Shown here: positions 1-64,000 of the stretch, piece after piece
Numbering within the stretch: position 1 is the stretch's first letter
Layout: every line of letters starts with the position of its first letter
Source: Mongoliibacter ruber
GTDB taxonomy: Bacteria; Bacteroidota; Bacteroidia; Cytophagales; Cyclobacteriaceae
Length of the DNA: 64,000 nucleotides
Direction: 5' to 3'
NCBI RefSeq assembly: GCF_003003005.1
Contig: NZ_PVTR01000004.1
Location: 1-64,000, forward strand
Notes under the pieces: generated by a model
Database searches by the model: none
Seen by the model: the letters and a program-made list of their open reading frames with translations, nothing else
What the model was told of the DNA's origin: nothing
Program-made: the position numbers and the translations under genes

Positions 1-240
1 GAACTGGTTGTAAATTGTTAAAACTTGCCCCGGCGAATGTTGGGGAGTTAATTGTTAAAAGTTAAAAATGTTAAAAGTTGGGCGGATTGTGGGTGCAGGG
101 GATTTTGCCGTTGTGAGTAGGGTTTAAGCGTTTAGGACCTTCACTACGCATAGGTTCTTAATTTTATCCCGATTCTCTTCGTTCTCGGGATCTACGTTAT
201 ACTTCGATTTCAATCTTATTTCTATCGTATTTCTACAATT
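1..240. repeat. Left-edge copy of the mosaic repeat family
   Basis: Non-coding. It holds the tail of an octamer tract joined to a GTTAAAA-rich linker, a CCCC/GGGG hairpin at about 28-45, the block seen again at 12.4-12.6 kb, a hairpin with arms TCCCGA/TCGGGA at 167-190, and 11-bp GAAATA-type units from about 200. The orientation is the same as the 11.5-12.65 kb cluster. The copy runs directly into the stop codon of the XRE-S24 gene. It may continue beyond the window. Confidence 0.8.
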
Positions 241-1020
241 TCATCCTTGCTTTTCCCCTATCCTCGTAATCTCTGCCTTCAAATCTAAAATCATATTCGA
301 AATATCATCCAAACTCACTGGTTGCGATTTGTCTTTGGGGTTGGGGAAATCTGTGCTTATAAAAGCCCTTGCTTCCCAAATTTCCAACACATCCTCGCCC
401 TTTACTTCATAAGGTTTGTAGTGTTCGTTGTCTGACACCATAAATAGCTTCCCGTTCTCTTCCAAGTAATTGAAAACCCGCTTGTATACCACTCCTTCGG
501 AGGATGTGACCAACACATAGGTTTTGCCACTCTGAATATGGCTCAATTGCTCTATATAAGCACCGATGACAATGGTTCCGGCTACCAAGGGCAACATACT
601 GTCACCACTGAGCTCAAAGGCACGGTAGGTGTTGTTTTTGGATAAATTGGGCAAGTGAAACTGAGGCAGGGATTCCATGTACTCCGGATCTGCAAAACCG
701 TTGAGATATCCCGCTGAGGCTTTTTGTGGTACCATGGTGATATTCTCTTTGTCACTGTCATCCACTGCGATGGTTAGTATTTTAATCTGCTTCTGCTGAT
801 TGACCTTCCTACCCTTTTCCTGGATATTATGATGCAAAAGTTCATCCAAGCTGATGCCAAAAGTACCCGTAATCACTTCCAAAGCTGAAAGTTTGGGTTC
901 CGAACGCCCATCTTCATAGGCTGATATCATACTTCTCTGCACACCTAATTTCTCGGCAAGCTCCGATTGGGTCATCCCCACTTCAGACCTGAGGTATCTG
1001 AGGTTTTTGGCTAGTAGCAT
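241..1020 (-). CDS. XRE-family repressor with LexA/S24 self-cleavage domain
   Basis: A 259-residue transcriptional regulator. Residues 5-60 form a Cro/CI-type helix-turn-helix (MTQSELAEKLGVQ, then SMISAYEDGR). The C-terminal half is a peptidase S24 fold: a candidate Ala-Gly cleavage site in KASAGY (103-104), the nucleophile Ser141 in SGDSM and the general-base Lys180 in VYKRV. Family knowledge predicts RecA-stimulated or otherwise induced self-cleavage that relieves repression. It lies 11 bp downstream of an 84-residue gene and probably shares its promoter, which carries operator-like palindromes. Its target is probably its own operon, and whether it touches the polysaccharide genes cannot be seen here. 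The repeat cluster begins immediately at its stop codon. Confidence 0.88.
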   Translation of the reverse strand: MLLAKNLRYLRSEVGMTQSELAEKLGVQRSMISAYEDGRSEPKLSALEVITGTFGISLDELLHHNIQEKGRKVNQQKQIKILTIAVDDSDKENITMVPQKASAGYLNGFADPEYMESLPQFHLPNLSKNNTYRAFELSGDSMLPLVAGTIVIGAYIEQLSHIQSGKTYVLVTSSEGVVYKRVFNYLEENGKLFMVSDNEHYKPYEVKGEDVLEIWEARAFISTDFPNPKDKSQPVSLDDISNMILDLKAEITRIGEKQG

Positions 1021-1031
1021 GGTGATTGGTT

Positions 1032-1286
1032 TTAGGCTGAGTACAAATAAAAATTATGGTCTTCTTTGACCGGATTCTGAAGAGAAATAGGATTGGTAGA
1101 GGATTTCATCTTTCTCCTGTACATCCTTTCCTGAATCTCTGCAATGATCTCTCCTACAGGTTTGGGTTCATCTGTCAATAGGTATCCATACATAGGTTTC
1201 TTGTCATCCTCTATAAAAAACTTGACCTGACAGTTGCCACTTGGAAGTTCCTTTTGGGTAATGCTGATGTTTGCTTCTGTTTCCAT
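1032..1286 (-). CDS. Small hypothetical protein, first gene of the XRE-S24 operon
   Basis: An 84-residue protein with no family I recognise. It is charged and soluble, with no signal peptide or membrane segment. The middle (PVGEIIAEIQERMYRRKM) looks helical and basic. It starts at an ATG just downstream of the operator-like palindromes at 1330-1369 and ends 11 bp before the S24 repressor, so the two are probably co-transcribed. A role as a cofactor or target of the repressor is only a guess from position. Confidence 0.55.
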   Translation of the reverse strand: METEANISITQKELPSGNCQVKFFIEDDKKPMYGYLLTDEPKPVGEIIAEIQERMYRRKMKSSTNPISLQNPVKEDHNFYLYSA

Positions 1287-1790
1287 GAGTGTTTGATTTT
1301 AAGTGCGATAACAGAAGCTAAAGTAATAATGTTATTTTAAATAACATATACATGTTGTTAAAATTAACACTATATCGACATATACTGTCACAAAAAATAA
1401 TTGTTTCACCTTTTTTTAGCCCTTATTCTAAAAAAAGGTCTCTCTCAGTCACTTAAAGAATCGACTATTCCTTTCTAAAATTTTAATTGCTAGCACAAAT
1501 GATAAATATCAAGCTCTTTTAAGCTGTAAACTTTGTCTCTTACTATTTATATTTACCTCAGTCTATATTCCTTTGTTCGACCTATACAAAAAAAAATCAC
1601 CCTCTTCAAAAATTCCCAAAGGTTGAAAGCAAGTTTAAATACTTCCTAGGAGTAAGCCTTAGTTTTGTTTTTTTTCATATTTTTGACTCGGTCAGATTTG
1701 GTGATTCCAACATCAGTATAAATTTCTTCCTTCTTGGGATTTTATATTTATACAATGACTTTTAAAATCTCAAATATTCTAAAATTACTA
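1287..1790. other. Divergent intergenic region
   Basis: About 500 AT-rich bases between the leftward repressor operon and the only rightward gene. It contains the palindrome cluster at 1330-1369 and, on the plus strand, a TATTTTTG element at 1678-1685 that matches the Bacteroidota -7 box TANNTTTG. No convincing -33 TTTG is at the right distance. No gene was seen. Confidence 0.5.
1330..1369. promoter_or_regulatory. Cluster of three operator-like palindromes
   Basis: Three adjoining or overlapping dyads lie about 45-80 bp before the start of the 84-residue gene. 1330-1346 is a 17-bp palindrome TGTTATTTTAAATAACA with 8-bp arms. 1343-1356 has arms AACAT/ATGTT. 1356-1369 has arms TGTTAA/TTAACA. 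The first and third share the half-site TGTTA. This is the arrangement expected for a CI/LexA-like dimer binding cooperatively at its own promoter. Binding itself is inferred. Confidence 0.55.
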
Positions 1791-3428
1791 ATGCAAATTA
1801 AAATCGGCATTCTTACAAAACCACTTGAAAAACTTGAGGATTGGGAATTAAAAATATTTGATCAGATAATTCAGGAGCCTGAATTGGACATCGTCTGTTT
1901 ATTTACAGATGGAAGGCAATTTGAAGAAGCACCAAAAAAAGGATTATTAAGTTATTTGAAGCCATTCAATTTCCTTTACAAATGGCAAATACATCTTGAA
2001 GAACGTTTTTTCAAAGCTCATAAATTCTCAAATACGGAGAGGGTGCTCAGCTACCTGAAAACTTTGCCACTAATCCCCCTGAATCCCACTAAAAAGAACT
2101 TTGTAGATTATTTTGATCATTCAGAATGTGAAAAAATCAGTCCTTATGGCCTTGATTTACTTTTAAGACATGAATTTGGAATAATAAAAGGAGAGATTTT
2201 TAAAGTAGCAAAATATGGAATCTGGTCTTTCCATCATGCTGACAACGACGTCAATCGCGGAGGTCCAGCTGGTTTTTGGGAAGCAAGGTTAAAGCAAGAT
2301 GTCATGGGTATTACCTTGCAACAATTGAATAGTGAGCTGGACGGAGGGAAAATAATTGATAAGGCATTTTTCAACAATCAGTTTTCTATGATCAAAAATA
2401 GAAGGAGGGCACAAATGTATTCCTCTGTACTTTTGTTGAAGTACCTGAGACTCTTAAAAAACGACAGGTTTGAAACCAAAGAATCTCAAACTTATCACTA
2501 CCCCCTTTACAGACGTCCCGGATTAAAGGACACCTTGGCATACCTATGGGTCTTTTATAATTACTTAGTCAAAAAGAAAAAGGCCGAATTTGTAAGTAAA
2601 AATTTCAATGCAAAATTACACACTTGGACTTTAGCAGTCGGTAAAGGGCATTTCTTACAAAGTCCATTGTTTAGAACCAAAGAACTGAATGTACCTCAAA
2701 ACGCATTTTGGGCGGATCCCCATTTATTTGAATTTGAATCAAGAAATTACATTTTTTTTGAAAATTTCTCTTATGACAGTGGTCAGGCTTCTATCAGCTG
2801 TGGGGAATTGATAGGAAATAAATTAGAAAATATCACTGAAGTTATCAATCAGGAAAAACATTATTCTTACCCTCAAATAATAGAGGAGGATGGAAATATT
2901 TATATGATTCCTGAATCTGCCTTGACAAACAGGCTTGAAGTGTACAAGTGTCTGGAATTCCCTCATAGATGGGAATTATACAAAACATGTTTTGAAGGGG
3001 AGTCTATTGCAGACGTCAATTACCTAGAAGATCAAAATGGAGATAGGTGGTTATTTTTAAGCAAATCGCAGGAAGAGGAATTTGATCATTGTACGGAGCT
3101 TCACATCTATAAAATCGATTCCCTCGAACTCAATCAAGTAGAGGAACATAGACAAAATCCGGTAATCCTGGATTCAAGAAAAGCGAGAAATGGTGGTCCT
3201 TTTTTCACTTATAATGGTGAGCTTTATAGGCCATCACAGCAAAATGTGAGAGGAATCTACGGATATGGACTAAAAATAAACAAGGTGAAAGAGCTCAATT
3301 TAGAGCATTATGTGGAAGAAGATGTGATCGAAGTATTGCCACATTTCAAAAAAGGACTATCTGGTATTCATCACCTGCACCAAGGTAAAAACATCTTTAT
3401 TATTGATTATGCCTATTCAAAAAAATAG
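1791..3428 (+). CDS. Formyltransferase-like protein fused to a C-terminal beta-propeller-like domain
   Basis: The reading frame opens at 1734, but the ATG at 1791 (MQIKIGIL) gives a start that fits a Rossmann-type formyltransferase fold, leaving 545 residues. Around residue 150-200 it carries a formyltransferase-like signature: SFHHADN, then GGPAGFWEA, then ELDGGKII. This resembles the I-N-x-H ... D-x-G region of methionyl-tRNA and UDP-sugar formyltransferases, although the Asn position appears to be Ser. The C-terminal half (NAFWADPHLFEF, YIFFENF, SYPQIIEEDGNIYMIPE) resembles the five-bladed glucosamine inositolphosphorylceramide transferase-like/GH43-type domain. A role in sugar N-formylation or transfer is inferred from fold and from the polysaccharide neighbourhood. 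It is the only clear plus-strand gene in the window. Confidence 0.7.
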   Translation: MQIKIGILTKPLEKLEDWELKIFDQIIQEPELDIVCLFTDGRQFEEAPKKGLLSYLKPFNFLYKWQIHLEERFFKAHKFSNTERVLSYLKTLPLIPLNPTKKNFVDYFDHSECEKISPYGLDLLLRHEFGIIKGEIFKVAKYGIWSFHHADNDVNRGGPAGFWEARLKQDVMGITLQQLNSELDGGKIIDKAFFNNQFSMIKNRRRAQMYSSVLLLKYLRLLKNDRFETKESQTYHYPLYRRPGLKDTLAYLWVFYNYLVKKKKAEFVSKNFNAKLHTWTLAVGKGHFLQSPLFRTKELNVPQNAFWADPHLFEFESRNYIFFENFSYDSGQASISCGELIGNKLENITEVINQEKHYSYPQIIEEDGNIYMIPESALTNRLEVYKCLEFPHRWELYKTCFEGESIADVNYLEDQNGDRWLFLSKSQEEEFDHCTELHIYKIDSLELNQVEEHRQNPVILDSRKARNGGPFFTYNGELYRPSQQNVRGIYGYGLKINKVKELNLEHYVEEDVIEVLPHFKKGLSGIHHLHQGKNIFIIDYAYSKK

Positions 3429-3743
3429 GTTTTACACCATGCTGACTTCGGTAGTCTTGAGTCTTTTCAGCATGAAAAAAAGTGATCTGTATATAGAGAC
3501 AATGATGGTAATGTCAACGGAATACTTTTTAGAAAATGATTGATATCAGATACTGATTGTAACTGCCGAGGATAAACAGTCATCCATGAAAATATCTGCG
3601 CCGTAGCCTGTACAATCATACTCATGTAAAGCAGGTGTCTATAGGTGCCTGAATGACAGAAAAGAAACTAACCTGCTTATTGCAAATTCACGAACTGCCG
3701 AAAGAATGTATTAAATCAAGTGCTCTTGGTGTAGACTCAGGAA
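3429..3743. other. Convergent intergenic gap
   Basis: 315 bases between two convergent genes. An 8-bp stem CATGCTGA/TCAGCATG spans 3438-3474 with a 21-nt loop. It lacks a U-tract in either useful direction. I see no gene here. Confidence 0.5.
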
Positions 3744-4946
3744 TTAATTATCACTCAATTTTATATTTTCCAGTATCTTGGATTTTATTCTAGTTCTCCT
3801 TCTAGGCTTGCTTTCCTTAGTTTCTGGTTCCACATCCTGACTGTTCAGTAGTGGCTCAATAGGGAAATTTTTAGCTAAAATGGAAGCTGTCTGCTTTGAT
3901 CTTTTTCTTACTCTTTTTAAGGTTACAGAATCCAATCTATAGCCAAGTAAAACAGCCAATAAAACAAGGGCAGGTATCATTACATAATCAGAAAAACCTG
4001 ATCCTAATACTGACAAAGCAATAAAAGAAATACTTATAAAACCAAGGAGCAAGGATACTTGATCGTGTCTAAGGCCACCTCTCATTAGAAAATGATGCAC
4101 ATGGCTCTTATCAGGTGCCATTGGGGACTTTCCATTTGAAGCCCTACGGAAAAACACCCTAGCTGTATCGTATAGCGGAATGATCACCAAAGCAATGCCT
4201 GCAGCTATCGGAGCTCTAAATTTCAAACCCTCCACATCTAATAAGTGTCCATTCATATCAATAAAATGGATTACCAAAGTAGCCAATGCAAAGCCTAGAC
4301 AAAGGGAGCCTGTATCACCCATGAATACTTTAGCTGGATGCCAGTTGAATATCAAAAAGGATAAAACACCGCCTGTAAGGGTCAAACTTAAAATCGCAAA
4401 TGAGGTCTGTCCTACTGAATAAAACCACCAAGACAAAAACGTAAATGCAATCACTGATACTGTTCCAGCCAATCCATCTAAGCCATCAATTAGGTTAAAT
4501 GCGTTGGTCAAAACAATAACGGTAAAGAATGAAAGCCCATAACTCAGAACCAATGGCAAGTCATATACGCCAAATAATCCGTAAAGACCGGTTATCCTGA
4601 CATCTGCCATGACCACTACTATAAATGTGGCGACCAATTGGGATGCAAGCTTCTGCCAGGCGGTCAAATTAACCAAATCATCCCTGATACCTACAAACAA
4701 CATCAAAGATAAGGCGGCCAAAATAAACCTTAATTCAAGTAGCTGACTGTAATCCATCCAAATAAACAAACTGAAAAGAGTCGCTATCACAAAGCCTAGA
4801 CCTCCCATAGAGGGTATCTTGTTACTATGTATTTTCCTACCACCGGGAGAATCTATCACATCCAATTTCTTTAAAAAGAATATTAATATAGGAGTGATTA
4901 AAAAACAGACGGCAAAAGCAGTTAAAAAAGATCCTAAAATTTTCAT
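3744..4946 (-). CDS. wecA: WecA/MraY-family undecaprenyl-phosphate sugar-1-phosphate transferase
   Basis: A 400-residue polytopic membrane enzyme of the PNPT family, which transfers a HexNAc-1-phosphate from UDP to undecaprenyl phosphate on the cytoplasmic face. Visible motifs are DSPGGRKIHSNKIPSMGG near residue 32, the first Asp pair in GIRDDL near 107, NLIDGLDGLAGT near 151, the FMGDTGS catalytic loop near 208 and a basic HVHHFLMRGG segment near 285. About ten hydrophobic helices are seen. The basic tail KPRRRTRIKSK after the last helix is probably cytoplasmic. It may prime a glycan that the WecG/TagA-type enzyme at 42.2 kb extends. The window also has a PglC-type initiator, so which enzyme starts which glycan is open. 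Confidence 0.88.
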   Translation of the reverse strand: MKILGSFLTAFAVCFLITPILIFFLKKLDVIDSPGGRKIHSNKIPSMGGLGFVIATLFSLFIWMDYSQLLELRFILAALSLMLFVGIRDDLVNLTAWQKLASQLVATFIVVVMADVRITGLYGLFGVYDLPLVLSYGLSFFTVIVLTNAFNLIDGLDGLAGTVSVIAFTFLSWWFYSVGQTSFAILSLTLTGGVLSFLIFNWHPAKVFMGDTGSLCLGFALATLVIHFIDMNGHLLDVEGLKFRAPIAAGIALVIIPLYDTARVFFRRASNGKSPMAPDKSHVHHFLMRGGLRHDQVSLLLGFISISFIALSVLGSGFSDYVMIPALVLLAVLLGYRLDSVTLKRVRKRSKQTASILAKNFPIEPLLNSQDVEPETKESKPRRRTRIKSKILENIKLSDN

Positions 4947-4977
4947 AAACCTGTTAACTAAAATTTAATAACACAAA

Positions 4978-4985
4978 CAAATATA
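4978..4985 (-). promoter_or_regulatory. Putative -7 element of wecA
   Basis: TATATTTG on the minus strand matches TANNTTTG and lies about 32 bp before the wecA ATG. A TTTG at 5010-5013 is 24 bp upstream, slightly longer than the usual 19-21, so the -33 assignment is weak. Confidence 0.4.
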
Positions 4986-5056
4986 ATACGTTTTAGTGCA
5001 TATTTTAAGCAAATGTAAAACATAATTTACATAGAAAAGGAATTTTCAATGAATTT

Positions 5057-6973
5057 TTAATCAATTTTATCCAAGACCGAATATTTGGACACATTGCTTT
5101 TGAACTCAGGAACCATCTCTTTTAGCTTAACCACTATTTCGAAATCATCTCCAAGACGACCTAAGTCTGACAAGTGTCCCACGCCTATCTTTATTTCTTC
5201 AAAATTTATATCCATCATCTCTGCTATCTTGATTTTAGGGTGATGGGTAGGCATTACTTTTTCCTCTTCATTGAGAAGTTCCTCATACAATTTCTCCCCT
5301 GGTCTTAAGCCAGTAAAAACAATTTTGATGTCTATTTCAGGTTCCTTTCCTGATAGTTTTATCATCCTTCGGGCCAAGTCAACAATTTTAACAGGTGTAC
5401 CCATATCAAAAATAAATATTTCACCCCCATTACCCATTACTCCGGCCTCTATGACCAATTGACATGCTTCAGGAATTGTCATAAAAAATCTGTTGATCCT
5501 TGGATGGGTGATAGTGAGTGGGCCCCCTTTCAGCAATTGTTTCCTAAAGAGTGGTATCACAGAACCATTACTCCCCAATACATTTCCAAAACGAGTCGTG
5601 ATGAATTTTGTACCTTCACTCAGACCTTCTTGCGAGATTTTTTGGTTCAAACTCTGAATGTACATCTCAGCCAACCGCTTGCTTGCCCCCATTACATTGG
5701 TAGGATTGACAGCTTTATCTGTGCTTACCAGGATGAATTTTTCTATACCATAAGCAACAGATAGGTCCGCTATATTTTTTGTACCTATCACATTTGTTTT
5801 GATAGCCTGATGTGGATACTCCTCCATCAAAGGCACATGTTTGTAAGCTGCAGCATGAAAAACCACCTGAGGCCTCTCAAGCTCAAACAAGCTTTCCATG
5901 TTTTGCTTATCCCGAATATCCCCGACCACAAACTTTTTATCAACAAAATTGCTGGTCAGTTTAAAATCTTGCTCCAGGTCGTACAATGGTGACTCTGCAA
6001 TATCAAATAGAATCAGTTTCTTGACTTTAGTTTGGCTTATTTGCCTGCATAGCTCACTTCCTATAGATCCAGCAGCCCCTGTTACCAATACCACTTTTCC
6101 TTCCAGGAAGTCAATGATTTCCTGTGACTCCAAGACAATCTCGTCTCTGCCCAGAAGATCTTCAATTTTAACATCCCTGATATCTCCGGTAGTCAATGAA
6201 CCATGAATCCATTCATTCATGGGAGGGATTGTTTTTAACTTCAATTTCAATCGCAGACATTCATCAGTAATCTCCACCAATCTTTTGGAAGGCAGGTTCC
6301 TTACTGTCACGATCACTTCTTCAATGTCTTTTTCTGCTTTGAGTTTTTCTAAGGATTCAAGTCCTCTGAGTATCTTTTTACCATCTATCAATTTCCCATC
6401 CTTCCCAGAATCATCGTCCAAGAATGCCACAGGGTTTTGTAGTGTTTTTGGGTCATTCATCAATGATTTGTAGGTCAGCAAGCCCGCTTCTCCTGCACCA
6501 AATATCACCACATTGATATATTGCTTTCTAAGACTGATTGTTCTCGCGTGATGGAACACTTGCCTCACCATCAACCTGTAAGTTACCAGCAAGACCAAAG
6601 AGAAGAAAATCCCAATCAAGGCCACTGAAGCAGGTAAGAAATTGGTGGGATCGACAAGCTCGAGGACAACATTTAGGTACTTGAAGAACTGCAACAAGAA
6701 AAATGAGAAAAACAAAGTGTACAGCATGACACTCAAATCCCTGATTGAGGTATGCCGAACAATTCCCGCATACGACTTTGTAATCATCATGGAGACTAAG
6801 ACAAGTATCACAAAAACCGATACACTTGGCAAAAGCCCATAATGGTTTTCAGCACTCAGTTCAAAATTAAACCTTAGAAAATAGGCAAAAACTGAAGCAA
6901 TAAAGACCAGAATAAGGTCTAAAAGTATAATAAACCATCTTGGCAATATTTTTAAATCCTGTAAAAAACTCAT
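5057..6973 (-). CDS. Membrane-bound UDP-GlcNAc 4,6-dehydratase (CapD/PglF/WbpM type)
   Basis: A 638-residue protein. Four N-terminal transmembrane helices (about 10-140) are followed by a CoA-binding-like Rossmann segment (VVIFGAGEAG near 153). A C-terminal SDR domain follows, with the NAD motif VTGAAGSIGSELCRQ near 297 and a later STDKAVNPTNVMGASKR stretch in which Lys and Met-Gly-Ala-Ser-Lys replace the usual YxxxK, as in the 4,6-dehydratase family. It converts UDP-GlcNAc to the 4-keto-6-deoxy intermediate. With the downstream PglD-like acyltransferase and PglE-like aminotransferase genes it fits a UDP-diNAc-bacillosamine or related amino-sugar route. The length is typical for the family. 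Confidence 0.9.
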   Translation of the reverse strand: MSFLQDLKILPRWFIILLDLILVFIASVFAYFLRFNFELSAENHYGLLPSVSVFVILVLVSMMITKSYAGIVRHTSIRDLSVMLYTLFFSFFLLQFFKYLNVVLELVDPTNFLPASVALIGIFFSLVLLVTYRLMVRQVFHHARTISLRKQYINVVIFGAGEAGLLTYKSLMNDPKTLQNPVAFLDDDSGKDGKLIDGKKILRGLESLEKLKAEKDIEEVIVTVRNLPSKRLVEITDECLRLKLKLKTIPPMNEWIHGSLTTGDIRDVKIEDLLGRDEIVLESQEIIDFLEGKVVLVTGAAGSIGSELCRQISQTKVKKLILFDIAESPLYDLEQDFKLTSNFVDKKFVVGDIRDKQNMESLFELERPQVVFHAAAYKHVPLMEEYPHQAIKTNVIGTKNIADLSVAYGIEKFILVSTDKAVNPTNVMGASKRLAEMYIQSLNQKISQEGLSEGTKFITTRFGNVLGSNGSVIPLFRKQLLKGGPLTITHPRINRFFMTIPEACQLVIEAGVMGNGGEIFIFDMGTPVKIVDLARRMIKLSGKEPEIDIKIVFTGLRPGEKLYEELLNEEEKVMPTHHPKIKIAEMMDINFEEIKIGVGHLSDLGRLGDDFEIVVKLKEMVPEFKSNVSKYSVLDKID

Positions 6974-7436
6974 TCGCTTCTTATTTACTTCTCAAATGTA
7001 AAGATATTTATCCTTACAAATAACTATAATCCGAATTAAAAAATGACAATAAAACAATCCTTAAACTTTTAATACATAAATACATAATTAAAACACAAAA
7101 TAGTTATATTAATAATGAAATAAAATGCAGAATTTTGATAGTAAAACGTAAAATTTCTTGATCAAAACAAAAACAATTGAACATGCAATTTGCTCCTCAT
7201 CTTTTCAATCTCTACGAAAACTATGCCAAACTCAAATACAAACTGTTGATTAATAGGTATTTAACCTCTACATCAATTCTATGCCAAAATATTTAAGCGT
7301 ATACAAAAACCTACATACCTACCAGTCAGATTTTTATGTTTACAAATATTATTAGATAAACTATAAATCTAATTAGGCTAAACTTTAAAAGATAAGCGAA
7401 AAAAGCAATCAGTAATAAGAACAGAATCCCTAAAAT
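6974..7436. other. AT-rich intergenic region
   Basis: 463 very AT-rich bases between the dehydratase start and the acetyltransferase stop. Apart from the -7-like box at 6993-7000, I see no gene, repeat copy or strong hairpin. Confidence 0.5.
6993..7000 (-). promoter_or_regulatory. Putative -7 element of the capD-like gene
   Basis: TACATTTG on the minus strand (TANNTTTG) lies about 20 bp before the ATG. A TTTG at 7017-7020 gives a 16-bp spacer, shorter than the consensus. Confidence 0.35.
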
Positions 7437-8045
7437 CTAAGGCAGAATTCTTTCAAAAGGACTTACGTTTTTGTTGCCTATCCAACAAGAATTGTCAGGC
7501 ACATCTTTGTTGACGATGCTTCCTGCACCAATCGTGCACCACTGACCAATCTTTACCCCAGGAAGGATGATGGCATTGGCACCGATCAGGGTCCCCTCCC
7601 CTACCTGTATACCTCCACAAAGCGTGGCTTGCGGAGCAATATGCACAAAGTCACCAATATTGCAGTCATGATCAATGGATGCCCCTGTATTGATGATGGT
7701 CTGATTACCGATGACCGATGAGACTTTGATTATCGCTCCCTCCATAACTACACAGCCTGTTCCCAGATTTGCTCTTTTCGAAAAGATCGCTGATTCATGT
7801 ATGATATTGGCAAATTTAACTTTCCCGGTAAGGTTGAGGGCAAGCTGTTTTCTTATGGCATTATTTCCGATCGCAATAAAAAGATCTGACCTGAACCTAA
7901 AATTAGAAGGAATGGCTCCGATAATGGGATAACCAAGGATGTCAGTTTTGTTAGGATCATCATCAAAAACTCCATGAATTTTCTCATAGGAGTCAATGAT
8001 ATCTATAATTACCTTACCATGTCCTGAGGCGCCGTAGATATACAT
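7437..8045 (-). CDS. PglD/NeuD-family sugar O/N-acyltransferase
   Basis: A 202-residue protein with the two-part architecture of PglD. The N-terminal Rossmann-like UDP-sugar-binding domain has YIYGASGHGKVIIDII at the start. It is followed by a left-handed beta-helix of hexapeptide repeats (GTGCVVMEGAIIKVSS onward) containing the catalytic-type His in ASIDHDCNIGDFVHIAPQ, and a closing VNKDVPDNSCWIGN loop. The family acetylates the 4-amino group made by a PglE-type aminotransferase, using acetyl-CoA. The DegT gene lies upstream and the dehydratase downstream, giving the complete F-E-D set. Confidence 0.88.
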   Translation of the reverse strand: MYIYGASGHGKVIIDIIDSYEKIHGVFDDDPNKTDILGYPIIGAIPSNFRFRSDLFIAIGNNAIRKQLALNLTGKVKFANIIHESAIFSKRANLGTGCVVMEGAIIKVSSVIGNQTIINTGASIDHDCNIGDFVHIAPQATLCGGIQVGEGTLIGANAIILPGVKIGQWCTIGAGSIVNKDVPDNSCWIGNKNVSPFERILP

Positions 8046-8452
8046 ATTGTTTTCTTTTGGGTGAAAAACATTTCTAATATTATCTATTTTGACGGAAATT
8101 ACGTAAGGATTTGGGATTTATTTTCTGATTTTCAACAAAAATGTATTTAAAGCGGGTTTTTACGTATTTTAATTACATTAAAAGTATTGTAAAATATTTT
8201 TTCAGGACTCTTCCACTTTAAATCTTAAAACCCAAACTTTCAACTTTGCTTTAACCTTAAATCCGCTTTTTTACCAGTAGAATCATGAAACTGGAATAAA
8301 CCAACGATTTTAAGCCAATATCTATTAGTATCCCTTTGCCAAAAAAACCTCGTTTAATTGATTGGTGGCATAATTGCGGATAATCATAACCTATTAATAT
8401 CAGATTGATCTATGACCCTTTTTTTATTCGTTAGTGGTCTAATTGCGGATAT
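8046..8452. other. Intergenic region carrying a dispersed repeat
   Basis: 407 bases with no gene. The right half (8261-8388) is one copy of a direct repeat whose partner lies at 62989-63150. A shorter echo of its last 30 bases (TTAGTGG...ATTGCGGAT..TCATATTA) occurs at 8431-8460, running into the stop codon of the aminotransferase gene. Confidence 0.7.
8261..8388 (+). repeat. Direct repeat copy DR-left (128 bp)
   Basis: Aligns without gaps to 62989-63150 apart from two extra 17-bp units in the latter. The last 74 bases (8315-8388 versus 63077-63150) match at 70 positions by eye. It ends in an ATTGCGGATAATCAT motif. Both copies sit just past the 3' end of a leftward gene. Confidence 0.85.
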
Positions 8453-9637
8453 TCATATTATAATAGACTTCACGACAGTGACAACCCGATTCAAATCTTT
8501 TTCAGAAAGGCTTGAACCACTAGGTAGACAGAGACCTTGTTCAAAAAGGCGCTCAGCGATATCACTCCCATAAAAAGGGAAATCTTTAAAAACAGGCTGC
8601 TTGTGCATTGGTTTCCAGAGAGGCCTGGATTCAATATTCTCTTTTTCCAAAGCCAATCTAACCTGCTCACTGTCTACTCCGCCTGACAATTTTGGGTCAA
8701 TCAGGATACAGGTCAACCACCTGTTTGAATAGAATCCTTCCGGTTCTTCCAAGAAGAAAAAGCCCGGTAGATGCCCCAACTGATTTTGGTAGTACTCAAA
8801 GTTAGCCCTTCTTGACTGCACCCTTTGGTCAAGAACCTCCAACTGCCCCCTTCCAATTCCTGCCAGCACATTGCTGAGACGGTAGTTGTAGCCTATTTCT
8901 TCGTGATGGTAATAAGGCCTGTTTTCTTTTGCCTGAGTGGATAAAAACTTTGCCCTGTCAATCCATGACTTATTTTTTGAAAACATAGCTCCCCCACCTG
9001 AGGTGGTAATGATTTTGTTTCCATTAAAAGACACCACTCCTATATCACCAAATGAACCACAATGCTGCCCATCTACTTTTGACCCAATAGCTTCAGCGGC
9101 ATCTTCTAAAACTGGGATTTGATACTTAGCGGCAATCGCACAGATTTCTTCGATCTTTGCCGGCATTCCGTACAAATGAATAGGGATAATTGCCTTTGGC
9201 TTTTTTGCAGGGGAATCTCCAACAAGACTTTTAAGAGATGGGTTTTTCTCCACTATGCTGCCATCCATACAATCTTGAATCGCTTGCTCCAGCAAAGCAG
9301 GATCCATATTCCATGTTTCATTTTCTGAATCAATCAATACTGGAATACCTCCCAGATATCTTACAGGATTGACTGAAGCACAAAAAGTCATGGATTGGCA
9401 GAGTACATAATCTCCAGGTTGCACATCCATCAAAATCAAGCTCAGGTGAATCGCAGCAGTGCCGGAAGTCATCGCCAAAGCATTTCCACAGCCAATACGG
9501 GCTACTAAGTCTCTTTCAAACTTATCTAAATTTTGTCCTGCAGGAGCGATCCAATTGAGTTCAAATGCTTCCTGTATATAATCTATCTCCGAGCCTCCCA
9601 TATGGGGAGGAGATAACCAAATTTTCTCTTGTTGCAT
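8453..9637 (-). CDS. DegT/DnrJ/EryC1/StrS aminotransferase (PglE-like)
   Basis: A 394-residue PLP-dependent sugar aminotransferase. It begins IWLSPPHMGGSEIDYIQEAF, typical of PglE/WbpE-type enzymes. It shows the substrate-pocket MTSGTAAIHLSL near 57, the PLP-contacting EDAAEAIGS near 178 and the Schiff-base Lys in SFNGNKIITTSGGG near 207. The predicted reaction is transamination of the 4-keto sugar from the CapD-like dehydratase. The final codons overlap the edge of a short dispersed motif (8431-8460), so the C-terminus VKSIII may have been shaped by repeat insertion. Confidence 0.9.
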   Translation of the reverse strand: MQQEKIWLSPPHMGGSEIDYIQEAFELNWIAPAGQNLDKFERDLVARIGCGNALAMTSGTAAIHLSLILMDVQPGDYVLCQSMTFCASVNPVRYLGGIPVLIDSENETWNMDPALLEQAIQDCMDGSIVEKNPSLKSLVGDSPAKKPKAIIPIHLYGMPAKIEEICAIAAKYQIPVLEDAAEAIGSKVDGQHCGSFGDIGVVSFNGNKIITTSGGGAMFSKNKSWIDRAKFLSTQAKENRPYYHHEEIGYNYRLSNVLAGIGRGQLEVLDQRVQSRRANFEYYQNQLGHLPGFFFLEEPEGFYSNRWLTCILIDPKLSGGVDSEQVRLALEKENIESRPLWKPMHKQPVFKDFPFYGSDIAERLFEQGLCLPSGSSLSEKDLNRVVTVVKSIII

Positions 9638-9680
9638 AACTTACAAATATTAGAAAAAAAATCAATTTTAAAGCCTGTAA

Positions 9681-9688
9681 CAAACATA
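9681..9688 (-). promoter_or_regulatory. Putative -7 element of the aminotransferase gene
   Basis: TATGTTTG on the minus strand (TANNTTTG) lies about 44 bp before the ATG, with a TTTG at 9713-9716 (24-bp spacer, long for the consensus). Confidence 0.35.
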
Positions 9689-9754
9689 TTTAGATTTAAT
9701 GGCAGTAAAATTCAAACTACTCTAGCCCCAAGTTCTAAACAACACTATGAAACC

Positions 9755-11437
9755 TCAAAAATGATACACCATATTCATCAGGCCCAATAAAGAATTTTTG
9801 TTTTGATTGGAAGCGGGAAACAAAGTAGCTTCTGAAGGAAAACTTCCCTGCCATTGGTAATTGTAGGCCCTGATAGCCTGTAGTCTTCCTGAAAAAATAA
9901 GGTTTTGCCAATGGTGTGCAAATATCACTCCCCCACTAAGGTCCACCCATGGCTTGCTGACAGGTGCAAAAGTGGATACTGCATAAAAAAAGTCAGCATT
10001 GCGCTCTACACGTTCAAGTAGCAATCCCAATTTGGAAAAACCCTTAACCCAGGAAACTTCCATGGTCTGCGAATTGCTGCCCGTACCGATACTGCTGCCG
10101 AAGTTTTGACCGAGATTTCCAAAACCATACTGTCTGGAATGAGTAGCCCAAGAAGCTCCAAAGCCAGATAAATATCTTATTGATCGGTTTATAGACTCTT
10201 GTTGCTGTAAAATCTCTGACCTTACCTGAATATGCTCCCCGTTTGGCAAATCAAACAGCTTGTTAAAGCCAAATAAATAAGCCCTGGCATGTTCGGGATT
10301 TAAAATAAACTCCCTCCAATTGAGGTTATGGTCTCTTCGTCCATATTCAAAGTAAAGTTCAGCTTTGGCTTTTTTAAACTGGTACCTAGCAAATACAGAT
10401 ATTTGCTGGTCATCAGGGTCGATCTGTCCTGTAACTTGTTCCTCTTCAAGGATGGAGGTGCTTTCTTTGGTAATCCCCATAAAGACTGGGAAAAGACTGA
10501 TAAAATCATTTCCCAATGTTGTAAATGATTCCTGAAAAATTCTGTTGGCCCCTACATGCAAGCCAGGTATCCATTTGGGAGAGTAAGTGACAGACAAGGC
10601 ATTCACATACTTGTCTCCTGGACCTTCACCTCTTGAAATGTTGTTGAGCTCTGGACTTTGTGAAAGCAAACCTTCATAGGTCCTGATGACTCCTGAAATC
10701 ATCTGAAATTCAAAGTTTCCCAAAAAGGTCTTTGCAGGTTTGAAGGTATTCAGAGTCAAGTAAGGAAAACTAGGTGCTGCATTCCCAAAAATCAATCCTG
10801 CAAATTGCCCCGGTCCCCAAAACAATCCAGCGGTAGACAGACCTGCCTCAATGCTGCCGATCCGGGCTGTAAGTGAGGAATTGCCAAGAAATGCTCTTGA
10901 ATACGCCCCTCCATGTGGGCGCTCGGGTTGGTTACTCCTTCTTAAAATTGAAAAATACAAGTTGTTGATCCGTGTAGATTCTTGGGGGTCAAAACCAGTA
11001 AAACTACTGTTTTGCGAAGAAATCAATTCAGGCTGTACCTGAAGGTGTAAAAACTTATACTTCATATAGATCCCGGCAGAAGTATATGACTGTAAACCAG
11101 CTGTTCTGCTCATGGCACCTAAGTTTAGTCCATAAGTCCTTCCTGTAACAAATTTGACATTTTGATAAAGGGGCAATAGCCCAATTGAAAAATCTTTTTT
11201 CTTTCCACCACTCACCAATTCTTTCACCAAAAAGGTAGAGTCCATCAAGTCCATATATTCCAAATCCAATGGCCGCAAAAGGAAAGAATACCCACTTGAC
11301 GTGCTGGTATCCAACAAGGCATTTCTTCGCGCTACTTCTTCCATTATGGTCCAACCGGCAGGAATTTGCTGGGCATTCAGGGAAAATAACTGAAGACCAA
11401 ATATGAAAAGTAAAATAGATCTAAGTCTATATGACAT
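9755..11437 (-). CDS. Wzi-like capsule-assembly outer-membrane protein
   Basis: A 560-residue predicted outer-membrane beta-barrel. It has an N-terminal signal peptide (SILLFIFGLQLFSLNAQQ), then many alternating strands with aromatic girdles and a C-terminal strand ending in MVYHF with a terminal Phe. The pattern (LNLGAMSRT, RIGSIEAGLSTAGLFWGPGQFAG, YFEYGRRDHN) fits the capsule assembly Wzi family (PF14052), which in Bacteroidota is common next to polysaccharide genes. The role is probably anchoring or organising polysaccharide at the outer surface. It is separated from its upstream neighbours by a 1.2 kb repeat cluster, so it probably has its own promoter, which I could not identify. Confidence 0.82.
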   Translation of the reverse strand: MSYRLRSILLFIFGLQLFSLNAQQIPAGWTIMEEVARRNALLDTSTSSGYSFLLRPLDLEYMDLMDSTFLVKELVSGGKKKDFSIGLLPLYQNVKFVTGRTYGLNLGAMSRTAGLQSYTSAGIYMKYKFLHLQVQPELISSQNSSFTGFDPQESTRINNLYFSILRRSNQPERPHGGAYSRAFLGNSSLTARIGSIEAGLSTAGLFWGPGQFAGLIFGNAAPSFPYLTLNTFKPAKTFLGNFEFQMISGVIRTYEGLLSQSPELNNISRGEGPGDKYVNALSVTYSPKWIPGLHVGANRIFQESFTTLGNDFISLFPVFMGITKESTSILEEEQVTGQIDPDDQQISVFARYQFKKAKAELYFEYGRRDHNLNWREFILNPEHARAYLFGFNKLFDLPNGEHIQVRSEILQQQESINRSIRYLSGFGASWATHSRQYGFGNLGQNFGSSIGTGSNSQTMEVSWVKGFSKLGLLLERVERNADFFYAVSTFAPVSKPWVDLSGGVIFAHHWQNLIFSGRLQAIRAYNYQWQGSFPSEATLFPASNQNKNSLLGLMNMVYHF

Positions 11438-11545
11438 CTTTTGATGAATTGAGTCCCCGGAATGGTGAACTAGAAAATTATTATGACACTTAATTTACAT
11501 ATAAAGGTAGTTTATTTTTGTTGAAATTTAAATATGGGAGAGTTG

Positions 11546-11665
11546 GGGAACTGATGAAGTGACGAATTGATGAACTGATGAACTGGGGAATTGGGGAATT
11601 GATGAACTGGGGAATTGACGAAATGGGGAACTGGGGAATTGACGAAGTGGGGAAATGACGAAGTG
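11546..11665 (+). repeat. Degenerate 8-bp tandem array, 15 units
   Basis: Fifteen contiguous octamers follow the pattern [GG/AT/AC]-GAA-[C/T/G/A]-TG (for example GGGAACTG, ATGAAGTG, ACGAATTG). The 8-bp phase is kept throughout. It is non-coding and lies upstream of the wzi-like gene. Confidence 0.9.
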
Positions 11666-12141
11666 GAGGGCTGGTTGTAAATTGTTAAAAGTTAAAGGTT
11701 AGATGTTGGGTTTGTGATAGTGTGCGGGCTGTCCTCATTGTGCAGTTTGGTGGATTGATGAACTGACGAAGTGATGAACTGATGAACTGGGGAATTGACG
11801 AAGTGACGAAGTGGGGAACTGTCGAACTGGGGGATTGGGGAATTGGCTGTAAAAGGTTAAAAGTTAAAGGTTAAATGTTGGGTTTGTGATAGTGTGCGGG
11901 CTGTCCTCATTGTGCAGTTTGGTGGATTGATGAATTGACGAAGTGAGGGATTGATGAACTGGGGAACTGGCTGTAAAAGGTTAAAAGTTAAAACTTGCCC
12001 CGGCGAATGTCGGGGGGTTAAGTGTTGGGTTTGTGGTAGTGTGCGGGTAATCCTCTTTGTGTAGTTTAGTGGATTGATTAATCGACGAACTGATGAACTG
12101 GGGAACTGACGAACTGATGAACTGACGAATTGACGAATTGT
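11666..12141 (+). repeat. Higher-order repeat: linker plus octamer array, three further periods
   Basis: A conserved linker of roughly 75 bp (TTAAAAGTTAAAGGTTA, GTTGGGTTTGTG, TAGTGTGCGGG, TCCTC, GTGCAGTTTGGTG) alternates with octamer arrays of about 12, 6 and 9 units at about 11752-11845, 11926-11972 and 12070-12141. The third linker has an inserted CCCCG/CGGGG hairpin at 11998-12015. The octamer count varies between periods while the linker is conserved. Confidence 0.85.
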
Positions 12142-12213
12142 GAGGCCGGCAGGTGTACTCTAGGACTACTCTCAGGGGCCATTTTTGAAATTAAAGGTTG
12201 AGCACTTTAGGTT

Positions 12214-12254
12214 TTGAGCTGTTAGTGAAGACACTAACAGCGGCTTTAGCTCAA
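12214..12254 (+). repeat. Nested hairpin module
   Basis: An outer stem TTGAGCT (12214-12220) / AGCTCAA (12248-12254) encloses an inner stem GTTAGTG/CACTAAC with loop AAGA (12221-12238). The inner stem is a variant of the TGAGTG-AGGA-CACTCA hairpin found elsewhere in the family, with both strands changed so pairing is kept. At 30930-30946 the same outer stem exists without the inner one (loop TAT). Confidence 0.75.
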
Positions 12255-12264
12255 GACTCAAAAA

Positions 12265-12285
12265 TCCGAAGGCACAACCTTCGGA
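12265..12285 (+). repeat. TCCGAAGG hairpin
   Basis: A perfect 8-bp stem TCCGAAGG/CCTTCGGA with a five-base loop CACAA. The reverse-orientation copies are at 30899-30919 and 31231-31251. Confidence 0.85.
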
Positions 12286-12299
12286 TAACACACCACCTT

Positions 12300-12652
12300 T
12301 ACCAACAAATGGAATTTTTAGGGCCTAAAATAAAAAATAAGCATTAAGAGCATCAATTCGCTTTAGTCCTTAGACTTATTTCTATTGTATTTCTACTGTA
12401 TTTCCACAATATATCTACTTTATTTCTTTCGCCGCCGTGAGTGTCCTCACTCATGGCCATTTAAGCCTTTAGAACCTGCAATACGCTAGGTTCTTAATTT
12501 TATCCCGATTCTCTTCGTTCTCGGGATCTACATTACACTACGATTTCTATTTATTTCAATCGTATTTCTACTGTATTTCAATCATATTTCAACTTTACAC
12601 AGATTCTCTTCGTTCTCGGGATGTACGTTACACTTCGATTTTAATCGTATTT
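12300..12652 (+). repeat. Repeat module with 11-bp phased units and hairpins
   Basis: Contains the TAGGGCCTAAAATAAAA block, 11-bp GAAATA-type units (read on the minus strand) at about 12380-12420 and 12542-12595, a TGAGTG/CACTCA hairpin at 12438-12453, and two TTCTCTTCGTTCTCGGGAT copies. The same content appears inverted at 30.66-31.08 kb. The module runs right up to the stop codon of the sugar-transferase gene. Confidence 0.85.
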
Positions 12653-13207
12653 TCATCCTTTCCTAACCCTATCTCCTGATCCTTTTCCAAAGACGGTCAT
12701 AAAAATAAATTTGAAGTAATAAATGAAATTAAACTCAGCGATCATCTGCGCATCGGTTACTGCCAGTAATTCGGGGGTAGACATATCAATTTTCTGGACT
12801 TGAGCCAAACCTGTAATTCCAGGCCTGATGGCATAGACCCCTCGTTTTTTCCTTTCCTTGATCAACTCATGTTGGTTTGGTAAATTGGGTCTTGGCCCAA
12901 CCAAACTCATGTCTCCTACCAATACATTCCATAACTGAGGCAATTCATCCAATTTGGATTTTCTCAAAAAGCTCCCAAATGGCGTAATGGAATTAGGATT
13001 TGCGAGGTGGGTAGCGACAGATTGGGTATTGATATGCATGGACCTAAACTTGGCCAACATAAAAGGCTTCTGATTTTTACCTACCCTTTCCTGCCAAAAG
13101 ATAGGTGAACCAGTATCCCAGATTCCAATAAGTAAAAGAACAATTATCAATGGACTCAAAAGTATAAGTCCTATGAGGGAAAAAAAGAAATCAAAAATGC
13201 GTGTCAT
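12653..13207 (-). CDS. PglC-type initiating sugar transferase (small polyprenyl-P phosphoglycosyl transferase)
   Basis: A 184-residue monotopic membrane enzyme of the bacterial sugar transferase family (PF02397). It has one N-terminal re-entrant hydrophobic helix (FFFSLIGLILLSPLIIVLLL), a KFRSM motif near 54, and the catalytic Asp-Glu pair in LRKSKLDELPQLWNVL followed by GDMSLVGPRP. It transfers a sugar-1-phosphate onto undecaprenyl phosphate. The short length matches PglC/WbpL-associated minimal enzymes rather than the long WcaJ type. With the PglF/E/D-like genes a diNAc-bacillosamine-type donor is plausible. It overlaps the upstream epimerase gene by 4 bp (translational coupling). The repeat cluster starts at its stop codon. 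Confidence 0.9.
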   Translation of the reverse strand: MTRIFDFFFSLIGLILLSPLIIVLLLIGIWDTGSPIFWQERVGKNQKPFMLAKFRSMHINTQSVATHLANPNSITPFGSFLRKSKLDELPQLWNVLVGDMSLVGPRPNLPNQHELIKERKKRGVYAIRPGITGLAQVQKIDMSTPELLAVTDAQMIAEFNFIYYFKFIFMTVFGKGSGDRVRKG

Positions 13208-14103
13208 TTGCTTTCGAATGATTTAAAGGTTTTCAATAGGCCATCTTTGGCGTTAATTGGAAGTGGTTTCCCTATTGCCTTTTTCAATTTATGGTTACTT
13301 ACCAGATATGATTCCGTAAGTTTTTCCAGTCGTTCTGTGTTCAGAGGTAGTTTTATAACATCTCCAATCTTTGCAAGTCCTTTGATAGTATTTTGTGAGA
13401 ATTTTAAAACCCTAGGCCTTTTGCCCTGAGATTCTGCGATCAGCCCGATCAATTCATTGGTGGAAAAAGAATTATCATCAGCAATATTGTAAACACCCGT
13501 AGGCACATCACTCCTACTAAGCAATTCCTCCAATACAAATACCAGATTGTCTATGCTGCAAAATGACCTTTGGTTCTCAAAAGCACCCAAAGGCCAAGGA
13601 AATCCTTTTGAAACCAAAGAATACAGGAGGTTTAGATTCCCTTTGTTTCCAGGTCCGTGGATCATACAAGGACGCAGAATGTATACAAACTTATCATCAG
13701 GAAGCCCTGACAAGATATACTCTTCGGCCATCTGTTTGGATTTGCCATATGCTGTCTGCGGGTCGGATACCATATCTTCGGTCAAGGACCCCTTAAGCTG
13801 ATCTTTAACAGCCTTTACAGAGCTGATAAAAATAAAGGTCTTTGCCTCTTTATCAGCAAGGAAAATATCAAATAAACGCTGCGTCAATTCAAAATTCACC
13901 TTATAATACTCACTTTCCTCAGAAGTATTCTTTAGGTCATGAGCTTTACCTGCAAGGTGAATGTATACCTCTGCAGGTGAAATTTCACTTGGAATACCTC
14001 CCCTTAAACTTACCGGAATCAGCTCAAACAATTCTTTATCCTGTAAAGAAGCAAGGAGATTTTGTCCAACAAAGCCAGTTGAACCGGTTAAGAAAATTTT
14101 CAT
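13204..14103 (-). CDS. NAD-dependent sugar epimerase/reductase (extended SDR)
   Basis: A 299-residue extended short-chain dehydrogenase. It has the glycine-rich LTGSTGFVGQNLL at the N-terminus, AGKAHDL after strand 3, a Ser-rich SSVKAVKD near 95, and the catalytic YGKSK near 118. The family includes the 4-epimerase/4-reductase genes (WbpV/WbpK, FnlB-like) commonly found beside a PglC-type transferase. The likely job is to finish or epimerise the UDP-sugar loaded by that enzyme. It overlaps the transferase by 4 bp and follows the GT2 gene by 3 bp. Base composition is normal here, and the AT-rich island begins at the next gene. Confidence 0.82.
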   Translation of the reverse strand: MKIFLTGSTGFVGQNLLASLQDKELFELIPVSLRGGIPSEISPAEVYIHLAGKAHDLKNTSEESEYYKVNFELTQRLFDIFLADKEAKTFIFISSVKAVKDQLKGSLTEDMVSDPQTAYGKSKQMAEEYILSGLPDDKFVYILRPCMIHGPGNKGNLNLLYSLVSKGFPWPLGAFENQRSFCSIDNLVFVLEELLSRSDVPTGVYNIADDNSFSTNELIGLIAESQGKRPRVLKFSQNTIKGLAKIGDVIKLPLNTERLEKLTESYLVSNHKLKKAIGKPLPINAKDGLLKTFKSFESK

Positions 14104-14106
14104 TCT

Positions 14107-14859
14107 TTATTTTGTAAACAAAAACTCAAAAGGTTTTAAAAAATATTTAGAATATATCATCAAATAGTTGGAGTAAACGCCGTTTTCTTTGCACGCACGA
14201 AGTATTTCCTTGTTTAAAGTGATCAAGCTTTTTAATCCACTTGTACTTGCCCCTCCCATTCTCATTTTTGTAGTTATTAATGGAAGATACTTCCAATTAA
14301 TACTATTTTTGAGTAAAAACCTTATCAACAATTCATAATCTGCCGCTATTTTATAATCAGTTTTATAAAAGCCCAGGTGATCAAAAAGGTCTCTTCTAAC
14401 AAAAAAAGAAGGATGGGCAGGCATATAACCCCATGCAAATTTAGATGGGCTCCATTTTTTTGAGGAATATTTTCTTATAATCTTATTCTCGTCGTTAGAA
14501 TTAACAAATACAATATCTCCTATTGTTGCCATTAATTCCTGATCTTCAAACTCCTTTGCTATTGTTGACAAAACTTGATTATCAAAAAAAAAGTCATCAG
14601 AGTTGATTATGCCTACAATATCACCTGTAGCCAACCGAATACCCTTATTCATTGCATCGTATATACCTTGGTCAGGTTCTGATTTAAAAGTTGTAATTAC
14701 ATCATTATTATTCTCTATCAAATTAATTGTACCATCGGTGGAAGCCCCATCTATTACTATATATTGAATACTATGATAATTTTGTGCTTTTACACTTTTG
14801 ATAGTTTCAAGTAATGTCTTCTCAGAATTATATGTAACTGTAATTAAACTAATTAACAT
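14107..14859 (-). CDS. Family 2 glycosyltransferase
   Basis: A 250-residue GT-A enzyme. MLISLITVTYNSEKTLLETI at the start, VIDGASTDGT, the EPDQGIYDAMNKGIRLATGD segment and the metal-binding INSDDFFF near 88 are classic for GT2 (WcaA/WcaE-like). It is soluble or peripheral with a short basic C-terminus. It overlaps the acetyltransferase gene upstream by 7 bp and belongs to the continuous assembly operon. Acceptor and sugar cannot be deduced. Confidence 0.9.
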   Translation of the reverse strand: MLISLITVTYNSEKTLLETIKSVKAQNYHSIQYIVIDGASTDGTINLIENNNDVITTFKSEPDQGIYDAMNKGIRLATGDIVGIINSDDFFFDNQVLSTIAKEFEDQELMATIGDIVFVNSNDENKIIRKYSSKKWSPSKFAWGYMPAHPSFFVRRDLFDHLGFYKTDYKIAADYELLIRFLLKNSINWKYLPLITTKMRMGGASTSGLKSLITLNKEILRACKENGVYSNYLMIYSKYFLKPFEFLFTK

Positions 14860-15407
14860 GAAGAAATTTTCCTTTCTCTTATTTTTAATGCCGGGTTACC
14901 TTGGTAAATACTATATGGATTTAAATTAGTAGTTGCAACCGACCCAACTGTTAAAATAGAGTGCGAAAAACATTTAACTCCTGGGCAGACAACAGCCTTT
15001 GCTCCTATCCAGACTCCTTCCTCCAATAAAATCTCTCCTATAATCAAATCAAAAGTTTCTTTTTTATAATTATGATTTCCACAAAGTAACATAGCTCCTT
15101 GAGATATACATACGTTATCTGAAATGGAGACCATCGCTAAATTATCTATCCATACCTGCTCACCTATCCACACATTATCTCCAATTTCTAAAAACCACGG
15201 ATATTTGATATTGACGTTTGGCTTAATTAGTACATTTTTCCCAACGCTAGCTCCAAAAATTCTTAGTATTCTAGTTTTAAATTTTGAAGGAAAAATAAAA
15301 CTTGACTTAAAAAAAAACATATTTACTAAATACCAAAGTAAAATCTTAACCTTACTACCTGGCTTATAAAAGCTATTATCAAACTTGATAAGACTAATTT
15401 TATTCAT
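14853..15407 (-). CDS. WcaF-like hexapeptide acetyltransferase
   Basis: A 184-residue left-handed beta-helix acyltransferase. Hexapeptide turns run from ASVGKNVLIKPNVNI through GDNVWIGEQVWIDNL, with the catalytic-type His in LCGNHNYKKETFD and the closing VWIGAKAVVCPGVK and YQGNPA loop. It is close to the WcaF colanic-acid acetyltransferases, which O-acetylate a sugar in the repeat unit. It lies between two glycosyltransferase genes with a 7-bp overlap downstream and a 7-bp gap upstream, consistent with decoration of the same glycan. Confidence 0.87.
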   Translation of the reverse strand: MNKISLIKFDNSFYKPGSKVKILLWYLVNMFFFKSSFIFPSKFKTRILRIFGASVGKNVLIKPNVNIKYPWFLEIGDNVWIGEQVWIDNLAMVSISDNVCISQGAMLLCGNHNYKKETFDLIIGEILLEEGVWIGAKAVVCPGVKCFSHSILTVGSVATTNLNPYSIYQGNPALKIRERKISSC

Positions 15408-15414
15408 AAGTATG

Positions 15415-16542
15415 TTATATAATAAAATCAGGCTTTTCTCTTAAACCTAGGGTCCACTCATACAATCGAAGAGTTTTACTACGTATGTTATTAATAGCAT
15501 ATTTTTTTTCAACCAAATCTCTACCATTTTTACCCATCTTTAATAGTGAACTATGATTACTAGTCATTGCTTGAACTAGAGCCTTTTCAATACTTTCAAT
15601 ATTAGTATCTACCCACCAGCCTGCATTATAAGTCTCCAACTCTGACCAAGGAGTTCCTTTTGTTGTAATTACAGGCAATCCATATGCCATAGCCTCAATT
15701 ATAACAATCCCAAAATTTTCACTGTAAGTTGGCAGAATAAATAAATCGGAACTTTTAAACATTTCATCTTTATCATTATCAAACATAGGTCCTAAGATTT
15801 CAATTTGATCATTCATTTTGAAATTACTTAACTTTTTATTTAATGAATTAATATATTCTTTTTCGCCATTTCCGACTATCTTAATTACCCAGTCTTTTTT
15901 TAATTTTTCATCGATATTTTTCCAACTATCAATCAAAAGCTCAATCCCCTTTTTTTGATGGATTCTTGAAAGAAATAATATTGTTTTTTTTCCTTTTTTT
16001 GAATGGAAACTAGGCTCAATCTCAGAAACATTTATTCCATTAGGTATGACCGCTATTGGGTTTACAAATCCCAATATCCTTAAATTTTCAGCCTCAGTAG
16101 AAGAAGTTGCATGCAAACAAGCAGCATTGTTTAAAACCTTATTTTGAAAAAGAGCTCTTGCTATTTTTTTTTTATGCTTTCCTTGCAGCAAAGCCCAAGG
16201 TTCAAGCATTCCATGCGGAGAAACTACATAAGGAATCTTTAACCTTTTGGCCTTTAGCCCCACAATATTTAAAATTGGACTCCATAAACCATTAATATGG
16301 ATTAGGCTTGGTTTATTTGATGAAACTTCCGGAATTTCACTTAAAACTTGTTTTAAGTTTTTAAACTCGACATTTACTCTTTCATTTAAATTTACAGGGT
16401 CAACAGAATAATTCGAAATTACTGAAAAATCAATTTCATTATCCATGCTATCAGTAATCTGCTTGACATACATTGAAGTGCCACCAGCAGATTTTTCTAT
16501 TGAATCGATAATGTGGCAAACACTTATATTTACTTTATTCAT
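15415..16542 (-). CDS. Family 4 glycosyltransferase
   Basis: A 375-residue GT-B enzyme. The N-terminal acceptor domain has the SPHGMLEPWALLQGKHKK motif often seen in capsule GT4s. The C-terminal donor domain has LFLSRIHQKKGIELLIDSW and the E-X7-E motif in ENFGIVIIEAMAYGLPV near 275-290. It uses a retaining mechanism. It overlaps the upstream glycosyltransferase by 8 bp. The sugar specificity is unknown. Confidence 0.9.
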   Translation of the reverse strand: MNKVNISVCHIIDSIEKSAGGTSMYVKQITDSMDNEIDFSVISNYSVDPVNLNERVNVEFKNLKQVLSEIPEVSSNKPSLIHINGLWSPILNIVGLKAKRLKIPYVVSPHGMLEPWALLQGKHKKKIARALFQNKVLNNAACLHATSSTEAENLRILGFVNPIAVIPNGINVSEIEPSFHSKKGKKTILFLSRIHQKKGIELLIDSWKNIDEKLKKDWVIKIVGNGEKEYINSLNKKLSNFKMNDQIEILGPMFDNDKDEMFKSSDLFILPTYSENFGIVIIEAMAYGLPVITTKGTPWSELETYNAGWWVDTNIESIEKALVQAMTSNHSSLLKMGKNGRDLVEKKYAINNIRSKTLRLYEWTLGLREKPDFII

Positions 16543-17641
16543 TGATTAACTTTAAAAGTTCATTTATCTGAAAATTACAATTGTAATATTCTTCAATTAT
16601 CCTTCTGCGATTATCCGAAAGACTTAATTTTTCTTCTAAAGAAACATTCAAATATTTCGAAATAATAAAGGCAAGATTTTGAATATTATCTTCTTCAAAA
16701 AAACTACCTGTAAACCCCTCAGTTATTATTTCAAACTCAGGCATTTGATTTACAAAATTATTGTGTGTTATCACAGGTGTCCCATAAGTCAAACTATGAA
16801 TTGCGGTTAATCCTACATTTCCAGGAGATACACAAACATGCGAATTGTAAAATAAACTAGCTAATTTTTCCTCATCAAAACATGGACCATAAAAAATCAC
16901 CCTAGATTTTAAATCCAACTCATCTACAATTTGACTTAATTTGAAATCATCTACAATTTTGCCAACTAAAAGTACGTTACATTTAATATCATGCTTCTCC
17001 AATTCTTTAACAGACTTAAAAAGAAAATCAATTTTTTTTACTTTTTGAATTCTACCTACATAAATAACTGTAGGAAAATCATTATTGAACAAACTAAAAT
17101 TCTCAGTTGATTTTTTTAAATTAAGGTAAATGTCATTTTGATAATCAAAATCCAGTGAGTTGTAGATAGTTACTAAATCCTTTTCTTTAAAACCTTGTTT
17201 TAACATTAATTCTTTAGCATAATTACCATAAAGAAGGACTTTTGACCCTAAATTAAAAAAGATTTTTTTGATTATTATTTTTAAAAAAGATTCATTACCA
17301 TACCATCCATGTGACCATAAGAAAGTTTTTTTTTTAGTTAGGTTGCAGTAAATCAAAAGAATCCAATTAGATATACAAAAAGGGTCACCTGTAATAATGT
17401 AATCACTATATTTTGAAGAAAACGTACTTTCAATCCCTTTCTGCCAATAAAAATTCCAGATATATTTATTTATTAACGTTTTTTTAAACCCTTGTAAACT
17501 CTGATAACTCATCTTTTTAAGAGGAGTCTTTACATTATCGCCAATGAAAAAATCACAATCAAATTGATCGTCAATTTTTTTATAAATCGGTTCTCTATAA
17601 TGAGAAGCAATATTAAATATACAACACAATTTCTTTACCAT
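16535..17641 (-). CDS. GT4-like glycosyltransferase lacking the E-X7-E motif
   Basis: A 368-residue GT-B protein. The donor domain is clear (VIYVGRIQKVKKIDFLFKSV near 193), but where most GT4 enzymes carry E-X7-E it reads SPGNVGLTAIHSLTYGTPV, with Asn and His in the two Glu positions. I recall this variant from other polysaccharide loci, so it may define a subfamily rather than an inactive gene. The region is very AT-rich. It is preceded by a 114-bp gap, where an internal promoter could sit, although I see no clear one. Confidence 0.82.
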   Translation of the reverse strand: MVKKLCCIFNIASHYREPIYKKIDDQFDCDFFIGDNVKTPLKKMSYQSLQGFKKTLINKYIWNFYWQKGIESTFSSKYSDYIITGDPFCISNWILLIYCNLTKKKTFLWSHGWYGNESFLKIIIKKIFFNLGSKVLLYGNYAKELMLKQGFKEKDLVTIYNSLDFDYQNDIYLNLKKSTENFSLFNNDFPTVIYVGRIQKVKKIDFLFKSVKELEKHDIKCNVLLVGKIVDDFKLSQIVDELDLKSRVIFYGPCFDEEKLASLFYNSHVCVSPGNVGLTAIHSLTYGTPVITHNNFVNQMPEFEIITEGFTGSFFEEDNIQNLAFIISKYLNVSLEEKLSLSDNRRRIIEEYYNCNFQINELLKLINE

Positions 17642-17755
17642 TTTACCTTATTACATTTATTTTGCAAATGATTTGAAATTCCTAAATAAGAATCTAAATA
17701 TGTTGATTGTAAAATTTCAAAAATTTAATTCTTACAAAAAAAATGTTAGTAAGCC

Positions 17756-18874
17756 CTAAAAGGAAATTTGATATGGACAGCACATATTTGAATTTCCGTA
17801 CATTGACCCAAGAAATACTATTATATACAAAAACATAACTAAAAGAGAAATAAACCTTTTTCTTTTTATAAAATATAAATAGTAAACAATATAAGACAAC
17901 AATAGAGGCCTAAAAATTAAGAAATAACTAAATAATCTACCAATCAATTTAACCTCGTAAAAAACATTAAAAAGTATAGCACCTATGAAAAAAAGTACAA
18001 TATATGGTCTAAGACTAGGCTGCCATTTAATTAGGTTTTTACTAAACACTATTATAAATAAATTAACTACTAATTTAAATACAAATCCATATCCTAAACT
18101 TACATCTTGTGAAGTTATCTGACCTCTATCTACATAACCTACATACCTATCAATAACACCGATATTTTTACTTAATGACAAGAAAAGCAATTCAAAATTT
18201 TGAAAAATAATAGAAAGATCTATAAAAATAAAAAGTATTAGTGAACACCCATAAATAAGAATCCAGAAAAATTGATTGTATAACTTATCATAGGGTAAAA
18301 AATAAAAGGGTATAAGAAGTAAAGAAGTTGAATGAAATAAACTCGCTGCACAAACAAGCAATAAAAATAATTTAAAATTACGATCAACAATAAACTTAAC
18401 ACTAAAAACCCATAACCCCATGGCAGCAAATTGCCTAACACCATTCATTCCCCAAAAAAAATATTCTTCGGAAAAAAGAAAAAAAACAAAAAATGGTATT
18501 ATATATTTAGGAACTGACTTAAAATAAAAGTACCAAGAAATAAACGCCATTATAAAAAATACACCTTGGTATCCTAAATCAAATACCCCCATTAACCAAT
18601 TAAGACTGTAAAATCCTAATTCATAAAATTGTTGAGAATAATTAAATTTCGAATTTGAAGATATTGAATGATAAATAGAAACATAACCACTCCAATCAAC
18701 ACCAACTTCAAATCTAAAACCTATAAAAAATGACAATACTAACAGAATTAATATATAAAAAATATCAAATTCAAATTGTTTATACTTTATTTTTTTATTT
18801 CTAAGATAAAAGCTTGTAAAAAAAACAAACGACATCAAGCTTAAATAAAATAAATATGTAAATATATCAGTCAT
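17756..18874 (-). CDS. EpsG-family polysaccharide polymerase (Wzy-like)
   Basis: A 372-residue protein with about ten hydrophobic helices. The signature RFEVGVDWSGYVSIYHSI near residue 54-71 is the conserved loop of the EpsG family (PF14897), and WGMNGVRQFAAMGLW near 133 fits the second conserved segment. These proteins polymerise lipid-linked repeat units in the periplasm. It is very probably the polymerase of the AT-rich cluster and pairs with the flippase at 22.2 kb. The window has a second, unrelated polymerase/ligase at 48.0 kb, supporting two separate glycans. Confidence 0.85.
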   Translation of the reverse strand: MTDIFTYLFYLSLMSFVFFTSFYLRNKKIKYKQFEFDIFYILILLVLSFFIGFRFEVGVDWSGYVSIYHSISSNSKFNYSQQFYELGFYSLNWLMGVFDLGYQGVFFIMAFISWYFYFKSVPKYIIPFFVFFLFSEEYFFWGMNGVRQFAAMGLWVFSVKFIVDRNFKLFLLLVCAASLFHSTSLLLIPFYFLPYDKLYNQFFWILIYGCSLILFIFIDLSIIFQNFELLFLSLSKNIGVIDRYVGYVDRGQITSQDVSLGYGFVFKLVVNLFIIVFSKNLIKWQPSLRPYIVLFFIGAILFNVFYEVKLIGRLFSYFLIFRPLLLSYIVYYLYFIKRKRFISLLVMFLYIIVFLGSMYGNSNMCCPYQISF

Positions 18875-18958
18875 TAATTATTATCAATTTAAGTATCAAA
18901 AATATGCTGCTTTAAAGAAAATTAAGGGACAAGATTTACTGTAAAAATTATTTCAAAC

Positions 18959-19957
18959 TTATCCTATATTAAAAAAAATTCGGATTTTTCTATTTAAAAT
19001 AACAATAATTGAAAATAAAACTAATGAAGTATTTAATAATTTAATTTTACCTTTATTGATACGAATATCTCCAGTATCTATTTCTCCTTTAAGCTCTTTC
19101 TTAATTAAACTTAATATTTTAAGATAGTTTTTAAATGTAAGCGAATAAATTAATTTATTAAAAATAGTAGAAACAGAATTGTATATTGAAAAATGCAATA
19201 TATTAATTTGCTCGTAACTTAATTTTGAATTTTGAGCTAAAAAGTCATTTATAAAACTAATGCTATTTTTTAAATTATAAATCTTATCAAAGGTCCAGAT
19301 CCTTGATGCGCTATCAGACCGCTCTTTTACCAAATAAAATTTTTGATCAACAAAAATAATTTGTTTTATGTAAAGATGTACTAAAGAAATAAAAATACTA
19401 TCTTCCATATTTGCTAGACCCTCAGGGAATTTAATTCTATTTTTTTTTAAAAAATTAAGATTAAAAATACAACCGCATACAGAGCCCCTTAAATATGATT
19501 TCTCAACTATAAGATCAAAGCCTTCAAATTGTTTTTTAAAGTAAGATTGATCAAAATTATATTTTTCTTCTTCAATATCTCCATTTTGAAATTTAAAAGA
19601 CCTAGCAATTATCATTTCAATCATGCTCTTATCAATGGAATTGAAAATAGCATTTAAAGATCCTGGAAATATTTCATCATCTCCATCTACAAAACAAATC
19701 AATTCTCCCTGCGCTTTTTCTAAGCCTGAGTTTCTCGCGACACTGACACCTGAGTTCTTTTGATGAAAGACTTTGATCCTATTGTCATTTAAGGCATACT
19801 GTTCACATAATTCCCTTGAACCATCTGTACTTCCATCATTAATAAGGATCAATTCAAAATCTTGAAAATCTTGAGAAATGATTGATTCTATGCATTTTCG
19901 TAAATACCCTTCAACGTTATAAACTGGAATTATAATCGATAGATAAATATTAGTCAT
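18959..19957 (-). CDS. Family 2 glycosyltransferase
   Basis: A 332-residue GT-A enzyme. LSIIIPVYNVEGYLRKCIES, LINDGSTDGS, HQKNSGVSVARNSGLEKAQG and the metal-binding FVDGDDEIF near 91 place it in GT2. The C-terminal region is helical and ends with a hydrophobic stretch (NTSLVLFSIIVILNRKI) that may associate with the membrane. It overlaps the pyruvyl transferase by 8 bp. Confidence 0.9.
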   Translation of the reverse strand: MTNIYLSIIIPVYNVEGYLRKCIESIISQDFQDFELILINDGSTDGSRELCEQYALNDNRIKVFHQKNSGVSVARNSGLEKAQGELICFVDGDDEIFPGSLNAIFNSIDKSMIEMIIARSFKFQNGDIEEEKYNFDQSYFKKQFEGFDLIVEKSYLRGSVCGCIFNLNFLKKNRIKFPEGLANMEDSIFISLVHLYIKQIIFVDQKFYLVKERSDSASRIWTFDKIYNLKNSISFINDFLAQNSKLSYEQINILHFSIYNSVSTIFNKLIYSLTFKNYLKILSLIKKELKGEIDTGDIRINKGKIKLLNTSLVLFSIIVILNRKIRIFFNIG

Positions 19958-21095
19958 TCAAAATATCATTCAAAAAACGAATTGATTTTTCTTTCTCTAG
20001 TTCCAAAATTTTGTTTACGTCAGAAAAATCTATTTCAGTTTTTGCTACTTCCAAGAAATTAGAACTATTTTCTGTAATTAATCGATTTTCTAAACCGAAA
20101 GTTTTTAGTAAAGAATAAAATCGCGAAGCCCCTCTTTTCTCATTGATTATTGCAAGAAATGGCTTATTGAAAATTACAGAAAAAGCAGTACCATGAAATG
20201 AATCAGTAATTACAAATTCTGCATTTGCAAAACCCTCAATCCATTGTTCTACCTCAGGAAAAATACATTTTTCTAAATCAAAACTTTTTTCATTTTCTAA
20301 AGCAAAACTTTGACTTGGCATTACTTCAAATCCCTTTAACTTTATTGCTTCACTAACTCCATTGATAATATCATTTTTCTTTTGATTACGATCTAACACA
20401 TAAACAAATAATCTTTCTTTATCTTGTTTAAAATTGCGTTTTTTTAGCAGAGATAGATATTTTTCTTTACTTAATAACATGGATGGATCAATTAAATGCT
20501 TAGCGTCTACATTTAAAAACTTTTTACACATAACTACACCATCATCTTCCCTTACTGATACTCCATCAAAAAATTGAATCAAATCTTTGAATCTTTCTGT
20601 TTCCTTTTTTGTAAATTCCCAATTTGAAACACCAAAAGAAGCAGAATATGCTATTTTTTTTACTTGATTATTATTTTTGAGAAAATCTAAAAATTCAAGA
20701 TTATTTCCACGGACAGAACTTCGTCTCCATACCTGATCACTTCCAACAATATATGCATCGAACATATATTTTTGGTGAATCTGGTTAATTTTAGAATTTT
20801 GAGAAAAACTTTCTGTAAGCTTTATGTGGCCTTTAACAAAACTTCTTGTGTTTCTATTTATCAAATCTGATTCCTCCTTGGTCAGCCAGCCTCTTAATTT
20901 TACACTCTTTCCTTTTAACATTAATAAAAATCTTTTGCCAAATGAAAAAGTTTTAATTTTTATAGGTGTAGTTGGAATTCTATCAATTGTATAAACATCA
21001 TGCCCCAATTCAATTAAAACTTGCTGGAGAGCATAGTTTTGCAAAATACCACCGTAGTTATTAATTATTGGGTGAGTAATTATTCCTATTTTCAT
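19950..21095 (-). CDS. Polysaccharide pyruvyl transferase family protein
   Basis: A 381-residue member of PF04230. The N-terminal KIGIITHPIINNYGGILQNYAL has the NYGG-x-LQ signature. YIVGSDQVWR near 112 and ITDSFHGTAFSVIFNKPFL near 292-310 are the other family motifs. These enzymes add a ketal-linked pyruvate from PEP to a sugar, giving acidic polysaccharide. Bacteroidota loci often carry this version with the NNYGGILQ start. It overlaps the GT2 gene downstream and follows the hydrolase gene by 9 bp. Confidence 0.9.
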   Translation of the reverse strand: MKIGIITHPIINNYGGILQNYALQQVLIELGHDVYTIDRIPTTPIKIKTFSFGKRFLLMLKGKSVKLRGWLTKEESDLINRNTRSFVKGHIKLTESFSQNSKINQIHQKYMFDAYIVGSDQVWRRSSVRGNNLEFLDFLKNNNQVKKIAYSASFGVSNWEFTKKETERFKDLIQFFDGVSVREDDGVVMCKKFLNVDAKHLIDPSMLLSKEKYLSLLKKRNFKQDKERLFVYVLDRNQKKNDIINGVSEAIKLKGFEVMPSQSFALENEKSFDLEKCIFPEVEQWIEGFANAEFVITDSFHGTAFSVIFNKPFLAIINEKRGASRFYSLLKTFGLENRLITENSSNFLEVAKTEIDFSDVNKILELEKEKSIRFLNDILND

Positions 21096-21104
21096 AATAA
21101 GTTT

Positions 21105-22238
21105 CTATTTGATTCTACTTAAGTATGCCATTAGCATACCTTGAGATATTTCACTTTTCCCAAAAGATCTTGAATAATTATTAAATCCTTTAGTATCGCC
21201 AGAAGTTTGTAATATAAAACCATCTTTTGAAGTGAAATTATTTAAAGTTTCTAAAACAATATTAACATCAACCAATTCTTCAGGAAAACAATAAAGCATC
21301 ATAGTGGTAGTACTTGCATCAAAATTAATATCACTTCCAGGAAATTGCGTCCAAATATTATTCAATTTCAACTTGTTTAAAGTGTATATTAATCCATTAT
21401 ACTCCTTCATATAACTTCCATCTAGCTTATGCAATGCATTTAATGCTAATAAATACCAACCAATTCCCCTTCCCCAATTAATTGAACCAATTTTAGTATA
21501 AGTATCCAAATTGAATCCATGGGATGGTAAAAATGTATGATTATCAATTCCATGTTTAATAAAAGCATTCATTTGGCTTTTAGCTATATCCAAAATTCGT
21601 TTCTCTCCAGCTATTGTATAATAAGAAACTAAAAAAGGGATAGTTTGCCCTAAAACATCATTAAACCAGAATCTAATATTTGGTCTGTATAAAATTACAT
21701 TATTATTACGCAAATAATTTTCTTCTAAATAGGAGTAAATAATAGAAGCAAAATTCAAATATTTTTTATTGTTTAAAACTGTATAAAGATCAACAGCTAC
21801 GACGCCAAAAATCGCCTGATCCACTTTATCTAAATTGAATTTTGGGTTCCCTTTCGCATCTAATAATTTGTCGAATGCATCCCTAACTACCGAAATACCT
21901 GTATCGTTCTTCTTACTTATAGAATATTTTAACAAACCATACATCAGCAAAGCCCGTGGATAATTATACTTTCTAAAGTTATTATTGTATTTATTTAAAT
22001 AAATATTAACAATATTATTACTGAATCCATCTGTATCAGTCCATTGCATTTTTACTTTCGTACCCTTAATTGTTTCTATCGAAGCATTATAAACTTTTTT
22101 TTCAAAAACAGCTCTGTCAAAGACAACTTTTCTTTTTCGCAGCTTTCGTTTTTGAAAAACGTTAGTGATGTAAGGAATTATATCTAGTTTTAATACTAAA
22201 AAATTTAAAAAAATTGAGATAATTAAAAGTATTAACAT
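21105..22238 (-). CDS. Membrane-anchored GH88/GH105-like unsaturated glycuronyl hydrolase
   Basis: A 377-residue protein. An N-terminal hydrophobic helix (LILLIISIFLNFLVLKL) without an obvious cleavage site suggests membrane anchoring. The rest is an alpha/alpha-barrel pattern. RPNIRFWFNDVLGQTIPFL and NWGRGIGWYLLALNAL match the GH105 (YteR-like) signature Asp and WGRG-W regions, and FDASTTTMMLYCF fits the C-terminal helix. GH105 enzymes cleave unsaturated uronyl residues left by a lyase. Inside an assembly operon this suggests trimming, turnover or chain-length editing of a uronate-containing polymer. It overlaps the flippase gene by 7 bp. Confidence 0.75.
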   Translation of the reverse strand: MLILLIISIFLNFLVLKLDIIPYITNVFQKRKLRKRKVVFDRAVFEKKVYNASIETIKGTKVKMQWTDTDGFSNNIVNIYLNKYNNNFRKYNYPRALLMYGLLKYSISKKNDTGISVVRDAFDKLLDAKGNPKFNLDKVDQAIFGVVAVDLYTVLNNKKYLNFASIIYSYLEENYLRNNNVILYRPNIRFWFNDVLGQTIPFLVSYYTIAGEKRILDIAKSQMNAFIKHGIDNHTFLPSHGFNLDTYTKIGSINWGRGIGWYLLALNALHKLDGSYMKEYNGLIYTLNKLKLNNIWTQFPGSDINFDASTTTMMLYCFPEELVDVNIVLETLNNFTSKDGFILQTSGDTKGFNNYSRSFGKSEISQGMLMAYLSRIK

Positions 22239-23758
22239 AATGGATAAACTTTAGATTTTATAAATGAAAATATTTTTTTACGTTCAATATTAGTCATACC
22301 AATCAAAAATACAACAAGTATAACAACCACTTCTATAATTAGAGTGTCAATTAAAAAATTTGAAAAACTTTGTGTGTATGAATTAAAGCAACCAAACAAG
22401 AATAATATTAACAAGGATAAAAATGTTACTAAAATTGTTTTAAAAATTACTTCTTCTATAAATTTAATAATCTTTAAACCAATAAGTCTTTGACAAAAAT
22501 AACAACGTATCCCTAGTGCGCAAAAATGAGAAACAACGATAGAATAAAACACTGACTCAGGAGCCATGCCATCCGATAACAAGAAGTAGGCAATGGGAAA
22601 AGGTGCCATAAATACTATTGAAACAAATATTTGATAATTCTTAATTTTACCTGAAGATTGAATTCCTTTAATTAATGGACCAGACATACTTTCAAAAAGA
22701 GATGATATAAGAATCAAAATTACAAAAACATTTGTATGTGGAGGAACCACCTTGAGCCATAGACTTAAAACATAGTTTATGTTTAAAATGACTGGTATCG
22801 TGATTATAAAAATTAAAAAATAAGAGTACTTAGAGCTAATTAGTATTAAATGGTGCATTTTTGAGATATCATCGGAAGAATAAGCTTTAATAATTTGAGG
22901 ATTTACAGCCTTTTGAAAATTTGTGATAAATAAGTAGACTGCAGTATTCACTTGTTGAGTAAGAGCGTATGCACTATTTACCACAAGGCCATAAAATAAA
23001 TTTAATATCACGTTAATCCCCTGAATTTTTAAAATCACTGCCAAATTTCCAAACAGGCTCCATCCAGAAAAATTAATCAATTCTTTAAAATAAATTTTAT
23101 CATACTTAAAACTATATTTGCTTGCTGTATAGTTTCTTCTACAATAAACCTGGTATGCAATCCTAACAATGAAACTAACTAAAAAAATCATTACTGAATA
23201 TGCAATCAGTTTGTCTCCACCATAAACGACCAAAAGAAAAACCAAACCTAATTTTAAACATACTTCAACTATGCTTATGTAAGCATATATATTCATTTTC
23301 TCGTAGGCAATAATTAGCGAATCATAAGGCACCTGAATAATACCTATTAAAGCAGTAAGAACAGAAAATTGATAGACAATATTAGCTGCAAAAAGTCTAT
23401 CCGGAGGTAAAACAACATGATAATTCAAATACCAAAGCCCTATTGTCTCTGCGAAAAATAAAATAATAAAAGCAATAGCAAAATGTATTGTTAAAGTTAC
23501 ACTAAAAGTTTTTTGTAACTTTTTTTCATCTTTTTTCCCTAAATCAAACGCCAGATATCTTTGCGTTGCCGAAGACATAGAAGAATTTAAAAAACCAAAT
23601 AAAGCGACAATTCCCCCTACTAAGGAATAAATACCATAATCGGACACTCCAAGCTGCTCCAAAACAATTCTGGACATGTAAAGTGTAATGCCCATTACTA
23701 AAAACATCCTAAAATAAAGGAATAAAGTGTTTTTAGCTATAGTTTTTGAAGAAGACAA
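22232..23758 (-). CDS. Wzx-type oligosaccharide flippase
   Basis: A 508-residue MOP-superfamily transporter with about 14 hydrophobic helices. The N-terminus KTIAKNTLFLYFRMFLVMGITLYMSR resembles Bacteroidota repeat-unit flippases, and GVSDYGIYSLVGGIVALFGFLNSSM follows. It flips the undecaprenyl-PP-linked repeat unit into the periplasm for the EpsG-like polymerase. The start codon is TTG. No in-frame ATG precedes it before a stop, and the first internal ATG (codon 18) would remove the amphipathic start. It is the first gene of the AT-rich island, 203 bp after gmd. Confidence 0.88.
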   Translation of the reverse strand: MSSSKTIAKNTLFLYFRMFLVMGITLYMSRIVLEQLGVSDYGIYSLVGGIVALFGFLNSSMSSATQRYLAFDLGKKDEKKLQKTFSVTLTIHFAIAFIILFFAETIGLWYLNYHVVLPPDRLFAANIVYQFSVLTALIGIIQVPYDSLIIAYEKMNIYAYISIVEVCLKLGLVFLLVVYGGDKLIAYSVMIFLVSFIVRIAYQVYCRRNYTASKYSFKYDKIYFKELINFSGWSLFGNLAVILKIQGINVILNLFYGLVVNSAYALTQQVNTAVYLFITNFQKAVNPQIIKAYSSDDISKMHHLILISSKYSYFLIFIITIPVILNINYVLSLWLKVVPPHTNVFVILILISSLFESMSGPLIKGIQSSGKIKNYQIFVSIVFMAPFPIAYFLLSDGMAPESVFYSIVVSHFCALGIRCYFCQRLIGLKIIKFIEEVIFKTILVTFLSLLILFLFGCFNSYTQSFSNFLIDTLIIEVVVILVVFLIGMTNIERKKIFSFIKSKVYPLC

Positions 23759-23961
23759 TAGTTTAAATGATTAAAAAGTAATTGATCTAGATTATTAAGT
23801 TTAAATTTAAACGGGAATCTTGTATTAATTAAGAAAAGAAAAAAATTCTATATAGTTATGTGGGAAATTTTTCTACAAATGATTCTCACATATATATTAA
23901 ACACTGATGATAGCAGTTATTTAACAGAGGTGTTATTAAATTTATCTAATGTTTGAATGAT

Positions 23962-25110
23962 TTACTCAGTCTGTTTCAAAATTCTATGTCCCGCCTTCAC
24001 CAATTCAATATCTTTTTGAAATAAATTTAGATCCGCTACCATCATTTCTTCTACCAAGGCTTTTAAGTCATATTCAGGCTCCCATCCTAGTTTTGATTTT
24101 GACTTGGTAGGATCTCCGATAAGCAGATCCACCTCTGTTGGCCTAAAGTATCTTGGATCCACCTTGACCAAAACCGTTTCTAATTGTGGTATATTTAAAC
24201 TATGTCCTACCATCCCTGTAGATAATTCAAATTTAGCTTCATCTACAGTTTCCAAAATCCCAACTTCTTCTACACCTTGTCCTTCCCAGCGAAGAGAAAA
24301 ACCAATACAGGCAAATGCCATATTGACGAAATCACGCACTTTTGTCGTAACACCTGTGGCTATTACATAGTCTTCTGCTTGTTCTTGCTGTAAAATCAGC
24401 CACATGGCCATGACATAATCTTTGGCATGTCCCCAATCTCTTTTTGCATCCAAGTTCCCCATAAAAAGATCCTTTTGTAAACCTAAAGCAATTTTTGATA
24501 CTGCCCTGGTAATTTTGCGGGTAACGAAAGTCTCACCTCTTAGCGGAGATTCATGGTTGAAAAGAATTCCGTTACAAGCAAATAAATTATATGCCTCTCT
24601 ATAATTTACAGTAATCCAATAGGCATATAGCTTTGCAACAGCATATGGAGAGCGTGGATAAAATGGAGTCGTTTCTTTTTGTGGGACTTCCTGTACCAGC
24701 CCATATAGTTCAGAAGTAGATGCTTGATAAATTTTCGTCTTTTTTTCCAAGCCAAGCAACCTGACAGCTTCCAAAACCCTTAAAGTTCCTATACCATCAG
24801 CATTGGCCGTATATTCAGGGGTGTCAAATGATACCTGCACATGAGACATAGCAGCAAGGTTATAGATTTCATCTGGCTGTGTTTCCTGAATAATTCTTGT
24901 CAAATTCATAGAATCTGTCATATCTCCATAATGCAAGACCAGTCTAGGATCTTTTTCGTGTGGATCTTGGTAAAGGTGGTCAATCCGATCTGTATTGAAC
25001 AGTGAAGCCCTCCTTTTAATCCCATGAACTTTATACCCTTTTTCCAAAAGTAGTTCCGCAAGGTAAGCCCCATCTTGACCCGTAATTCCTGTAATTAATG
25101 CTGTTTTCAT
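23962..25110 (-). CDS. gmd: GDP-mannose 4,6-dehydratase, copy 1
   Basis: A 382-residue extended SDR that converts GDP-D-mannose to GDP-4-keto-6-deoxymannose with NADP. Motifs are [15 protein letters not shown] at the N-terminus, [17 protein letters not shown], the active-site [20 protein letters not shown] (YxxxK) near 160 and the [15 protein letters not shown] segment. It is close to the second copy at 40.8 kb but lacks that copy's extra segment near residue 290-330. No reductase/epimerase partner lies beside it; the only fcl is at 39.2 kb. It sits 39 bp after the TviB-like gene. Confidence 0.95.
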
Positions 25111-25149
25111 GAATATTTTAAAAAACTAAGGTTATTCTTTATACCTAAA

Positions 25150-26463
25150 TTAAAGGCGACTGTCTATTTTTGATTTTGCAAGTACTCCTTTAACATCATA
25201 TACCACTTGGCTTTTTGAAGCTTCTACCTCCCATGACCTAAATTCTTTATGGGCTACGGCAAGGATAATGGCTGCATACTGATCCAGATTTTGTTTGGTG
25301 TTGTTGTTAATTAAATCAATGCCATATTCGTGTTTGACTTCCTCTGGATCAGCCCAAGGGTCGTATACATCTACTTCCATATCAAAAGACTTCAATTCCT
25401 GGTAAATGTCTATCACGCGGGTATTCCTTACATCGGGACAGTCTTCTTTGAAGGTGAAACCCAAAATCAAGACCTTAGAATCTATTACTTTCAAGTCCTT
25501 GCGCATCATCAGTTTGATCACTTCAGTAGCCACATGTTTGCCCATGGAATCGTTCAGTCTCCTTCCTGCCAAGATGATCTCAGGATGGTAACCCATTTCC
25601 TGTGCTTTCTGTGCCAGGTAATAGGGATCTACGCCGATACAGTGCCCGCCAACAAGACCGGGTTTGAAGGGTAAGAAATTCCATTTCGTTCCTGCCGCTT
25701 CCAAGACTTCCTGGGTATCTATCCCTAGTAGGTTAAATATCTTGGAGAGCTCATTTACAAAGGCAATATTGATATCCCGCTGTGAGTTTTCGATCACTTT
25801 GGCCGCTTCTGCTACCTTGATGGAGGAAGCCTTGTGGGTACCTGCAGTGATCACTGACTTGTATAAGTCATCTACATAAGTCGCTATCTCAGGCGTAGAA
25901 CCTGCAGTGACTTTGAGTATTTTGGTGACAGTATGTTCCTTGTCTCCAGGATTGATACGCTCTGGGGAATAACCTGCAAAGAAATCAGTATTGAAAACCA
26001 AACCTGATTCTCTTTCCAAGACTGGCACACACTCCTCTTCGGTGACACCTGGGTAAACAGTGGATTCATAAATGACCACATCTCCTTTTTTCAGGACCCT
26101 GGCGATCATCTCAGATGCCTTGATCATGGGTGTCAGTACAGGCCTATGGTGTTTGTCTGTGGGTGTAGGAACCGTTACAATAAATATATTGCAGGAAGAA
26201 ATGGCTGAAATATCGTCGCTTACAAAAAGGCCCTTTTTGTTTTCCTCCAAAGCTACAGGACTGTTGACCAGTACCGCTTGCAATTCAGCGTCTTCTACTT
26301 CCAAAGTCCGGTCCCTGCCTTTTTGCAATTCATCCACCCTTTGGCCATGAATATCATAACCTACAGTTTGGAATTTTTCAGCAAAAGCCACCGCCAAAGG
26401 TAAGCCTACATAGCCCAAGCCAATGATCGCGATTTTGGAGTCTTTAAGTGGTGTTAGGTTCAT
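25150..26463 (-). CDS. tviB: TviB/WbpO-type UDP-N-acetylhexosamine 6-dehydrogenase
   Basis: A 437-residue UDP-sugar dehydrogenase. It has an N-terminal NAD-binding domain ([19 protein letters not shown]), [31 protein letters not shown], the [13 protein letters not shown] loop, and the catalytic Cys in [13 protein letters not shown] near 268. The C-terminal NAD-type domain carries [16 protein letters not shown]. These motifs favour the VipA/TviB/WbpO group, which oxidises UDP-GlcNAc or UDP-GalNAc twice to the aminouronic acid, rather than UDP-glucose dehydrogenase. It provides an acidic sugar for the glycan. Its upstream leader (26519-26755) is duplicated upstream of manC. Confidence 0.9.
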
Positions 26464-26518
26464 ATGTTTTGTTGTTGATAGAGGGTTGATGGTTGAGGGT
26501 TAAAGGTTAAAAGTTAAA

Positions 26519-26755
26519 GGTTAATAAACGGGCAGATAAATTTTTAACTATCAACTTATTAATTACCATTTTCTAGTCTCAATTTAAAGTTTCTGAAGAT
26601 AGTAAGGATTGAAAGTAAATGATCGGGTAAGTAAATTCACTTTGATATTAACTGACCCTGCTTATTTGAAAGTATTTATTTCCCGCAGATATCGCAGATG
26701 AACGCAGATAAGCTTCGCTTTTGACACAACAATTGTAGAGTGTAGATCTTAGATT
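26519..26755 (-). repeat. Duplicated leader upstream of tviB
   Basis: 237 bp starting 56 bp before the tviB start codon. It matches 28801-29038 upstream of manC with six substitutions and one single-base indel by eye. It includes a TTTCCCGCAGATATCGCAG / GAACGCAGAT segment near 26680-26710. GTTAAAGGTTAAAAGTTAAA-type tracts fill the gap to both start codons. Confidence 0.88.
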
Positions 26756-27185
26756 TCAGATTGGGGTTAATACTGAGTTGAAGGTTTGGTGTTCTGGTCT
26801 CAGTTCGTCAGTTCATCAATTCATCAAATTTCCTACACCCACAATCAACCCAACCTTTAACATCAAAATTGTAGATCTTAGATTTCAGATTTCAGATTTG
26901 GGTTAATACTGAGCTGAAGGTTTGGTGTTCTGGTCTCAGTTCGTCAATTCATCAATTCCCTACACCCACAATCAACCCAACTTTTAACATTTTTAACATT
27001 TAACCTTTAACACCAAAATTTTAGATCTTAGATTGAGGTCATTATTGAGTTGAAGGTTTGGTGTTCTGGTCTCAGTTCGTCAGTTCATCAATTCCCTACA
27101 CCCACAATCAACCCAACTTTTAACATTTTAACCTTTAACCTTTCTACCCCCCGACTTTTGCCGGGGCAAGTTTTAACAATTTTAA
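26732..27185 (+). repeat. Three tandem ~130-bp repeat units containing short octamer tracts
   Basis: Units start near 26741, 26872 and 27020. Each has GTAGATCTTAGATT, GAGTTGAAGGTTTGG, TGTTCTGGTCTCAGTTCGT, a short octamer tract (2-4 words such as CAGTTCGT or CAATTCAT), then CTACACCCACAATCAACCC. The last unit ends with a CCCCGACTTTTGCCGGGG hairpin near 27150. Three similar units lie at 29030-29407. Together with 26464-26740 this fills the gap between tviB and the four-helix-bundle gene. Confidence 0.85.
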
Positions 27186-27216
27186 CTTTTATCCAGCTAA
27201 ACAGGCAAAGAATCTT

Positions 27217-27609
27217 TCACTGTTTATTCTTATATCCTTTACCATCACTATTTTTTAGAATTGTAATCAATGTCTTGATTTTGAATTTCAAACTATCAGT
27301 GATTTTTAAGACTTCTGATTGTTCCGGTTCTGTGATAAACCCTGCATCTAATGCACGATAAGATTGCGACCTGACTTCACCATTAGAGGCCTTTGCTATA
27401 TATAAAAACTGGATAAATTCTCTATTTCCATCTCTTTCAAATCCCTCAGCAATATTGTCCATAATTGATCCTGCAGCTGAGTTTATTTGTGATGAAAATT
27501 TAAAATCTTTTGAGAAAGCAGGTTTTAGAGTGAATTTTCTGACAATCTGACAAAGAGTTCTTGCCAATTGCCAAATTTCTAAATCTTCAAAACAATTAAT
27601 CCTTGCCAA
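27217..27609 (-). CDS. Four-helix-bundle protein (S23/IVP family)
   Basis: A 130-residue protein of the 23S-rRNA intervening-sequence/four-helix-bundle family (PF05635/TIGR02436). INCFEDLEIWQLARTLCQIV at the start, FSSQINSAAGSIMDNIAEGFERDGNREFIQFL in the middle and SYRALDAGFITEPE are the family signature. No 23S rRNA is nearby, so this is one of the free-standing copies frequent in Bacteroidota, whose function is unknown. The related Avd protein serves in diversity-generating retroelements, but no reverse transcriptase is visible. The start codon is TTG, 9 bp after an in-frame stop. Repeat DNA lies on both sides. Confidence 0.88.
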   Translation of the reverse strand: MARINCFEDLEIWQLARTLCQIVRKFTLKPAFSKDFKFSSQINSAAGSIMDNIAEGFERDGNREFIQFLYIAKASNGEVRSQSYRALDAGFITEPEQSEVLKITDSLKFKIKTLITILKNSDGKGYKNKQ

Positions 27610-27728
27610 AACAATTCACTTTAAATTGTTTATACTTCCCAATAATATCAAAGCTTCAATCTAACAGACCTAACTTTTAACTTTTAACTTTCAACAATCA
27701 AGGCTATCCCCAAGCACTAAACTTTGCC

Positions 27729-28739
27729 CTAGTCCACCAACCCCCTATTCTCCCTTTCCAACCTCTCAAATACCTTCTTTACATCCTGGGCATTGTCTTT
27801 ATTGAGTGCCAGGATTGCGTCTTGGGTATGGATAAGCAGGGTGTTTTTCAATCCTACAAATTCAGTATGTTTATCGGAACCTATGACCATATTGCCATTA
27901 CTGTCGGTGGGATGTCCTACACTTTTGTAATAGTCATAAATGCTTTCGAATGAACCCATGTCAGACCATTGAAAATCAGCTTGTACAACTTTGATTTTTT
28001 TGGTTTTTTCCATTACTGCATAATCTACAGAAATGGAGGGAATTTGCATGGACAAGTCATAATCGAGAAAACCATCTTTGGAATTTGAAAATACCGCTTT
28101 GGACGCATGGTAGACTTCAGGTTCCATTTTTTGTAATTCTTCTAAGAAGACACCGGCCTGAAAGCAAAACATTCCCGAATTCCACAAAAAGTTGCCTTTT
28201 TTCAAAAAAGACTCTGCAGTATCCAAATTAGGCTTTTCCCTGAAACTCTTTACTTCCTCTCCTTGCGCTTCAATATAGCCATATCCCGTTTCGGGGCGGC
28301 TTGGCCTCAAACCAAAAGTCACAATATGTCCATTGGCAGCCAATTCAAATCCTCTATTGACAGCTGTTGCGTAAGCATCCCCTTCAGCAATCAGGTGATC
28401 TGAGGGCGTCACAAACAAAATATCGTCGGCATCCACAGAGAGTGCGGCAAAAGCAATTGCGGCAGCCGTGTTGCGTGGGCAAGCTTCGATTATCTCATTA
28501 TAATGATCTACACCCAAAACTTTCAGATTTTCGCGTGAAAGCTGGTAGTTCTCTTTGTTGCCGACAAGTATCAAGCCTTGGCATAAATTCCTATTTCTGA
28601 CCACAGTCTTTTGAAAAAGTGTTTCCCCCTCAAAAACCGGAAGGTACTGTTTGGGTCTGCTTTTTCTAGAAAGTGGCCATAACCTTGACCCTACCCCTCC
28701 GGAAAGAATTACATTTATTGTTTTGATTGGGGAAGACAT
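27729..28739 (-). CDS. manC: Mannose-1-phosphate guanylyltransferase
   Basis: A 336-residue nucleotidyltransferase that makes GDP-mannose from mannose-1-phosphate and GTP. It has VILSGGVGSRLWPLSRKSRPKQYLPV (pyrophosphorylase loop), FVTPSDHLI near 110, the GYGYIE motif followed by FREKP near 146, and FLWNSGMFCFQ near 166. It stops after the nucleotidyltransferase domain, so it lacks the C-terminal phosphomannose isomerase domain of bifunctional ManC/AlgA. The product feeds both gmd genes. It is flanked by repeat clusters and shares a leader with tviB. Confidence 0.93.
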   Translation of the reverse strand: MSSPIKTINVILSGGVGSRLWPLSRKSRPKQYLPVFEGETLFQKTVVRNRNLCQGLILVGNKENYQLSRENLKVLGVDHYNEIIEACPRNTAAAIAFAALSVDADDILFVTPSDHLIAEGDAYATAVNRGFELAANGHIVTFGLRPSRPETGYGYIEAQGEEVKSFREKPNLDTAESFLKKGNFLWNSGMFCFQAGVFLEELQKMEPEVYHASKAVFSNSKDGFLDYDLSMQIPSISVDYAVMEKTKKIKVVQADFQWSDMGSFESIYDYYKSVGHPTDSNGNMVIGSDKHTEFVGLKNTLLIHTQDAILALNKDNAQDVKKVFERLERENRGLVD

Positions 28740-28800
28740 GGTGATTGAAGGTTTTAAGGGTTGAGGGTTGAAGGTTAAAGGTTAAAAGTTAAAGGTTAAA

Positions 28801-29038
28801 GGTTAATAAACGGGCAGATAAACTTTTAACTGTCAACTTATTAATTACCATTTTCTAGTCTCAATTTAAAGTTTCTGAAGATTGTAAAGATTGAAAGTAA
28901 ATGATCGGGTAAGTAAATTCACTTTGATATTAACTGACCCCTGCTTATTTGAAAGTATTTATTTCCCGCAGATATCACAGATGAACGCAGATAAGCTTCG
29001 CTATTGACACAACAATTGTAGAGTGTAGATCTTAGATT
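28801..29038 (-). repeat. Duplicated leader upstream of manC
   Basis: Partner of 26519-26755, starting 62 bp before the manC start codon. The one indel is an extra C in the GACCCC run. Confidence 0.88.
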
Positions 29039-29407
29039 GAGGTCATTACTGAGTTGAAGGTTTGGTGTTCTGGTCTCAGTTCGTCAGTTCGTCAGTTCCC
29101 TACACCCACAATCAACCCAACCTTTAACACCAAAACTGTAGATCTTAGATTTCAGATTTCAGATTGGGGTTAATACTGAGTTGAAGGTTTGGTGTTCTGG
29201 TCTCAGTTCGTCAGTTCATCAGTTCATCAGTTCGTCAATTCCCAACACCCACAATCCGGCCAAACTTTAACACCAAAATTGTAGATCTTAGATTTCAGAT
29301 TGGGGTTAATACTGAGTTGAAGGTTTGGTGTTCTGGTCTCAGTTCGTCAGTTCGTCAGTTCGTCAATTCATCAATTCCCAACACCCACAATCAACCCAAC
29401 ATTTAAC
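29030..29407 (+). repeat. Second set of three tandem ~130-bp units
   Basis: Units start near 29025, 29138 and 29279, with the same internal order as 26732-27185. The octamer tract differs in word number and order in each unit. Beyond 29407 up to the next gene (29794) I see no further repeat and no convincing gene. Confidence 0.85.
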
Positions 29408-29793
29408 TGAGCAACTGTTCCCCTCTTGGCGGAGCTTCGCCCTTTCAGTCCCATTTGAGGACTTAGCGAAAGGTGAAACATAAATACAGGTGATTTGGCA
29501 ATAAATAAATGGCACCCCAATGTTTGCCAAAAAGATCACTCGTATCAAAAATGGGTCAAATTCAGCTGCAAATATAACAGGCCAATTTTTAAAATTGCCT
29601 TTGTTTTTTACAATTTAAGAGAGGAGAAAACATATTTGAGTTCTTCTTTTTTTCAAATGCTTGAAACTGGATATTTACCACATTATTCAAGTGATAAAAA
29701 CCATTTTTGGTACTTCATTTTTTTAAGATTTTTTTTTCAGATCTGATCAGCGAAGGATTTGGGTGTGTAAATTTTGAACTTTTGATTAATATA

Positions 29794-30405
29794 TCAGGTA
29801 ATTTTTTGTTCCAAGAACCCATTCATTTGCTTACAGACTTTCTCAAAATTGTGGGTATCTGCAACAAAGAAAAGATGGGTATGCACAAATTTTTCTACAT
29901 ATATTCCTTTATCATGAATCTTGAATACAATAGGTTCATCTTCATTGCTGAAATCCACTTCACGCTTATCAGCTCCTTTCATGATTTCAGATTCGATAAT
30001 TGTTTTTCTCTCCCTACCGTAGTCATATTTCTTATGTAAAAAGGCCAGCAATTCCCCCTCAAAAAAAAAGATATAAAAAGAGGTGACTCGGTCGCCTTCT
30101 TTGACCACATAGCGATTTACTTCAAGATACCCTTCCACCCAAGCGGACCAACATGATACCCGGGGATTTTTCTGCTCAATTCTATTTAAGATTTTATCAG
30201 CCGAATAGTTGGAATCAGGCACATCAAACACAAACTCCTCCTTGACCTGTTGGAGTTTGAAGAATTGATCTTGCAGAATCTTAAAGGGATTAAATAACTC
30301 AGTACCATATTTGTATTTAAAATGAACCTTGACCCCATTGATTGATTTGCTTTTCCTTTGGTACCCGGAAAAGACAATGGAAAAATAATTAAAAATGCTT
30401 GTCAT
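29794..30405 (-). CDS. Hypothetical protein
   Basis: Starts at the ATG at 30405 (MTSIFNYFSIVFSGY). A TTG five codons earlier is less likely. About 203 residues, no recognised family, no signal peptide or clear membrane span. The composition is rich in aromatic and charged residues (VSCWSAWVEGYLEVNRYVV, SFYIFFFEGELLAFLHKKYDYGRERK), suggesting a compact alpha/beta protein. It lies alone between two repeat clusters and is unlike the carbohydrate enzymes around it. It could be cargo carried in with the repeats. Confidence 0.5.
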   Translation of the reverse strand: MTSIFNYFSIVFSGYQRKSKSINGVKVHFKYKYGTELFNPFKILQDQFFKLQQVKEEFVFDVPDSNYSADKILNRIEQKNPRVSCWSAWVEGYLEVNRYVVKEGDRVTSFYIFFFEGELLAFLHKKYDYGRERKTIIESEIMKGADKREVDFSNEDEPIVFKIHDKGIYVEKFVHTHLFFVADTHNFEKVCKQMNGFLEQKIT

Positions 30406-30659
30406 CGTATTCAATATCAATGTGGTTTTACAATTGTGTTCTACTAAAAATGACCAAGTTCAAATATTTTAGAAATAAACCTGATCTAAAGAAAATTAAA
30501 CAAGAACTATACCCAAAACCAATTCAAACAGAGATAAAACTCTATTCAAAGACAACATTATAAAGCATTTTTCAGGATTTAATGTTTCAAATGAAATTTT
30601 AAACAAACATTTATGCATTTTAAAAATATGAAAGATCCCTGTATTTTTTTGAATTTTTT

Positions 30660-31075
30660 TTATTTTTCCAGCTAAAAATCTACGCCGTTTAGAAGAAATA
30701 CGATTGAAATCGAAGTGTAACGTAGATCCCGAGAACGAAGAGAATTGGGATACTTTAGAAATATGATTGAAATACAGTAGAAATATGATTGAAATACAGT
30801 AGAAATAAGTCTAAGGACTAAAGCGAATTGATACTCTTAATGCTTATTTTTTATTTTAGGCCCTAAAAATTCCATTTGTTGGTAAAGGTGCTGCGTTATC
30901 CGAAGGTTGTGCCTTCGGATTTATGATTCTTGAGCTTATAGCTCAAAAGGGTTATTAAAAGTCCATATACGACAGAAATACCATTGAACACAGTAGAATA
31001 AAAAAAATAAGAGCCTATGCGTATTGAAGATTTCAAACGCTTAATTGGCCATGAGTGAGGACACTCACGGCGGCG
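30660..31075 (-). repeat. Inverted copy of the mosaic repeat, first module
   Basis: Carries, in reverse orientation to 12.2-12.65 kb, the CCCGAGAACGAAGAGAAT element, five consecutive 11-bp units at 30758-30812 (GAAATATGATT/GAAATACAGTA alternating), the TTAGGCCCTAAAAATTCC block, the TCCGAAGG hairpin (30899-30919), TTGAGCT-TAT-AGCTCAA (30930-30946) and the TGAGTG-AGGA-CACTCA hairpin (31052-31067). The stretch 30421-30659 holds nothing I recognise. Confidence 0.85.
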
Positions 31076-31103
31076 AAATTGTTTCTACTTTTTCTGACAA
31101 AAA

Positions 31104-31177
31104 AACCTTCGAGGTCCAAAAAAGACCTCAAAGGTTAGCAGTCCCTGACCTTTGGGGTTTCCAAAACCCCGAAGGTC
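31104..31177 (+). repeat. Two adjacent strong hairpins
   Basis: 31104-31136: AACCTT-c-GAGGTC, a 7-nt loop, then GACCTC-a-AAGGTT. 31147-31177: GACCTT-t-GGGGTTT, loop CCA, AAACCCC-g-AAGGTC. The two share the outer ACCTT/AAGGT arms. They sit between two direct copies of the flanking module. Confidence 0.8.
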
Positions 31178-31212
31178 TGGATGGAGGAAGGATGATAAAA
31201 AATCCATTAATT

Positions 31213-31412
31213 GGTAAAGGTGCTGCGTTATCCGAAGGTTGTGCCTTCGGATTTATGATTCTTGAGCTTATAGCTCAAAAGGGTTATTAAAAGTCCATAT
31301 ACGACAGAAATACCATTGAACACAGTAGAATAAAATAAAAAAAATTAAGAACCTATGCGTATTAAAGGTCCCAAACGCTTAAATGGCCATGAGTGAGGAC
31401 ACTCACGGCGGC
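31213..31412 (-). repeat. Direct second copy of the hairpin module
   Basis: Repeats 30881-31075: TCCGAAGG hairpin at 31231-31251, the same TTGAGCT hairpin, and the TGAGTG hairpin at 31390-31405. It is nearly identical for the first 115 bases and more diverged after. Confidence 0.85.
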
Positions 31413-31545
31413 AAATTTCGTCAATTCCCCAGTTCCCCAATTCATCAATCCACCAAACTACACAAAAAGGACAGCCCGCACACTACAACAAACCCAACTT
31501 TTAACTCCCCGACATTCGCCGGGGCAAGTTTTAACAATTTACAAC

Positions 31546-31745
31546 CAGTTCCCCAGTTCGTCAATTCATCAGTTCATCAATTCATCAGTTCGTCAGTTCC
31601 CCTCTTCATCAGTTCCCCAATTCGTCAGTTCCCCAGTTCATCAATTCATCAGTTCGTCAATTCCCCAATTCATCAGTTCCCCAGTTCCCCAATTCCCCAG
31701 TTCATCAATTCCCCAGTTCATCAATTCATCAGTTCGTCAGTTCGT
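31546..31745 (-). repeat. Uninterrupted 25-unit octamer array
   Basis: Twenty-five consecutive 8-bp words. All but one (CTCTTCAT, the eighth) read CA[G/A]TTC followed by CC, AT or GT. All six possible words occur. The preceding 31413-31545 holds a shorter octamer tract, the linker in inverted orientation and a CCCCGACATTCGCCGGGG hairpin. The sequence after the array runs through the linker again to the wzc stop codon at 31809. Confidence 0.92.
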
Positions 31746-31808
31746 CAAACTGTCCAAAGAAGACAGCCCCCACACTACCACAAACCCAACAATTAACCTT
31801 TAACTCCT

Positions 31809-34226
31809 CTACTTCCTCTTCAACGCCCTTTTCCACCATGGCAACTGTACTTCTTCGTGGTAGCCGTAACTGTTGTTACCATAGCCATAGCCGTAGCCAT
31901 AACCGTAACCATAGCCATATCCTGTATCGACGTGAACATCGTTTAAGATGCCATACACCTTTTTTAAGCCACCTTTTTCAACAAGGTTGTTGAGGATTTG
32001 GATATTCCCTTTTTGGGAGTACTCCTGACGGAAAACGTAGAAGTTAACATCAGAAAATTTAAAAAGCTCTTTGGTCTCAGACACCAAACCCACCGGAGGA
32101 CAATCCAAAATCACCACATCATAGGCTTCTTTGATTTCATCCATAATCTTGGCGAATTTATCCTTCAACAACAATTCCGCAGGATTGGGAGGTATTGGAC
32201 CGGATAAGATCACATCCAAATTCTCAAAACCCGATGGTTTTACTATTTTCTGCCATGGCATATCTGTACTGAGACAGGTACTCATCCCCAGGTCATTGAT
32301 CATTCCAAAGTCCTCTGCAATCTTAGGTTTTCTTAAATCCAGTCCAATCAACACCGTCTTTTTACCCATCAGGGAAAATACAGAGGCCATATTGATCGAA
32401 ATAAAGGTTTTACCCTCACCCGAGATGCTTGAAGTAAACAACAGTGTCGACTTGTCCTTATTGTCAGATAGGTAGGACAGGTCAGCCCTCAAACTCCTAA
32501 AAGCCTCCGTCACCGTTGACCTTGGATTATTCAAAACAGGCATTCCATCATCACTGCTATTTCTTCCAATAATTCCAATAAGAGGTACTTTTAACCTGGT
32601 CTCCAGCTCTTTGGGATCTTCGATCTTGGTATTCAAGAAATCCTTGACAAACACAAACCCCACAGGAAATATAAACCCTAGTATCACTGCGATCAGGTAG
32701 GTCAACAAGCGCTTTGGACTTACAGGGTTTAAATCCGCTTCAGCATCTTCTATGATTTTGTTGCTGGGAAGGTTGGAGGCCCTTGTAATGGCAGCCTCAG
32801 CCCTTTTTTGCAACAGGTAGGTGTACAGACCTTCATTCAAAGTAAACTCCCGCTGAATCCGGATCAGGTTCTGTTCCGTTTGCGGAAGACTACTGAAGGA
32901 GGATTCTATCCTTGAAATCCTGGATTCTAAATCTGATATGATCAAAGCAGCATTGGAATCTACATTTTTGAGTACTTCCTGAATGGATTTATTGAGGTCG
33001 GTAATCTGCAAATTCAATTCCCGAACAGGAGGTGCATTTTCCCTTAACCTTGACAATTGCACCGATTTCTCTGCTTGCAACTCGATCAGGTTCATGATCA
33101 AAGAATTCAAAATAGGATCTTCTATACCCATTCCGGAAGGCACCACGATTTGGTTATAAGAACCTGTCTCCAAGTAGCGCTGCAATTGACCGTAATAGTT
33201 CCGCTTGAAGCGCTCTTTGCTCAACTCAATTTCCAATTCAGACAATTGGTTAAAAATCACCGAGCCTTCATTGCTCATATCATAAATGGCATTGGTGGAT
33301 CGGAAGTCCTGCAACCTGTTTTCGATATACAGGAGAGAGTCGGTCAAGACCACAATTTGCTTGTCAATAAAGTCTATGGTATTGCTTGCGGTGAGGTTTT
33401 TTTCTTCCAGTTCATTCTCCAAGAACACAGTTTGCAAGGCATTCAAGTAGTCTTTTCCTTTGGCCTGATTGATCACCCTCAGGGTAAGTTTGACGATTGT
33501 GGCTTGTTTATCCATGGGAGCTACTGAAAGGGCATCTCCGGTGTAATGGTCTATCAAACTTCTTCTGTCTCTTACTCGAATGATAATCTCTCCTGACTTT
33601 TGGGTTCCTGTAAGTTCGATCATAAATTTATTACCGGGCAGAACTACTTCTTCTCCAAAAGAAAAAACCCTTTCTGGACTGAGTGGTTTTTCCGCTTTTC
33701 TATACGCCTCCTCACCAGGAAAAACTTGTCTATATTCGTCATCGAGATACTTGATAGAAAAGCTTTTTTCATTTTCCCATGTAATCTGAATATCACCATT
33801 ACACAATTGCGGATGATTCCAATCGACCTCTACTGTAATTGGCGTGTTTTTATAAACTTCTCGGGTCGCAAGTATTCCTTTTTGGAAGTAATCAACTTCA
33901 AAATTCACCCTTGATAAGGCCGCCGCTGCTATGGGTCTTGATTTGAGGATAATCATCTGATTGTTGAGACCGGCATCCCCCATTTGTCCAAGTCCCATAC
34001 CTGCTTCAGCAAATAAGCCAAAGGGGGATTCCTTTTCCTTGATAAAAAATTTAGAGCTTACCTCATATTGAGGGATGGCTATTTTCAAGTATATAAAAGC
34101 GATCAAAAGTGCTGAAAAAATCGAGAGTAATATATAAGGCCAAACCTTCAGTATCCTGAAGAATATGTCCATCAAATCTATTTCATCTTCTTCCACCTGA
34201 GAAGTAGTCGTATTTTGGTTATTCAT
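31809..34226 (-). CDS. wzc: Wzc-type polysaccharide co-polymerase and BY-kinase, copy 1
   Basis: An 805-residue fused protein. The N-terminal Wzz-type chain-length domain spans two transmembrane helices (WPYILLSIFSALLIAFIYL near 29 and LLTYLIAVILGFIFPVGFV near 515) with coiled-coil periplasmic segments. The cytoplasmic tyrosine kinase has Walker A SSISGEGKT near 600, Walker A' VLIGLDLRKP and Walker B VVILDCPPVG. In Walker A' the first Asp of the usual D-x-D is Gly. The C-terminus is an alternating Tyr-Gly tail (GYGYGYGYGYGYG) before a basic end and is probably the autophosphorylated cluster. It controls chain length and export with the wza gene 4 bp upstream. Repeat DNA reaches its stop codon. 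Confidence 0.93.
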   Translation of the reverse strand: MNNQNTTTSQVEEDEIDLMDIFFRILKVWPYILLSIFSALLIAFIYLKIAIPQYEVSSKFFIKEKESPFGLFAEAGMGLGQMGDAGLNNQMIILKSRPIAAAALSRVNFEVDYFQKGILATREVYKNTPITVEVDWNHPQLCNGDIQITWENEKSFSIKYLDDEYRQVFPGEEAYRKAEKPLSPERVFSFGEEVVLPGNKFMIELTGTQKSGEIIIRVRDRRSLIDHYTGDALSVAPMDKQATIVKLTLRVINQAKGKDYLNALQTVFLENELEEKNLTASNTIDFIDKQIVVLTDSLLYIENRLQDFRSTNAIYDMSNEGSVIFNQLSELEIELSKERFKRNYYGQLQRYLETGSYNQIVVPSGMGIEDPILNSLIMNLIELQAEKSVQLSRLRENAPPVRELNLQITDLNKSIQEVLKNVDSNAALIISDLESRISRIESSFSSLPQTEQNLIRIQREFTLNEGLYTYLLQKRAEAAITRASNLPSNKIIEDAEADLNPVSPKRLLTYLIAVILGFIFPVGFVFVKDFLNTKIEDPKELETRLKVPLIGIIGRNSSDDGMPVLNNPRSTVTEAFRSLRADLSYLSDNKDKSTLLFTSSISGEGKTFISINMASVFSLMGKKTVLIGLDLRKPKIAEDFGMINDLGMSTCLSTDMPWQKIVKPSGFENLDVILSGPIPPNPAELLLKDKFAKIMDEIKEAYDVVILDCPPVGLVSETKELFKFSDVNFYVFRQEYSQKGNIQILNNLVEKGGLKKVYGILNDVHVDTGYGYGYGYGYGYGYGNNSYGYHEEVQLPWWKRALKRK

Positions 34227-34230
34227 ATTC

Positions 34231-35043
34231 TTAGTTTATTGCATTTAAGACTAAAAGTACCGCAGATATTGTGGTTACGGCTAGTTGGAAGGTCTGCACA
34301 AAGTTCACACCAGTTCCCAATTCCCTGACTTTCATGGGTTCTGCGTACAGCATGTCATTGGGCCTTAGAAAGAAGAACTCAGATTCCACCAAGCGCTTGT
34401 CATTGAGGTTGATCCTAAATGAACGGGTCCCTGATGGGTATTGCCTGACCAAGACCATTTCGTCCCTTTTGGCTACAGGAGTCATGTCACCTGCATGGGC
34501 AATGGCCTGAAAAATATTGATTCTGTTTTGAAGAATAATATGGTTACCGTTTCTATTGAATTCTCCTAAAGTCGTAAACCTTACTCCCCCCAATCTTACC
34601 CTTACAAAAAGATCTTCTTTGTTGACATACTCAAGCATTTTTTCTTGAATAAGCTCTTTTGCTTGCTTGGTAGTAAGGTTATTAAGATTAACCTCCCCAA
34701 CTAATGGTAGTTCTACCATACCATTTTCATCAATTGTATAACCGGTAATAAAGAATATATCCCCTCCAGCAGTTATGTTCTGTTGTCCTGCCATTGCTAA
34801 CTGAGGATTTTTGGATGCCGCTATACCGAAAATTGCATTCAATTCTTCTGAAGTTGTTTGGATGTTAATATCCACCACATCATTGTACTGCAATAAGTAT
34901 TCTTCTGCCGTATTTTCTACCAAGACCCCAGGTTCGTACACCGGAAAAGTATCTCCCAAATCCTGCATGTATATAATCCGCTTGTTTGGTACACAGGATG
35001 CGATGAGTAATACAAAAAGTATCGCTTGAATTGCTTTGTTCAT
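34231..35043 (-). CDS. wza: Wza-like polysaccharide export lipoprotein, copy 1
   Basis: A 270-residue outer-membrane export protein. The signal sequence ends in a lipobox (VLLIASC, Cys17). A poly_export (PES) domain follows (YLLQYNDVVDINIQTTSEEL), with SLBB-type segments (GYTIDENGMVELPLVGEVNL and GGVRFTTLGEFNRNG). The C-terminal hydrophobic helix (LAVTTISAVLLVLNAI) could cross the outer membrane as in Wza. It is followed by its wzc partner after 4 bp. It is shorter than E. coli Wza, as usual for this phylum. Confidence 0.92.
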   Translation of the reverse strand: MNKAIQAILFVLLIASCVPNKRIIYMQDLGDTFPVYEPGVLVENTAEEYLLQYNDVVDINIQTTSEELNAIFGIAASKNPQLAMAGQQNITAGGDIFFITGYTIDENGMVELPLVGEVNLNNLTTKQAKELIQEKMLEYVNKEDLFVRVRLGGVRFTTLGEFNRNGNHIILQNRINIFQAIAHAGDMTPVAKRDEMVLVRQYPSGTRSFRINLNDKRLVESEFFFLRPNDMLYAEPMKVRELGTGVNFVQTFQLAVTTISAVLLVLNAIN

Positions 35044-35066
35044 ATAGATTCAATATTTTAATCGGA

Positions 35067-35074
35067 CAAATATA
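35067..35074 (-). promoter_or_regulatory. Putative -7 element of wza copy 1
   Basis: TATATTTG on the minus strand lies about 24 bp before the wza start. No TTTG sits 19-21 bp further upstream, so this is weaker than the promoter of copy 2. Confidence 0.35.
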
Positions 35075-35170
35075 GAAAACTTATTTTATTCGGAGCCCCA
35101 ATACAAGTTTAGTAAATTTCCAAAGAACTAAGTTTGTTTATAATCCCTAGATATATGTAGAAAATTCACA

Positions 35171-36412
35171 TTATACTAATTTTTTGTTATCACCTAGACA
35201 CCTGTAAAAACTCTCTTCATGCTGCTTGACCACTACTTTTGGACTAAAGACATTCTTAAGGGCTTTGGAACCTTCAATAGAAATTTCCTTTGAAATAATT
35301 TTTCTAAGCCCTTCGTAAATCGCATGCTCATCCTGATTGTCTAGGATCAGTCCTCCTCCATATTCATTCAAATAATCTGCAATCACCCCTACTTTGGGGG
35401 ATATGGCTACGATTGGTCTTTGGATGGAGGCATAGTCAGATAATTTACTCAAAAGCAAAATCCCTTTGGGATAAGGGGCTTCCAAAATCATCAAGTAATC
35501 GAAACCAGCCAAACTCTTGAGCATACTGAAGTAATCCTTAGGTGCATGACAGAAAATCTCTTCCTTAAGCCCTAAGGATTCGATTTGCCCTGGCATCTCT
35601 GGGTCTATTACACCAAAAACATGAAATTGGAATGCCAATCTATCCTCATGTTTAATTTTTGAAAAGGCTTTGAGTACTTTCAAGGCTTTCACATTGGAAA
35701 GCATATTTCCCGCATGACAAATAGAAATTGGCTTACCGGGTGCTTGGTTCACATCAAAGTCCTCTGCATGTATTCCTATATGGGGGATGACCTTTACTTT
35801 ATCTGTCTTGGTCTTGATGATCTTTTCATTGTAGTGCTCCCAAAGCAATTGAGAAGGGAAGGTATTTAAATCAGCATTCCGGAAACTAGTCTTGACAAAT
35901 CGATTGATCAGGTAAGATTGAAACCTGTTTTGGAAATTCATGCCAGGCCTGATATTTTCTGTAGGATCATTCCAATTGGCAATCCATGGTAAAGCAGTTG
36001 AAGCCTTTATTTTGGCTCCGACAAGATGTGCAATATTGGAAGGCATCCTACTCATGACAAGGTCATAGTTGTGTTTTTGATGCAGTTCAAGCCCCAAGTC
36101 CACTGCCTTACTTGCCCACCTGACTCCTTCTAAAGGAAGCTTGAAATAAAGAACTGCTTGAAACAATTCCCAATACCTTTGAATTGGCTTAACCGGGGTT
36201 TCGTCTACATAAAAATTAATGGCTTTCAGTGGTTCCCATACAGAGGACCAGTCTTTGGTATAAAATTGCTCACTTGGCCTACTGATGACATGAATGGTAT
36301 GACCTGACTCCATCAAGGCCAGGCAAAGTTTAGCATTGACCAAGGCCTCCGAAAACTCATAAGGAGGAAATGATGGCGCAATCATTAAAATTTTAAACTT
36401 TCTCATTTCCAT
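35171..36412 (-). CDS. GT4-like glycosyltransferase
   Basis: A 413-residue GT-B protein. ILMIAPSFPPYEFSEALVNAKLCLAL starts an acceptor domain, and ISICHAGNMLSNVKALKVLKAFSKI is the beginning of the donor domain. A clear E-X7-E is not seen at the usual place (LMILEAPYPKGILLLSKL). It overlaps the next GT4 gene by 10 bp and is the last gene of the flippase-GT4-GT4 run. The specificity is unknown. Confidence 0.8.
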   Translation of the reverse strand: MEMRKFKILMIAPSFPPYEFSEALVNAKLCLALMESGHTIHVISRPSEQFYTKDWSSVWEPLKAINFYVDETPVKPIQRYWELFQAVLYFKLPLEGVRWASKAVDLGLELHQKHNYDLVMSRMPSNIAHLVGAKIKASTALPWIANWNDPTENIRPGMNFQNRFQSYLINRFVKTSFRNADLNTFPSQLLWEHYNEKIIKTKTDKVKVIPHIGIHAEDFDVNQAPGKPISICHAGNMLSNVKALKVLKAFSKIKHEDRLAFQFHVFGVIDPEMPGQIESLGLKEEIFCHAPKDYFSMLKSLAGFDYLMILEAPYPKGILLLSKLSDYASIQRPIVAISPKVGVIADYLNEYGGGLILDNQDEHAIYEGLRKIISKEISIEGSKALKNVFSPKVVVKQHEESFYRCLGDNKKLV

Positions 36413-37587
36413 AGTCCCAATAACTTTAAGGATTTCCTAAAAGGTCTCACCATCAAATAAGGTATTCGGGGCAGATCCCCTAAAAGTTGAAAGTCTATGT
36501 TTTGGTTCCTATGGGTGGGTATTTCCTTGAGCTGTGCTATGCGAATGAGTTCCTCATAAGCCGATTTCATATGTTCCAAGGTAAAGCCTGTGCGCACTAC
36601 ATTTTTCCCATTTTCTGAAATAATGTGCAAATCAGACCTTTGCAACATGTCGATGATCACTTTTGAAAAATCATCGGGATCTCCCGGAATGCATAAAAAC
36701 CCACTTTTGCCATGCTCAATCCAAGCATCTGTTCTACCTTCTAGGCGAGAGACAACAGGGATAACACCCTGCGCCATGGCTTCAAGAGCAACAAGCCCTT
36801 GCCCTTCGAAAAATGAGGGGAGAATCATAAAATCGTACTGCTGCAAGGTCTGGTATAGGTTGTCATAAGGCAAATAGCCCTTTACTTTTATGATTTCTCC
36901 CAATCCATAATCTTGAATTTTACTTTCCAATTCCACTTTATCAGAACCATCCCCATAAATGTGTAAACAGTCTATTTCAGCATGTTGCATCACTTTTCGG
37001 ATGATATCCGGTAAAATCAAAACCGCTTTTTCGGTATGTTCAAGCCTGCCTACGTATATGAATTTCTTACCTACTTTTGTTTTCTGCTTTGTACAAATCC
37101 CTGATTCTTTGATTACCGAGGTGGGAATGCATTGAATTTTCTCAGAGGGCACATTTCTTTTTTCTTCCAACAGCGTTTTGAGGAAAGGACTGACCGTGAT
37201 GATCTTATTGACAGCGCTCAGGTTGGCTGTTGCATTGTCCAACATAGAATCCAAAATGGAATGTAGGACAGAGAAAATGAAAATAGTATCCGGAAGGGTT
37301 GAAATGCCTGCCTGTACAAATGGGCTATCATGAATAAAAATCACATCATAGTCCTTCAAAAACTGTATCAGCTTCTTGGTATGGCCAACCTTAGAAATCC
37401 AAGGGCTCAATTCAAAAGTTTTTACATCAATGCCGCTTTCGAGAAAATATGAATTCCAAAGACCTTTTTTTTGGGTCTCGACCACTATCACCTGATTACC
37501 GGCCTCTTGAAACAATTTTGCCTGATTGAATATAACCCTTTCGATCCCTCCAATCATGAGTGAATAAGTGACCAAAGCAATTTTCAT
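36403..37587 (-). CDS. Family 4 glycosyltransferase
   Basis: A 394-residue GT-B enzyme. It has an N-terminal ALVTYSLMIGGIERVIFNQA with the GG-x-E donor-side signature, KFIYVGRLEHTEKAVLILPDI near 188, and a complete E-X7-E in SFFEGQGLVALEAMAQGVIPV near 260. It overlaps neighbours on both sides (10 bp and 4 bp), so it is tightly coupled to the flippase gene upstream. Confidence 0.9.
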   Translation of the reverse strand: MKIALVTYSLMIGGIERVIFNQAKLFQEAGNQVIVVETQKKGLWNSYFLESGIDVKTFELSPWISKVGHTKKLIQFLKDYDVIFIHDSPFVQAGISTLPDTIFIFSVLHSILDSMLDNATANLSAVNKIITVSPFLKTLLEEKRNVPSEKIQCIPTSVIKESGICTKQKTKVGKKFIYVGRLEHTEKAVLILPDIIRKVMQHAEIDCLHIYGDGSDKVELESKIQDYGLGEIIKVKGYLPYDNLYQTLQQYDFMILPSFFEGQGLVALEAMAQGVIPVVSRLEGRTDAWIEHGKSGFLCIPGDPDDFSKVIIDMLQRSDLHIISENGKNVVRTGFTLEHMKSAYEELIRIAQLKEIPTHRNQNIDFQLLGDLPRIPYLMVRPFRKSLKLLGLWK

Positions 37588-38963
37588 AAGCGTATCATGT
37601 TTACACCTGAGTTCTTTTTAAATTTAGCTCTCCACCAAAAATAATACATGAGAAAAACGAGGAGTTGGACAGAAAAAGCCAATAACCTGGCATAAAGCAA
37701 ACCTTCTGCCCCAAATCCCAGCCAGAGGTAAGAGAATGAAAGCAGTACCACACTCCAAGTGAGTTGGGCTGAAAAACTAAACCAAAGATGATTCATAGCG
37801 GCAGCTAAATTACTAAAAATCAGAAGCAAAGATTGTGGTATCATGGCTATAATTGAAAGTGCCAGCAAATACCCAACCCCTCCAAACTCGCTACCATAGA
37901 TCAATGCTATTTTATCCCCAAAGAATAAAAATACAGCCGAAAGCGGAACAAAAATCCCTAAAATCAAAACGACAGTATTTTTCACTACCCTATTGACTTG
38001 GCTTAATTTTTCTTGTTGAATCAGGTCACTGAAAACGGGAAGAAATGCAGCCATGACGATGTAGGGCACAAATATCAGAACATTGAACCATTGCAAGGAG
38101 GCATTGTAGCCCGCAAGTTCGAAAAAGCCATTGTTTTCTCTTGCTAACAGCGTCATCACATACCATTGGGTAGGAATCAGCAACAAACCTGAGAGGATTG
38201 TAGGCAGGGAATACGTGAAAAGTATGGAGGCCTCTTGCAATGAACCTTTGAACCTGACGGTCAAGCCTTCCTTGAACATGAGGTTTTTGGTGATTTTGAA
38301 AGTAATCACATAAGTGATGACGGGTTCTAGGGTCATTCCGACTACTGCACCAAAGAATCCGAAATAGTAGGTCAATAGCACCTTGATAAGTGTAAGCACA
38401 AAACCTAGGAATATCCCCAGATAGGTGTTGACTTTAAAAGCCTCCAATCCATAAATGATTCCGTTTTGAACACCATTAAGGGATCCGAAAAGGACTCCGA
38501 GGGCCATCAATTGAAGGCTACTTTGGAGATGAGGGGCTCCCAGAGAATGTATAGCAAGGGATTTGGCAAAAAAAACTACGACCAAGAACACCAGGGATCC
38601 TACCAAGCCGGAAAACAAAAAGGATATCCCTATAATCCGACTGGCCTTTTCTTTGTCAGAATTTCTGTATTGGGCAATGTACTTGGTGGCTGTTTGAGAA
38701 ATACTAAAAGCAGTAAACATCCCAAACATCGAAATAGTGGTATTCAGAAGACCAAACTCACCAAAAGCTTCCCTTCCGATCAATCGGATGATGATTATAG
38801 TCCCTAAAAAGGAGAAGCCTTTGGAAAAGAAGTTCAGGATGGCATTCCAAAATGATCCGGATGCCAACCTCATAAATACAGAGGATTGGCTCAGGCTGAT
38901 CAGTACCCCATGTAACTTGGGGTACCTTTCGAATTTTTGAATAAGTAATTTTAAAAAAAGCAC
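37584..38963 (-). CDS. Oligosaccharide flippase, second type
   Basis: A 459-residue MOP-superfamily protein with about 12-14 hydrophobic helices (GSFWNAILNFFSKGFSFLGTIIIIRLIGREAFGEFG at the start is typical of RfbX/Wzx-like exporters). It differs clearly from the flippase at 22.2 kb and probably serves the right-hand glycan. The reading frame begins at a GTG (38963). It overlaps the downstream GT4 gene by 4 bp. The preceding 212-bp gap holds no feature I can name. Confidence 0.87.
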   Translation of the reverse strand: MLFLKLLIQKFERYPKLHGVLISLSQSSVFMRLASGSFWNAILNFFSKGFSFLGTIIIIRLIGREAFGEFGLLNTTISMFGMFTAFSISQTATKYIAQYRNSDKEKASRIIGISFLFSGLVGSLVFLVVVFFAKSLAIHSLGAPHLQSSLQLMALGVLFGSLNGVQNGIIYGLEAFKVNTYLGIFLGFVLTLIKVLLTYYFGFFGAVVGMTLEPVITYVITFKITKNLMFKEGLTVRFKGSLQEASILFTYSLPTILSGLLLIPTQWYVMTLLARENNGFFELAGYNASLQWFNVLIFVPYIVMAAFLPVFSDLIQQEKLSQVNRVVKNTVVLILGIFVPLSAVFLFFGDKIALIYGSEFGGVGYLLALSIIAMIPQSLLLIFSNLAAAMNHLWFSFSAQLTWSVVLLSFSYLWLGFGAEGLLYARLLAFSVQLLVFLMYYFWWRAKFKKNSGVNMIRL

Positions 38964-39175
38964 AATATGTATAGACAGAATGATGCCAGTATTTTTCAGG
39001 AATACTTTACAATCTAATTGAATACTAATTGAAATTCATAGATACTATATCCGTCAGGTCGGACACTTTTTTGATTGGGACCTGTCCACCAAAAACAGCT
39101 TTTTATCCAAACCCTCATTGCCATAAAAACTTAAGTTAAACAGCAATGCAGCGCACTATCATAAAACCCAAGGCT

Positions 39176-40147
39176 TTAGAGCGTATCTATTTTCACTTGC
39201 TTAAAGTTAGCCTGATTTGTCAGAAACCAAGCATATGTTTCTTTGATCCCTTCTTCGAGTGGAATCTGATATTTCCAACCTTCCTTTTGCAATTTAGAAA
39301 CATCCATCAATTTCCTCGGGGTACCGTCAGGCTTGCTGCTGTCCCATACCATTTCACCTAGGTGCCCTACTGTTTTTTGTACCAGCGTGGCTAAATCTTT
39401 GATGCTCAAATCTGTTCCTGTACCCACATTGTACAGGTGCTCAGCCAGCTGATTTTCCAAGGCGAAGACAACAGCATCAGCCATGTCATCGACATGCAGG
39501 AATTCACGCATAGGCGAACCAGAACCCCACAAGGTCACAGGAGGAGCGGTTTTTTCGTCTTGGGCTGAATTTTTAGCATCATGAAACTTCCTGATCATGG
39601 CAGGCATGACATGTGAAGTCTCGTAGTCGAAATTGTCAAATGGGCCATAAAGATTGGTAGGCATAAGAGACACAAAGTCCTTCCCATACTGTTTACGGAT
39701 TGCCTCACAAGCCTTCACGCCTGCAATTTTGGCGATGGCATACCATTCATTGGTGGGCTCCAAGGATGAGGTGAGCAGGTACTCCTCCTTAAGTGGCTGT
39801 GGGGCCAACTTGGGATAAATGCAGGAAGAACCTAAAAATATAAATTTGGCTACATTTTCTTTGAGGGCCGCATCGATGAGGTTATTCTGTATTTGAAGGT
39901 TTTCCATCAAAAATTGATAAGGGTAGTTATTATTGGCCAAGATACCCCCTACCCTTGCCGCTGCATCGATGACTACATCAGGTTGCTCCGCTTTGAAAAA
40001 GGAATTTACAGCCGATTGGTCACGCAGGTCCAATTCTTTGCTGCCCATACCGATCAGGTTTGTATAGCCTTTTGCTGCAAGTTTCCTCCAAACAGCAGAG
40101 CCGACCATACCTCTATGACCGGCTATAAAAATTTTTAAATTACTCAA
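39176..40147 (-). CDS. fcl: GDP-L-fucose synthase
   Basis: A 323-residue SDR epimerase/reductase that turns GDP-4-keto-6-deoxymannose into GDP-L-fucose. It has IFIAGHRGMVGSAVWRKL at the N-terminus, FLGSSCIYPKLAPQPLKEEYLL near 107 (active-site Ser/Cys region), the catalytic YAIAK near 136 and PTNLYGPFDNFD. It begins at a TTG (40147). It is the only fcl in the window and lies in the same block as gmd copy 2, with a small outer-membrane gene between. Confidence 0.95.
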   Translation of the reverse strand: MSNLKIFIAGHRGMVGSAVWRKLAAKGYTNLIGMGSKELDLRDQSAVNSFFKAEQPDVVIDAAARVGGILANNNYPYQFLMENLQIQNNLIDAALKENVAKFIFLGSSCIYPKLAPQPLKEEYLLTSSLEPTNEWYAIAKIAGVKACEAIRKQYGKDFVSLMPTNLYGPFDNFDYETSHVMPAMIRKFHDAKNSAQDEKTAPPVTLWGSGSPMREFLHVDDMADAVVFALENQLAEHLYNVGTGTDLSIKDLATLVQKTVGHLGEMVWDSSKPDGTPRKLMDVSKLQKEGWKYQIPLEEGIKETYAWFLTNQANFKQVKIDTL

Positions 40148-40165
40148 TGCTTTGTTATTTATGCT

Positions 40166-40735
40166 TTAAAACAATAACCTTACGGCCACGCCAGAACCTT
40201 TGTTCATAAAGAATGCAGCTTGATCAAGATTACCTCCCGGCAAATCCCATCCTGGCAATACACCTAGGTTGATAGAATACTTCTCAAACCTAAGATCAAG
40301 CCCAACTCCTACCAATGGACCAGTCTGAAGACCTCTACTGTCTTCAACATCTACCCATTCCACCACGCCGGCATGCCAACCGACAGACCAAAAGAAATGG
40401 ATGGTACCGTCTTTTCTCACATCAAGGGGATACATCCTCTGATAAGTGGCATGACCGCCAAGTCTTGTGAAAGGTTCAGCCCATCTCACAAAACCACCTG
40501 AAGGTCTCCATCCAAAATTAACATCTATCGCTGACTTATCGGTAATAAATTGCTGATAAGATGCCGCTATGGAATTAAAGTAACCAAAACGAATACCTAA
40601 AGCTGATTTTTTTGGGACAACATAATCCCTTAAGGAAACTTTTTCTTCTGTTTCGGATGTCTCAGATTCTACCTGCGCTTCAGCAATTCCTACTACAGCA
40701 AACATAGTTAGGGCAATCAAGAATTTCTTGTACAT
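40166..40735 (-). CDS. Small outer-membrane beta-barrel protein, hypothetical
   Basis: A 189-residue protein with an N-terminal signal peptide (KFLIALTMFAVVGIAEAQ). A short acidic linker (ESETSETEEK) precedes repeated amphipathic strands (LGIRFGYFNSIAASYQQF, TIHFFWSVGWHAGVVEW, GPLVGVGLDLRFEKYSINLG). It ends in a C-terminal Phe (VAVRLLF), like an outer-membrane barrel of about eight strands. It sits 18 bp upstream of fcl, between two cytoplasmic nucleotide-sugar enzymes, so a role in polysaccharide presentation is possible but unproved. Confidence 0.6.
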   Translation of the reverse strand: MYKKFLIALTMFAVVGIAEAQVESETSETEEKVSLRDYVVPKKSALGIRFGYFNSIAASYQQFITDKSAIDVNFGWRPSGGFVRWAEPFTRLGGHATYQRMYPLDVRKDGTIHFFWSVGWHAGVVEWVDVEDSRGLQTGPLVGVGLDLRFEKYSINLGVLPGWDLPGGNLDQAAFFMNKGSGVAVRLLF

Positions 40736-40839
40736 AATTTATTAGTATTTTTTTGACTAAAAGAAATTTGGGGTTCACCGTTTTAGGCGGAGGATTAAGT
40801 ATGGGTGATGTAAATATAACATCCTGCTGAGTATTTCTT

Positions 40840-42051
40840 TTATTCTTCTTGATAATATATTTTGTGACCTGCCATCTGAAGTTGCAAATCTTTCTTGAAT
40901 AGGTTGAGGTCAGAGGCTACCATTTCCTGAGCCAAAGCAAGTACATCGTATTTGGGTTCCCATCCGAGTTTGGTCTTGGCTTTGGAAGGATCACCTATAA
41001 GCAATTCCACTTCAGTAGGTCTGAAATATCTCGGGTCAACTTTCACCAGAACACTGTTCAAGGGGATAAAGTTATTTTTCCCTAATTCTCTTTTTCCTGC
41101 TTCTGAAGAATCATCTGATTCAGAATTGGCATAATCAGCACCCCATTCAAGGCCAGTTGCGGATTCAAACTTTTCTACGTTTACAGCATCCAATATGCCC
41201 ACTTCATCTACTCCTTCACCTTCCCATCTTAGGCTGAATCCTACCTCATCAAATGCCATGGCTATGAAATCTCTCACCTTGGTAGTAGTCCCTGTTGCTA
41301 TCACGTAATCTTCTGGGGTATCCTGCTGAAGAATTCTCCACATGGCATACACATAATCCTTGGCATGTCCCCAATCCCTCTGAGCATCTAAGTTGCCCAT
41401 GTACAATTCTTTTTGAATTCCCAGCGTAATTTTCGCAACAGCACGTGTGATTTTTCTGGTCACAAAAGTCTCACCTCTCAAGGGCGATTCATGATTGAAA
41501 AGGATACCATTACAGGCATACATATTGTAAGCCTCTCTGTAATTGACAGTAATCCAATAGGCATAAAGTTTGGCTACAGCATAGGGTGACCTTGGGTAAA
41601 AAGGAGTTGACTCAGATTGTGGAACCGCCTGTACCAATCCATAAAGCTCTGAAGTGGAAGCTTGGTAAATTCGGGTCTTTTGTTCTAAACCAAGCAACCT
41701 AACTGCTTCAAGGATCCTTAATGTTCCGATGGCATCTGCATTGGCAGTGTACTCAGGGGTATCAAAAGAAACTTTCACATGTGACATTGCCGCAAGGTTA
41801 TAAATCTCATCCGGTTGTGTTTCCTGTATAATACGGGTAAGATTCATGGAATCGGTCATGTCTCCATAGTGAAGGATCAATTGGGGATTGTTCACATGAG
41901 GATCTTGGTATAGGTGATCTATTCTATCTGTATTGAATAATGAGGATCTTCTTTTAATACCATGTACTTTGTATCCTTTTTCTAAAAGAAGTTCTGCCAA
42001 ATAGGCTCCATCTTGCCCTGTGATTCCTGTTATCAGTGCCGTTTTCTGCAT
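40840..42051 (-). CDS. gmd: GDP-mannose 4,6-dehydratase, copy 2
   Basis: A 403-residue enzyme, nearly the same as copy 1 in the first 280 residues ([55 protein letters not shown]). It carries an added hydrophilic segment of about 20 residues near 300-325 ([18 protein letters not shown]) within the substrate-binding region before [12 protein letters not shown]. It forms a GDP-fucose cassette with fcl. Keeping two gmd genes suggests that each block brought its own. Confidence 0.95.
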
Positions 42052-42177
42052 ATTATATGAAATATATAAGTCATTATTGACTTAAATGAGTTTTTTAAAG
42101 TTATAAATCTATAGGACACCAAATAAAGATGTTTTTACAAGGGTTTGCAAACCAGATTATCTTAATCTTGAGAAAAA

Positions 42178-42900
42178 TTACAATTCTCTGGAAAGAATTT
42201 TATTAGAAAAAATATCTATGATATAAGATGGTGTGGAAATAAAGGTTCTCCTCCATAATCTTTTGGGTTCACGCAACAATCTTGGGAACCATTCCAAACC
42301 TAAATTGATCCAAATCTTACTTGGTCTTTTGACAGTGCCCGCATAAAAATCAAAAACCGCTCCTATTGAGCAGATCACGCTAGCATCCAGTTTATCTTTG
42401 AACTGAAATGCCCATTTCTCCTGCTTAGGTGCTGTCATACCTACAAACAATACGTCCGGCTTGTATTCATTGACCATTTGAAGCATGTATTCACTGTCTT
42501 CTTCAGAAAACACCTGCTTGTAAGGAGGACTGAATGAGGCCACTTCAACATCCGGAAATTGCTCCTGCACCTTTTGTTGGATCAGTTGGAGTGTGGAATC
42601 CGAAGATCCCAAATAAAAAACTTTACCTTTTTTCTGATTTACCAAATTGAGGTAATGCATGTGGAGATCATAACCTGATATTTTTTTGATATTCTTACCA
42701 TATAGCAGTTTAAATCCAAGAACAATCCCGACGCCATCGGGTATTAGGATATCGCAAGTCGTGAGAGATTTCTCAAATTCATAGTCTGTTTTTGCGATAC
42801 AATAAGAATGCGGATTGATTGTGTTAATAAGGAGTTTGTCCCCCTCTAAACTTTCAGGAAGATCGGTACTAATATTATAATGTAAAAACTTCAATTTCAT
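42178..42900 (-). CDS. WecG/TagA/CpsF family glycosyltransferase (GT26)
   Basis: A 240-residue GT26 enzyme. It has IPDGVGIVLGFKLLYGKNIKKISG near 51, YLGSSDSTLQLIQ near 95, VLFVGMTAPKQEKW near 150 and SIGAVFDFYAGTVKRPSK followed by GLEWFPRLLREPKRLWRR near the C-terminus, which is the membrane-binding end. The family adds the second sugar (such as ManNAc or ManNAcA) to an undecaprenyl-PP-HexNAc made by a WecA-like enzyme. A candidate WecA partner is at 3.7 kb. Confidence 0.92.
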   Translation of the reverse strand: MKLKFLHYNISTDLPESLEGDKLLINTINPHSYCIAKTDYEFEKSLTTCDILIPDGVGIVLGFKLLYGKNIKKISGYDLHMHYLNLVNQKKGKVFYLGSSDSTLQLIQQKVQEQFPDVEVASFSPPYKQVFSEEDSEYMLQMVNEYKPDVLFVGMTAPKQEKWAFQFKDKLDASVICSIGAVFDFYAGTVKRPSKIWINLGLEWFPRLLREPKRLWRRTFISTPSYIIDIFSNKILSREL

Positions 42901-43574
42901 AAATATTTAGATCCTCAAGCTCCTCAAACAAGTTAGTATTTTCCGGTGATTTTGAACTCTACGGATAATATTGGTTTTGCAAATTTAATATTTTTTTTGA
43001 AAGGGGAATAGTTCAGTACTTAATACACCTTTTTGCATTTATGTAGGCTTAAATTTATGTATTTCTACAATATAAAAGCAAAAACTTTGAAGAATTCCCT
43101 GATTTTAAGACTTTAAGCATCAGCATTTTTTTACATGGAATAGAAATATTTCCAGTTTTTCAATAAAATTAGCATTCCAAAACTAGAAATATCATCAAAA
43201 CGACATCTTTAAATATTCTATTTTTGGTATTTACTTGAATCAATTTCTTTGTCAACTATTTTTACCAAGACCCTGCTAATTTTAGAAAAAACAATTCTAC
43301 ATAGCAGATAGTCATGCTTTGTACTACAATGTTAAACACTACGCATATCTACTCAAAACTACGCATTTTAAATTTTCCCACGCTTTCCAATTAGATTTAC
43401 GCAGTTTTTTAGGTCAGCAGATTACATTTTACCTACTCCAATACTAGGATTCATAAATAGGTACGACCTGAAGATGTACAAATTTGGCTGCACATCATCA
43501 TAAGCTTTTTTTAAGGAAATTGTTTTAACAAATTAAAGAAACAGCGAAAACTCAATAGATTATGAATCTAAAAA
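42901..43574. other. 674-bp intergenic region
   Basis: AT-rich gap between the assembly operon to the right and the GT26 gene. On the minus strand a TAAATTTG box (42980-42987) fits the TANNTTTG consensus, about 80 bp before the GT26 start, with no good -33 partner. I see no gene, repeat copy or strong terminator in the rest. Confidence 0.45.
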
Positions 43575-44672
43575 TCAAGTTGTCAAAATTTCTTTTATGT
43601 TTTTTTCAAATACTGATAAGGTGAAATTTTCCAGAAAGTAATTGCGGGAAAAATTTCCCATTTCCTGCCTCAATTCTTTGTCTGAAATGAGCTGTTTGAT
43701 GGCAGCTGCAAGTTGTGGAATATCTCTTTGCGAAACGATGAATCCATTTTTCCCATCCAATACCAAATCAGGGACGGCTCCCTCAAATGTTGAAATAACT
43801 GGCAAACCAAAACACATGGCTTCCAAAATACTTAGCGGAAAGCATTCATTGTGGTAATAGGTCGGGAATACAAAAAGGTCGGCTTGGGACAAAAGTTCGA
43901 ATTTTTCTTCTCCATATCGTTTGCCCAAATATTTCACTTTGTCCTGTATACCAAAATCTTCAATATTGCGTGTGAGTTCTTGACTGCTGATGTCAGCCTC
44001 AGCCCCTACAATAGTAAGTTCATAAGATGCTTCTTTCAGCATTGATAGTGCTTGCAACAAGTCTATGATTCCTTTACTTCTGATCAAGTTAGAAATAAAC
44101 AGTATTTTGACTTTTGGAGAATCAGCTATACTCTTTGGTGAGGCGCTTAAATTGTAATCAGGAATGCCATTATGGCAAACATGCAGCTGATCTTTCTTTA
44201 CGTATTTGATGACGTCATCATACAACAATTCAGAAAGTAAAATAACTTTTGACTTATTAAATACCAGGCGGTACAGCAAATTATCAAAGCCCTTATGCTG
44301 ACAGGACTTAACACCCTTGTTATGAAAATGATAAATCGTTTTCACGCCCAAGACTTTGGCCATCAGGGCTATAAGACTGTCTTTGTAGAAGCCTACACCG
44401 GAAGCAGTCAAGGTGATATAGCAATACTTAGGTCTAAAAGTCAACAGTTGGTAGAATGATTTCCAATACACATTCAGTATGGACATCAGTTTTTTAAAAC
44501 CGCCTTTGCCTATGTTTTCTATTGAATCTGAAGTGCTCAGGTTGATATACCTTCCTTCTATAAATCCCTCCAGATATTCAGATTCTTTGATATACTGCCC
44601 AACAATGGCCGCACCATGTACGGGAGGTGGATAGTGAAGTATAAAAAGTATTTTGGGTTTATCCTTGGACAT
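43575..44672 (-). CDS. Family 4 glycosyltransferase
   Basis: A 365-residue GT-B enzyme. It has ILFILHYPPPVHGAAIVGQYIKES at the start, ILFISNLIRSKGIIDLLQAL near 190, and E-X7-E in HNECFPLSILEAMCFGLPVIS near 275. It follows the next GT4 gene by 29 bp and closes the operon. The sugar is unknown. Confidence 0.9.
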   Translation of the reverse strand: MSKDKPKILFILHYPPPVHGAAIVGQYIKESEYLEGFIEGRYINLSTSDSIENIGKGGFKKLMSILNVYWKSFYQLLTFRPKYCYITLTASGVGFYKDSLIALMAKVLGVKTIYHFHNKGVKSCQHKGFDNLLYRLVFNKSKVILLSELLYDDVIKYVKKDQLHVCHNGIPDYNLSASPKSIADSPKVKILFISNLIRSKGIIDLLQALSMLKEASYELTIVGAEADISSQELTRNIEDFGIQDKVKYLGKRYGEEKFELLSQADLFVFPTYYHNECFPLSILEAMCFGLPVISTFEGAVPDLVLDGKNGFIVSQRDIPQLAAAIKQLISDKELRQEMGNFSRNYFLENFTLSVFEKNIKEILTT

Positions 44673-44701
44673 TGAGAAATATAGTAATCAGTAAAAAACC
44701 C

Positions 44702-45859
44702 TTATTTAAGTTTGAAAGAATCCTGCATGGCTTGGAAGATTCTTTCAGCGACGACTTGAGTTGAAAAATTGGATTCAATTTTTATTGAGTTATTTCCCAT
44801 TGAATTGAGGTCCATGACATTGAATGCTTGCAGGGTGCGGATGATATCTTCTTCACGCAAACTGTCAAAAACAAAACCATTTACACCTTCTGTAATTAAT
44901 TCAGGATAACATCCGTTGTAAAAAGTCGTAGCCACGGGCAGACCACAGGCCATGGCTTCCGGCACAACCAAACTCCAGTTGTCTTCAAGGGTAGGCATGA
45001 CAAAAACATCGGCTGCAGCATAGTATTGATAAATCTGATCATAGTCTATTGACCCCAAGAAAAACACAGAAGGCAGGTGTTCAAATTTTTGCTTTAGGCT
45101 TTGTTCTTGGTCTCCTGTACCGATAAGTAAGAGGTTATCTTCCGGGTTCATGAGTGCATGTTTTTGCCAGGCATTCAATAGTGGCAATACTCCTTTTCTA
45201 TCAATCAGTTGACCTACAAAAAGAAAGGTCAATCCTTTTTGAAGATTAAGTTTTTTCTTGAATTTCTGAATTGATTCATCAGTCATTTGGCGGACCTGAT
45301 TGGCCAGTCCTTCACTGTCAGCAGACATACAGCCTTTTACAATAGGCTTATTATTGACTTTTAGGTTGTCTACAAGGTATTCTTCGGTAAGGTTACCATT
45401 GACAAGGTAGCCATTGACCATTTTATCAAAAACCCTACGGTAGGCTGTTCGCCAGAAAGGGCAAAACCGTTCTGTATGCTTTGTCCTTTCATATGCCACC
45501 CACAAAGGAATCTTCAATCTTTTTGAGACATATCCAGCGAAAGGTGCCCACTGAAAGAAGCCTTCAGTAATCATGATATCTGCCTCGACACTGCTGATTG
45601 CCTTTATTAATCCTTTTTGCAAAGGGATATTCACACCTTGATTGGCAAAGTTTCCCTGTTTGCCTATTTGTATGATTCTCTCTTCACTCAGGCCATGGGC
45701 ATTTTCCCCTAATGCAGCTTCAATTTTATTTACAATTCTCTCAGGAACCCGATTTTTGGAATAGGTAACATGAAAATTCCCATCAGCCAGTTCATTGATG
45801 GCTTTATAGAGAGGAACCCTGTAGTCTAAAAAGGATGGATTAACCCAATGGATCTTCAT
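44702..45859 (-). CDS. Family 4 glycosyltransferase
   Basis: A 385-residue GT-B protein (IHWVNPSFLDYRVPLYKAINEL at the start, FLFVGQLIDRKGVLPLLNAW near 210). The motif at the active site reads DNWSLVVPEAMACGLPV, that is D-X7-E rather than E-X7-E. It overlaps the upstream GT4 gene by 20 bp, the longest overlap in this operon. Confidence 0.88.
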   Translation of the reverse strand: MKIHWVNPSFLDYRVPLYKAINELADGNFHVTYSKNRVPERIVNKIEAALGENAHGLSEERIIQIGKQGNFANQGVNIPLQKGLIKAISSVEADIMITEGFFQWAPFAGYVSKRLKIPLWVAYERTKHTERFCPFWRTAYRRVFDKMVNGYLVNGNLTEEYLVDNLKVNNKPIVKGCMSADSEGLANQVRQMTDESIQKFKKKLNLQKGLTFLFVGQLIDRKGVLPLLNAWQKHALMNPEDNLLLIGTGDQEQSLKQKFEHLPSVFFLGSIDYDQIYQYYAAADVFVMPTLEDNWSLVVPEAMACGLPVATTFYNGCYPELITEGVNGFVFDSLREEDIIRTLQAFNVMDLNSMGNNSIKIESNFSTQVVAERIFQAMQDSFKLK

Positions 45860-47063
45860 GCTTTCTATAATCTTTTAAAACTTTTTCATAAAAATTGATT
45901 GTCTGATCACTCAAATATTGAAGACTAAACAAATTAATAACTTTTTCTTTAGCTGCATGAGAGATTTTCACTTTTTCTTCGTCCGAAAGATCATGAATGA
46001 ACTTAATTCGCTCAGCCAAGTGTTCCGCAGACTTTGGAGAAACAAGAAAACCGTCCTTACCTTCATCTATTATTTCTGCCATTCCACCTGAATTACTTCC
46101 CAATACGACGGGTCCGGCATACATGGCTTCTACGCAAACTATACCCATTGCTTCCCACCAAGATGGAAAACAAGCAACATTTGAGCTTTGATACAATTTA
46201 ATTAAGTTCTTTTTTTGCAAATGTCCATGAAAGGTAAACCATGAGGCACCGTTGACCTCTATTGTTTCCTTTAATTTTTTACCATAGGAACCAAGTTTGC
46301 CAGCAATCTCCAAAGTAACATCCATTCCTTGATCCCTCAAAATCTGAATGGCCTTCACCAAGTCCCCTACCCCCTTTTCCTGAGAAACTGTCCCTGCATA
46401 TACAACACTAAATAAGTCTTTTTTTGGCAAATAATCAGCATTGTTGATGGTGGCGAGGTTGACAGGGTTGTAAATAACTTCTACGATGGAGGCATTCAAA
46501 CCCAAATGTTCTACTGTCCAATCCTTTAGGGCCAAGGAACAGGAAGTGATATATTTGGCTTTCCGTATCAACCGGTTTTCGTATGTACCAACAAACCAAT
46601 CCGGAATGGTTTTGAATGTAAATTTCTTTACTTTTTGGGTTTTTCTATCCAATAAAGACGGGGTCTGCAACCTGATGACCAAAGGGATTTTAAGGTCCTG
46701 TAAGTAAAGTGCCTCAGCACCGTAATCTTGGACTTCAATGATATCAACATCTTTGAGACCTTTGATACAATCTTTGATTTTTTTCCTGAAAGAATAGAAC
46801 CTATAAAAAAGCCTGAATTTTTTGAGAAAGGAAAAATCAGCCTTTTCAGCATCCTGAACATGAAAATCACCCGCTGAAAGCTTAATCAAGGTAAGGTTAT
46901 CCCTGAGTTCAATGTTTTCTTCTTTGGTGTTATCAGAAGCTGTAATCACTGTTACGCGATGCCCTTTTGCAATAAGGCCATCTGCAATATGCTGTATATA
47001 GGTAGCTATGCCACCACCTCTTTTAGATTCGCCATATTCTCTGGAAATATAAACAATATGCAT
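45840..47063 (-). CDS. Family 4 glycosyltransferase
   Basis: A 407-residue GT-B enzyme. It has IVYISREYGESKRGGGIATYIQHIADGL, with the GG-x-AT loop of the GT4 family, VVYAGTVSQEKGVGDLVKAI near 220 and E-X7-E in SWWEAMGIVCVEAMYAGPVV near 300. It lies 4 bp after the GT2 gene. Confidence 0.9.
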   Translation of the reverse strand: MHIVYISREYGESKRGGGIATYIQHIADGLIAKGHRVTVITASDNTKEENIELRDNLTLIKLSAGDFHVQDAEKADFSFLKKFRLFYRFYSFRKKIKDCIKGLKDVDIIEVQDYGAEALYLQDLKIPLVIRLQTPSLLDRKTQKVKKFTFKTIPDWFVGTYENRLIRKAKYITSCSLALKDWTVEHLGLNASIVEVIYNPVNLATINNADYLPKKDLFSVVYAGTVSQEKGVGDLVKAIQILRDQGMDVTLEIAGKLGSYGKKLKETIEVNGASWFTFHGHLQKKNLIKLYQSSNVACFPSWWEAMGIVCVEAMYAGPVVLGSNSGGMAEIIDEGKDGFLVSPKSAEHLAERIKFIHDLSDEEKVKISHAAKEKVINLFSLQYLSDQTINFYEKVLKDYRKHEDPLG

Positions 47064-47067
47064 TTGT

Positions 47068-48009
47068 CTATTTTTTAAGTATAAACTTAGAGATCTTAAC
47101 AGGAAAAAGCGAGATGAATAGCAAAGCCATCAATTTTAACTTTTCATCTGAAAAAGAAAAAGCTTCAAGAATTTTTTTACGAGCCAAACGGTTCTCACCT
47201 ATTTCCAACAAAATCATCGATTTGGACTTCAACCATCTTCCAATGTATAAATCTAACCCTTTTATTTTTTCCGGATCTTTCACTTTTTCCTTTAGGGATA
47301 AAAGAGATTCTCCCACCGGGTCATGTTTTTGCTCTCTGGAAAATGAAATCCCTGAATTGGCAGGTTGGTGGATATATAAGGCGCCAACTTTTCGGGAATA
47401 GGCTACCTGAAAATCCAGAAACAACTTTGCCCAAGTGATCAGGTCTTCACCAGATTTTAAACCAACAGGAAACCCATTGACATGATCCATGGAAGATTTT
47501 TTGACAGCAACGGCTGAAGAACATATTGGAGGGTGTGAACTTGCCGCCACATGAAAATAATTTGTCAGGTAACCTGAATCGCCTTCAAATGGTAGCTTAT
47601 TCAAAGAAATATTACTTTTGGTTCCATTGGCGTAAAGGAACTCATAAGCTGTTGCCAAAACCTCGGCTTCGGGGAATTGGGCATGAAGCTTGGCTATGGA
47701 TTCCAGAAAATCAGGCATCCATAAGTCATCCGCATCCAAAAATGCTATCCAATCCCCTTTTGCTTCTGAAATACCCACATTCCTTGCTACTGACACACCT
47801 TGATTGGCTTGATGAATCAACTTGACGATAGGGTTTTCAACCTTTTCCACCAGTATTTCAGAGCCATCACTGCTGCCATCATTCACCACGATCAGCTCCT
47901 TAGGCTTAAAAGTCTGAGAAAGCACTGAGTTGATTGCCGGCAATATTGAATTGGCCTTATTGAAAAGCGGTATTACGACACTGATATTCATAGACGGCGA
48001 AAAAATCAT
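47068..48009 (-). CDS. Family 2 glycosyltransferase
   Basis: A 313-residue GT-A enzyme: MNISVVIPLFNKANSILPAI, VVNDGSSDGS, HQANQGVSVARNVGISEAKG and the metal-binding FLDADDLW near 95. The first ATG (48009) overlaps the stop codon of the polymerase gene (ATGA). The seventh codon, an ATG at 47991, would give the more usual MNISVVIP start. Confidence 0.9.
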   Translation of the reverse strand: MIFSPSMNISVVIPLFNKANSILPAINSVLSQTFKPKELIVVNDGSSDGSEILVEKVENPIVKLIHQANQGVSVARNVGISEAKGDWIAFLDADDLWMPDFLESIAKLHAQFPEAEVLATAYEFLYANGTKSNISLNKLPFEGDSGYLTNYFHVAASSHPPICSSAVAVKKSSMDHVNGFPVGLKSGEDLITWAKLFLDFQVAYSRKVGALYIHQPANSGISFSREQKHDPVGESLLSLKEKVKDPEKIKGLDLYIGRWLKSKSMILLEIGENRLARKKILEAFSFSDEKLKLMALLFISLFPVKISKFILKK

Positions 48010-49223
48010 AAATAAGACCAGCCCTTCTTATGGATGCTGAAGGTTATTCCAATTAGGGCATAGAAGTAATTAGGGAAAAAGATTGTGTATTTTAAGATAT
48101 TATCAGTAGCCATAAACAGCATATACCCAAAAAACAATGTGAGTACAGAACCAAATATGATTTTACCTAAAGGATTTGTTTGTGCAAATGAGTTCTTGAA
48201 TATTAACAGAAATGTGGATATAATACCTATCAGTAACAAGGTAAGGCCAAACGCGCCATAATTGTAAGTCACTGAAAGGTAATCATTGTGTGCTTCTGCA
48301 GAGCCCTCCCCTATAATATCTTTCAAAACCGCATTGTCTGCTCGTGGACCATTTCCCCAAATAGGGTTTGCGGCAAGACCTGGAGCTAGGGATATTTGCC
48401 AAGCTTTCCGTCCATTGTTATTCAACTGCTCGTTATCGTACAAGTCCAGTCCTATCTCTGACAATTCTCCATCTCCTTCAAAGAATGTTTTCTTCTGGAA
48501 TCCTTCCGAAGTAAAGACAATCAAGCCGAGTCCAAGACCTAAAAATCCGTAAATGATCTTGTTTCGGATACTACTGTTTGAGAAATGAAATACGAAAGTC
48601 ACCAAAAACACCAATAAAGCCATCCTTGTCACACTGACAAATGGCATGATAAACAAGATAAAGAAGATGAAAAGGTAAAATTTTTGTTTAAGTACATAAT
48701 AGCTACCCAGACAGATCGAACCCAAGACAATAAATATCATTGGGGTGGTAGGCATGTGAGCAGCATATCCTGTAGTCAGGTAATAGGCGAGAAAAAGAAC
48801 ATAAATAAATACAACTAGCTTAGAAAGCTGTTGAAATAACCAAAATATCTTTGGCCAAGAATACGAAAATGAAGATGCAATGACTCCTACAAGAATTGGA
48901 ATCATGTATTGAAAGGTAAGCTGAAGGCCCACAAAAGAATATGAAGCGATCACACTTCCTATCATATAAATCACCCATGGCGCCCAGAAATAAAATGGGA
49001 ACGTTGGCCTCTCTATACGGAAAATCACAAGAAAAATAATGCATAGCATAACTATCCAAGCTATACCTGTCCAGTTGAAGCCAAATAAAGTATCTGGTGC
49101 AAATGGGATCGCATAATTCAAATAAGCAATTCCACTGCAGATAAACATCCACCGGAAAAAAAACTTAAACTTTTCATCCGGAATGTAAACCTCGGTTCTG
49201 AAAAAGTCAATGACCTTTCTCAT
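48006..49223 (-). CDS. Wzy/WaaL-type O-antigen polymerase or ligase
   Basis: A 405-residue membrane protein with about eleven hydrophobic helices. A large loop at about 240-310 contains AHNDYLSVTYNYGAFGL, the PF04932 signature of O-antigen ligases and polymerases. In this operon, polymerase of the right-hand glycan is the more likely role. Its ATG directly follows the stop codon of a truncated upstream reading frame (49224-49379). Confidence 0.85.
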   Translation of the reverse strand: MRKVIDFFRTEVYIPDEKFKFFFRWMFICSGIAYLNYAIPFAPDTLFGFNWTGIAWIVMLCIIFLVIFRIERPTFPFYFWAPWVIYMIGSVIASYSFVGLQLTFQYMIPILVGVIASSFSYSWPKIFWLFQQLSKLVVFIYVLFLAYYLTTGYAAHMPTTPMIFIVLGSICLGSYYVLKQKFYLFIFFILFIMPFVSVTRMALLVFLVTFVFHFSNSSIRNKIIYGFLGLGLGLIVFTSEGFQKKTFFEGDGELSEIGLDLYDNEQLNNNGRKAWQISLAPGLAANPIWGNGPRADNAVLKDIIGEGSAEAHNDYLSVTYNYGAFGLTLLLIGIISTFLLIFKNSFAQTNPLGKIIFGSVLTLFFGYMLFMATDNILKYTIFFPNYFYALIGITFSIHKKGWSYL

Positions 49224-49379
49224 TTATAATTCTTTAAATTGTTTCCCACTGTTCCCTACAAAAGTAGGCCAATCAAACATAAGTTCAGCATAATGACGGG
49301 CTTTTTTAGCTTGATTTATCTTCAATTCAATATTCATCAAATGCGCTTCCGCCGTCTTTTGTAAATCAACTGGACTTCT
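49224..49379 (-). pseudogene. 3' remnant of a lost gene, probably a glycosyltransferase
   Basis: An open stretch of 51 codons with the stop TAA abutting the polymerase ATG, as expected of an operon neighbour. It encodes QKTAEAHLMNIELKINQAKK and then ARHYAELMFDWPTFVGNSGK. It resembles the C-terminal helix region of a GT4 enzyme (AR-x-x-A-x-x-F-x-W). Upstream of it the frame is closed, and the wzc copy 2 terminator follows within 140 bp. It may alternatively be a 37-residue gene starting at the internal ATG, but no such family is known to me. Confidence 0.55.
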
Positions 49380-49517
49380 TTACTCAAACATAAATGCATG
49401 TGCTTGATTTTTAGCTATCTAAAAACAAACAAACTTGCAAAACTTAATAAAAGAACTGAGATCCCAATTCGAGGTGTTTTGGGACATCAATGATATGTTT
49501 CAGCCAATTATCAATGT

Positions 49518-49560
49518 AAAAAATCAATACCTTCATGACTTAAATCCATGAAGGTATTGA
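49518..49560 (-). terminator. Intrinsic terminator after wzc copy 2
   Basis: A perfect 14-bp stem (TCAATACCTTCATG at 49524-49537 pairing with 49547-49560), a 9-nt loop, and a run of six T (minus strand) at 49518-49523. It begins 14 bp after the wzc stop codon. It should separate wza-wzc from the polymerase-glycosyltransferase operon. Confidence 0.88.
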
Positions 49561-49573
49561 CAATTAAAATCGC

Positions 49574-52015
49574 TTAAGCAACGGTTTCTTTTCTAGTTTT
49601 TTTCCTCTTCTTGGATTTGGTTTCGTCCTCGTAGTAACCATAGTCTTGGCCATAACCGTATCCATAACCGTATCCGTATCCGTAACTATTTTCAACAGTG
49701 AAATCATTCAAGATGGTATATACTTTAGAGATTTCTCCTTTTTGCTTGAGGTTTTCCAAAATCTTGTAATTACCTTTTTCAGAGTATTTATGTCTAAATA
49801 CGAAGATATTCACATCAGAAAACTTGAACAATTCCTTGGTTTCAGAAACCAAACCTACCGGCGGACAATCTAAGATGACAACATCATATTCTTGCTTGAT
49901 CTCTTCTAGCATCATTCCAAACTTTTCCTGAAGTAATAATTCTGCAGGGTTTGGTGGAATAGGACCTGAAAGGATAACATCCAAGTTAGGGTGATCTGTA
50001 GTGCTTACCACATTCTTCCAATGGATATTGGAACTTAGATAGGTACTTACACCAATTTCGTTTGTCAGGTTAAAATCCAAGGCAATTTTTGGTTTCCTCA
50101 AATCAAGACCGATTAGCATTACTTTTTTATTGGTCAAGGCAAAAACAGATGCCATATTGATCGCACAGAATGTCTTACCCTCACCGGAAATGGATGAGGT
50201 AAACAAGACCGTTAGATTACCTTCTTTAGGAGCAAGATATGACATGTCTGATCTTAAAGACCTGAATGACTCGGTAATTCCTGATTTTGGTGCTTCAAAT
50301 ACTACTCTTGCACTGTCAAGTTTACTCCTGCCGATTACTCCCAAGAATGGAGTACCTGTTTTCACTTCCAGGAACTTCGGATCATCAATTTTTGAGTTAA
50401 GAATATTCTTAATCGTAATCAATAAGAAAGGCAAACCTAGGCCTATTCCAAGACCAATAAGGAAATTAACAGATTTTTTAGGAGAAACCGGCCTAAACTG
50501 GGCCCTTGCGTAATCCAGAGTTGAATTTTTAGGGAAGTTTGATGCTTTCTGAATCTCTGCCTCAGCTCTTTTTTCCAATAAGTATACATAGATACTTTCA
50601 TTGATATTGAATTGCCTTTGGATACTTACCAATTGTCTTTCTGTTTCAGGAAGTGCATTTGCTTCCTTCTCAAATACATTGATCCTACGGTCAAGCTGCT
50701 CTACATTTGATTCAAGGTTCCTGATAGAAGAATTGACATTCTCACTCAGCACTTTCTTGGTATTTTGAATTCTCAACCTAAGCTCTCTTACAGCTGGGGT
50801 TTCATCGGAGAAATTGGCTGAAAGTCGGATGTTTTCAGCTTGGAGTTCAATCAGGTTTGCTACCAAAGTGTTCAATAGTGCATCACCTGTACTTCCAATT
50901 GATGGTGCCATGGTACCATTTAGGTTCTCATTGGTCAGGTAATCTCTCAATTGATAATAATATCTCAAGGTAATTTCTAACCTGGCTTTTTCATTTTCGA
51001 ATTCAACAAGATTTTCAAAAACCCTGTTTCCTTCTTGACTTAGGTTAAAAACACGGTTGTCACTTCTATATTTTTGAAGCCTGTTTTCAAAAAAGGAAAG
51101 AGAATCTGTGATTCCTGACAACTGGGTTTCTATAAAACTGATAGTACTTTCTGAAACCCTGTTTTTTTCTTGCAACTCACGGTCAAGGTAAGATTCCATC
51201 AATTTGTTGAGGTAATCTTCACCCATCTTTCTGATTGGTGTCTGGATTGACAATTTTAGGATAGAAGCTTGCTTGTTGATCGGCACCACATTCAATCTAT
51301 TCATGTAGCCTATAGCCAAGGTCTTGGTATCCATCAATTGGACATACAATTCATCTCCAGCGACACTGCTTACATTCGAGATGGTAAACTTGAAATATTC
51401 TCCCAATACCTCTTCCCCAAATTTATAAACACCCTCAAGAACACTTGTATTATTTAAGCTAGTCTTGTAAAATGGATCTGTAGGGTTGTATATATAAAAG
51501 CCATCCTTTTCTACAACAAGCTGATAGCTATCTTGGTCAAGAACAATAAGCCTGATTTTGCCATCTGTCACTTGGGGATGCTTCCAGTCTACATTTACAT
51601 AGACAGGAGTATTTCCGTAAATCTGATTAAATCCAAAAAAATCTTTCCTAAAGTAAGACACATTAAAATTCAACTTAGATAGGGCATCTTCCGCTACAGC
51701 AAAAGATTTGACAATACCCATCTCATTTTCTGTATTTGTCTTAGGTCCGGAATACGTAGTAGCAGAGAAAAGCTCAGAAGTAAGGTCCGGCTTCTCATCG
51801 TTCAACACTACTGTGGCTTCAACCAAATAAACAGGAGTGGTGTATTTATTGACAAAATATGCGCCTACCCCTCCTAATATTACACAAACAAGGATATGCG
51901 GCCAATACTTGATATAGGAAAACAAGATTGATTTGAGATCAAAATCATCATTCCCTTGCGGAACATTGAACGCAGGATGTTGGGGTTGAGGACTATTTGG
52001 AAATGAATTATTCAT
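49574..52015 (-). CDS. wzc: Wzc-type polysaccharide co-polymerase and BY-kinase, copy 2
   Basis: An 813-residue relative of copy 1 with the same order: Wzz domain with two membrane helices (WPHILVCVILGGVGAYFVN near 40; VNFLIGLGIGLGLPFLLITI near 515) and a kinase with SSISGEGKT (Walker A), MLIGLDLRKP (Walker A', Gly in the first Asp position) and VVILDCPPVG (Walker B). The tail is SYGYGYGYGYGYGQDYGYYE followed by a basic cluster (KSKKRKKTRK), which is longer than in copy 1. It is co-transcribed with wza copy 2 (5-bp gap) and ends at a strong terminator. Confidence 0.93.
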   Translation of the reverse strand: MNNSFPNSPQPQHPAFNVPQGNDDFDLKSILFSYIKYWPHILVCVILGGVGAYFVNKYTTPVYLVEATVVLNDEKPDLTSELFSATTYSGPKTNTENEMGIVKSFAVAEDALSKLNFNVSYFRKDFFGFNQIYGNTPVYVNVDWKHPQVTDGKIRLIVLDQDSYQLVVEKDGFYIYNPTDPFYKTSLNNTSVLEGVYKFGEEVLGEYFKFTISNVSSVAGDELYVQLMDTKTLAIGYMNRLNVVPINKQASILKLSIQTPIRKMGEDYLNKLMESYLDRELQEKNRVSESTISFIETQLSGITDSLSFFENRLQKYRSDNRVFNLSQEGNRVFENLVEFENEKARLEITLRYYYQLRDYLTNENLNGTMAPSIGSTGDALLNTLVANLIELQAENIRLSANFSDETPAVRELRLRIQNTKKVLSENVNSSIRNLESNVEQLDRRINVFEKEANALPETERQLVSIQRQFNINESIYVYLLEKRAEAEIQKASNFPKNSTLDYARAQFRPVSPKKSVNFLIGLGIGLGLPFLLITIKNILNSKIDDPKFLEVKTGTPFLGVIGRSKLDSARVVFEAPKSGITESFRSLRSDMSYLAPKEGNLTVLFTSSISGEGKTFCAINMASVFALTNKKVMLIGLDLRKPKIALDFNLTNEIGVSTYLSSNIHWKNVVSTTDHPNLDVILSGPIPPNPAELLLQEKFGMMLEEIKQEYDVVILDCPPVGLVSETKELFKFSDVNIFVFRHKYSEKGNYKILENLKQKGEISKVYTILNDFTVENSYGYGYGYGYGYGQDYGYYEDETKSKKRKKTRKETVA

Positions 52016-52020
52016 TGTAA

Positions 52021-52860
52021 TTAATTACTTAAGAGATTTAAAACCAAGGCTACGAAGGTAAATGTAGATATGATAAGGGTAAGTGATTGTGCTGCATTCT
52101 CTCCCGCGCCGAGTTCACGAACTTTCAATGGTTCTACATAAAGCTGATCATTTGGTTGTATAAAGTAGAATTGAGAATTAATAATATTTCTATCTAATAG
52201 ATTGACTTTAAATATTTTAGAACCTTCGGGGAACTGTCTTATAAGGACAACTTCTTCCCTTCTACCAATAGGAGTAATGTCGCCTGCATGTGCAATAGCT
52301 TCAAAAATGGTCATCCTATCCTGTAAAACCACATATTTCCCAGGCTTTCTAAATTCTCCCAAAGCACTGTACCTGATACCACCAAGCTTTACTCTTACAA
52401 AAAATTCGGAGCTGATATATCTTCTTAATTGTTCTTCAATCAAAACTCTTACCTCATCTATTGTCAGGTTAGTGACCTTGACATTGCCAAGCATCGGGAT
52501 CCTGATATTCCCGTCTTTATCAACGGAGTAACCTGTCATATAGTATATATCTCCTCCGCCTTGCCCCATTTGCATACCCATATTCATGGCTGGCATCTGA
52601 TCACTTAGACTAAACCCGTTTTTCATTAGGTCTTCGATAGTCAATACTTGGATTTCAATAATGTCATTGAACTGTAACCTATACTCTAAGAGGTCATAGT
52701 TGATCATTTGACCGTCATCTAGTGCTGCTGATTGTTCCTGGTTCTGTAGGTAAATGATTTTTTTGTTAGAAACACATGAACTAAATGAGATAACTAAGAA
52801 AGATAATGACAGGAGAAACATTATTCCCCTTCTGGAACTGGTCCTTTTAAAATTGCTCAT
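52021..52860 (-). CDS. wza: Wza-like polysaccharide export lipoprotein, copy 2
   Basis: A 279-residue export lipoprotein. It has a basic N-terminus (SNFKRTSSRRG), a hydrophobic core and a lipobox ending in FSSC (Cys29). A PES domain (YRLQFNDIIEIQVLTIEDL) and SLBB segments (GYSVDKDGNIRIPMLGNVKV; GGIRYSALGEFRKPG) follow, with a C-terminal helix (LTLIISTFTFVALVLNLL). A Met-rich insert (MPAMNMGMQMGQGGG) replaces the shorter segment of copy 1. It is driven by the promoter at 52916-52946. Confidence 0.92.
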   Translation of the reverse strand: MSNFKRTSSRRGIMFLLSLSFLVISFSSCVSNKKIIYLQNQEQSAALDDGQMINYDLLEYRLQFNDIIEIQVLTIEDLMKNGFSLSDQMPAMNMGMQMGQGGGDIYYMTGYSVDKDGNIRIPMLGNVKVTNLTIDEVRVLIEEQLRRYISSEFFVRVKLGGIRYSALGEFRKPGKYVVLQDRMTIFEAIAHAGDITPIGRREEVVLIRQFPEGSKIFKVNLLDRNIINSQFYFIQPNDQLYVEPLKVRELGAGENAAQSLTLIISTFTFVALVLNLLSN

Positions 52861-52915
52861 AATTAAAGCTAGGGCGATAAGAGTAATATGAAATTTTTCG
52901 TTTTAAATAAGATGC

Positions 52916-52946
52916 CAAATATAGTTCAATAAACATTGATTGCAAA
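52916..52946 (-). promoter_or_regulatory. Bacteroidota-type promoter of wza-wzc copy 2
   Basis: The minus strand has TTTG (52946-52943), a spacer of exactly 19 bases, then TATATTTG (52923-52916), a match to the TTTG-N19-21-TANNTTTG consensus. The 5' untranslated region would be roughly 50 bases. It is the best promoter seen in the window and shows that the wza-wzc pair can be transcribed apart from the adhesin gene upstream. Confidence 0.75.
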
Positions 52947-52998
52947 TTCTATAAAATAGATTTTATCTATAAAAAAACGCTCAATATAAAAATATAAC

Positions 52999-55900
52999 CT
53001 ATTTGATTAGTATGAAAACTCCCGTTCTGGTACCCCTGTCTCCACCTCTGGACATGAATTCTGCTTTGTAAACATAGTTGCCATTTGGCACTTCTTCACC
53101 ATTCAACATACCATCCCAACCTCCTTGCTCGAAGTTCTCCGACTCATATATCAGGTCTCCCCAAGTATTGAAAATATAGACCTTCAATTCAGCTAAACCC
53201 CTATATTTTGGATAAAACAAGACATTTTTGCCATCCTCTCTTTTTGGGGTAAATGCATTGGGGAAGATGATAAGGTAATCATCAAATACGTCAATCACTC
53301 TTTGATATACACTTATACAACCTATAGCGGAATAGGTAGTCAAAGTGATGGTATAAGCTCCTTTTTCAGTATAGACGTGGGTTGGATTCTGTTCTGTAGA
53401 AGTATTGCCATCTCCAAAATCCCATTCCCATGCGATTGGTTCACCTGAGGTATCGTCTTTGAAAGATACTTCCTCATCAATTCCTATATCCTCATTGACA
53501 GCGATTGTGCCTCCGCCTAAATCCAACTCATAGTTGAAGAAGCTAGAAAGTTCCTCATTTGCTATCCTGACAATGATCCGCTCCTGATTGGTGAAACAGC
53601 TGCTATTTTTGAAACTAGCCCTCACAATATAAGTCCCGGAAGAGGAAACTGTTGCCAGTTCATCAAGCCTCATGATAGAACCACTCGGAGACACAACTTC
53701 ATAATCGTAAACGTTCGGATTAAAATTGTCAATAAAGTTCGTCAAATTCACTGTCTCATTTGGATCGCAGACAAGAGATGGGTTGAAGGTTCTAAGTTGT
53801 GGCAATGGATTTACATCCACAATCGCTTCTGCAAGTTCCAGTTCACAGGATCCACTCAAAGCCAACTCCACAAAATAGTTGTATGGAGCTTCATCAGCTC
53901 TAAGGCCACTGATTCTCAGTACACCATTATTGGAAAGTTCGAAGGTTTTACCATCTGCCTGACTGGTTCCCACAGGAATCGCAGTACTTTTTGAAGCATC
54001 CATAAACCACCTGAAGCCCGGACTAGATGGCACTCCTGGTATGTAAGGGCGAAGCTCTGCGACTTCACCTTCGCAAATAGTCACATTGTCTACAGCAATT
54101 GGTGTTGGTTCGTCCGTCACTTCTGTTGTTCCGGCAACAATCTCACAACCCCTGCTGTCAATAATTGTAATTTCATAGGTTCCCAGAGCCAGTTCAGATA
54201 CAGTAAACCTTCCATTGTCCCAGTCAATCGGCTTATTGATTTGCTGACCTCCACTTCTTATTTGAAGTATGTAAGGCAAATCTCCACCAAAGACTTCTCC
54301 GAAAATGACACCGTTGTCTTCTTCACAGCTGGCACCGACATTTCCAAAATCCTCAATTCTCAAGGCTTCAGTTGGTCCTTCAATGCTTATCAGTGGTAGA
54401 TCAACCGCACATCCGCCTTGATTTCTGGCGGTTATTTGATAATCACCCGGTGTCAAATCTTCGATCACATTGTTATTGTAAGTCTGGAAATTTCCTCCAT
54501 TGACACTGTATTCCAATTGGCCTGAACCTGCCGCAGGGCTTAGGAAGATTTGTCCTAAATCTCCAAAACAAACTTCGTCTTGTTTGCTAGCAGTCACCTC
54601 CGGAGTTCCCAAGACAACAATCCTCGTTTCTACAACATCTCCTTCACAAATTCCAGGTCCTTCCACCGTCACAAACAACCTCACAGGGCTATCAGACAAG
54701 GTAAGACCTGCAACTCCAAATCTTGATCCGTCATTATTGATACTCACAGTCGCTCCATTGATGGTTTGCCCATCACTGATCGCATTTGCCGGACTGACAC
54801 TGTTGAGGTACCAATTGAACCTGGCATTGGCATTGGCTGGGTTTACTCCTGGGCTAAGTTCAATTTCTTCATCTTCGCAAATAAAGTACTCATCATCCAG
54901 GAGAATTTCTGAAGGGCCATCTTCCACTTCAATTGGATTGGCCAATACAGTATCACAGCCTGAATCATCTATCACCTGTACCGTATAGTTGCCCTGACTA
55001 AGGTTGTCAAACTTGAATTCAGGTCCATTGCCTGTAAGTGTGCTTGTATTTCCAGAATTGGTTTCGGTAAGCAACAATTCATAAGGTGCCCTTCCTCCTC
55101 CGACTCTTACCTCAATAAATCCATCATCTACCCCACAGGCAGCATTTTTGAAATCAACCAGATCCAAAGTCAATGCAGTGGCTGCTTCTATTTCAACTTG
55201 GGCAATCTGGAAACATCCATTAGTAGAAAGCACTTCGATATCATAAACGCCTCCTTCAAAATTTTGACTTTCAAGTTCTTCGGCGGTATAACTTGTATTT
55301 CCAATGGTGTATTGGTGGCCAGATTGGTGACCGGATAAGATTCTGATCTTACCGTCATTGTCTCCAAAACAGGTTTCATCGGATGTCTCAAAAACAACAT
55401 CAGGAGTTGGATCAATGCTTACCGATATTGGCATTTCATCTCCTGTACATTCTACAAAGAAATAATAGGTATATGTTCCAGGTGCCAATCCACTGATGGT
55501 CAATTTCGGATTTAAATAATCTGAATCGTCTATTGTATAGGAAACGCCAGCATCATTCGGATCTACCCCTTCCTCGATCAAACCAGTTTGGTTGGCTCCT
55601 TTATACCAAGAGACATTGGTCCTGGCTGAAGGCGTATTGGGATTTACTGCTACATGCAGCGGTGCCAATAGGACATCATTGCCCTCACATTCATCAATTG
55701 GAGGCAGGACTATATACTGAGGGTCCGGCGCTACAAGTATCTCAAAGTCAAAAATGGCTTCACAACCTTTTTCATCCGTAACAATCAAATAATAAATACC
55801 CGCTTCCAAGTCTCTTATTTCGGTAAGGCTACCTGTAAGACTTGGACCTGTAAGCGGATCGTCTTTTCTCCATTCGTGCTGATAAGCTCCCCAGCCTCCG

Positions 55901-58900
55901 GATATCTGTATATTGAAAATCTCACCATTGGCATCCTCGCAGCTTTCTGCAAATCGCTCAAAATCTATCAACTCAATAGGACCTGGAGGTGATGCTATTT
56001 CAACACCAGGAATTTCCAAAATACAACCTTCCAACTGACTATTGTCCCTGATAGAAACGGTATAGGTACCTGGAGCCAAGTCGGTAAACTCATTTTCTTC
56101 CTGCCAGTTAGTACCATCTAAGCTAAAATCATAATCACCTGTGCCACCACTTAGGTCAGTAACCCGGATAACGCCATTTTCTTCCCCAAAACAAATAATG
56201 TCCACTACCTCTACATCTGCCAGAAGCGGTGCCAAAACTTCAACAGTACCAAAGGTGGAAGTAACACAAATTCCATCTCCACCGATTCTGACAAAATATT
56301 CGTAATTCCCTTCTGCCAATCCTGAAACCTGCATAGATCCGTCAGCGGCAAAGCTGTAGTCTACGCCTTCAGCATCTGTACCTGCAGCAATGGGCTCCGT
56401 CAAATTAGCATCAAAATACCAAGTAAGTGTAGGTGTAAGACCACCTCCAACGGTGATTTCTGGTTCAAGCACTGCAACACCACCTTCACAAATGATTATT
56501 TCATCAGGAATGGCGGTCACTTCCTCACCATCATTGTTGGTCAAGGTAATCCAATCAACTTGTTCAGCTACACATTCATTGTCATCGATCACGCTGACAG
56601 TATATGTTCCAGGTTCCAAACCCCTCACAAATATCCTTCCTGTACCAGAAATGTTATGTTCGAAGCTTCCCAGGTCCTCCCCATTGATACTGATACTATA
56701 ATCCGGTGTGCCTCCGGTAACGCGGAAAGAGATTTCTCCATTTGGCTGACCACAAGTAGGGTCCTCACTATCAATTTCAAGCAATAAAAGCTCCTCTGGT
56801 TGATTGATTTCGTATTCAAACTCATCAAAACAATTGGTAATTGAGTTTGTGGCCCTTATTGTATACACTCCAGCCGGTAATCTGACGAATGCAGTTCCAT
56901 CGAAAGCTACAGTGCTTGATAGAATTTCATAAGTATAATCATCAGAACCGCCTGATTCCAAAATCAAACTTCCATCCGACCCTTCAAAGCAACTCGCGTC
57001 TTCTACTGTAAACACAGGTGCCGGTAGCGGATTGACCAAAATCTCTGAGGGAATCAAGGAATTATCGCAGACATTGTCTCCTGTTACCTGCAAATACACC
57101 ATATAAGGCTCTAAATTGGCTTCCAGTCCCTGCAAAGAAAGTTCTCCAGCAGCATTGATGCTGGCTGCAGCACCAAAAACCAAGTCTCCATCTTGAATTT
57201 GAACTTCATTTCCTGCGCCATCAAGGTAGTACCAATTGTAAACAGGTACTGCATTTGAAAGGGTGACCGTCACTGGGCTAACGGTGGCTGTAAGGAAGGC
57301 CCTTTCTGGGTCCAATGGATCCAATTCACAAATGACAGCGTCAGTCACAGCAAACTCAGGCAATTCTCTTGGATTAAGGGTAAACTCAAACTCATCATCA
57401 CAACCATTGAGGTCAACGATAGACAGGGTATAAGTACCTCCTGCCAAGTCTGTGATTTCCAGCACTTGATCAAGCTGAGAGGCTTCAAAGACGCCTATTT
57501 CAGCTCCATCTAAAAATACAGTGTAATCTCCTGTCCCTCCTATGAATCTATATCTCAGTATTCCGTTGTCAATTTCGCAGGTAGGATCCACTAATTCCAC
57601 TTCCAAAAGCTGCAACTGATCCGGCTGCCCAACTGTCAGGACAAAATCATCAAAGCAATTCGTTACAATATTGGTCACTCTTATGGTGTAATTGCCGGCA
57701 GATAATCCATCGAATGAAGTTCCGTCAAAGGCAATCCCAGAAGAAAGCAACTCGTAAGTATAATCGTCAGAACCATCGGAGTCTAAAACAAGTCGTCCAT
57801 CAGATTCTCCGAAACAAGTGGCATCCTCCACTACAAAAACAGGGCTTGGAAGCGGGTTGACCAATATTTCCGAAGGAATCAGTGAATTGTCACAGACAAA
57901 ATCACCCGTAACCCTGAGGTAAACAATGTAAGGATCTGCATTGGCAGCCAAACCCTGAAGACTCAGGTTGGCAGATCCATCAATGGTCGCATTGGCCCCG
58001 AAGACAGTTGATCCGTTTTGGATCTGCACTTCATTTCCTGCGCCATCCAAATAATACCATGCATAAGAAGGTACAGCATTGGATAAGTTGACCACAACAG
58101 GACTGACAGTAGCAGTCAAAAAATCTCTATTTGCTGAAGTGGGATCCAACTCGCAGATAACAGCATCAGTCACTGCAAACTGCGGGAAATCCAGAGGAGA
58201 CATATCAAATGTGAATTCCGCAAAACAACCGTTGGCATCTTCAATCCTTAGTGTATAGCTTCCTCCCGCCAGATCTGTGATTTGTTGGGTTGCACTCATT
58301 TCAGTCTCAGTATGGGTGGTTACAAGTTGACCATTCAGGAAAACCTCATAGTCACTTGTTCCGCCTGCAAAGCTGTATGCTATAACTCCATTGTCAAAGC
58401 CACAAGTCGGGTCTTGTAGACTTACCTGCTGAATGGTCAAAAGATCAGGTTGTTCCATAAGCCCGGGGAAGTCTATGGTACATTGAGTGACAGTATTGGT
58501 CACCCTGATGATATAATCACCTGCTGGGATACCATCAAAATCAGTCCCATCAAAGGTCACTGAAGAGCCCACCAACTCATAAGAATATTCCGCCTGACCA
58601 CCTGACACTAACCTTAACTTACCATCTGACAATCCAAAACATGTGGGTTCGATTTCTTCAAAAACCGGTGCTGGCAGAGGGTTGACCGTTATCGTAACAT
58701 CAACTACAGGCATATCACAGCCATTAAGCACTTCAGGCTTCATATAAAAAGTGTAAGTGCCATCATTTTCAAATTCCTTTACTTTCAATTCACCTGTATT
58801 GCTGTTTATTTCAAATTCAGCTCCTATAGTTGCATTTACACCTGGAAATATTTCTTCTGTAGCTCCGGAATCCGTAAACCATCTGAAAACCGTCCCAGGG

Positions 58901-61752
58901 TTAGGTGAACCCGATAACGTAGCATCAGGTGTAATGCTTGTGCCACCATCTATGCATATTACCTGATCTTCAAGCTCATAAAAAGGAAGAACCTGAGGTG
59001 CTATTTCTCCATCTCCAGGAATGGTACAACCTTCGCTATCCTTAACGGTGAGTCTCAAAGTGTAGGGACTATCCGTGGAGATAAGATTTTCTATTGTAAA
59101 AAATTCCCCGAATTGTCCGGTTTGGGTTACTGTCGGAGTGATTCCATTTGGGTAGCCTTCAATGGACACCATTTCATAGCCACCATTTCCTCCCGACACT
59201 TCCCAAGTTATCGAGCCATTATCTAGTTCGCAGGTAGGATCATCAGCATTGACAGTGATGCTAAGTTCTTCCTCGGGACCGTCGATTTCGAAGTCAAAAT
59301 AATCTTCGCAAAAAGGTTCGATAACTTCAACCTTGACTGTGTATTCGCCTTTGGGTAGATTGTTAAACTCGCCTGATCCCTGAGCGGGTCTTAATTCGGC
59401 AAGATCTCTATCCAATAAAGTATAACTGGAAACCGATTCATTACCTCTATTGGCTACTAGGTTGATACTACCCGAATTATCCAGGCACCAATCTTCCTGC
59501 TCTGACAATACATTGAAAGTGATTTCGGGGTAAACACCTACTGAAAACGCCACATCAAGTTCTCCACCTATCTCGCAAAGATCGGCGTCTCCTGCCCTGC
59601 TCTCTCTTACCTGAACATAAAAATCATATTCTAAAGGTCCAGTTCCGGCAGAGCTAAGACCTTGTATCATTAATGCTCCATCAGTAGTTGCAGTATAAAC
59701 TGCTCCATCAATGGTGACAGGAGTATCTATTGAAGTAACAATCGGATCATTTGACGTATCGGAAGTATTGTACCATAAAAATACCGGGGTAATTCCTGGC
59801 GAGACAGTAGTATTGCCTCCAAGGGTAGCTATTACCCTCACCTCATCACCTTCACATATTTCAAATCTATCTTGATCGACTTCAACAGGAGTTCCCAGTT
59901 CATTTGTAACAGCAATTGCCTTCAACTCATCTTCACAAAAGTCATCTTCCCCAGGATTGCTTTGAGGATTTCTTACTACTAAAAAGTAATCCCCCGTGCT
60001 TATGCCATTAATGGTAAATGTAGCAGTACCATCAACCATAGCTGTTACCTCTTGAGGACCACGTTCTACACGATTTCCTTGAAAATCTTCAAAGAACCAC
60101 TCATGTTCAAATCCCTCAACCAAATTTTGTACTTGTGCGGTAATCCTTCCGTCGCTCTGCCCATCACAAGTCGGGTCTTCAACAACAGGATCTGTAACAA
60201 ATTCAGGAATTGGGTTAATGATAACTTTAAATTCTGCGGCATTAGATGTAATTCCAAAATTATCTGTTACGGTATAAAAAATAGAACCCGAATTTAACCT
60301 AGTAGGACTTAATTCAAATGGGACAAATCTAATTGTCACCTTTTCATCGCCTAAGTTTTCTAAATCCACATCATCGGCTATATCTTCCACATAAAATGTC
60401 CCGAAGTTTGGGACTACCAATCCTTCAGTATAATCAATATTTAAACATACATTACAGATATTTTGATTTTCCGCACAATTCAAATGTAAAGCAGTTCCGT
60501 CTTGAGCGTTAACAGGGTCTGGTCTTGTTAAGAACAATTCAATGCATTGAATAAAACTATTTGGGCTTAAGATTCTATCAAGAGGCAGTTCAAACTCAAC
60601 TTCATCACCTTCACAAGCCCTAATCTCAGTATCTTCTGCAATTGGAATAGTAAGTGGATCAGGTTCAAAAATACCTACAGCTAAATTTCTAATCTCATGA
60701 TGATTTACTTCTGATCCAGTAGCAGCAGAAAACCCAAGTTTTATAACCGGTGGGGGTTCGAAATTATAAGGCTGACTTAAAATAGTAACTATTTGATTTC
60801 CGAACAACATCTCAACAGTTAAGGTATAGCCTCCGGTACCTATGGGCTCTAAGCTTAAATATACCCTTCTATAATCAGCACTAAAACAATCATCAGTTCT
60901 ATCATTATTCAACAATCTATTATCTCTATTAAATACGTCTACATAATAATTACCAACAGGTGCAGGAATGTCATATTGAGTATCTTCCGGTCCTCTTATT
61001 GCAACTGTTTGAGGAAAAGGTGCCAAAGAAGGTAAACCATGTGGATTATCAAAATATGGAATCCCAGTTTGTTTTCTATTAAAGACAGTGTTTCCATCGC
61101 CATCGACTGTATCAAAATTATCTTCCAAACTTAAATAATTCCCCCAAACATCAATGCCTAAGCCAATGTATCCTCCAGAAACTCCAGGAATAACAGATGT
61201 TACACCTCCAACAGTTTTTAGTCTCGAAGCATATCCCAAAGCCCCGCCTGTTGCACCAATATTAAAAGTATTTGGAGGAGGCAAATCCCCATATCTACCA
61301 TCGAACATAAAAAAAGTTAAGCCATCAGCTCCTAATGAGCCATTTGGTAAAAGAGGAGTTGGCCCTTTAACACCTCCATATATGAAATAATCAAAAGAAA
61401 CTTGAATCCCGTTTCTTGGAAAAAAAGGGATATCTATATAAAAATAACCATTGGTTTGTACAGTGTCAGTCTGAGTCAAACTTGCGGACACGCCTGTTAG
61501 TAGAAAGTCACCTCCACTCTTCAAATCTTCAAACCTGGGTAAATTGTTTTCAGTTCCTACAAATGTTTGACAATAAGGAAAACCTACCCGTGGAACCCGT
61601 TGTTGCCCCTGGACATCTATTGATCCAAGAACCATTAAAATACACATCAAGAACAAAGCTGATCCAAACCCTTGGAATAAGCTTCGTAAATATAGGGACG
61701 GGATATCCCTCAACACTTTAAAGTATCTATAAATCAAATTGCAGGTGACCAT
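52999..61752 (-). CDS. Giant SprB-like adhesin with lectin-like domain and type B T9SS sorting domain
   Basis: About 2,917 residues from the ATG at 61752, which has CGAGGT 7 bp upstream. The ATG at 61773 or a TTG at 61791 are alternatives. After a signal segment (ALFLMCILMVLGSIDVQGQ) comes an L-type-lectin-like beta-sandwich (residues about 50-370: GADGLTFFMFDGRYGD, GGYIGLGIDVWGNY). Many SprB-type repeats follow, each with the PTC-x-x-x-DG core and two Cys. A PKD domain (WEWDFGDGNTSTEQNPTHVY) and a C-terminal gliding-motility-associated domain (FPNAFTPKREDGKN ... NGNYVYKAEF) end it. The last is the type B sorting signal, so it is secreted by T9SS and bound to the surface. It may bind the polysaccharide made here. 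Confidence 0.9.
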   Translation of the reverse strand: MVTCNLIYRYFKVLRDIPSLYLRSLFQGFGSALFLMCILMVLGSIDVQGQQRVPRVGFPYCQTFVGTENNLPRFEDLKSGGDFLLTGVSASLTQTDTVQTNGYFYIDIPFFPRNGIQVSFDYFIYGGVKGPTPLLPNGSLGADGLTFFMFDGRYGDLPPPNTFNIGATGGALGYASRLKTVGGVTSVIPGVSGGYIGLGIDVWGNYLSLEDNFDTVDGDGNTVFNRKQTGIPYFDNPHGLPSLAPFPQTVAIRGPEDTQYDIPAPVGNYYVDVFNRDNRLLNNDRTDDCFSADYRRVYLSLEPIGTGGYTLTVEMLFGNQIVTILSQPYNFEPPPVIKLGFSAATGSEVNHHEIRNLAVGIFEPDPLTIPIAEDTEIRACEGDEVEFELPLDRILSPNSFIQCIELFLTRPDPVNAQDGTALHLNCAENQNICNVCLNIDYTEGLVVPNFGTFYVEDIADDVDLENLGDEKVTIRFVPFELSPTRLNSGSIFYTVTDNFGITSNAAEFKVIINPIPEFVTDPVVEDPTCDGQSDGRITAQVQNLVEGFEHEWFFEDFQGNRVERGPQEVTAMVDGTATFTINGISTGDYFLVVRNPQSNPGEDDFCEDELKAIAVTNELGTPVEVDQDRFEICEGDEVRVIATLGGNTTVSPGITPVFLWYNTSDTSNDPIVTSIDTPVTIDGAVYTATTDGALMIQGLSSAGTGPLEYDFYVQVRESRAGDADLCEIGGELDVAFSVGVYPEITFNVLSEQEDWCLDNSGSINLVANRGNESVSSYTLLDRDLAELRPAQGSGEFNNLPKGEYTVKVEVIEPFCEDYFDFEIDGPEEELSITVNADDPTCELDNGSITWEVSGGNGGYEMVSIEGYPNGITPTVTQTGQFGEFFTIENLISTDSPYTLRLTVKDSEGCTIPGDGEIAPQVLPFYELEDQVICIDGGTSITPDATLSGSPNPGTVFRWFTDSGATEEIFPGVNATIGAEFEINSNTGELKVKEFENDGTYTFYMKPEVLNGCDMPVVDVTITVNPLPAPVFEEIEPTCFGLSDGKLRLVSGGQAEYSYELVGSSVTFDGTDFDGIPAGDYIIRVTNTVTQCTIDFPGLMEQPDLLTIQQVSLQDPTCGFDNGVIAYSFAGGTSDYEVFLNGQLVTTHTETEMSATQQITDLAGGSYTLRIEDANGCFAEFTFDMSPLDFPQFAVTDAVICELDPTSANRDFLTATVSPVVVNLSNAVPSYAWYYLDGAGNEVQIQNGSTVFGANATIDGSANLSLQGLAANADPYIVYLRVTGDFVCDNSLIPSEILVNPLPSPVFVVEDATCFGESDGRLVLDSDGSDDYTYELLSSGIAFDGTSFDGLSAGNYTIRVTNIVTNCFDDFVLTVGQPDQLQLLEVELVDPTCEIDNGILRYRFIGGTGDYTVFLDGAEIGVFEASQLDQVLEITDLAGGTYTLSIVDLNGCDDEFEFTLNPRELPEFAVTDAVICELDPLDPERAFLTATVSPVTVTLSNAVPVYNWYYLDGAGNEVQIQDGDLVFGAAASINAAGELSLQGLEANLEPYMVYLQVTGDNVCDNSLIPSEILVNPLPAPVFTVEDASCFEGSDGSLILESGGSDDYTYEILSSTVAFDGTAFVRLPAGVYTIRATNSITNCFDEFEYEINQPEELLLLEIDSEDPTCGQPNGEISFRVTGGTPDYSISINGEDLGSFEHNISGTGRIFVRGLEPGTYTVSVIDDNECVAEQVDWITLTNNDGEEVTAIPDEIIICEGGVAVLEPEITVGGGLTPTLTWYFDANLTEPIAAGTDAEGVDYSFAADGSMQVSGLAEGNYEYFVRIGGDGICVTSTFGTVEVLAPLLADVEVVDIICFGEENGVIRVTDLSGGTGDYDFSLDGTNWQEENEFTDLAPGTYTVSIRDNSQLEGCILEIPGVEIASPPGPIELIDFERFAESCEDANGEIFNIQISGGWGAYQHEWRKDDPLTGPSLTGSLTEIRDLEAGIYYLIVTDEKGCEAIFDFEILVAPDPQYIVLPPIDECEGNDVLLAPLHVAVNPNTPSARTNVSWYKGANQTGLIEEGVDPNDAGVSYTIDDSDYLNPKLTISGLAPGTYTYYFFVECTGDEMPISVSIDPTPDVVFETSDETCFGDNDGKIRILSGHQSGHQYTIGNTSYTAEELESQNFEGGVYDIEVLSTNGCFQIAQVEIEAATALTLDLVDFKNAACGVDDGFIEVRVGGGRAPYELLLTETNSGNTSTLTGNGPEFKFDNLSQGNYTVQVIDDSGCDTVLANPIEVEDGPSEILLDDEYFICEDEEIELSPGVNPANANARFNWYLNSVSPANAISDGQTINGATVSINNDGSRFGVAGLTLSDSPVRLFVTVEGPGICEGDVVETRIVVLGTPEVTASKQDEVCFGDLGQIFLSPAAGSGQLEYSVNGGNFQTYNNNVIEDLTPGDYQITARNQGGCAVDLPLISIEGPTEALRIEDFGNVGASCEEDNGVIFGEVFGGDLPYILQIRSGGQQINKPIDWDNGRFTVSELALGTYEITIIDSRGCEIVAGTTEVTDEPTPIAVDNVTICEGEVAELRPYIPGVPSSPGFRWFMDASKSTAIPVGTSQADGKTFELSNNGVLRISGLRADEAPYNYFVELALSGSCELELAEAIVDVNPLPQLRTFNPSLVCDPNETVNLTNFIDNFNPNVYDYEVVSPSGSIMRLDELATVSSSGTYIVRASFKNSSCFTNQERIIVRIANEELSSFFNYELDLGGGTIAVNEDIGIDEEVSFKDDTSGEPIAWEWDFGDGNTSTEQNPTHVYTEKGAYTITLTTYSAIGCISVYQRVIDVFDDYLIIFPNAFTPKREDGKNVLFYPKYRGLAELKVYIFNTWGDLIYESENFEQGGWDGMLNGEEVPNGNYVYKAEFMSRGGDRGTRTGVFILIK
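56515..58190 (-). repeat. Tandem near-duplicate of a ~275-residue module inside the adhesin gene
   Basis: Two adjacent modules (about 57350-58190 and 56515-57350) repeat AVICELDP, FLTATVSPV, WYYLDGAGNEVQIQ, VCDNSLIPSEILVNPLP and SDGSDDYTYE/GGSDDYTYE with few changes. The other repeats in the protein are much more diverged, so this duplication is more recent. Confidence 0.8.
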
Positions 61753-61918
61753 TAATTTACCTCGATGTACCATTGATTTCTTTTGAGGCAATCATTCTCC
61801 TAAGGAAAACCATTTTTATTTAAAATCAAATCGAAGCAGGCCGAATTTACGGTTTGCATGTAAAGATTTTATCTATCTTCCTTATGACCACAAATATTAG
61901 GCTATTTTTTACGTTTTT

Positions 61919-62797
61919 TTACTCAGGAAAGTATTTACTTTTCAAGTATGCCCCATAGGCCGTTTTTTGGTATATTTCTGTCAAACCTTTCAGCTTTTCA
62001 AGGTCAATAAATCCTTTTTCGTAGGCTATCTCTTCCAGACAAGCTATCTTCAAGCCTTGCCTATGCTCTATAGTCTGAATAAAATTGGAGGCTTCCAACA
62101 AGGACTCATGTGTACCGGTATCGAGCCAGGCATAGCCCCTACCCATGAGTTCTACCCTCAGTTCATTATTATTTAAATACACTTGATTGACAGTGGAAAT
62201 TTCCAACTCTCCCCTTTCGCTTGGCTTGATTTTTTTGGCTATTTCTACCACAGAATTTGGGTAAAAATACAAGCCTACCACTGCATGATGACTCTTGGGC
62301 TTCTCGGGTTTTTCTTCTATGCTTGTGGCCTTACCATCAGCATCAAAAGCCACTACTCCGTATCGCTGTGGATCCTTCACATAATAACCGAAAACTGTGG
62401 CCATGTCATCTTCTTTGGCTGCTTTTACCGCACTCTTCAATAAGTCAGTCAGTCCCTGACCATAGAATATATTATCTCCCAGCACCAGGCATACCTGATC
62501 TTTGCCGATAAAGTCTTCTCCTATGATAAAAGCCTGTGCCAAGCCATCCGGACTAGGCTGTTCTGCATATTGGATTTGCAAACCCAGGTCCGAACCATCC
62601 CCAAACAACATCTTGAAGTTTGGTAGGTCATGAGGGGTACTGATGATCAATATCTCCCTTATACCTGCCAACATCAATACTGAGAGCGGATAATAAATCA
62701 TTGGCTTGTCATATATGGCCAATAATTGCTTGGAAGTACCTTTGGTAATAGGATAAAGTCTGGTACCAGACCCTCCTGCTAACACAATTCCTTTCAT
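61919..62797 (-). CDS. rfbA: Glucose-1-phosphate thymidylyltransferase
   Basis: A 292-residue nucleotidyltransferase forming dTDP-glucose. It has [24 protein letters not shown] at the N-terminus, the [16 protein letters not shown] segment, [14 protein letters not shown] near 76, [13 protein letters not shown] near 103 and [18 protein letters not shown] near 158. rfbB, rfbC and rfbD are not in the window, so the rest of the dTDP-sugar route must be elsewhere or beyond the right edge. It is 167 bp upstream of the adhesin gene. Confidence 0.95.
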
Positions 62798-63164
62798 TGA
62801 GATGGTATTATTTATGATTTACAAAAGAAGTACATTTTTTCAATTTGACTGAGTAGGTCTCAATATTTATGGTGTTCGACCTTAGATTTTCAAGGATTGA
62901 CAGATCAGTTCGGGAAAAATAAGAGAAAACAAGGTGGAAAGAGAATTTACTTATGAAAATTTAACATGAAAAATTAGAAATTATGTATATCCGCTTTCAT
63001 GCCAGTAGAATCTAAATAATAGAATTAACCTGTGATTTCGAACCAATATCTATAAATATCCAATATCTATAAATATCCAATATCTATTAGTATCCCTTTG
63101 CCAATAAACCCTCGTTTAATTGATTAGTGGCATGATTGCGGATAATCATATTAAAAACTTCAAC
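62798..63164. other. Intergenic region carrying a dispersed repeat
   Basis: 367 bases with no gene. The second half (62989-63150) is the right-hand copy of the direct repeat; the first half is AT-rich with nothing I recognise. Confidence 0.6.
62989..63150 (+). repeat. Direct repeat copy DR-right (162 bp)
   Basis: Same order as 8261-8388 plus two additional 17-bp units: CCAATATCTATAAATAT at 63043-63059 and 63060-63076, before the CCAATATCTATTAGTAT unit that both copies share. It contains a perfect 6-bp inverted repeat ATGATT-GCGGAT-AATCAT near its right end. Confidence 0.85.
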
Positions 63165-64000
63165 TTACAGTGCATTATACCTTCCAAGCCAAAAATTTGC
63201 TATCAATTTTCCTGAAAAAGAAATTTTCCTTTTTGGGGTTTGTGTGACAAATGTAATGGCACTTATCATACCCTCATTGAACCTGTCCAATCCCCAATCT
63301 TTGATAATATTCCGGGAAGAATCAGACATCTCACGTGTTTGATCCTCATTTAGCATGATGAAATGCTGCATGGCTTTAACAAGGGAGTCCTTGGACGCTA
63401 CATCAAAAACAAACCCATTGACTTCATTTTGAACTAATGTTCCAGCACAGCCGACTTTATTACTTACAATTACGGGAAGACCCGAGGCCATGGCTTCATT
63501 AATGACCAAGCCCCACGTTTCCCCAAATGAACTGGGTAAAACAAATGCTTTGGCATTTTTATAAATTTCTCTAATTGTATCTTGGGGAAAAAATGGAAGC
63601 AACTGTACATTTTTCATTTGATGCTTTTTAATATACCCTTCAAGTTCTTGCCTTTTTGGCCCATCCCCTACCAAAACCAAGTCAGGAACATTTTCATTTT
63701 TTTGTGTAAGCTGATGGTAAGCTGTCAACAACATCAAGAGATTCTTTTTTTCTACTTGTCTTCCAACGTTCAAAAAATAATTTTTTGAAATCACCGGACT
63801 ATTTTCCGACACATCTTTGTTGTTCATGAAAAAATCATTGTCCACTACATCTACTCCGTAAAAAAGTCTTTCCTGGCCAAAACCAAAAAAATTGAAGGTA
63901 CTTTCCCAGCCTAATGCAGGGCAAAATATAGCATCTACCCCTGAATAAAGCTGCTTCTTCACCCAGTTAACAAATAAATTTCTTTTGACATCTTCTAATT
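63165..64000 (-). CDS. Family 4 glycosyltransferase, partial (5' end beyond the window)
   Basis: The frame stays open to the window edge, so the GTG at 63962 is not a real start: the upstream codons read LEDVKRNLFVNW before KKQLYSGVDAIF. What remains is the end of the acceptor domain and the whole donor domain: YFLNVGRQVEKKNLLMLLTAY, LVGDGPKRQELEGYI, and the E-X7-E motif in GETWGLVINEAMASGLPV. It lies 367 bp upstream of rfbA, with a direct-repeat copy just past its stop codon. Confidence 0.9.
   Translation of the reverse strand, partial: LEDVKRNLFVNWVKKQLYSGVDAIFCPALGWESTFNFFGFGQERLFYGVDVVDNDFFMNNKDVSENSPVISKNYFLNVGRQVEKKNLLMLLTAYHQLTQKNENVPDLVLVGDGPKRQELEGYIKKHQMKNVQLLPFFPQDTIREIYKNAKAFVLPSSFGETWGLVINEAMASGLPVIVSNKVGCAGTLVQNEVNGFVFDVASKDSLVKAMQHFIMLNEDQTREMSDSSRNIIKDWGLDRFNEGMISAITFVTQTPKRKISFSGKLIANFWLGRYNAL

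Follow-up and report, generated by a model that had tools for sequence, protein, structure and literature searches.

An intergenic octamer array of Mongoliibacter ruber, probably one copy of a lineage-specific repeat family shaped by slippage and exchange

The tandem octamer array at positions 31546-31745 is likely to be one copy of a multi-locus, lineage-specific family of short-unit intergenic repeats that was shaped by slippage and exchange. The limited vocabulary of the array is most likely the residue of ordinary repeat copying, and, apart from acting as a changeable spacer, the array most likely plays no sequence-specific part. The array was analysed within the window, by which we mean the whole 64-kb stretch of DNA that opens contig 4 of the 5.0-Mb, 49-contig genome of Mongoliibacter ruber. 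The evidence comes from the order of the words, from the other arrays of this genome and of its family, and from simulations of repeat copying.

Results

Composition and word order of the array

A set of six words, CA-R-TTC followed by CC, AT or GT, accounts for 24 of the 25 octamers, and all octamers are in phase. An earlier reading of the sequence alone had described 25 strict-phase octamers that vary only at base 3 and at bases 7-8. This description holds for 24 words but not for word 8 (position 31602), CTCTTCAT, which lies outside the six-word set and is two bases off. Parsing of the 25 octamers did bear out that all six set words are present, with 7 distinct words in total, and the period of 8 was recovered both by a motif-free search and by Tandem Repeats Finder.

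The same reading saw no obvious period in the order of the words, and our results agree, as no lag from 1 to 17 was significant at the word level after family-wise correction (best z 2.77 at lag 10, p 0.13). The lowest single-lag p values were those of lags 10 and 8, the latter with an uncorrected p of 0.027, and the best Tandem Repeats Finder score for the region belongs to a 64-bp period with 86% match; a higher-order period of 64 bp was dropped because the word-level signal is not significant after correction. The longest repeated word string is 3, the same as in shuffles (p 0.50). Within the array, base 3 was associated neither with bases 7-8 in its own word (p 0.34) nor with the preceding word (p 1.0). 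To call the sequence combinatorially shuffled is fair for the word order of this array, but the pooled arrays of the genome show weak neighbour dependences. In tests whose words are not independent of one another, base 3 depended weakly on bases 7-8 (p 0.017) and on the next base 3 (p 0.002), and bases 7-8 were linked to the next base 3 (p 0.0007), with G after CC in 46 of 58 cases.

Table 1. Repeat modules and adjoining frames located in the window.
Feature	Position	Strand	Remarks
Octamer array (main array)	31546..31745	+	25 words CA-R-TTC-NN, one off-set word at 31602
Short octamer array	31424..31447	+	3 six-set words; left side of the same composite repeat as the main array
Non-octamer module of type A composite repeat	31448..31545	+	AAACTACACAAA..CACACTA..AAACCCAAC, TTTAAC words, CCCCGACATTCGCCGGGG hairpin, ..ACAAC
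Beginning of another type A module	31748..31808	+	Runs to the tyrosine kinase stop codon
Four octamer arrays with type A modules between	11544..12138	words on -	Looser vocabulary
Three type B composite units	26771..27129	+	About 136 bp each, 2-3 six-set words per unit
Three type B composite units	29047..29407	+	2-4 six-set words per unit
Stop-free frame spanning the main array	31383..31796	+	137 aa, judged non-coding; no NCBIfam or Pfam family
Polysaccharide tyrosine autokinase (Wzz/GNVR/AAA_31)	31809..34226	-	Stop codon 61 bp from the main array

Neighbouring modules and other repeats of the window

The arrays of the window lie in a polysaccharide region with a sugar transferase, a GDP-mannose dehydratase, a UDP-sugar dehydrogenase, a nucleotidyl transferase, a Wzi-like protein, the Wzz/GNVR kinase and an export protein. 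Both array orientations relative to one polysaccharide gene direction occur there. The arrays at 11.5-12.1 kb had been assigned the same vocabulary on the other strand; words are indeed shared, but the vocabulary is looser, and base 3 can also be C or T (CACTTC, CATTTC).

Several other features of the window were observed beside the octamers. The stretch from 14000 to 24000, within the polysaccharide region, is low in GC (25-31%), has octamer arrays of opposite orientation on both sides and may have been acquired. Arrays of 11-bp TATTTC-NNNNN words occur at 12377-12427, 12543-12594 and 30756-30807. The genus mate G021 has 34 matches to window positions 30000-36000, and since 17 of them fall on the 11-bp copy at 30.7-30.8 kb, this 11-bp family is common to the genus. 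Heptamer arrays of GGTTAAA/TTTAAC, which have limited vocabularies too, lie near octamer arrays at 26477-26526, 27671-27705 and 28749-28810, and AGATTNN heptamers lie at 26865-26902. Perfect hairpins (GTTAGTG-4-CACTAAC, CCGAAGG-n-CCTTCGG and GTGAGTG-4-CACTCA) are found in intergenic repeats at about 12218-12455 and at 30900-31260. The GTTAGTG-4-CACTAAC hairpin was counted 13 times in 28 kb of loci from the family genome G043, 4 times in 67 kb from G039 and 3 times in the 199 kb of this genome's array loci. Elsewhere in the window, positions 52999-61791 encode a protein of 2930 aa, in which SprB repeats and PKD domains occur together with a type IX secretion C-terminal domain; sorting domains of this kind are a mark of the Bacteroidota.

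Composite repeats and their placement between genes

The octamer arrays make up the 3' module of composite intergenic repeats, which come in two kinds. In type A, the octamers are preceded by TTTAAC heptamers, a CACACTACCACAAACCCAAC segment and, in many cases, a CCCCGACATTCGCCGGGG hairpin, and in type B this place is taken by AGATTNN heptamers and a TACTGAGTTGAAGGTTTGGTGTTCTGGTCTC segment. Modules like the one directly to the left of the main array adjoin arrays in loci L022 and L023 and at 11.5-12.1 kb of the window, and a few arrays carry the modules of neither type (for example in L016, L020 and L027).

Gene calls around the arrays were simple ORF picks of at least 110 aa. All 25 examined clusters lie between such calls, save that the 137-aa frame spans the main array and that one array in L023 shares 3 bp with a stop codon. 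Of the 24 clusters with a neighbour on the 3' side of the CARTTC strand, 15 have a gene end there at a median gap of 68 bp and 9 a gene start at a median of 106 bp (range 34-299 bp); in four clusters the array lies fewer than 10 bases from a stop codon. Genes on the 5' side are far away (median 551 bp for 22 clusters) compared with those on the near 3' side (24 clusters; Mann-Whitney p 3e-6, with contig-end clusters that have no neighbour dropped), and because the rest of the composite repeat lies on the 5' side, this asymmetry mainly shows that the octamers are the terminal module.

Arrays across the genome and turnover of their words

The pattern TTCRTCARTTCRTCARTTC has 125 matches in the 5.0-Mb genome, against 0 for a reversed control. 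Array loci were fetched for 100 of these matches together with C17:1-14000 and C16:66000-73000, so that the array counts are lower bounds. A loose parse of these loci gave at least 63 arrays, in which 341 of 439 words come from the six-word set, and a strict parse gave at least 57 arrays (three or more six-set words each) with 369 words in 25 clusters. Since 216 of the 255 interior words of the strict parse belong to the set and 39 lie outside it, the six-word vocabulary is dominant but not closed. The 39 off-set words carry 44 substitutions, distributed over positions 1-8 of CA-R-TTC-NN as 2, 10, 11, 0, 3, 1, 5 and 12; thus 28 fall in the three already variable columns, 10 in column 2 and 6 in columns 1, 4, 5 and 6 together. 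CA.TT is kept by 227 of 246 middle words of this genome. A motif-free search of 200 kb of contig 1 found no octamer arrays. Restricted vocabularies are likewise seen in heptamer arrays of this genome and of G043 (CACTNNN, ATCTYAM, RRGARRC). At L025 12073-12235 there are 22 heptamers, among which no variants but purine transitions recur (AAGAGGC, AAGAGAC, GAGAGGC, AAGAAAC, AGGAGGC), and G043 has long CACTNNN arrays at L169 2822-2927 (14 words) and L172 18665-18809 (20 words) in which CACT is almost invariant.

Pairwise comparison of 35 type B units allowed the rate of change of the words to be set against that of their flanks. In 71 pairs, which share units and are therefore not independent, the 60-bp upstream flanks are at least 97% identical (mean 99.5%), yet the word string is identical in only 5.6%, the array length is equal in 34% and same-index words agree in 45%. 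The words are thus replaced at a much higher rate than that at which the upstream flanks diverge. In 31 of the 35 type B units (window, L019, L021, L024, L025, L026 and L030) the array opens with GTTCGTCA, which indicates that it has a stable end, and change seems to enter from the 3' side. The earlier suggestion of a fast-evolving spacer is supported by this turnover and by the position of the 25 clusters between ORF calls, the 137-aa frame over the main array excepted.

Arrays in related genomes

A scan of 196 family genomes with four copies of CANTTNNN, ending in CANTT, gave matches in 47 genomes from 26 of 84 genera, but the real number of genomes is below 47, because several matches are simple runs that also have control matches (e.g. 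G006, G016, G033, G066 and G144). With the same pattern the genus mate G021 has 18 matches, versus 185 in this genome, and TTCRTCARTTCRTCARTTC matches only 4 of the 196 genomes. The words that follow CARTT in the fetched loci differ among genomes, being mainly AAA, CAT, ACA and AAT in G043; mainly CCA, AAA, AAT, CAT and AAC in G039; mainly ACC, CCC, CCA and CAA in G052; AAA, AAC and AAG in G194; and mainly CGA and CAA in G047. In loci from eight other genomes, a purine occupies position 3, which was left free by the search, in 161 of the 166 middle words, with A and G occurring together in seven of the eight genomes; positions 1, 2, 4 and 5 were fixed by the search patterns, so their conservation across genera is not evidence. 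A motif-free search of 199 kb of G043 did find two octamer arrays, both of which are CARTT arrays. A scan of named genomes with TTCATCARTTCATCARTTCATCA gave 81 stretches, and among the 80 listed loci (L037-L116) there are at least 34 arrays with six or more words. The variable columns differ among these arrays: variation affects columns 1, 2 and 8 in L083 (71 words), chiefly column 6 in L070, chiefly column 5 in L092, and column 6 in L045.

Three genes whose 3' ends touch arrays were traced into relatives; epimerase-like, pseudouridine synthase-like and HIT-like, the names given by reading to genes beside clusters other than that of the main array, are putative. After the epimerase-like gene, both this genome (G000) and G039, of another genus and with 88% identity of the protein, carry octamers in frame, in a run of 4 in G000 and of 3 in G039 (counted as AA.TG in the latter). 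The word set of G039 at this site, in gene sense TGTTTAAT, TGTGTAAC and TGTGTAAG, differs from that of G000; a single complete word, TGTGGAAC, is common to the two genomes, and the sequence beyond aligns well. After the same gene no array was found within 600 bp in G021, of the same genus, or in G129. Within 600 bp of the second gene there is no array in G021, G039 or G129, and within 600 bp of the third there is none in G021 or G129, while the gene itself has no match in G039.

Constraint or ordinary copying

The earlier reading regarded the vocabulary as constrained because variation is confined to fixed positions. This claim is not supported for the array itself, since four widespread variants placed by chance would be expected to hit as many columns as are variable here, and simulations of slippage routinely produce such vocabularies. 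In the main array, 4 minor variants (count of at least 2) fall in 3 columns, against a random-placement mean of 3.51 (p 0.45). Pooling of 18 arrays gave 41 columns hit versus 42.7 expected (z -0.96); these arrays were chosen for length and diversity rather than at random, four are from G043 and two from this genome, and 11 are seed-found arrays in a shifted column register with a seed that fixes part of three words. A universal constraint on fixed columns was rejected, as the arrays of other genomes vary elsewhere and variants are spread over the columns as chance predicts.

In simulations of tandem slippage in which substitutions were rare, one middle setting gave medians of 7 for the distinct words and 3 for the variable columns, and the six commonest words made up a median of 96%. 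Only 0-10% of the 40 runs at each setting matched the array jointly (at least 6 words, 92% in the top six and a longest repeat of no more than 4). Pure slippage leaves longer repeated word strings than observed, so extra mixing between arrays has to be assumed and is probably needed besides slippage.

Coding capacity and RNA structure

The 137-aa ORF over the array has no NCBIfam or Pfam match and the 136-aa ORF has no Pfam match. A protein-coding repeat is unlikely, as the stop-free frames belong to no family found, and the earlier view that the array is open in several frames only because its words lack stops is upheld. Neither strand of the array folds better than shuffles (z 0.17 and -0.54), and Rfam gave no match at gathering scores in the 64-kb window. 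A coding, RNA-structure or strand-specific role of the array is not supported.

Discussion

We propose the following course of events for the family. The octamer frame CA-R-TT-NNN, here CA-R-TTC-NN, forms the 3' module of composite repeats that have spread over the genome. Slippage, unequal recombination and conversion from one array to another may then have propagated a few substitutions within the frame, and breakpoints within words would recombine the variants freely, so that two variable sites could give six words in shuffled order. Several observations stand against so neutral a reading: pure slippage leaves repeated word strings that are too long, off-set words avoid the core, the pooled arrays show weak order effects, position 3 is nearly always a purine and the first word is largely stable. 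Shared ancestry of the word pool explains the purine at position 3, although a core that is selected or required for copying may do so too.

These points raise the alternative, which we consider rather unlikely, that the CA-R-TT-NNN grammar and its 8-bp phase are kept across many genera by selection or by copying that anneals at the core, with spacer words that are each genus's own, the arrays being phased recognition tracts. In the more specific form of this alternative, a protein would recognise the CARTT(C) core every 8 bp and leave the NN spacers free, with selection keeping the core and the purine. The frame does recur in other genera with other spacers, the purine was recovered at a position that the searches left free, and the off-set words of this genome avoid the core columns, CA.TT being retained by most middle words. 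Within single arrays, however, the variable columns are no more concentrated than chance, the arrays of more distant genomes vary in the would-be core columns, and the genus mate G021 is poor in arrays and has none within 600 bp at the three orthologous sites examined. We therefore regard such a binding tract as unlikely.

The arrays at 11.5-12.1 kb (minus strand) and 26.8-31.7 kb (plus strand) bracket the 14-24 kb stretch of 25-31% GC amid sugar-polymer genes, which would suit recombination substrates for the exchange of polysaccharide gene cassettes. This role is quite improbable, as other clusters adjoin seemingly unrelated genes, among them the epimerase-like, pseudouridine synthase-like and HIT-like genes and one for a type IX secretion-sorted protein. 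Even less probable is action in RNA as 3'-untranslated or terminator-like tracts. In some cases an array begins on a stop codon or directly behind one, and arrays supply stop codons in gene sense, and most of the 24 clusters turn their 3' side to a gene 3' end at short gaps; yet 9 of them face a gene start, neither strand is structured, the window has no Rfam match and the genes are simple ORF calls. The presence of both orientations against the same polysaccharide gene direction also argues against a strand-specific role in RNA. That collapsed or chimeric assembly made the mixed word order is highly improbable. Repeated modules adjoin the main array, and a number of arrays are found close to the ends of contigs (C7, C11, C16 and C17), so these repeats seem to break assembly and the arrays at contig ends may be misassembled; but the main array lies 31 kb inside a 400-kb contig, and such arrays are present in genomes that were assembled independently, one of them under a title that calls it complete (Flavobacterium sp. 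xlx-214). Copying by slippage and exchange remains the reading we prefer.

A link to REP-type mobile elements was considered but is not supported. The genome has seven Y1-transposase matches, and the best hairpins at four of these loci differ from the hairpins of the composite repeats. Two adjacent Y1-transposase genes lie amid many short hairpins of few recurring types at L162 and L163 (contig 17, 37-39 kb), which looks like a REP/RAYT-type system. Unlike REP and BIME elements, the octamer array has no hairpin of its own and folds no better than shuffles, the hairpins lying in other parts of the composite repeats.

Short tandemly repeated repetitive (STRR) sequences are the heptamer repeats of cyanobacteria. 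The heptamers of Calothrix are described in PMC4692102, and PMC4679880 summarises the prokaryotic long simple sequence repeats (LSSR), whose units measure 5-11 nt. The octamer family resembles both in its short head-to-tail units (period 8, within 5-11 nt), its patchy distribution among genomes, its dispersal over many intergenic loci (at least 57 arrays, in the 25 clusters between ORF calls) and slippage as the proposed source. It differs in that its units are not near-identical (7 distinct words among 25), its small word set changes from genus to genus and its arrays are the end module of composite repeats.

MacGregor (2015, PMC4679880) describes TAACTGA direct repeats in Beggiatoaceae, in Cyanobacteria and in five Bacteroidetes, with arrays of up to 43 copies and some intergenic regions that hold other heptamer repeats as well. 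Like the octamers, these are intergenic short-unit arrays that occur in Bacteroidetes too. According to the same paper, TAACTGA is one fixed heptamer which, in the Beggiatoaceae genome, lies mostly within several nucleotides upstream of start codons and whose related heptamers are rarely repeated there; the CARTTCNN octamers, in contrast, form a mixed word set, and of 24 clusters 15 have a gene end on their 3' side and 9 a gene start, at 34-299 bp. The tandem repeats of the archaeal Borg elements, as presented in PMC9879509, are likewise fast-evolving, recently formed and partly intergenic, but their units are described as perfectly repeated, with examples of 18-21 nt, whereas the octamer words vary. 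PMC12699852 reports no average enrichment of short repeats in bacteria and places Bacteroidota among the phyla of high repeat density. In literature searches judged by titles and the beginnings of abstracts, none of the listed papers describes octamer arrays whose word sets are particular to each genus, or arrays of this sort in this family. We conclude that the octamer family is related in kind to the STRR and LSSR and to the TAACTGA repeats, and that the shared frame with genus-specific words is the apparently undescribed part.

The arrays place a readable label on each repeat unit, by which slippage, unequal exchange and conversion can be traced word by word within and between bacterial genomes. 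Our results illustrate that a small, shuffled vocabulary that looks designed can arise by ordinary repeat copying. If the shared core should prove to be selected, the arrays would represent a new kind of phased intergenic tract.
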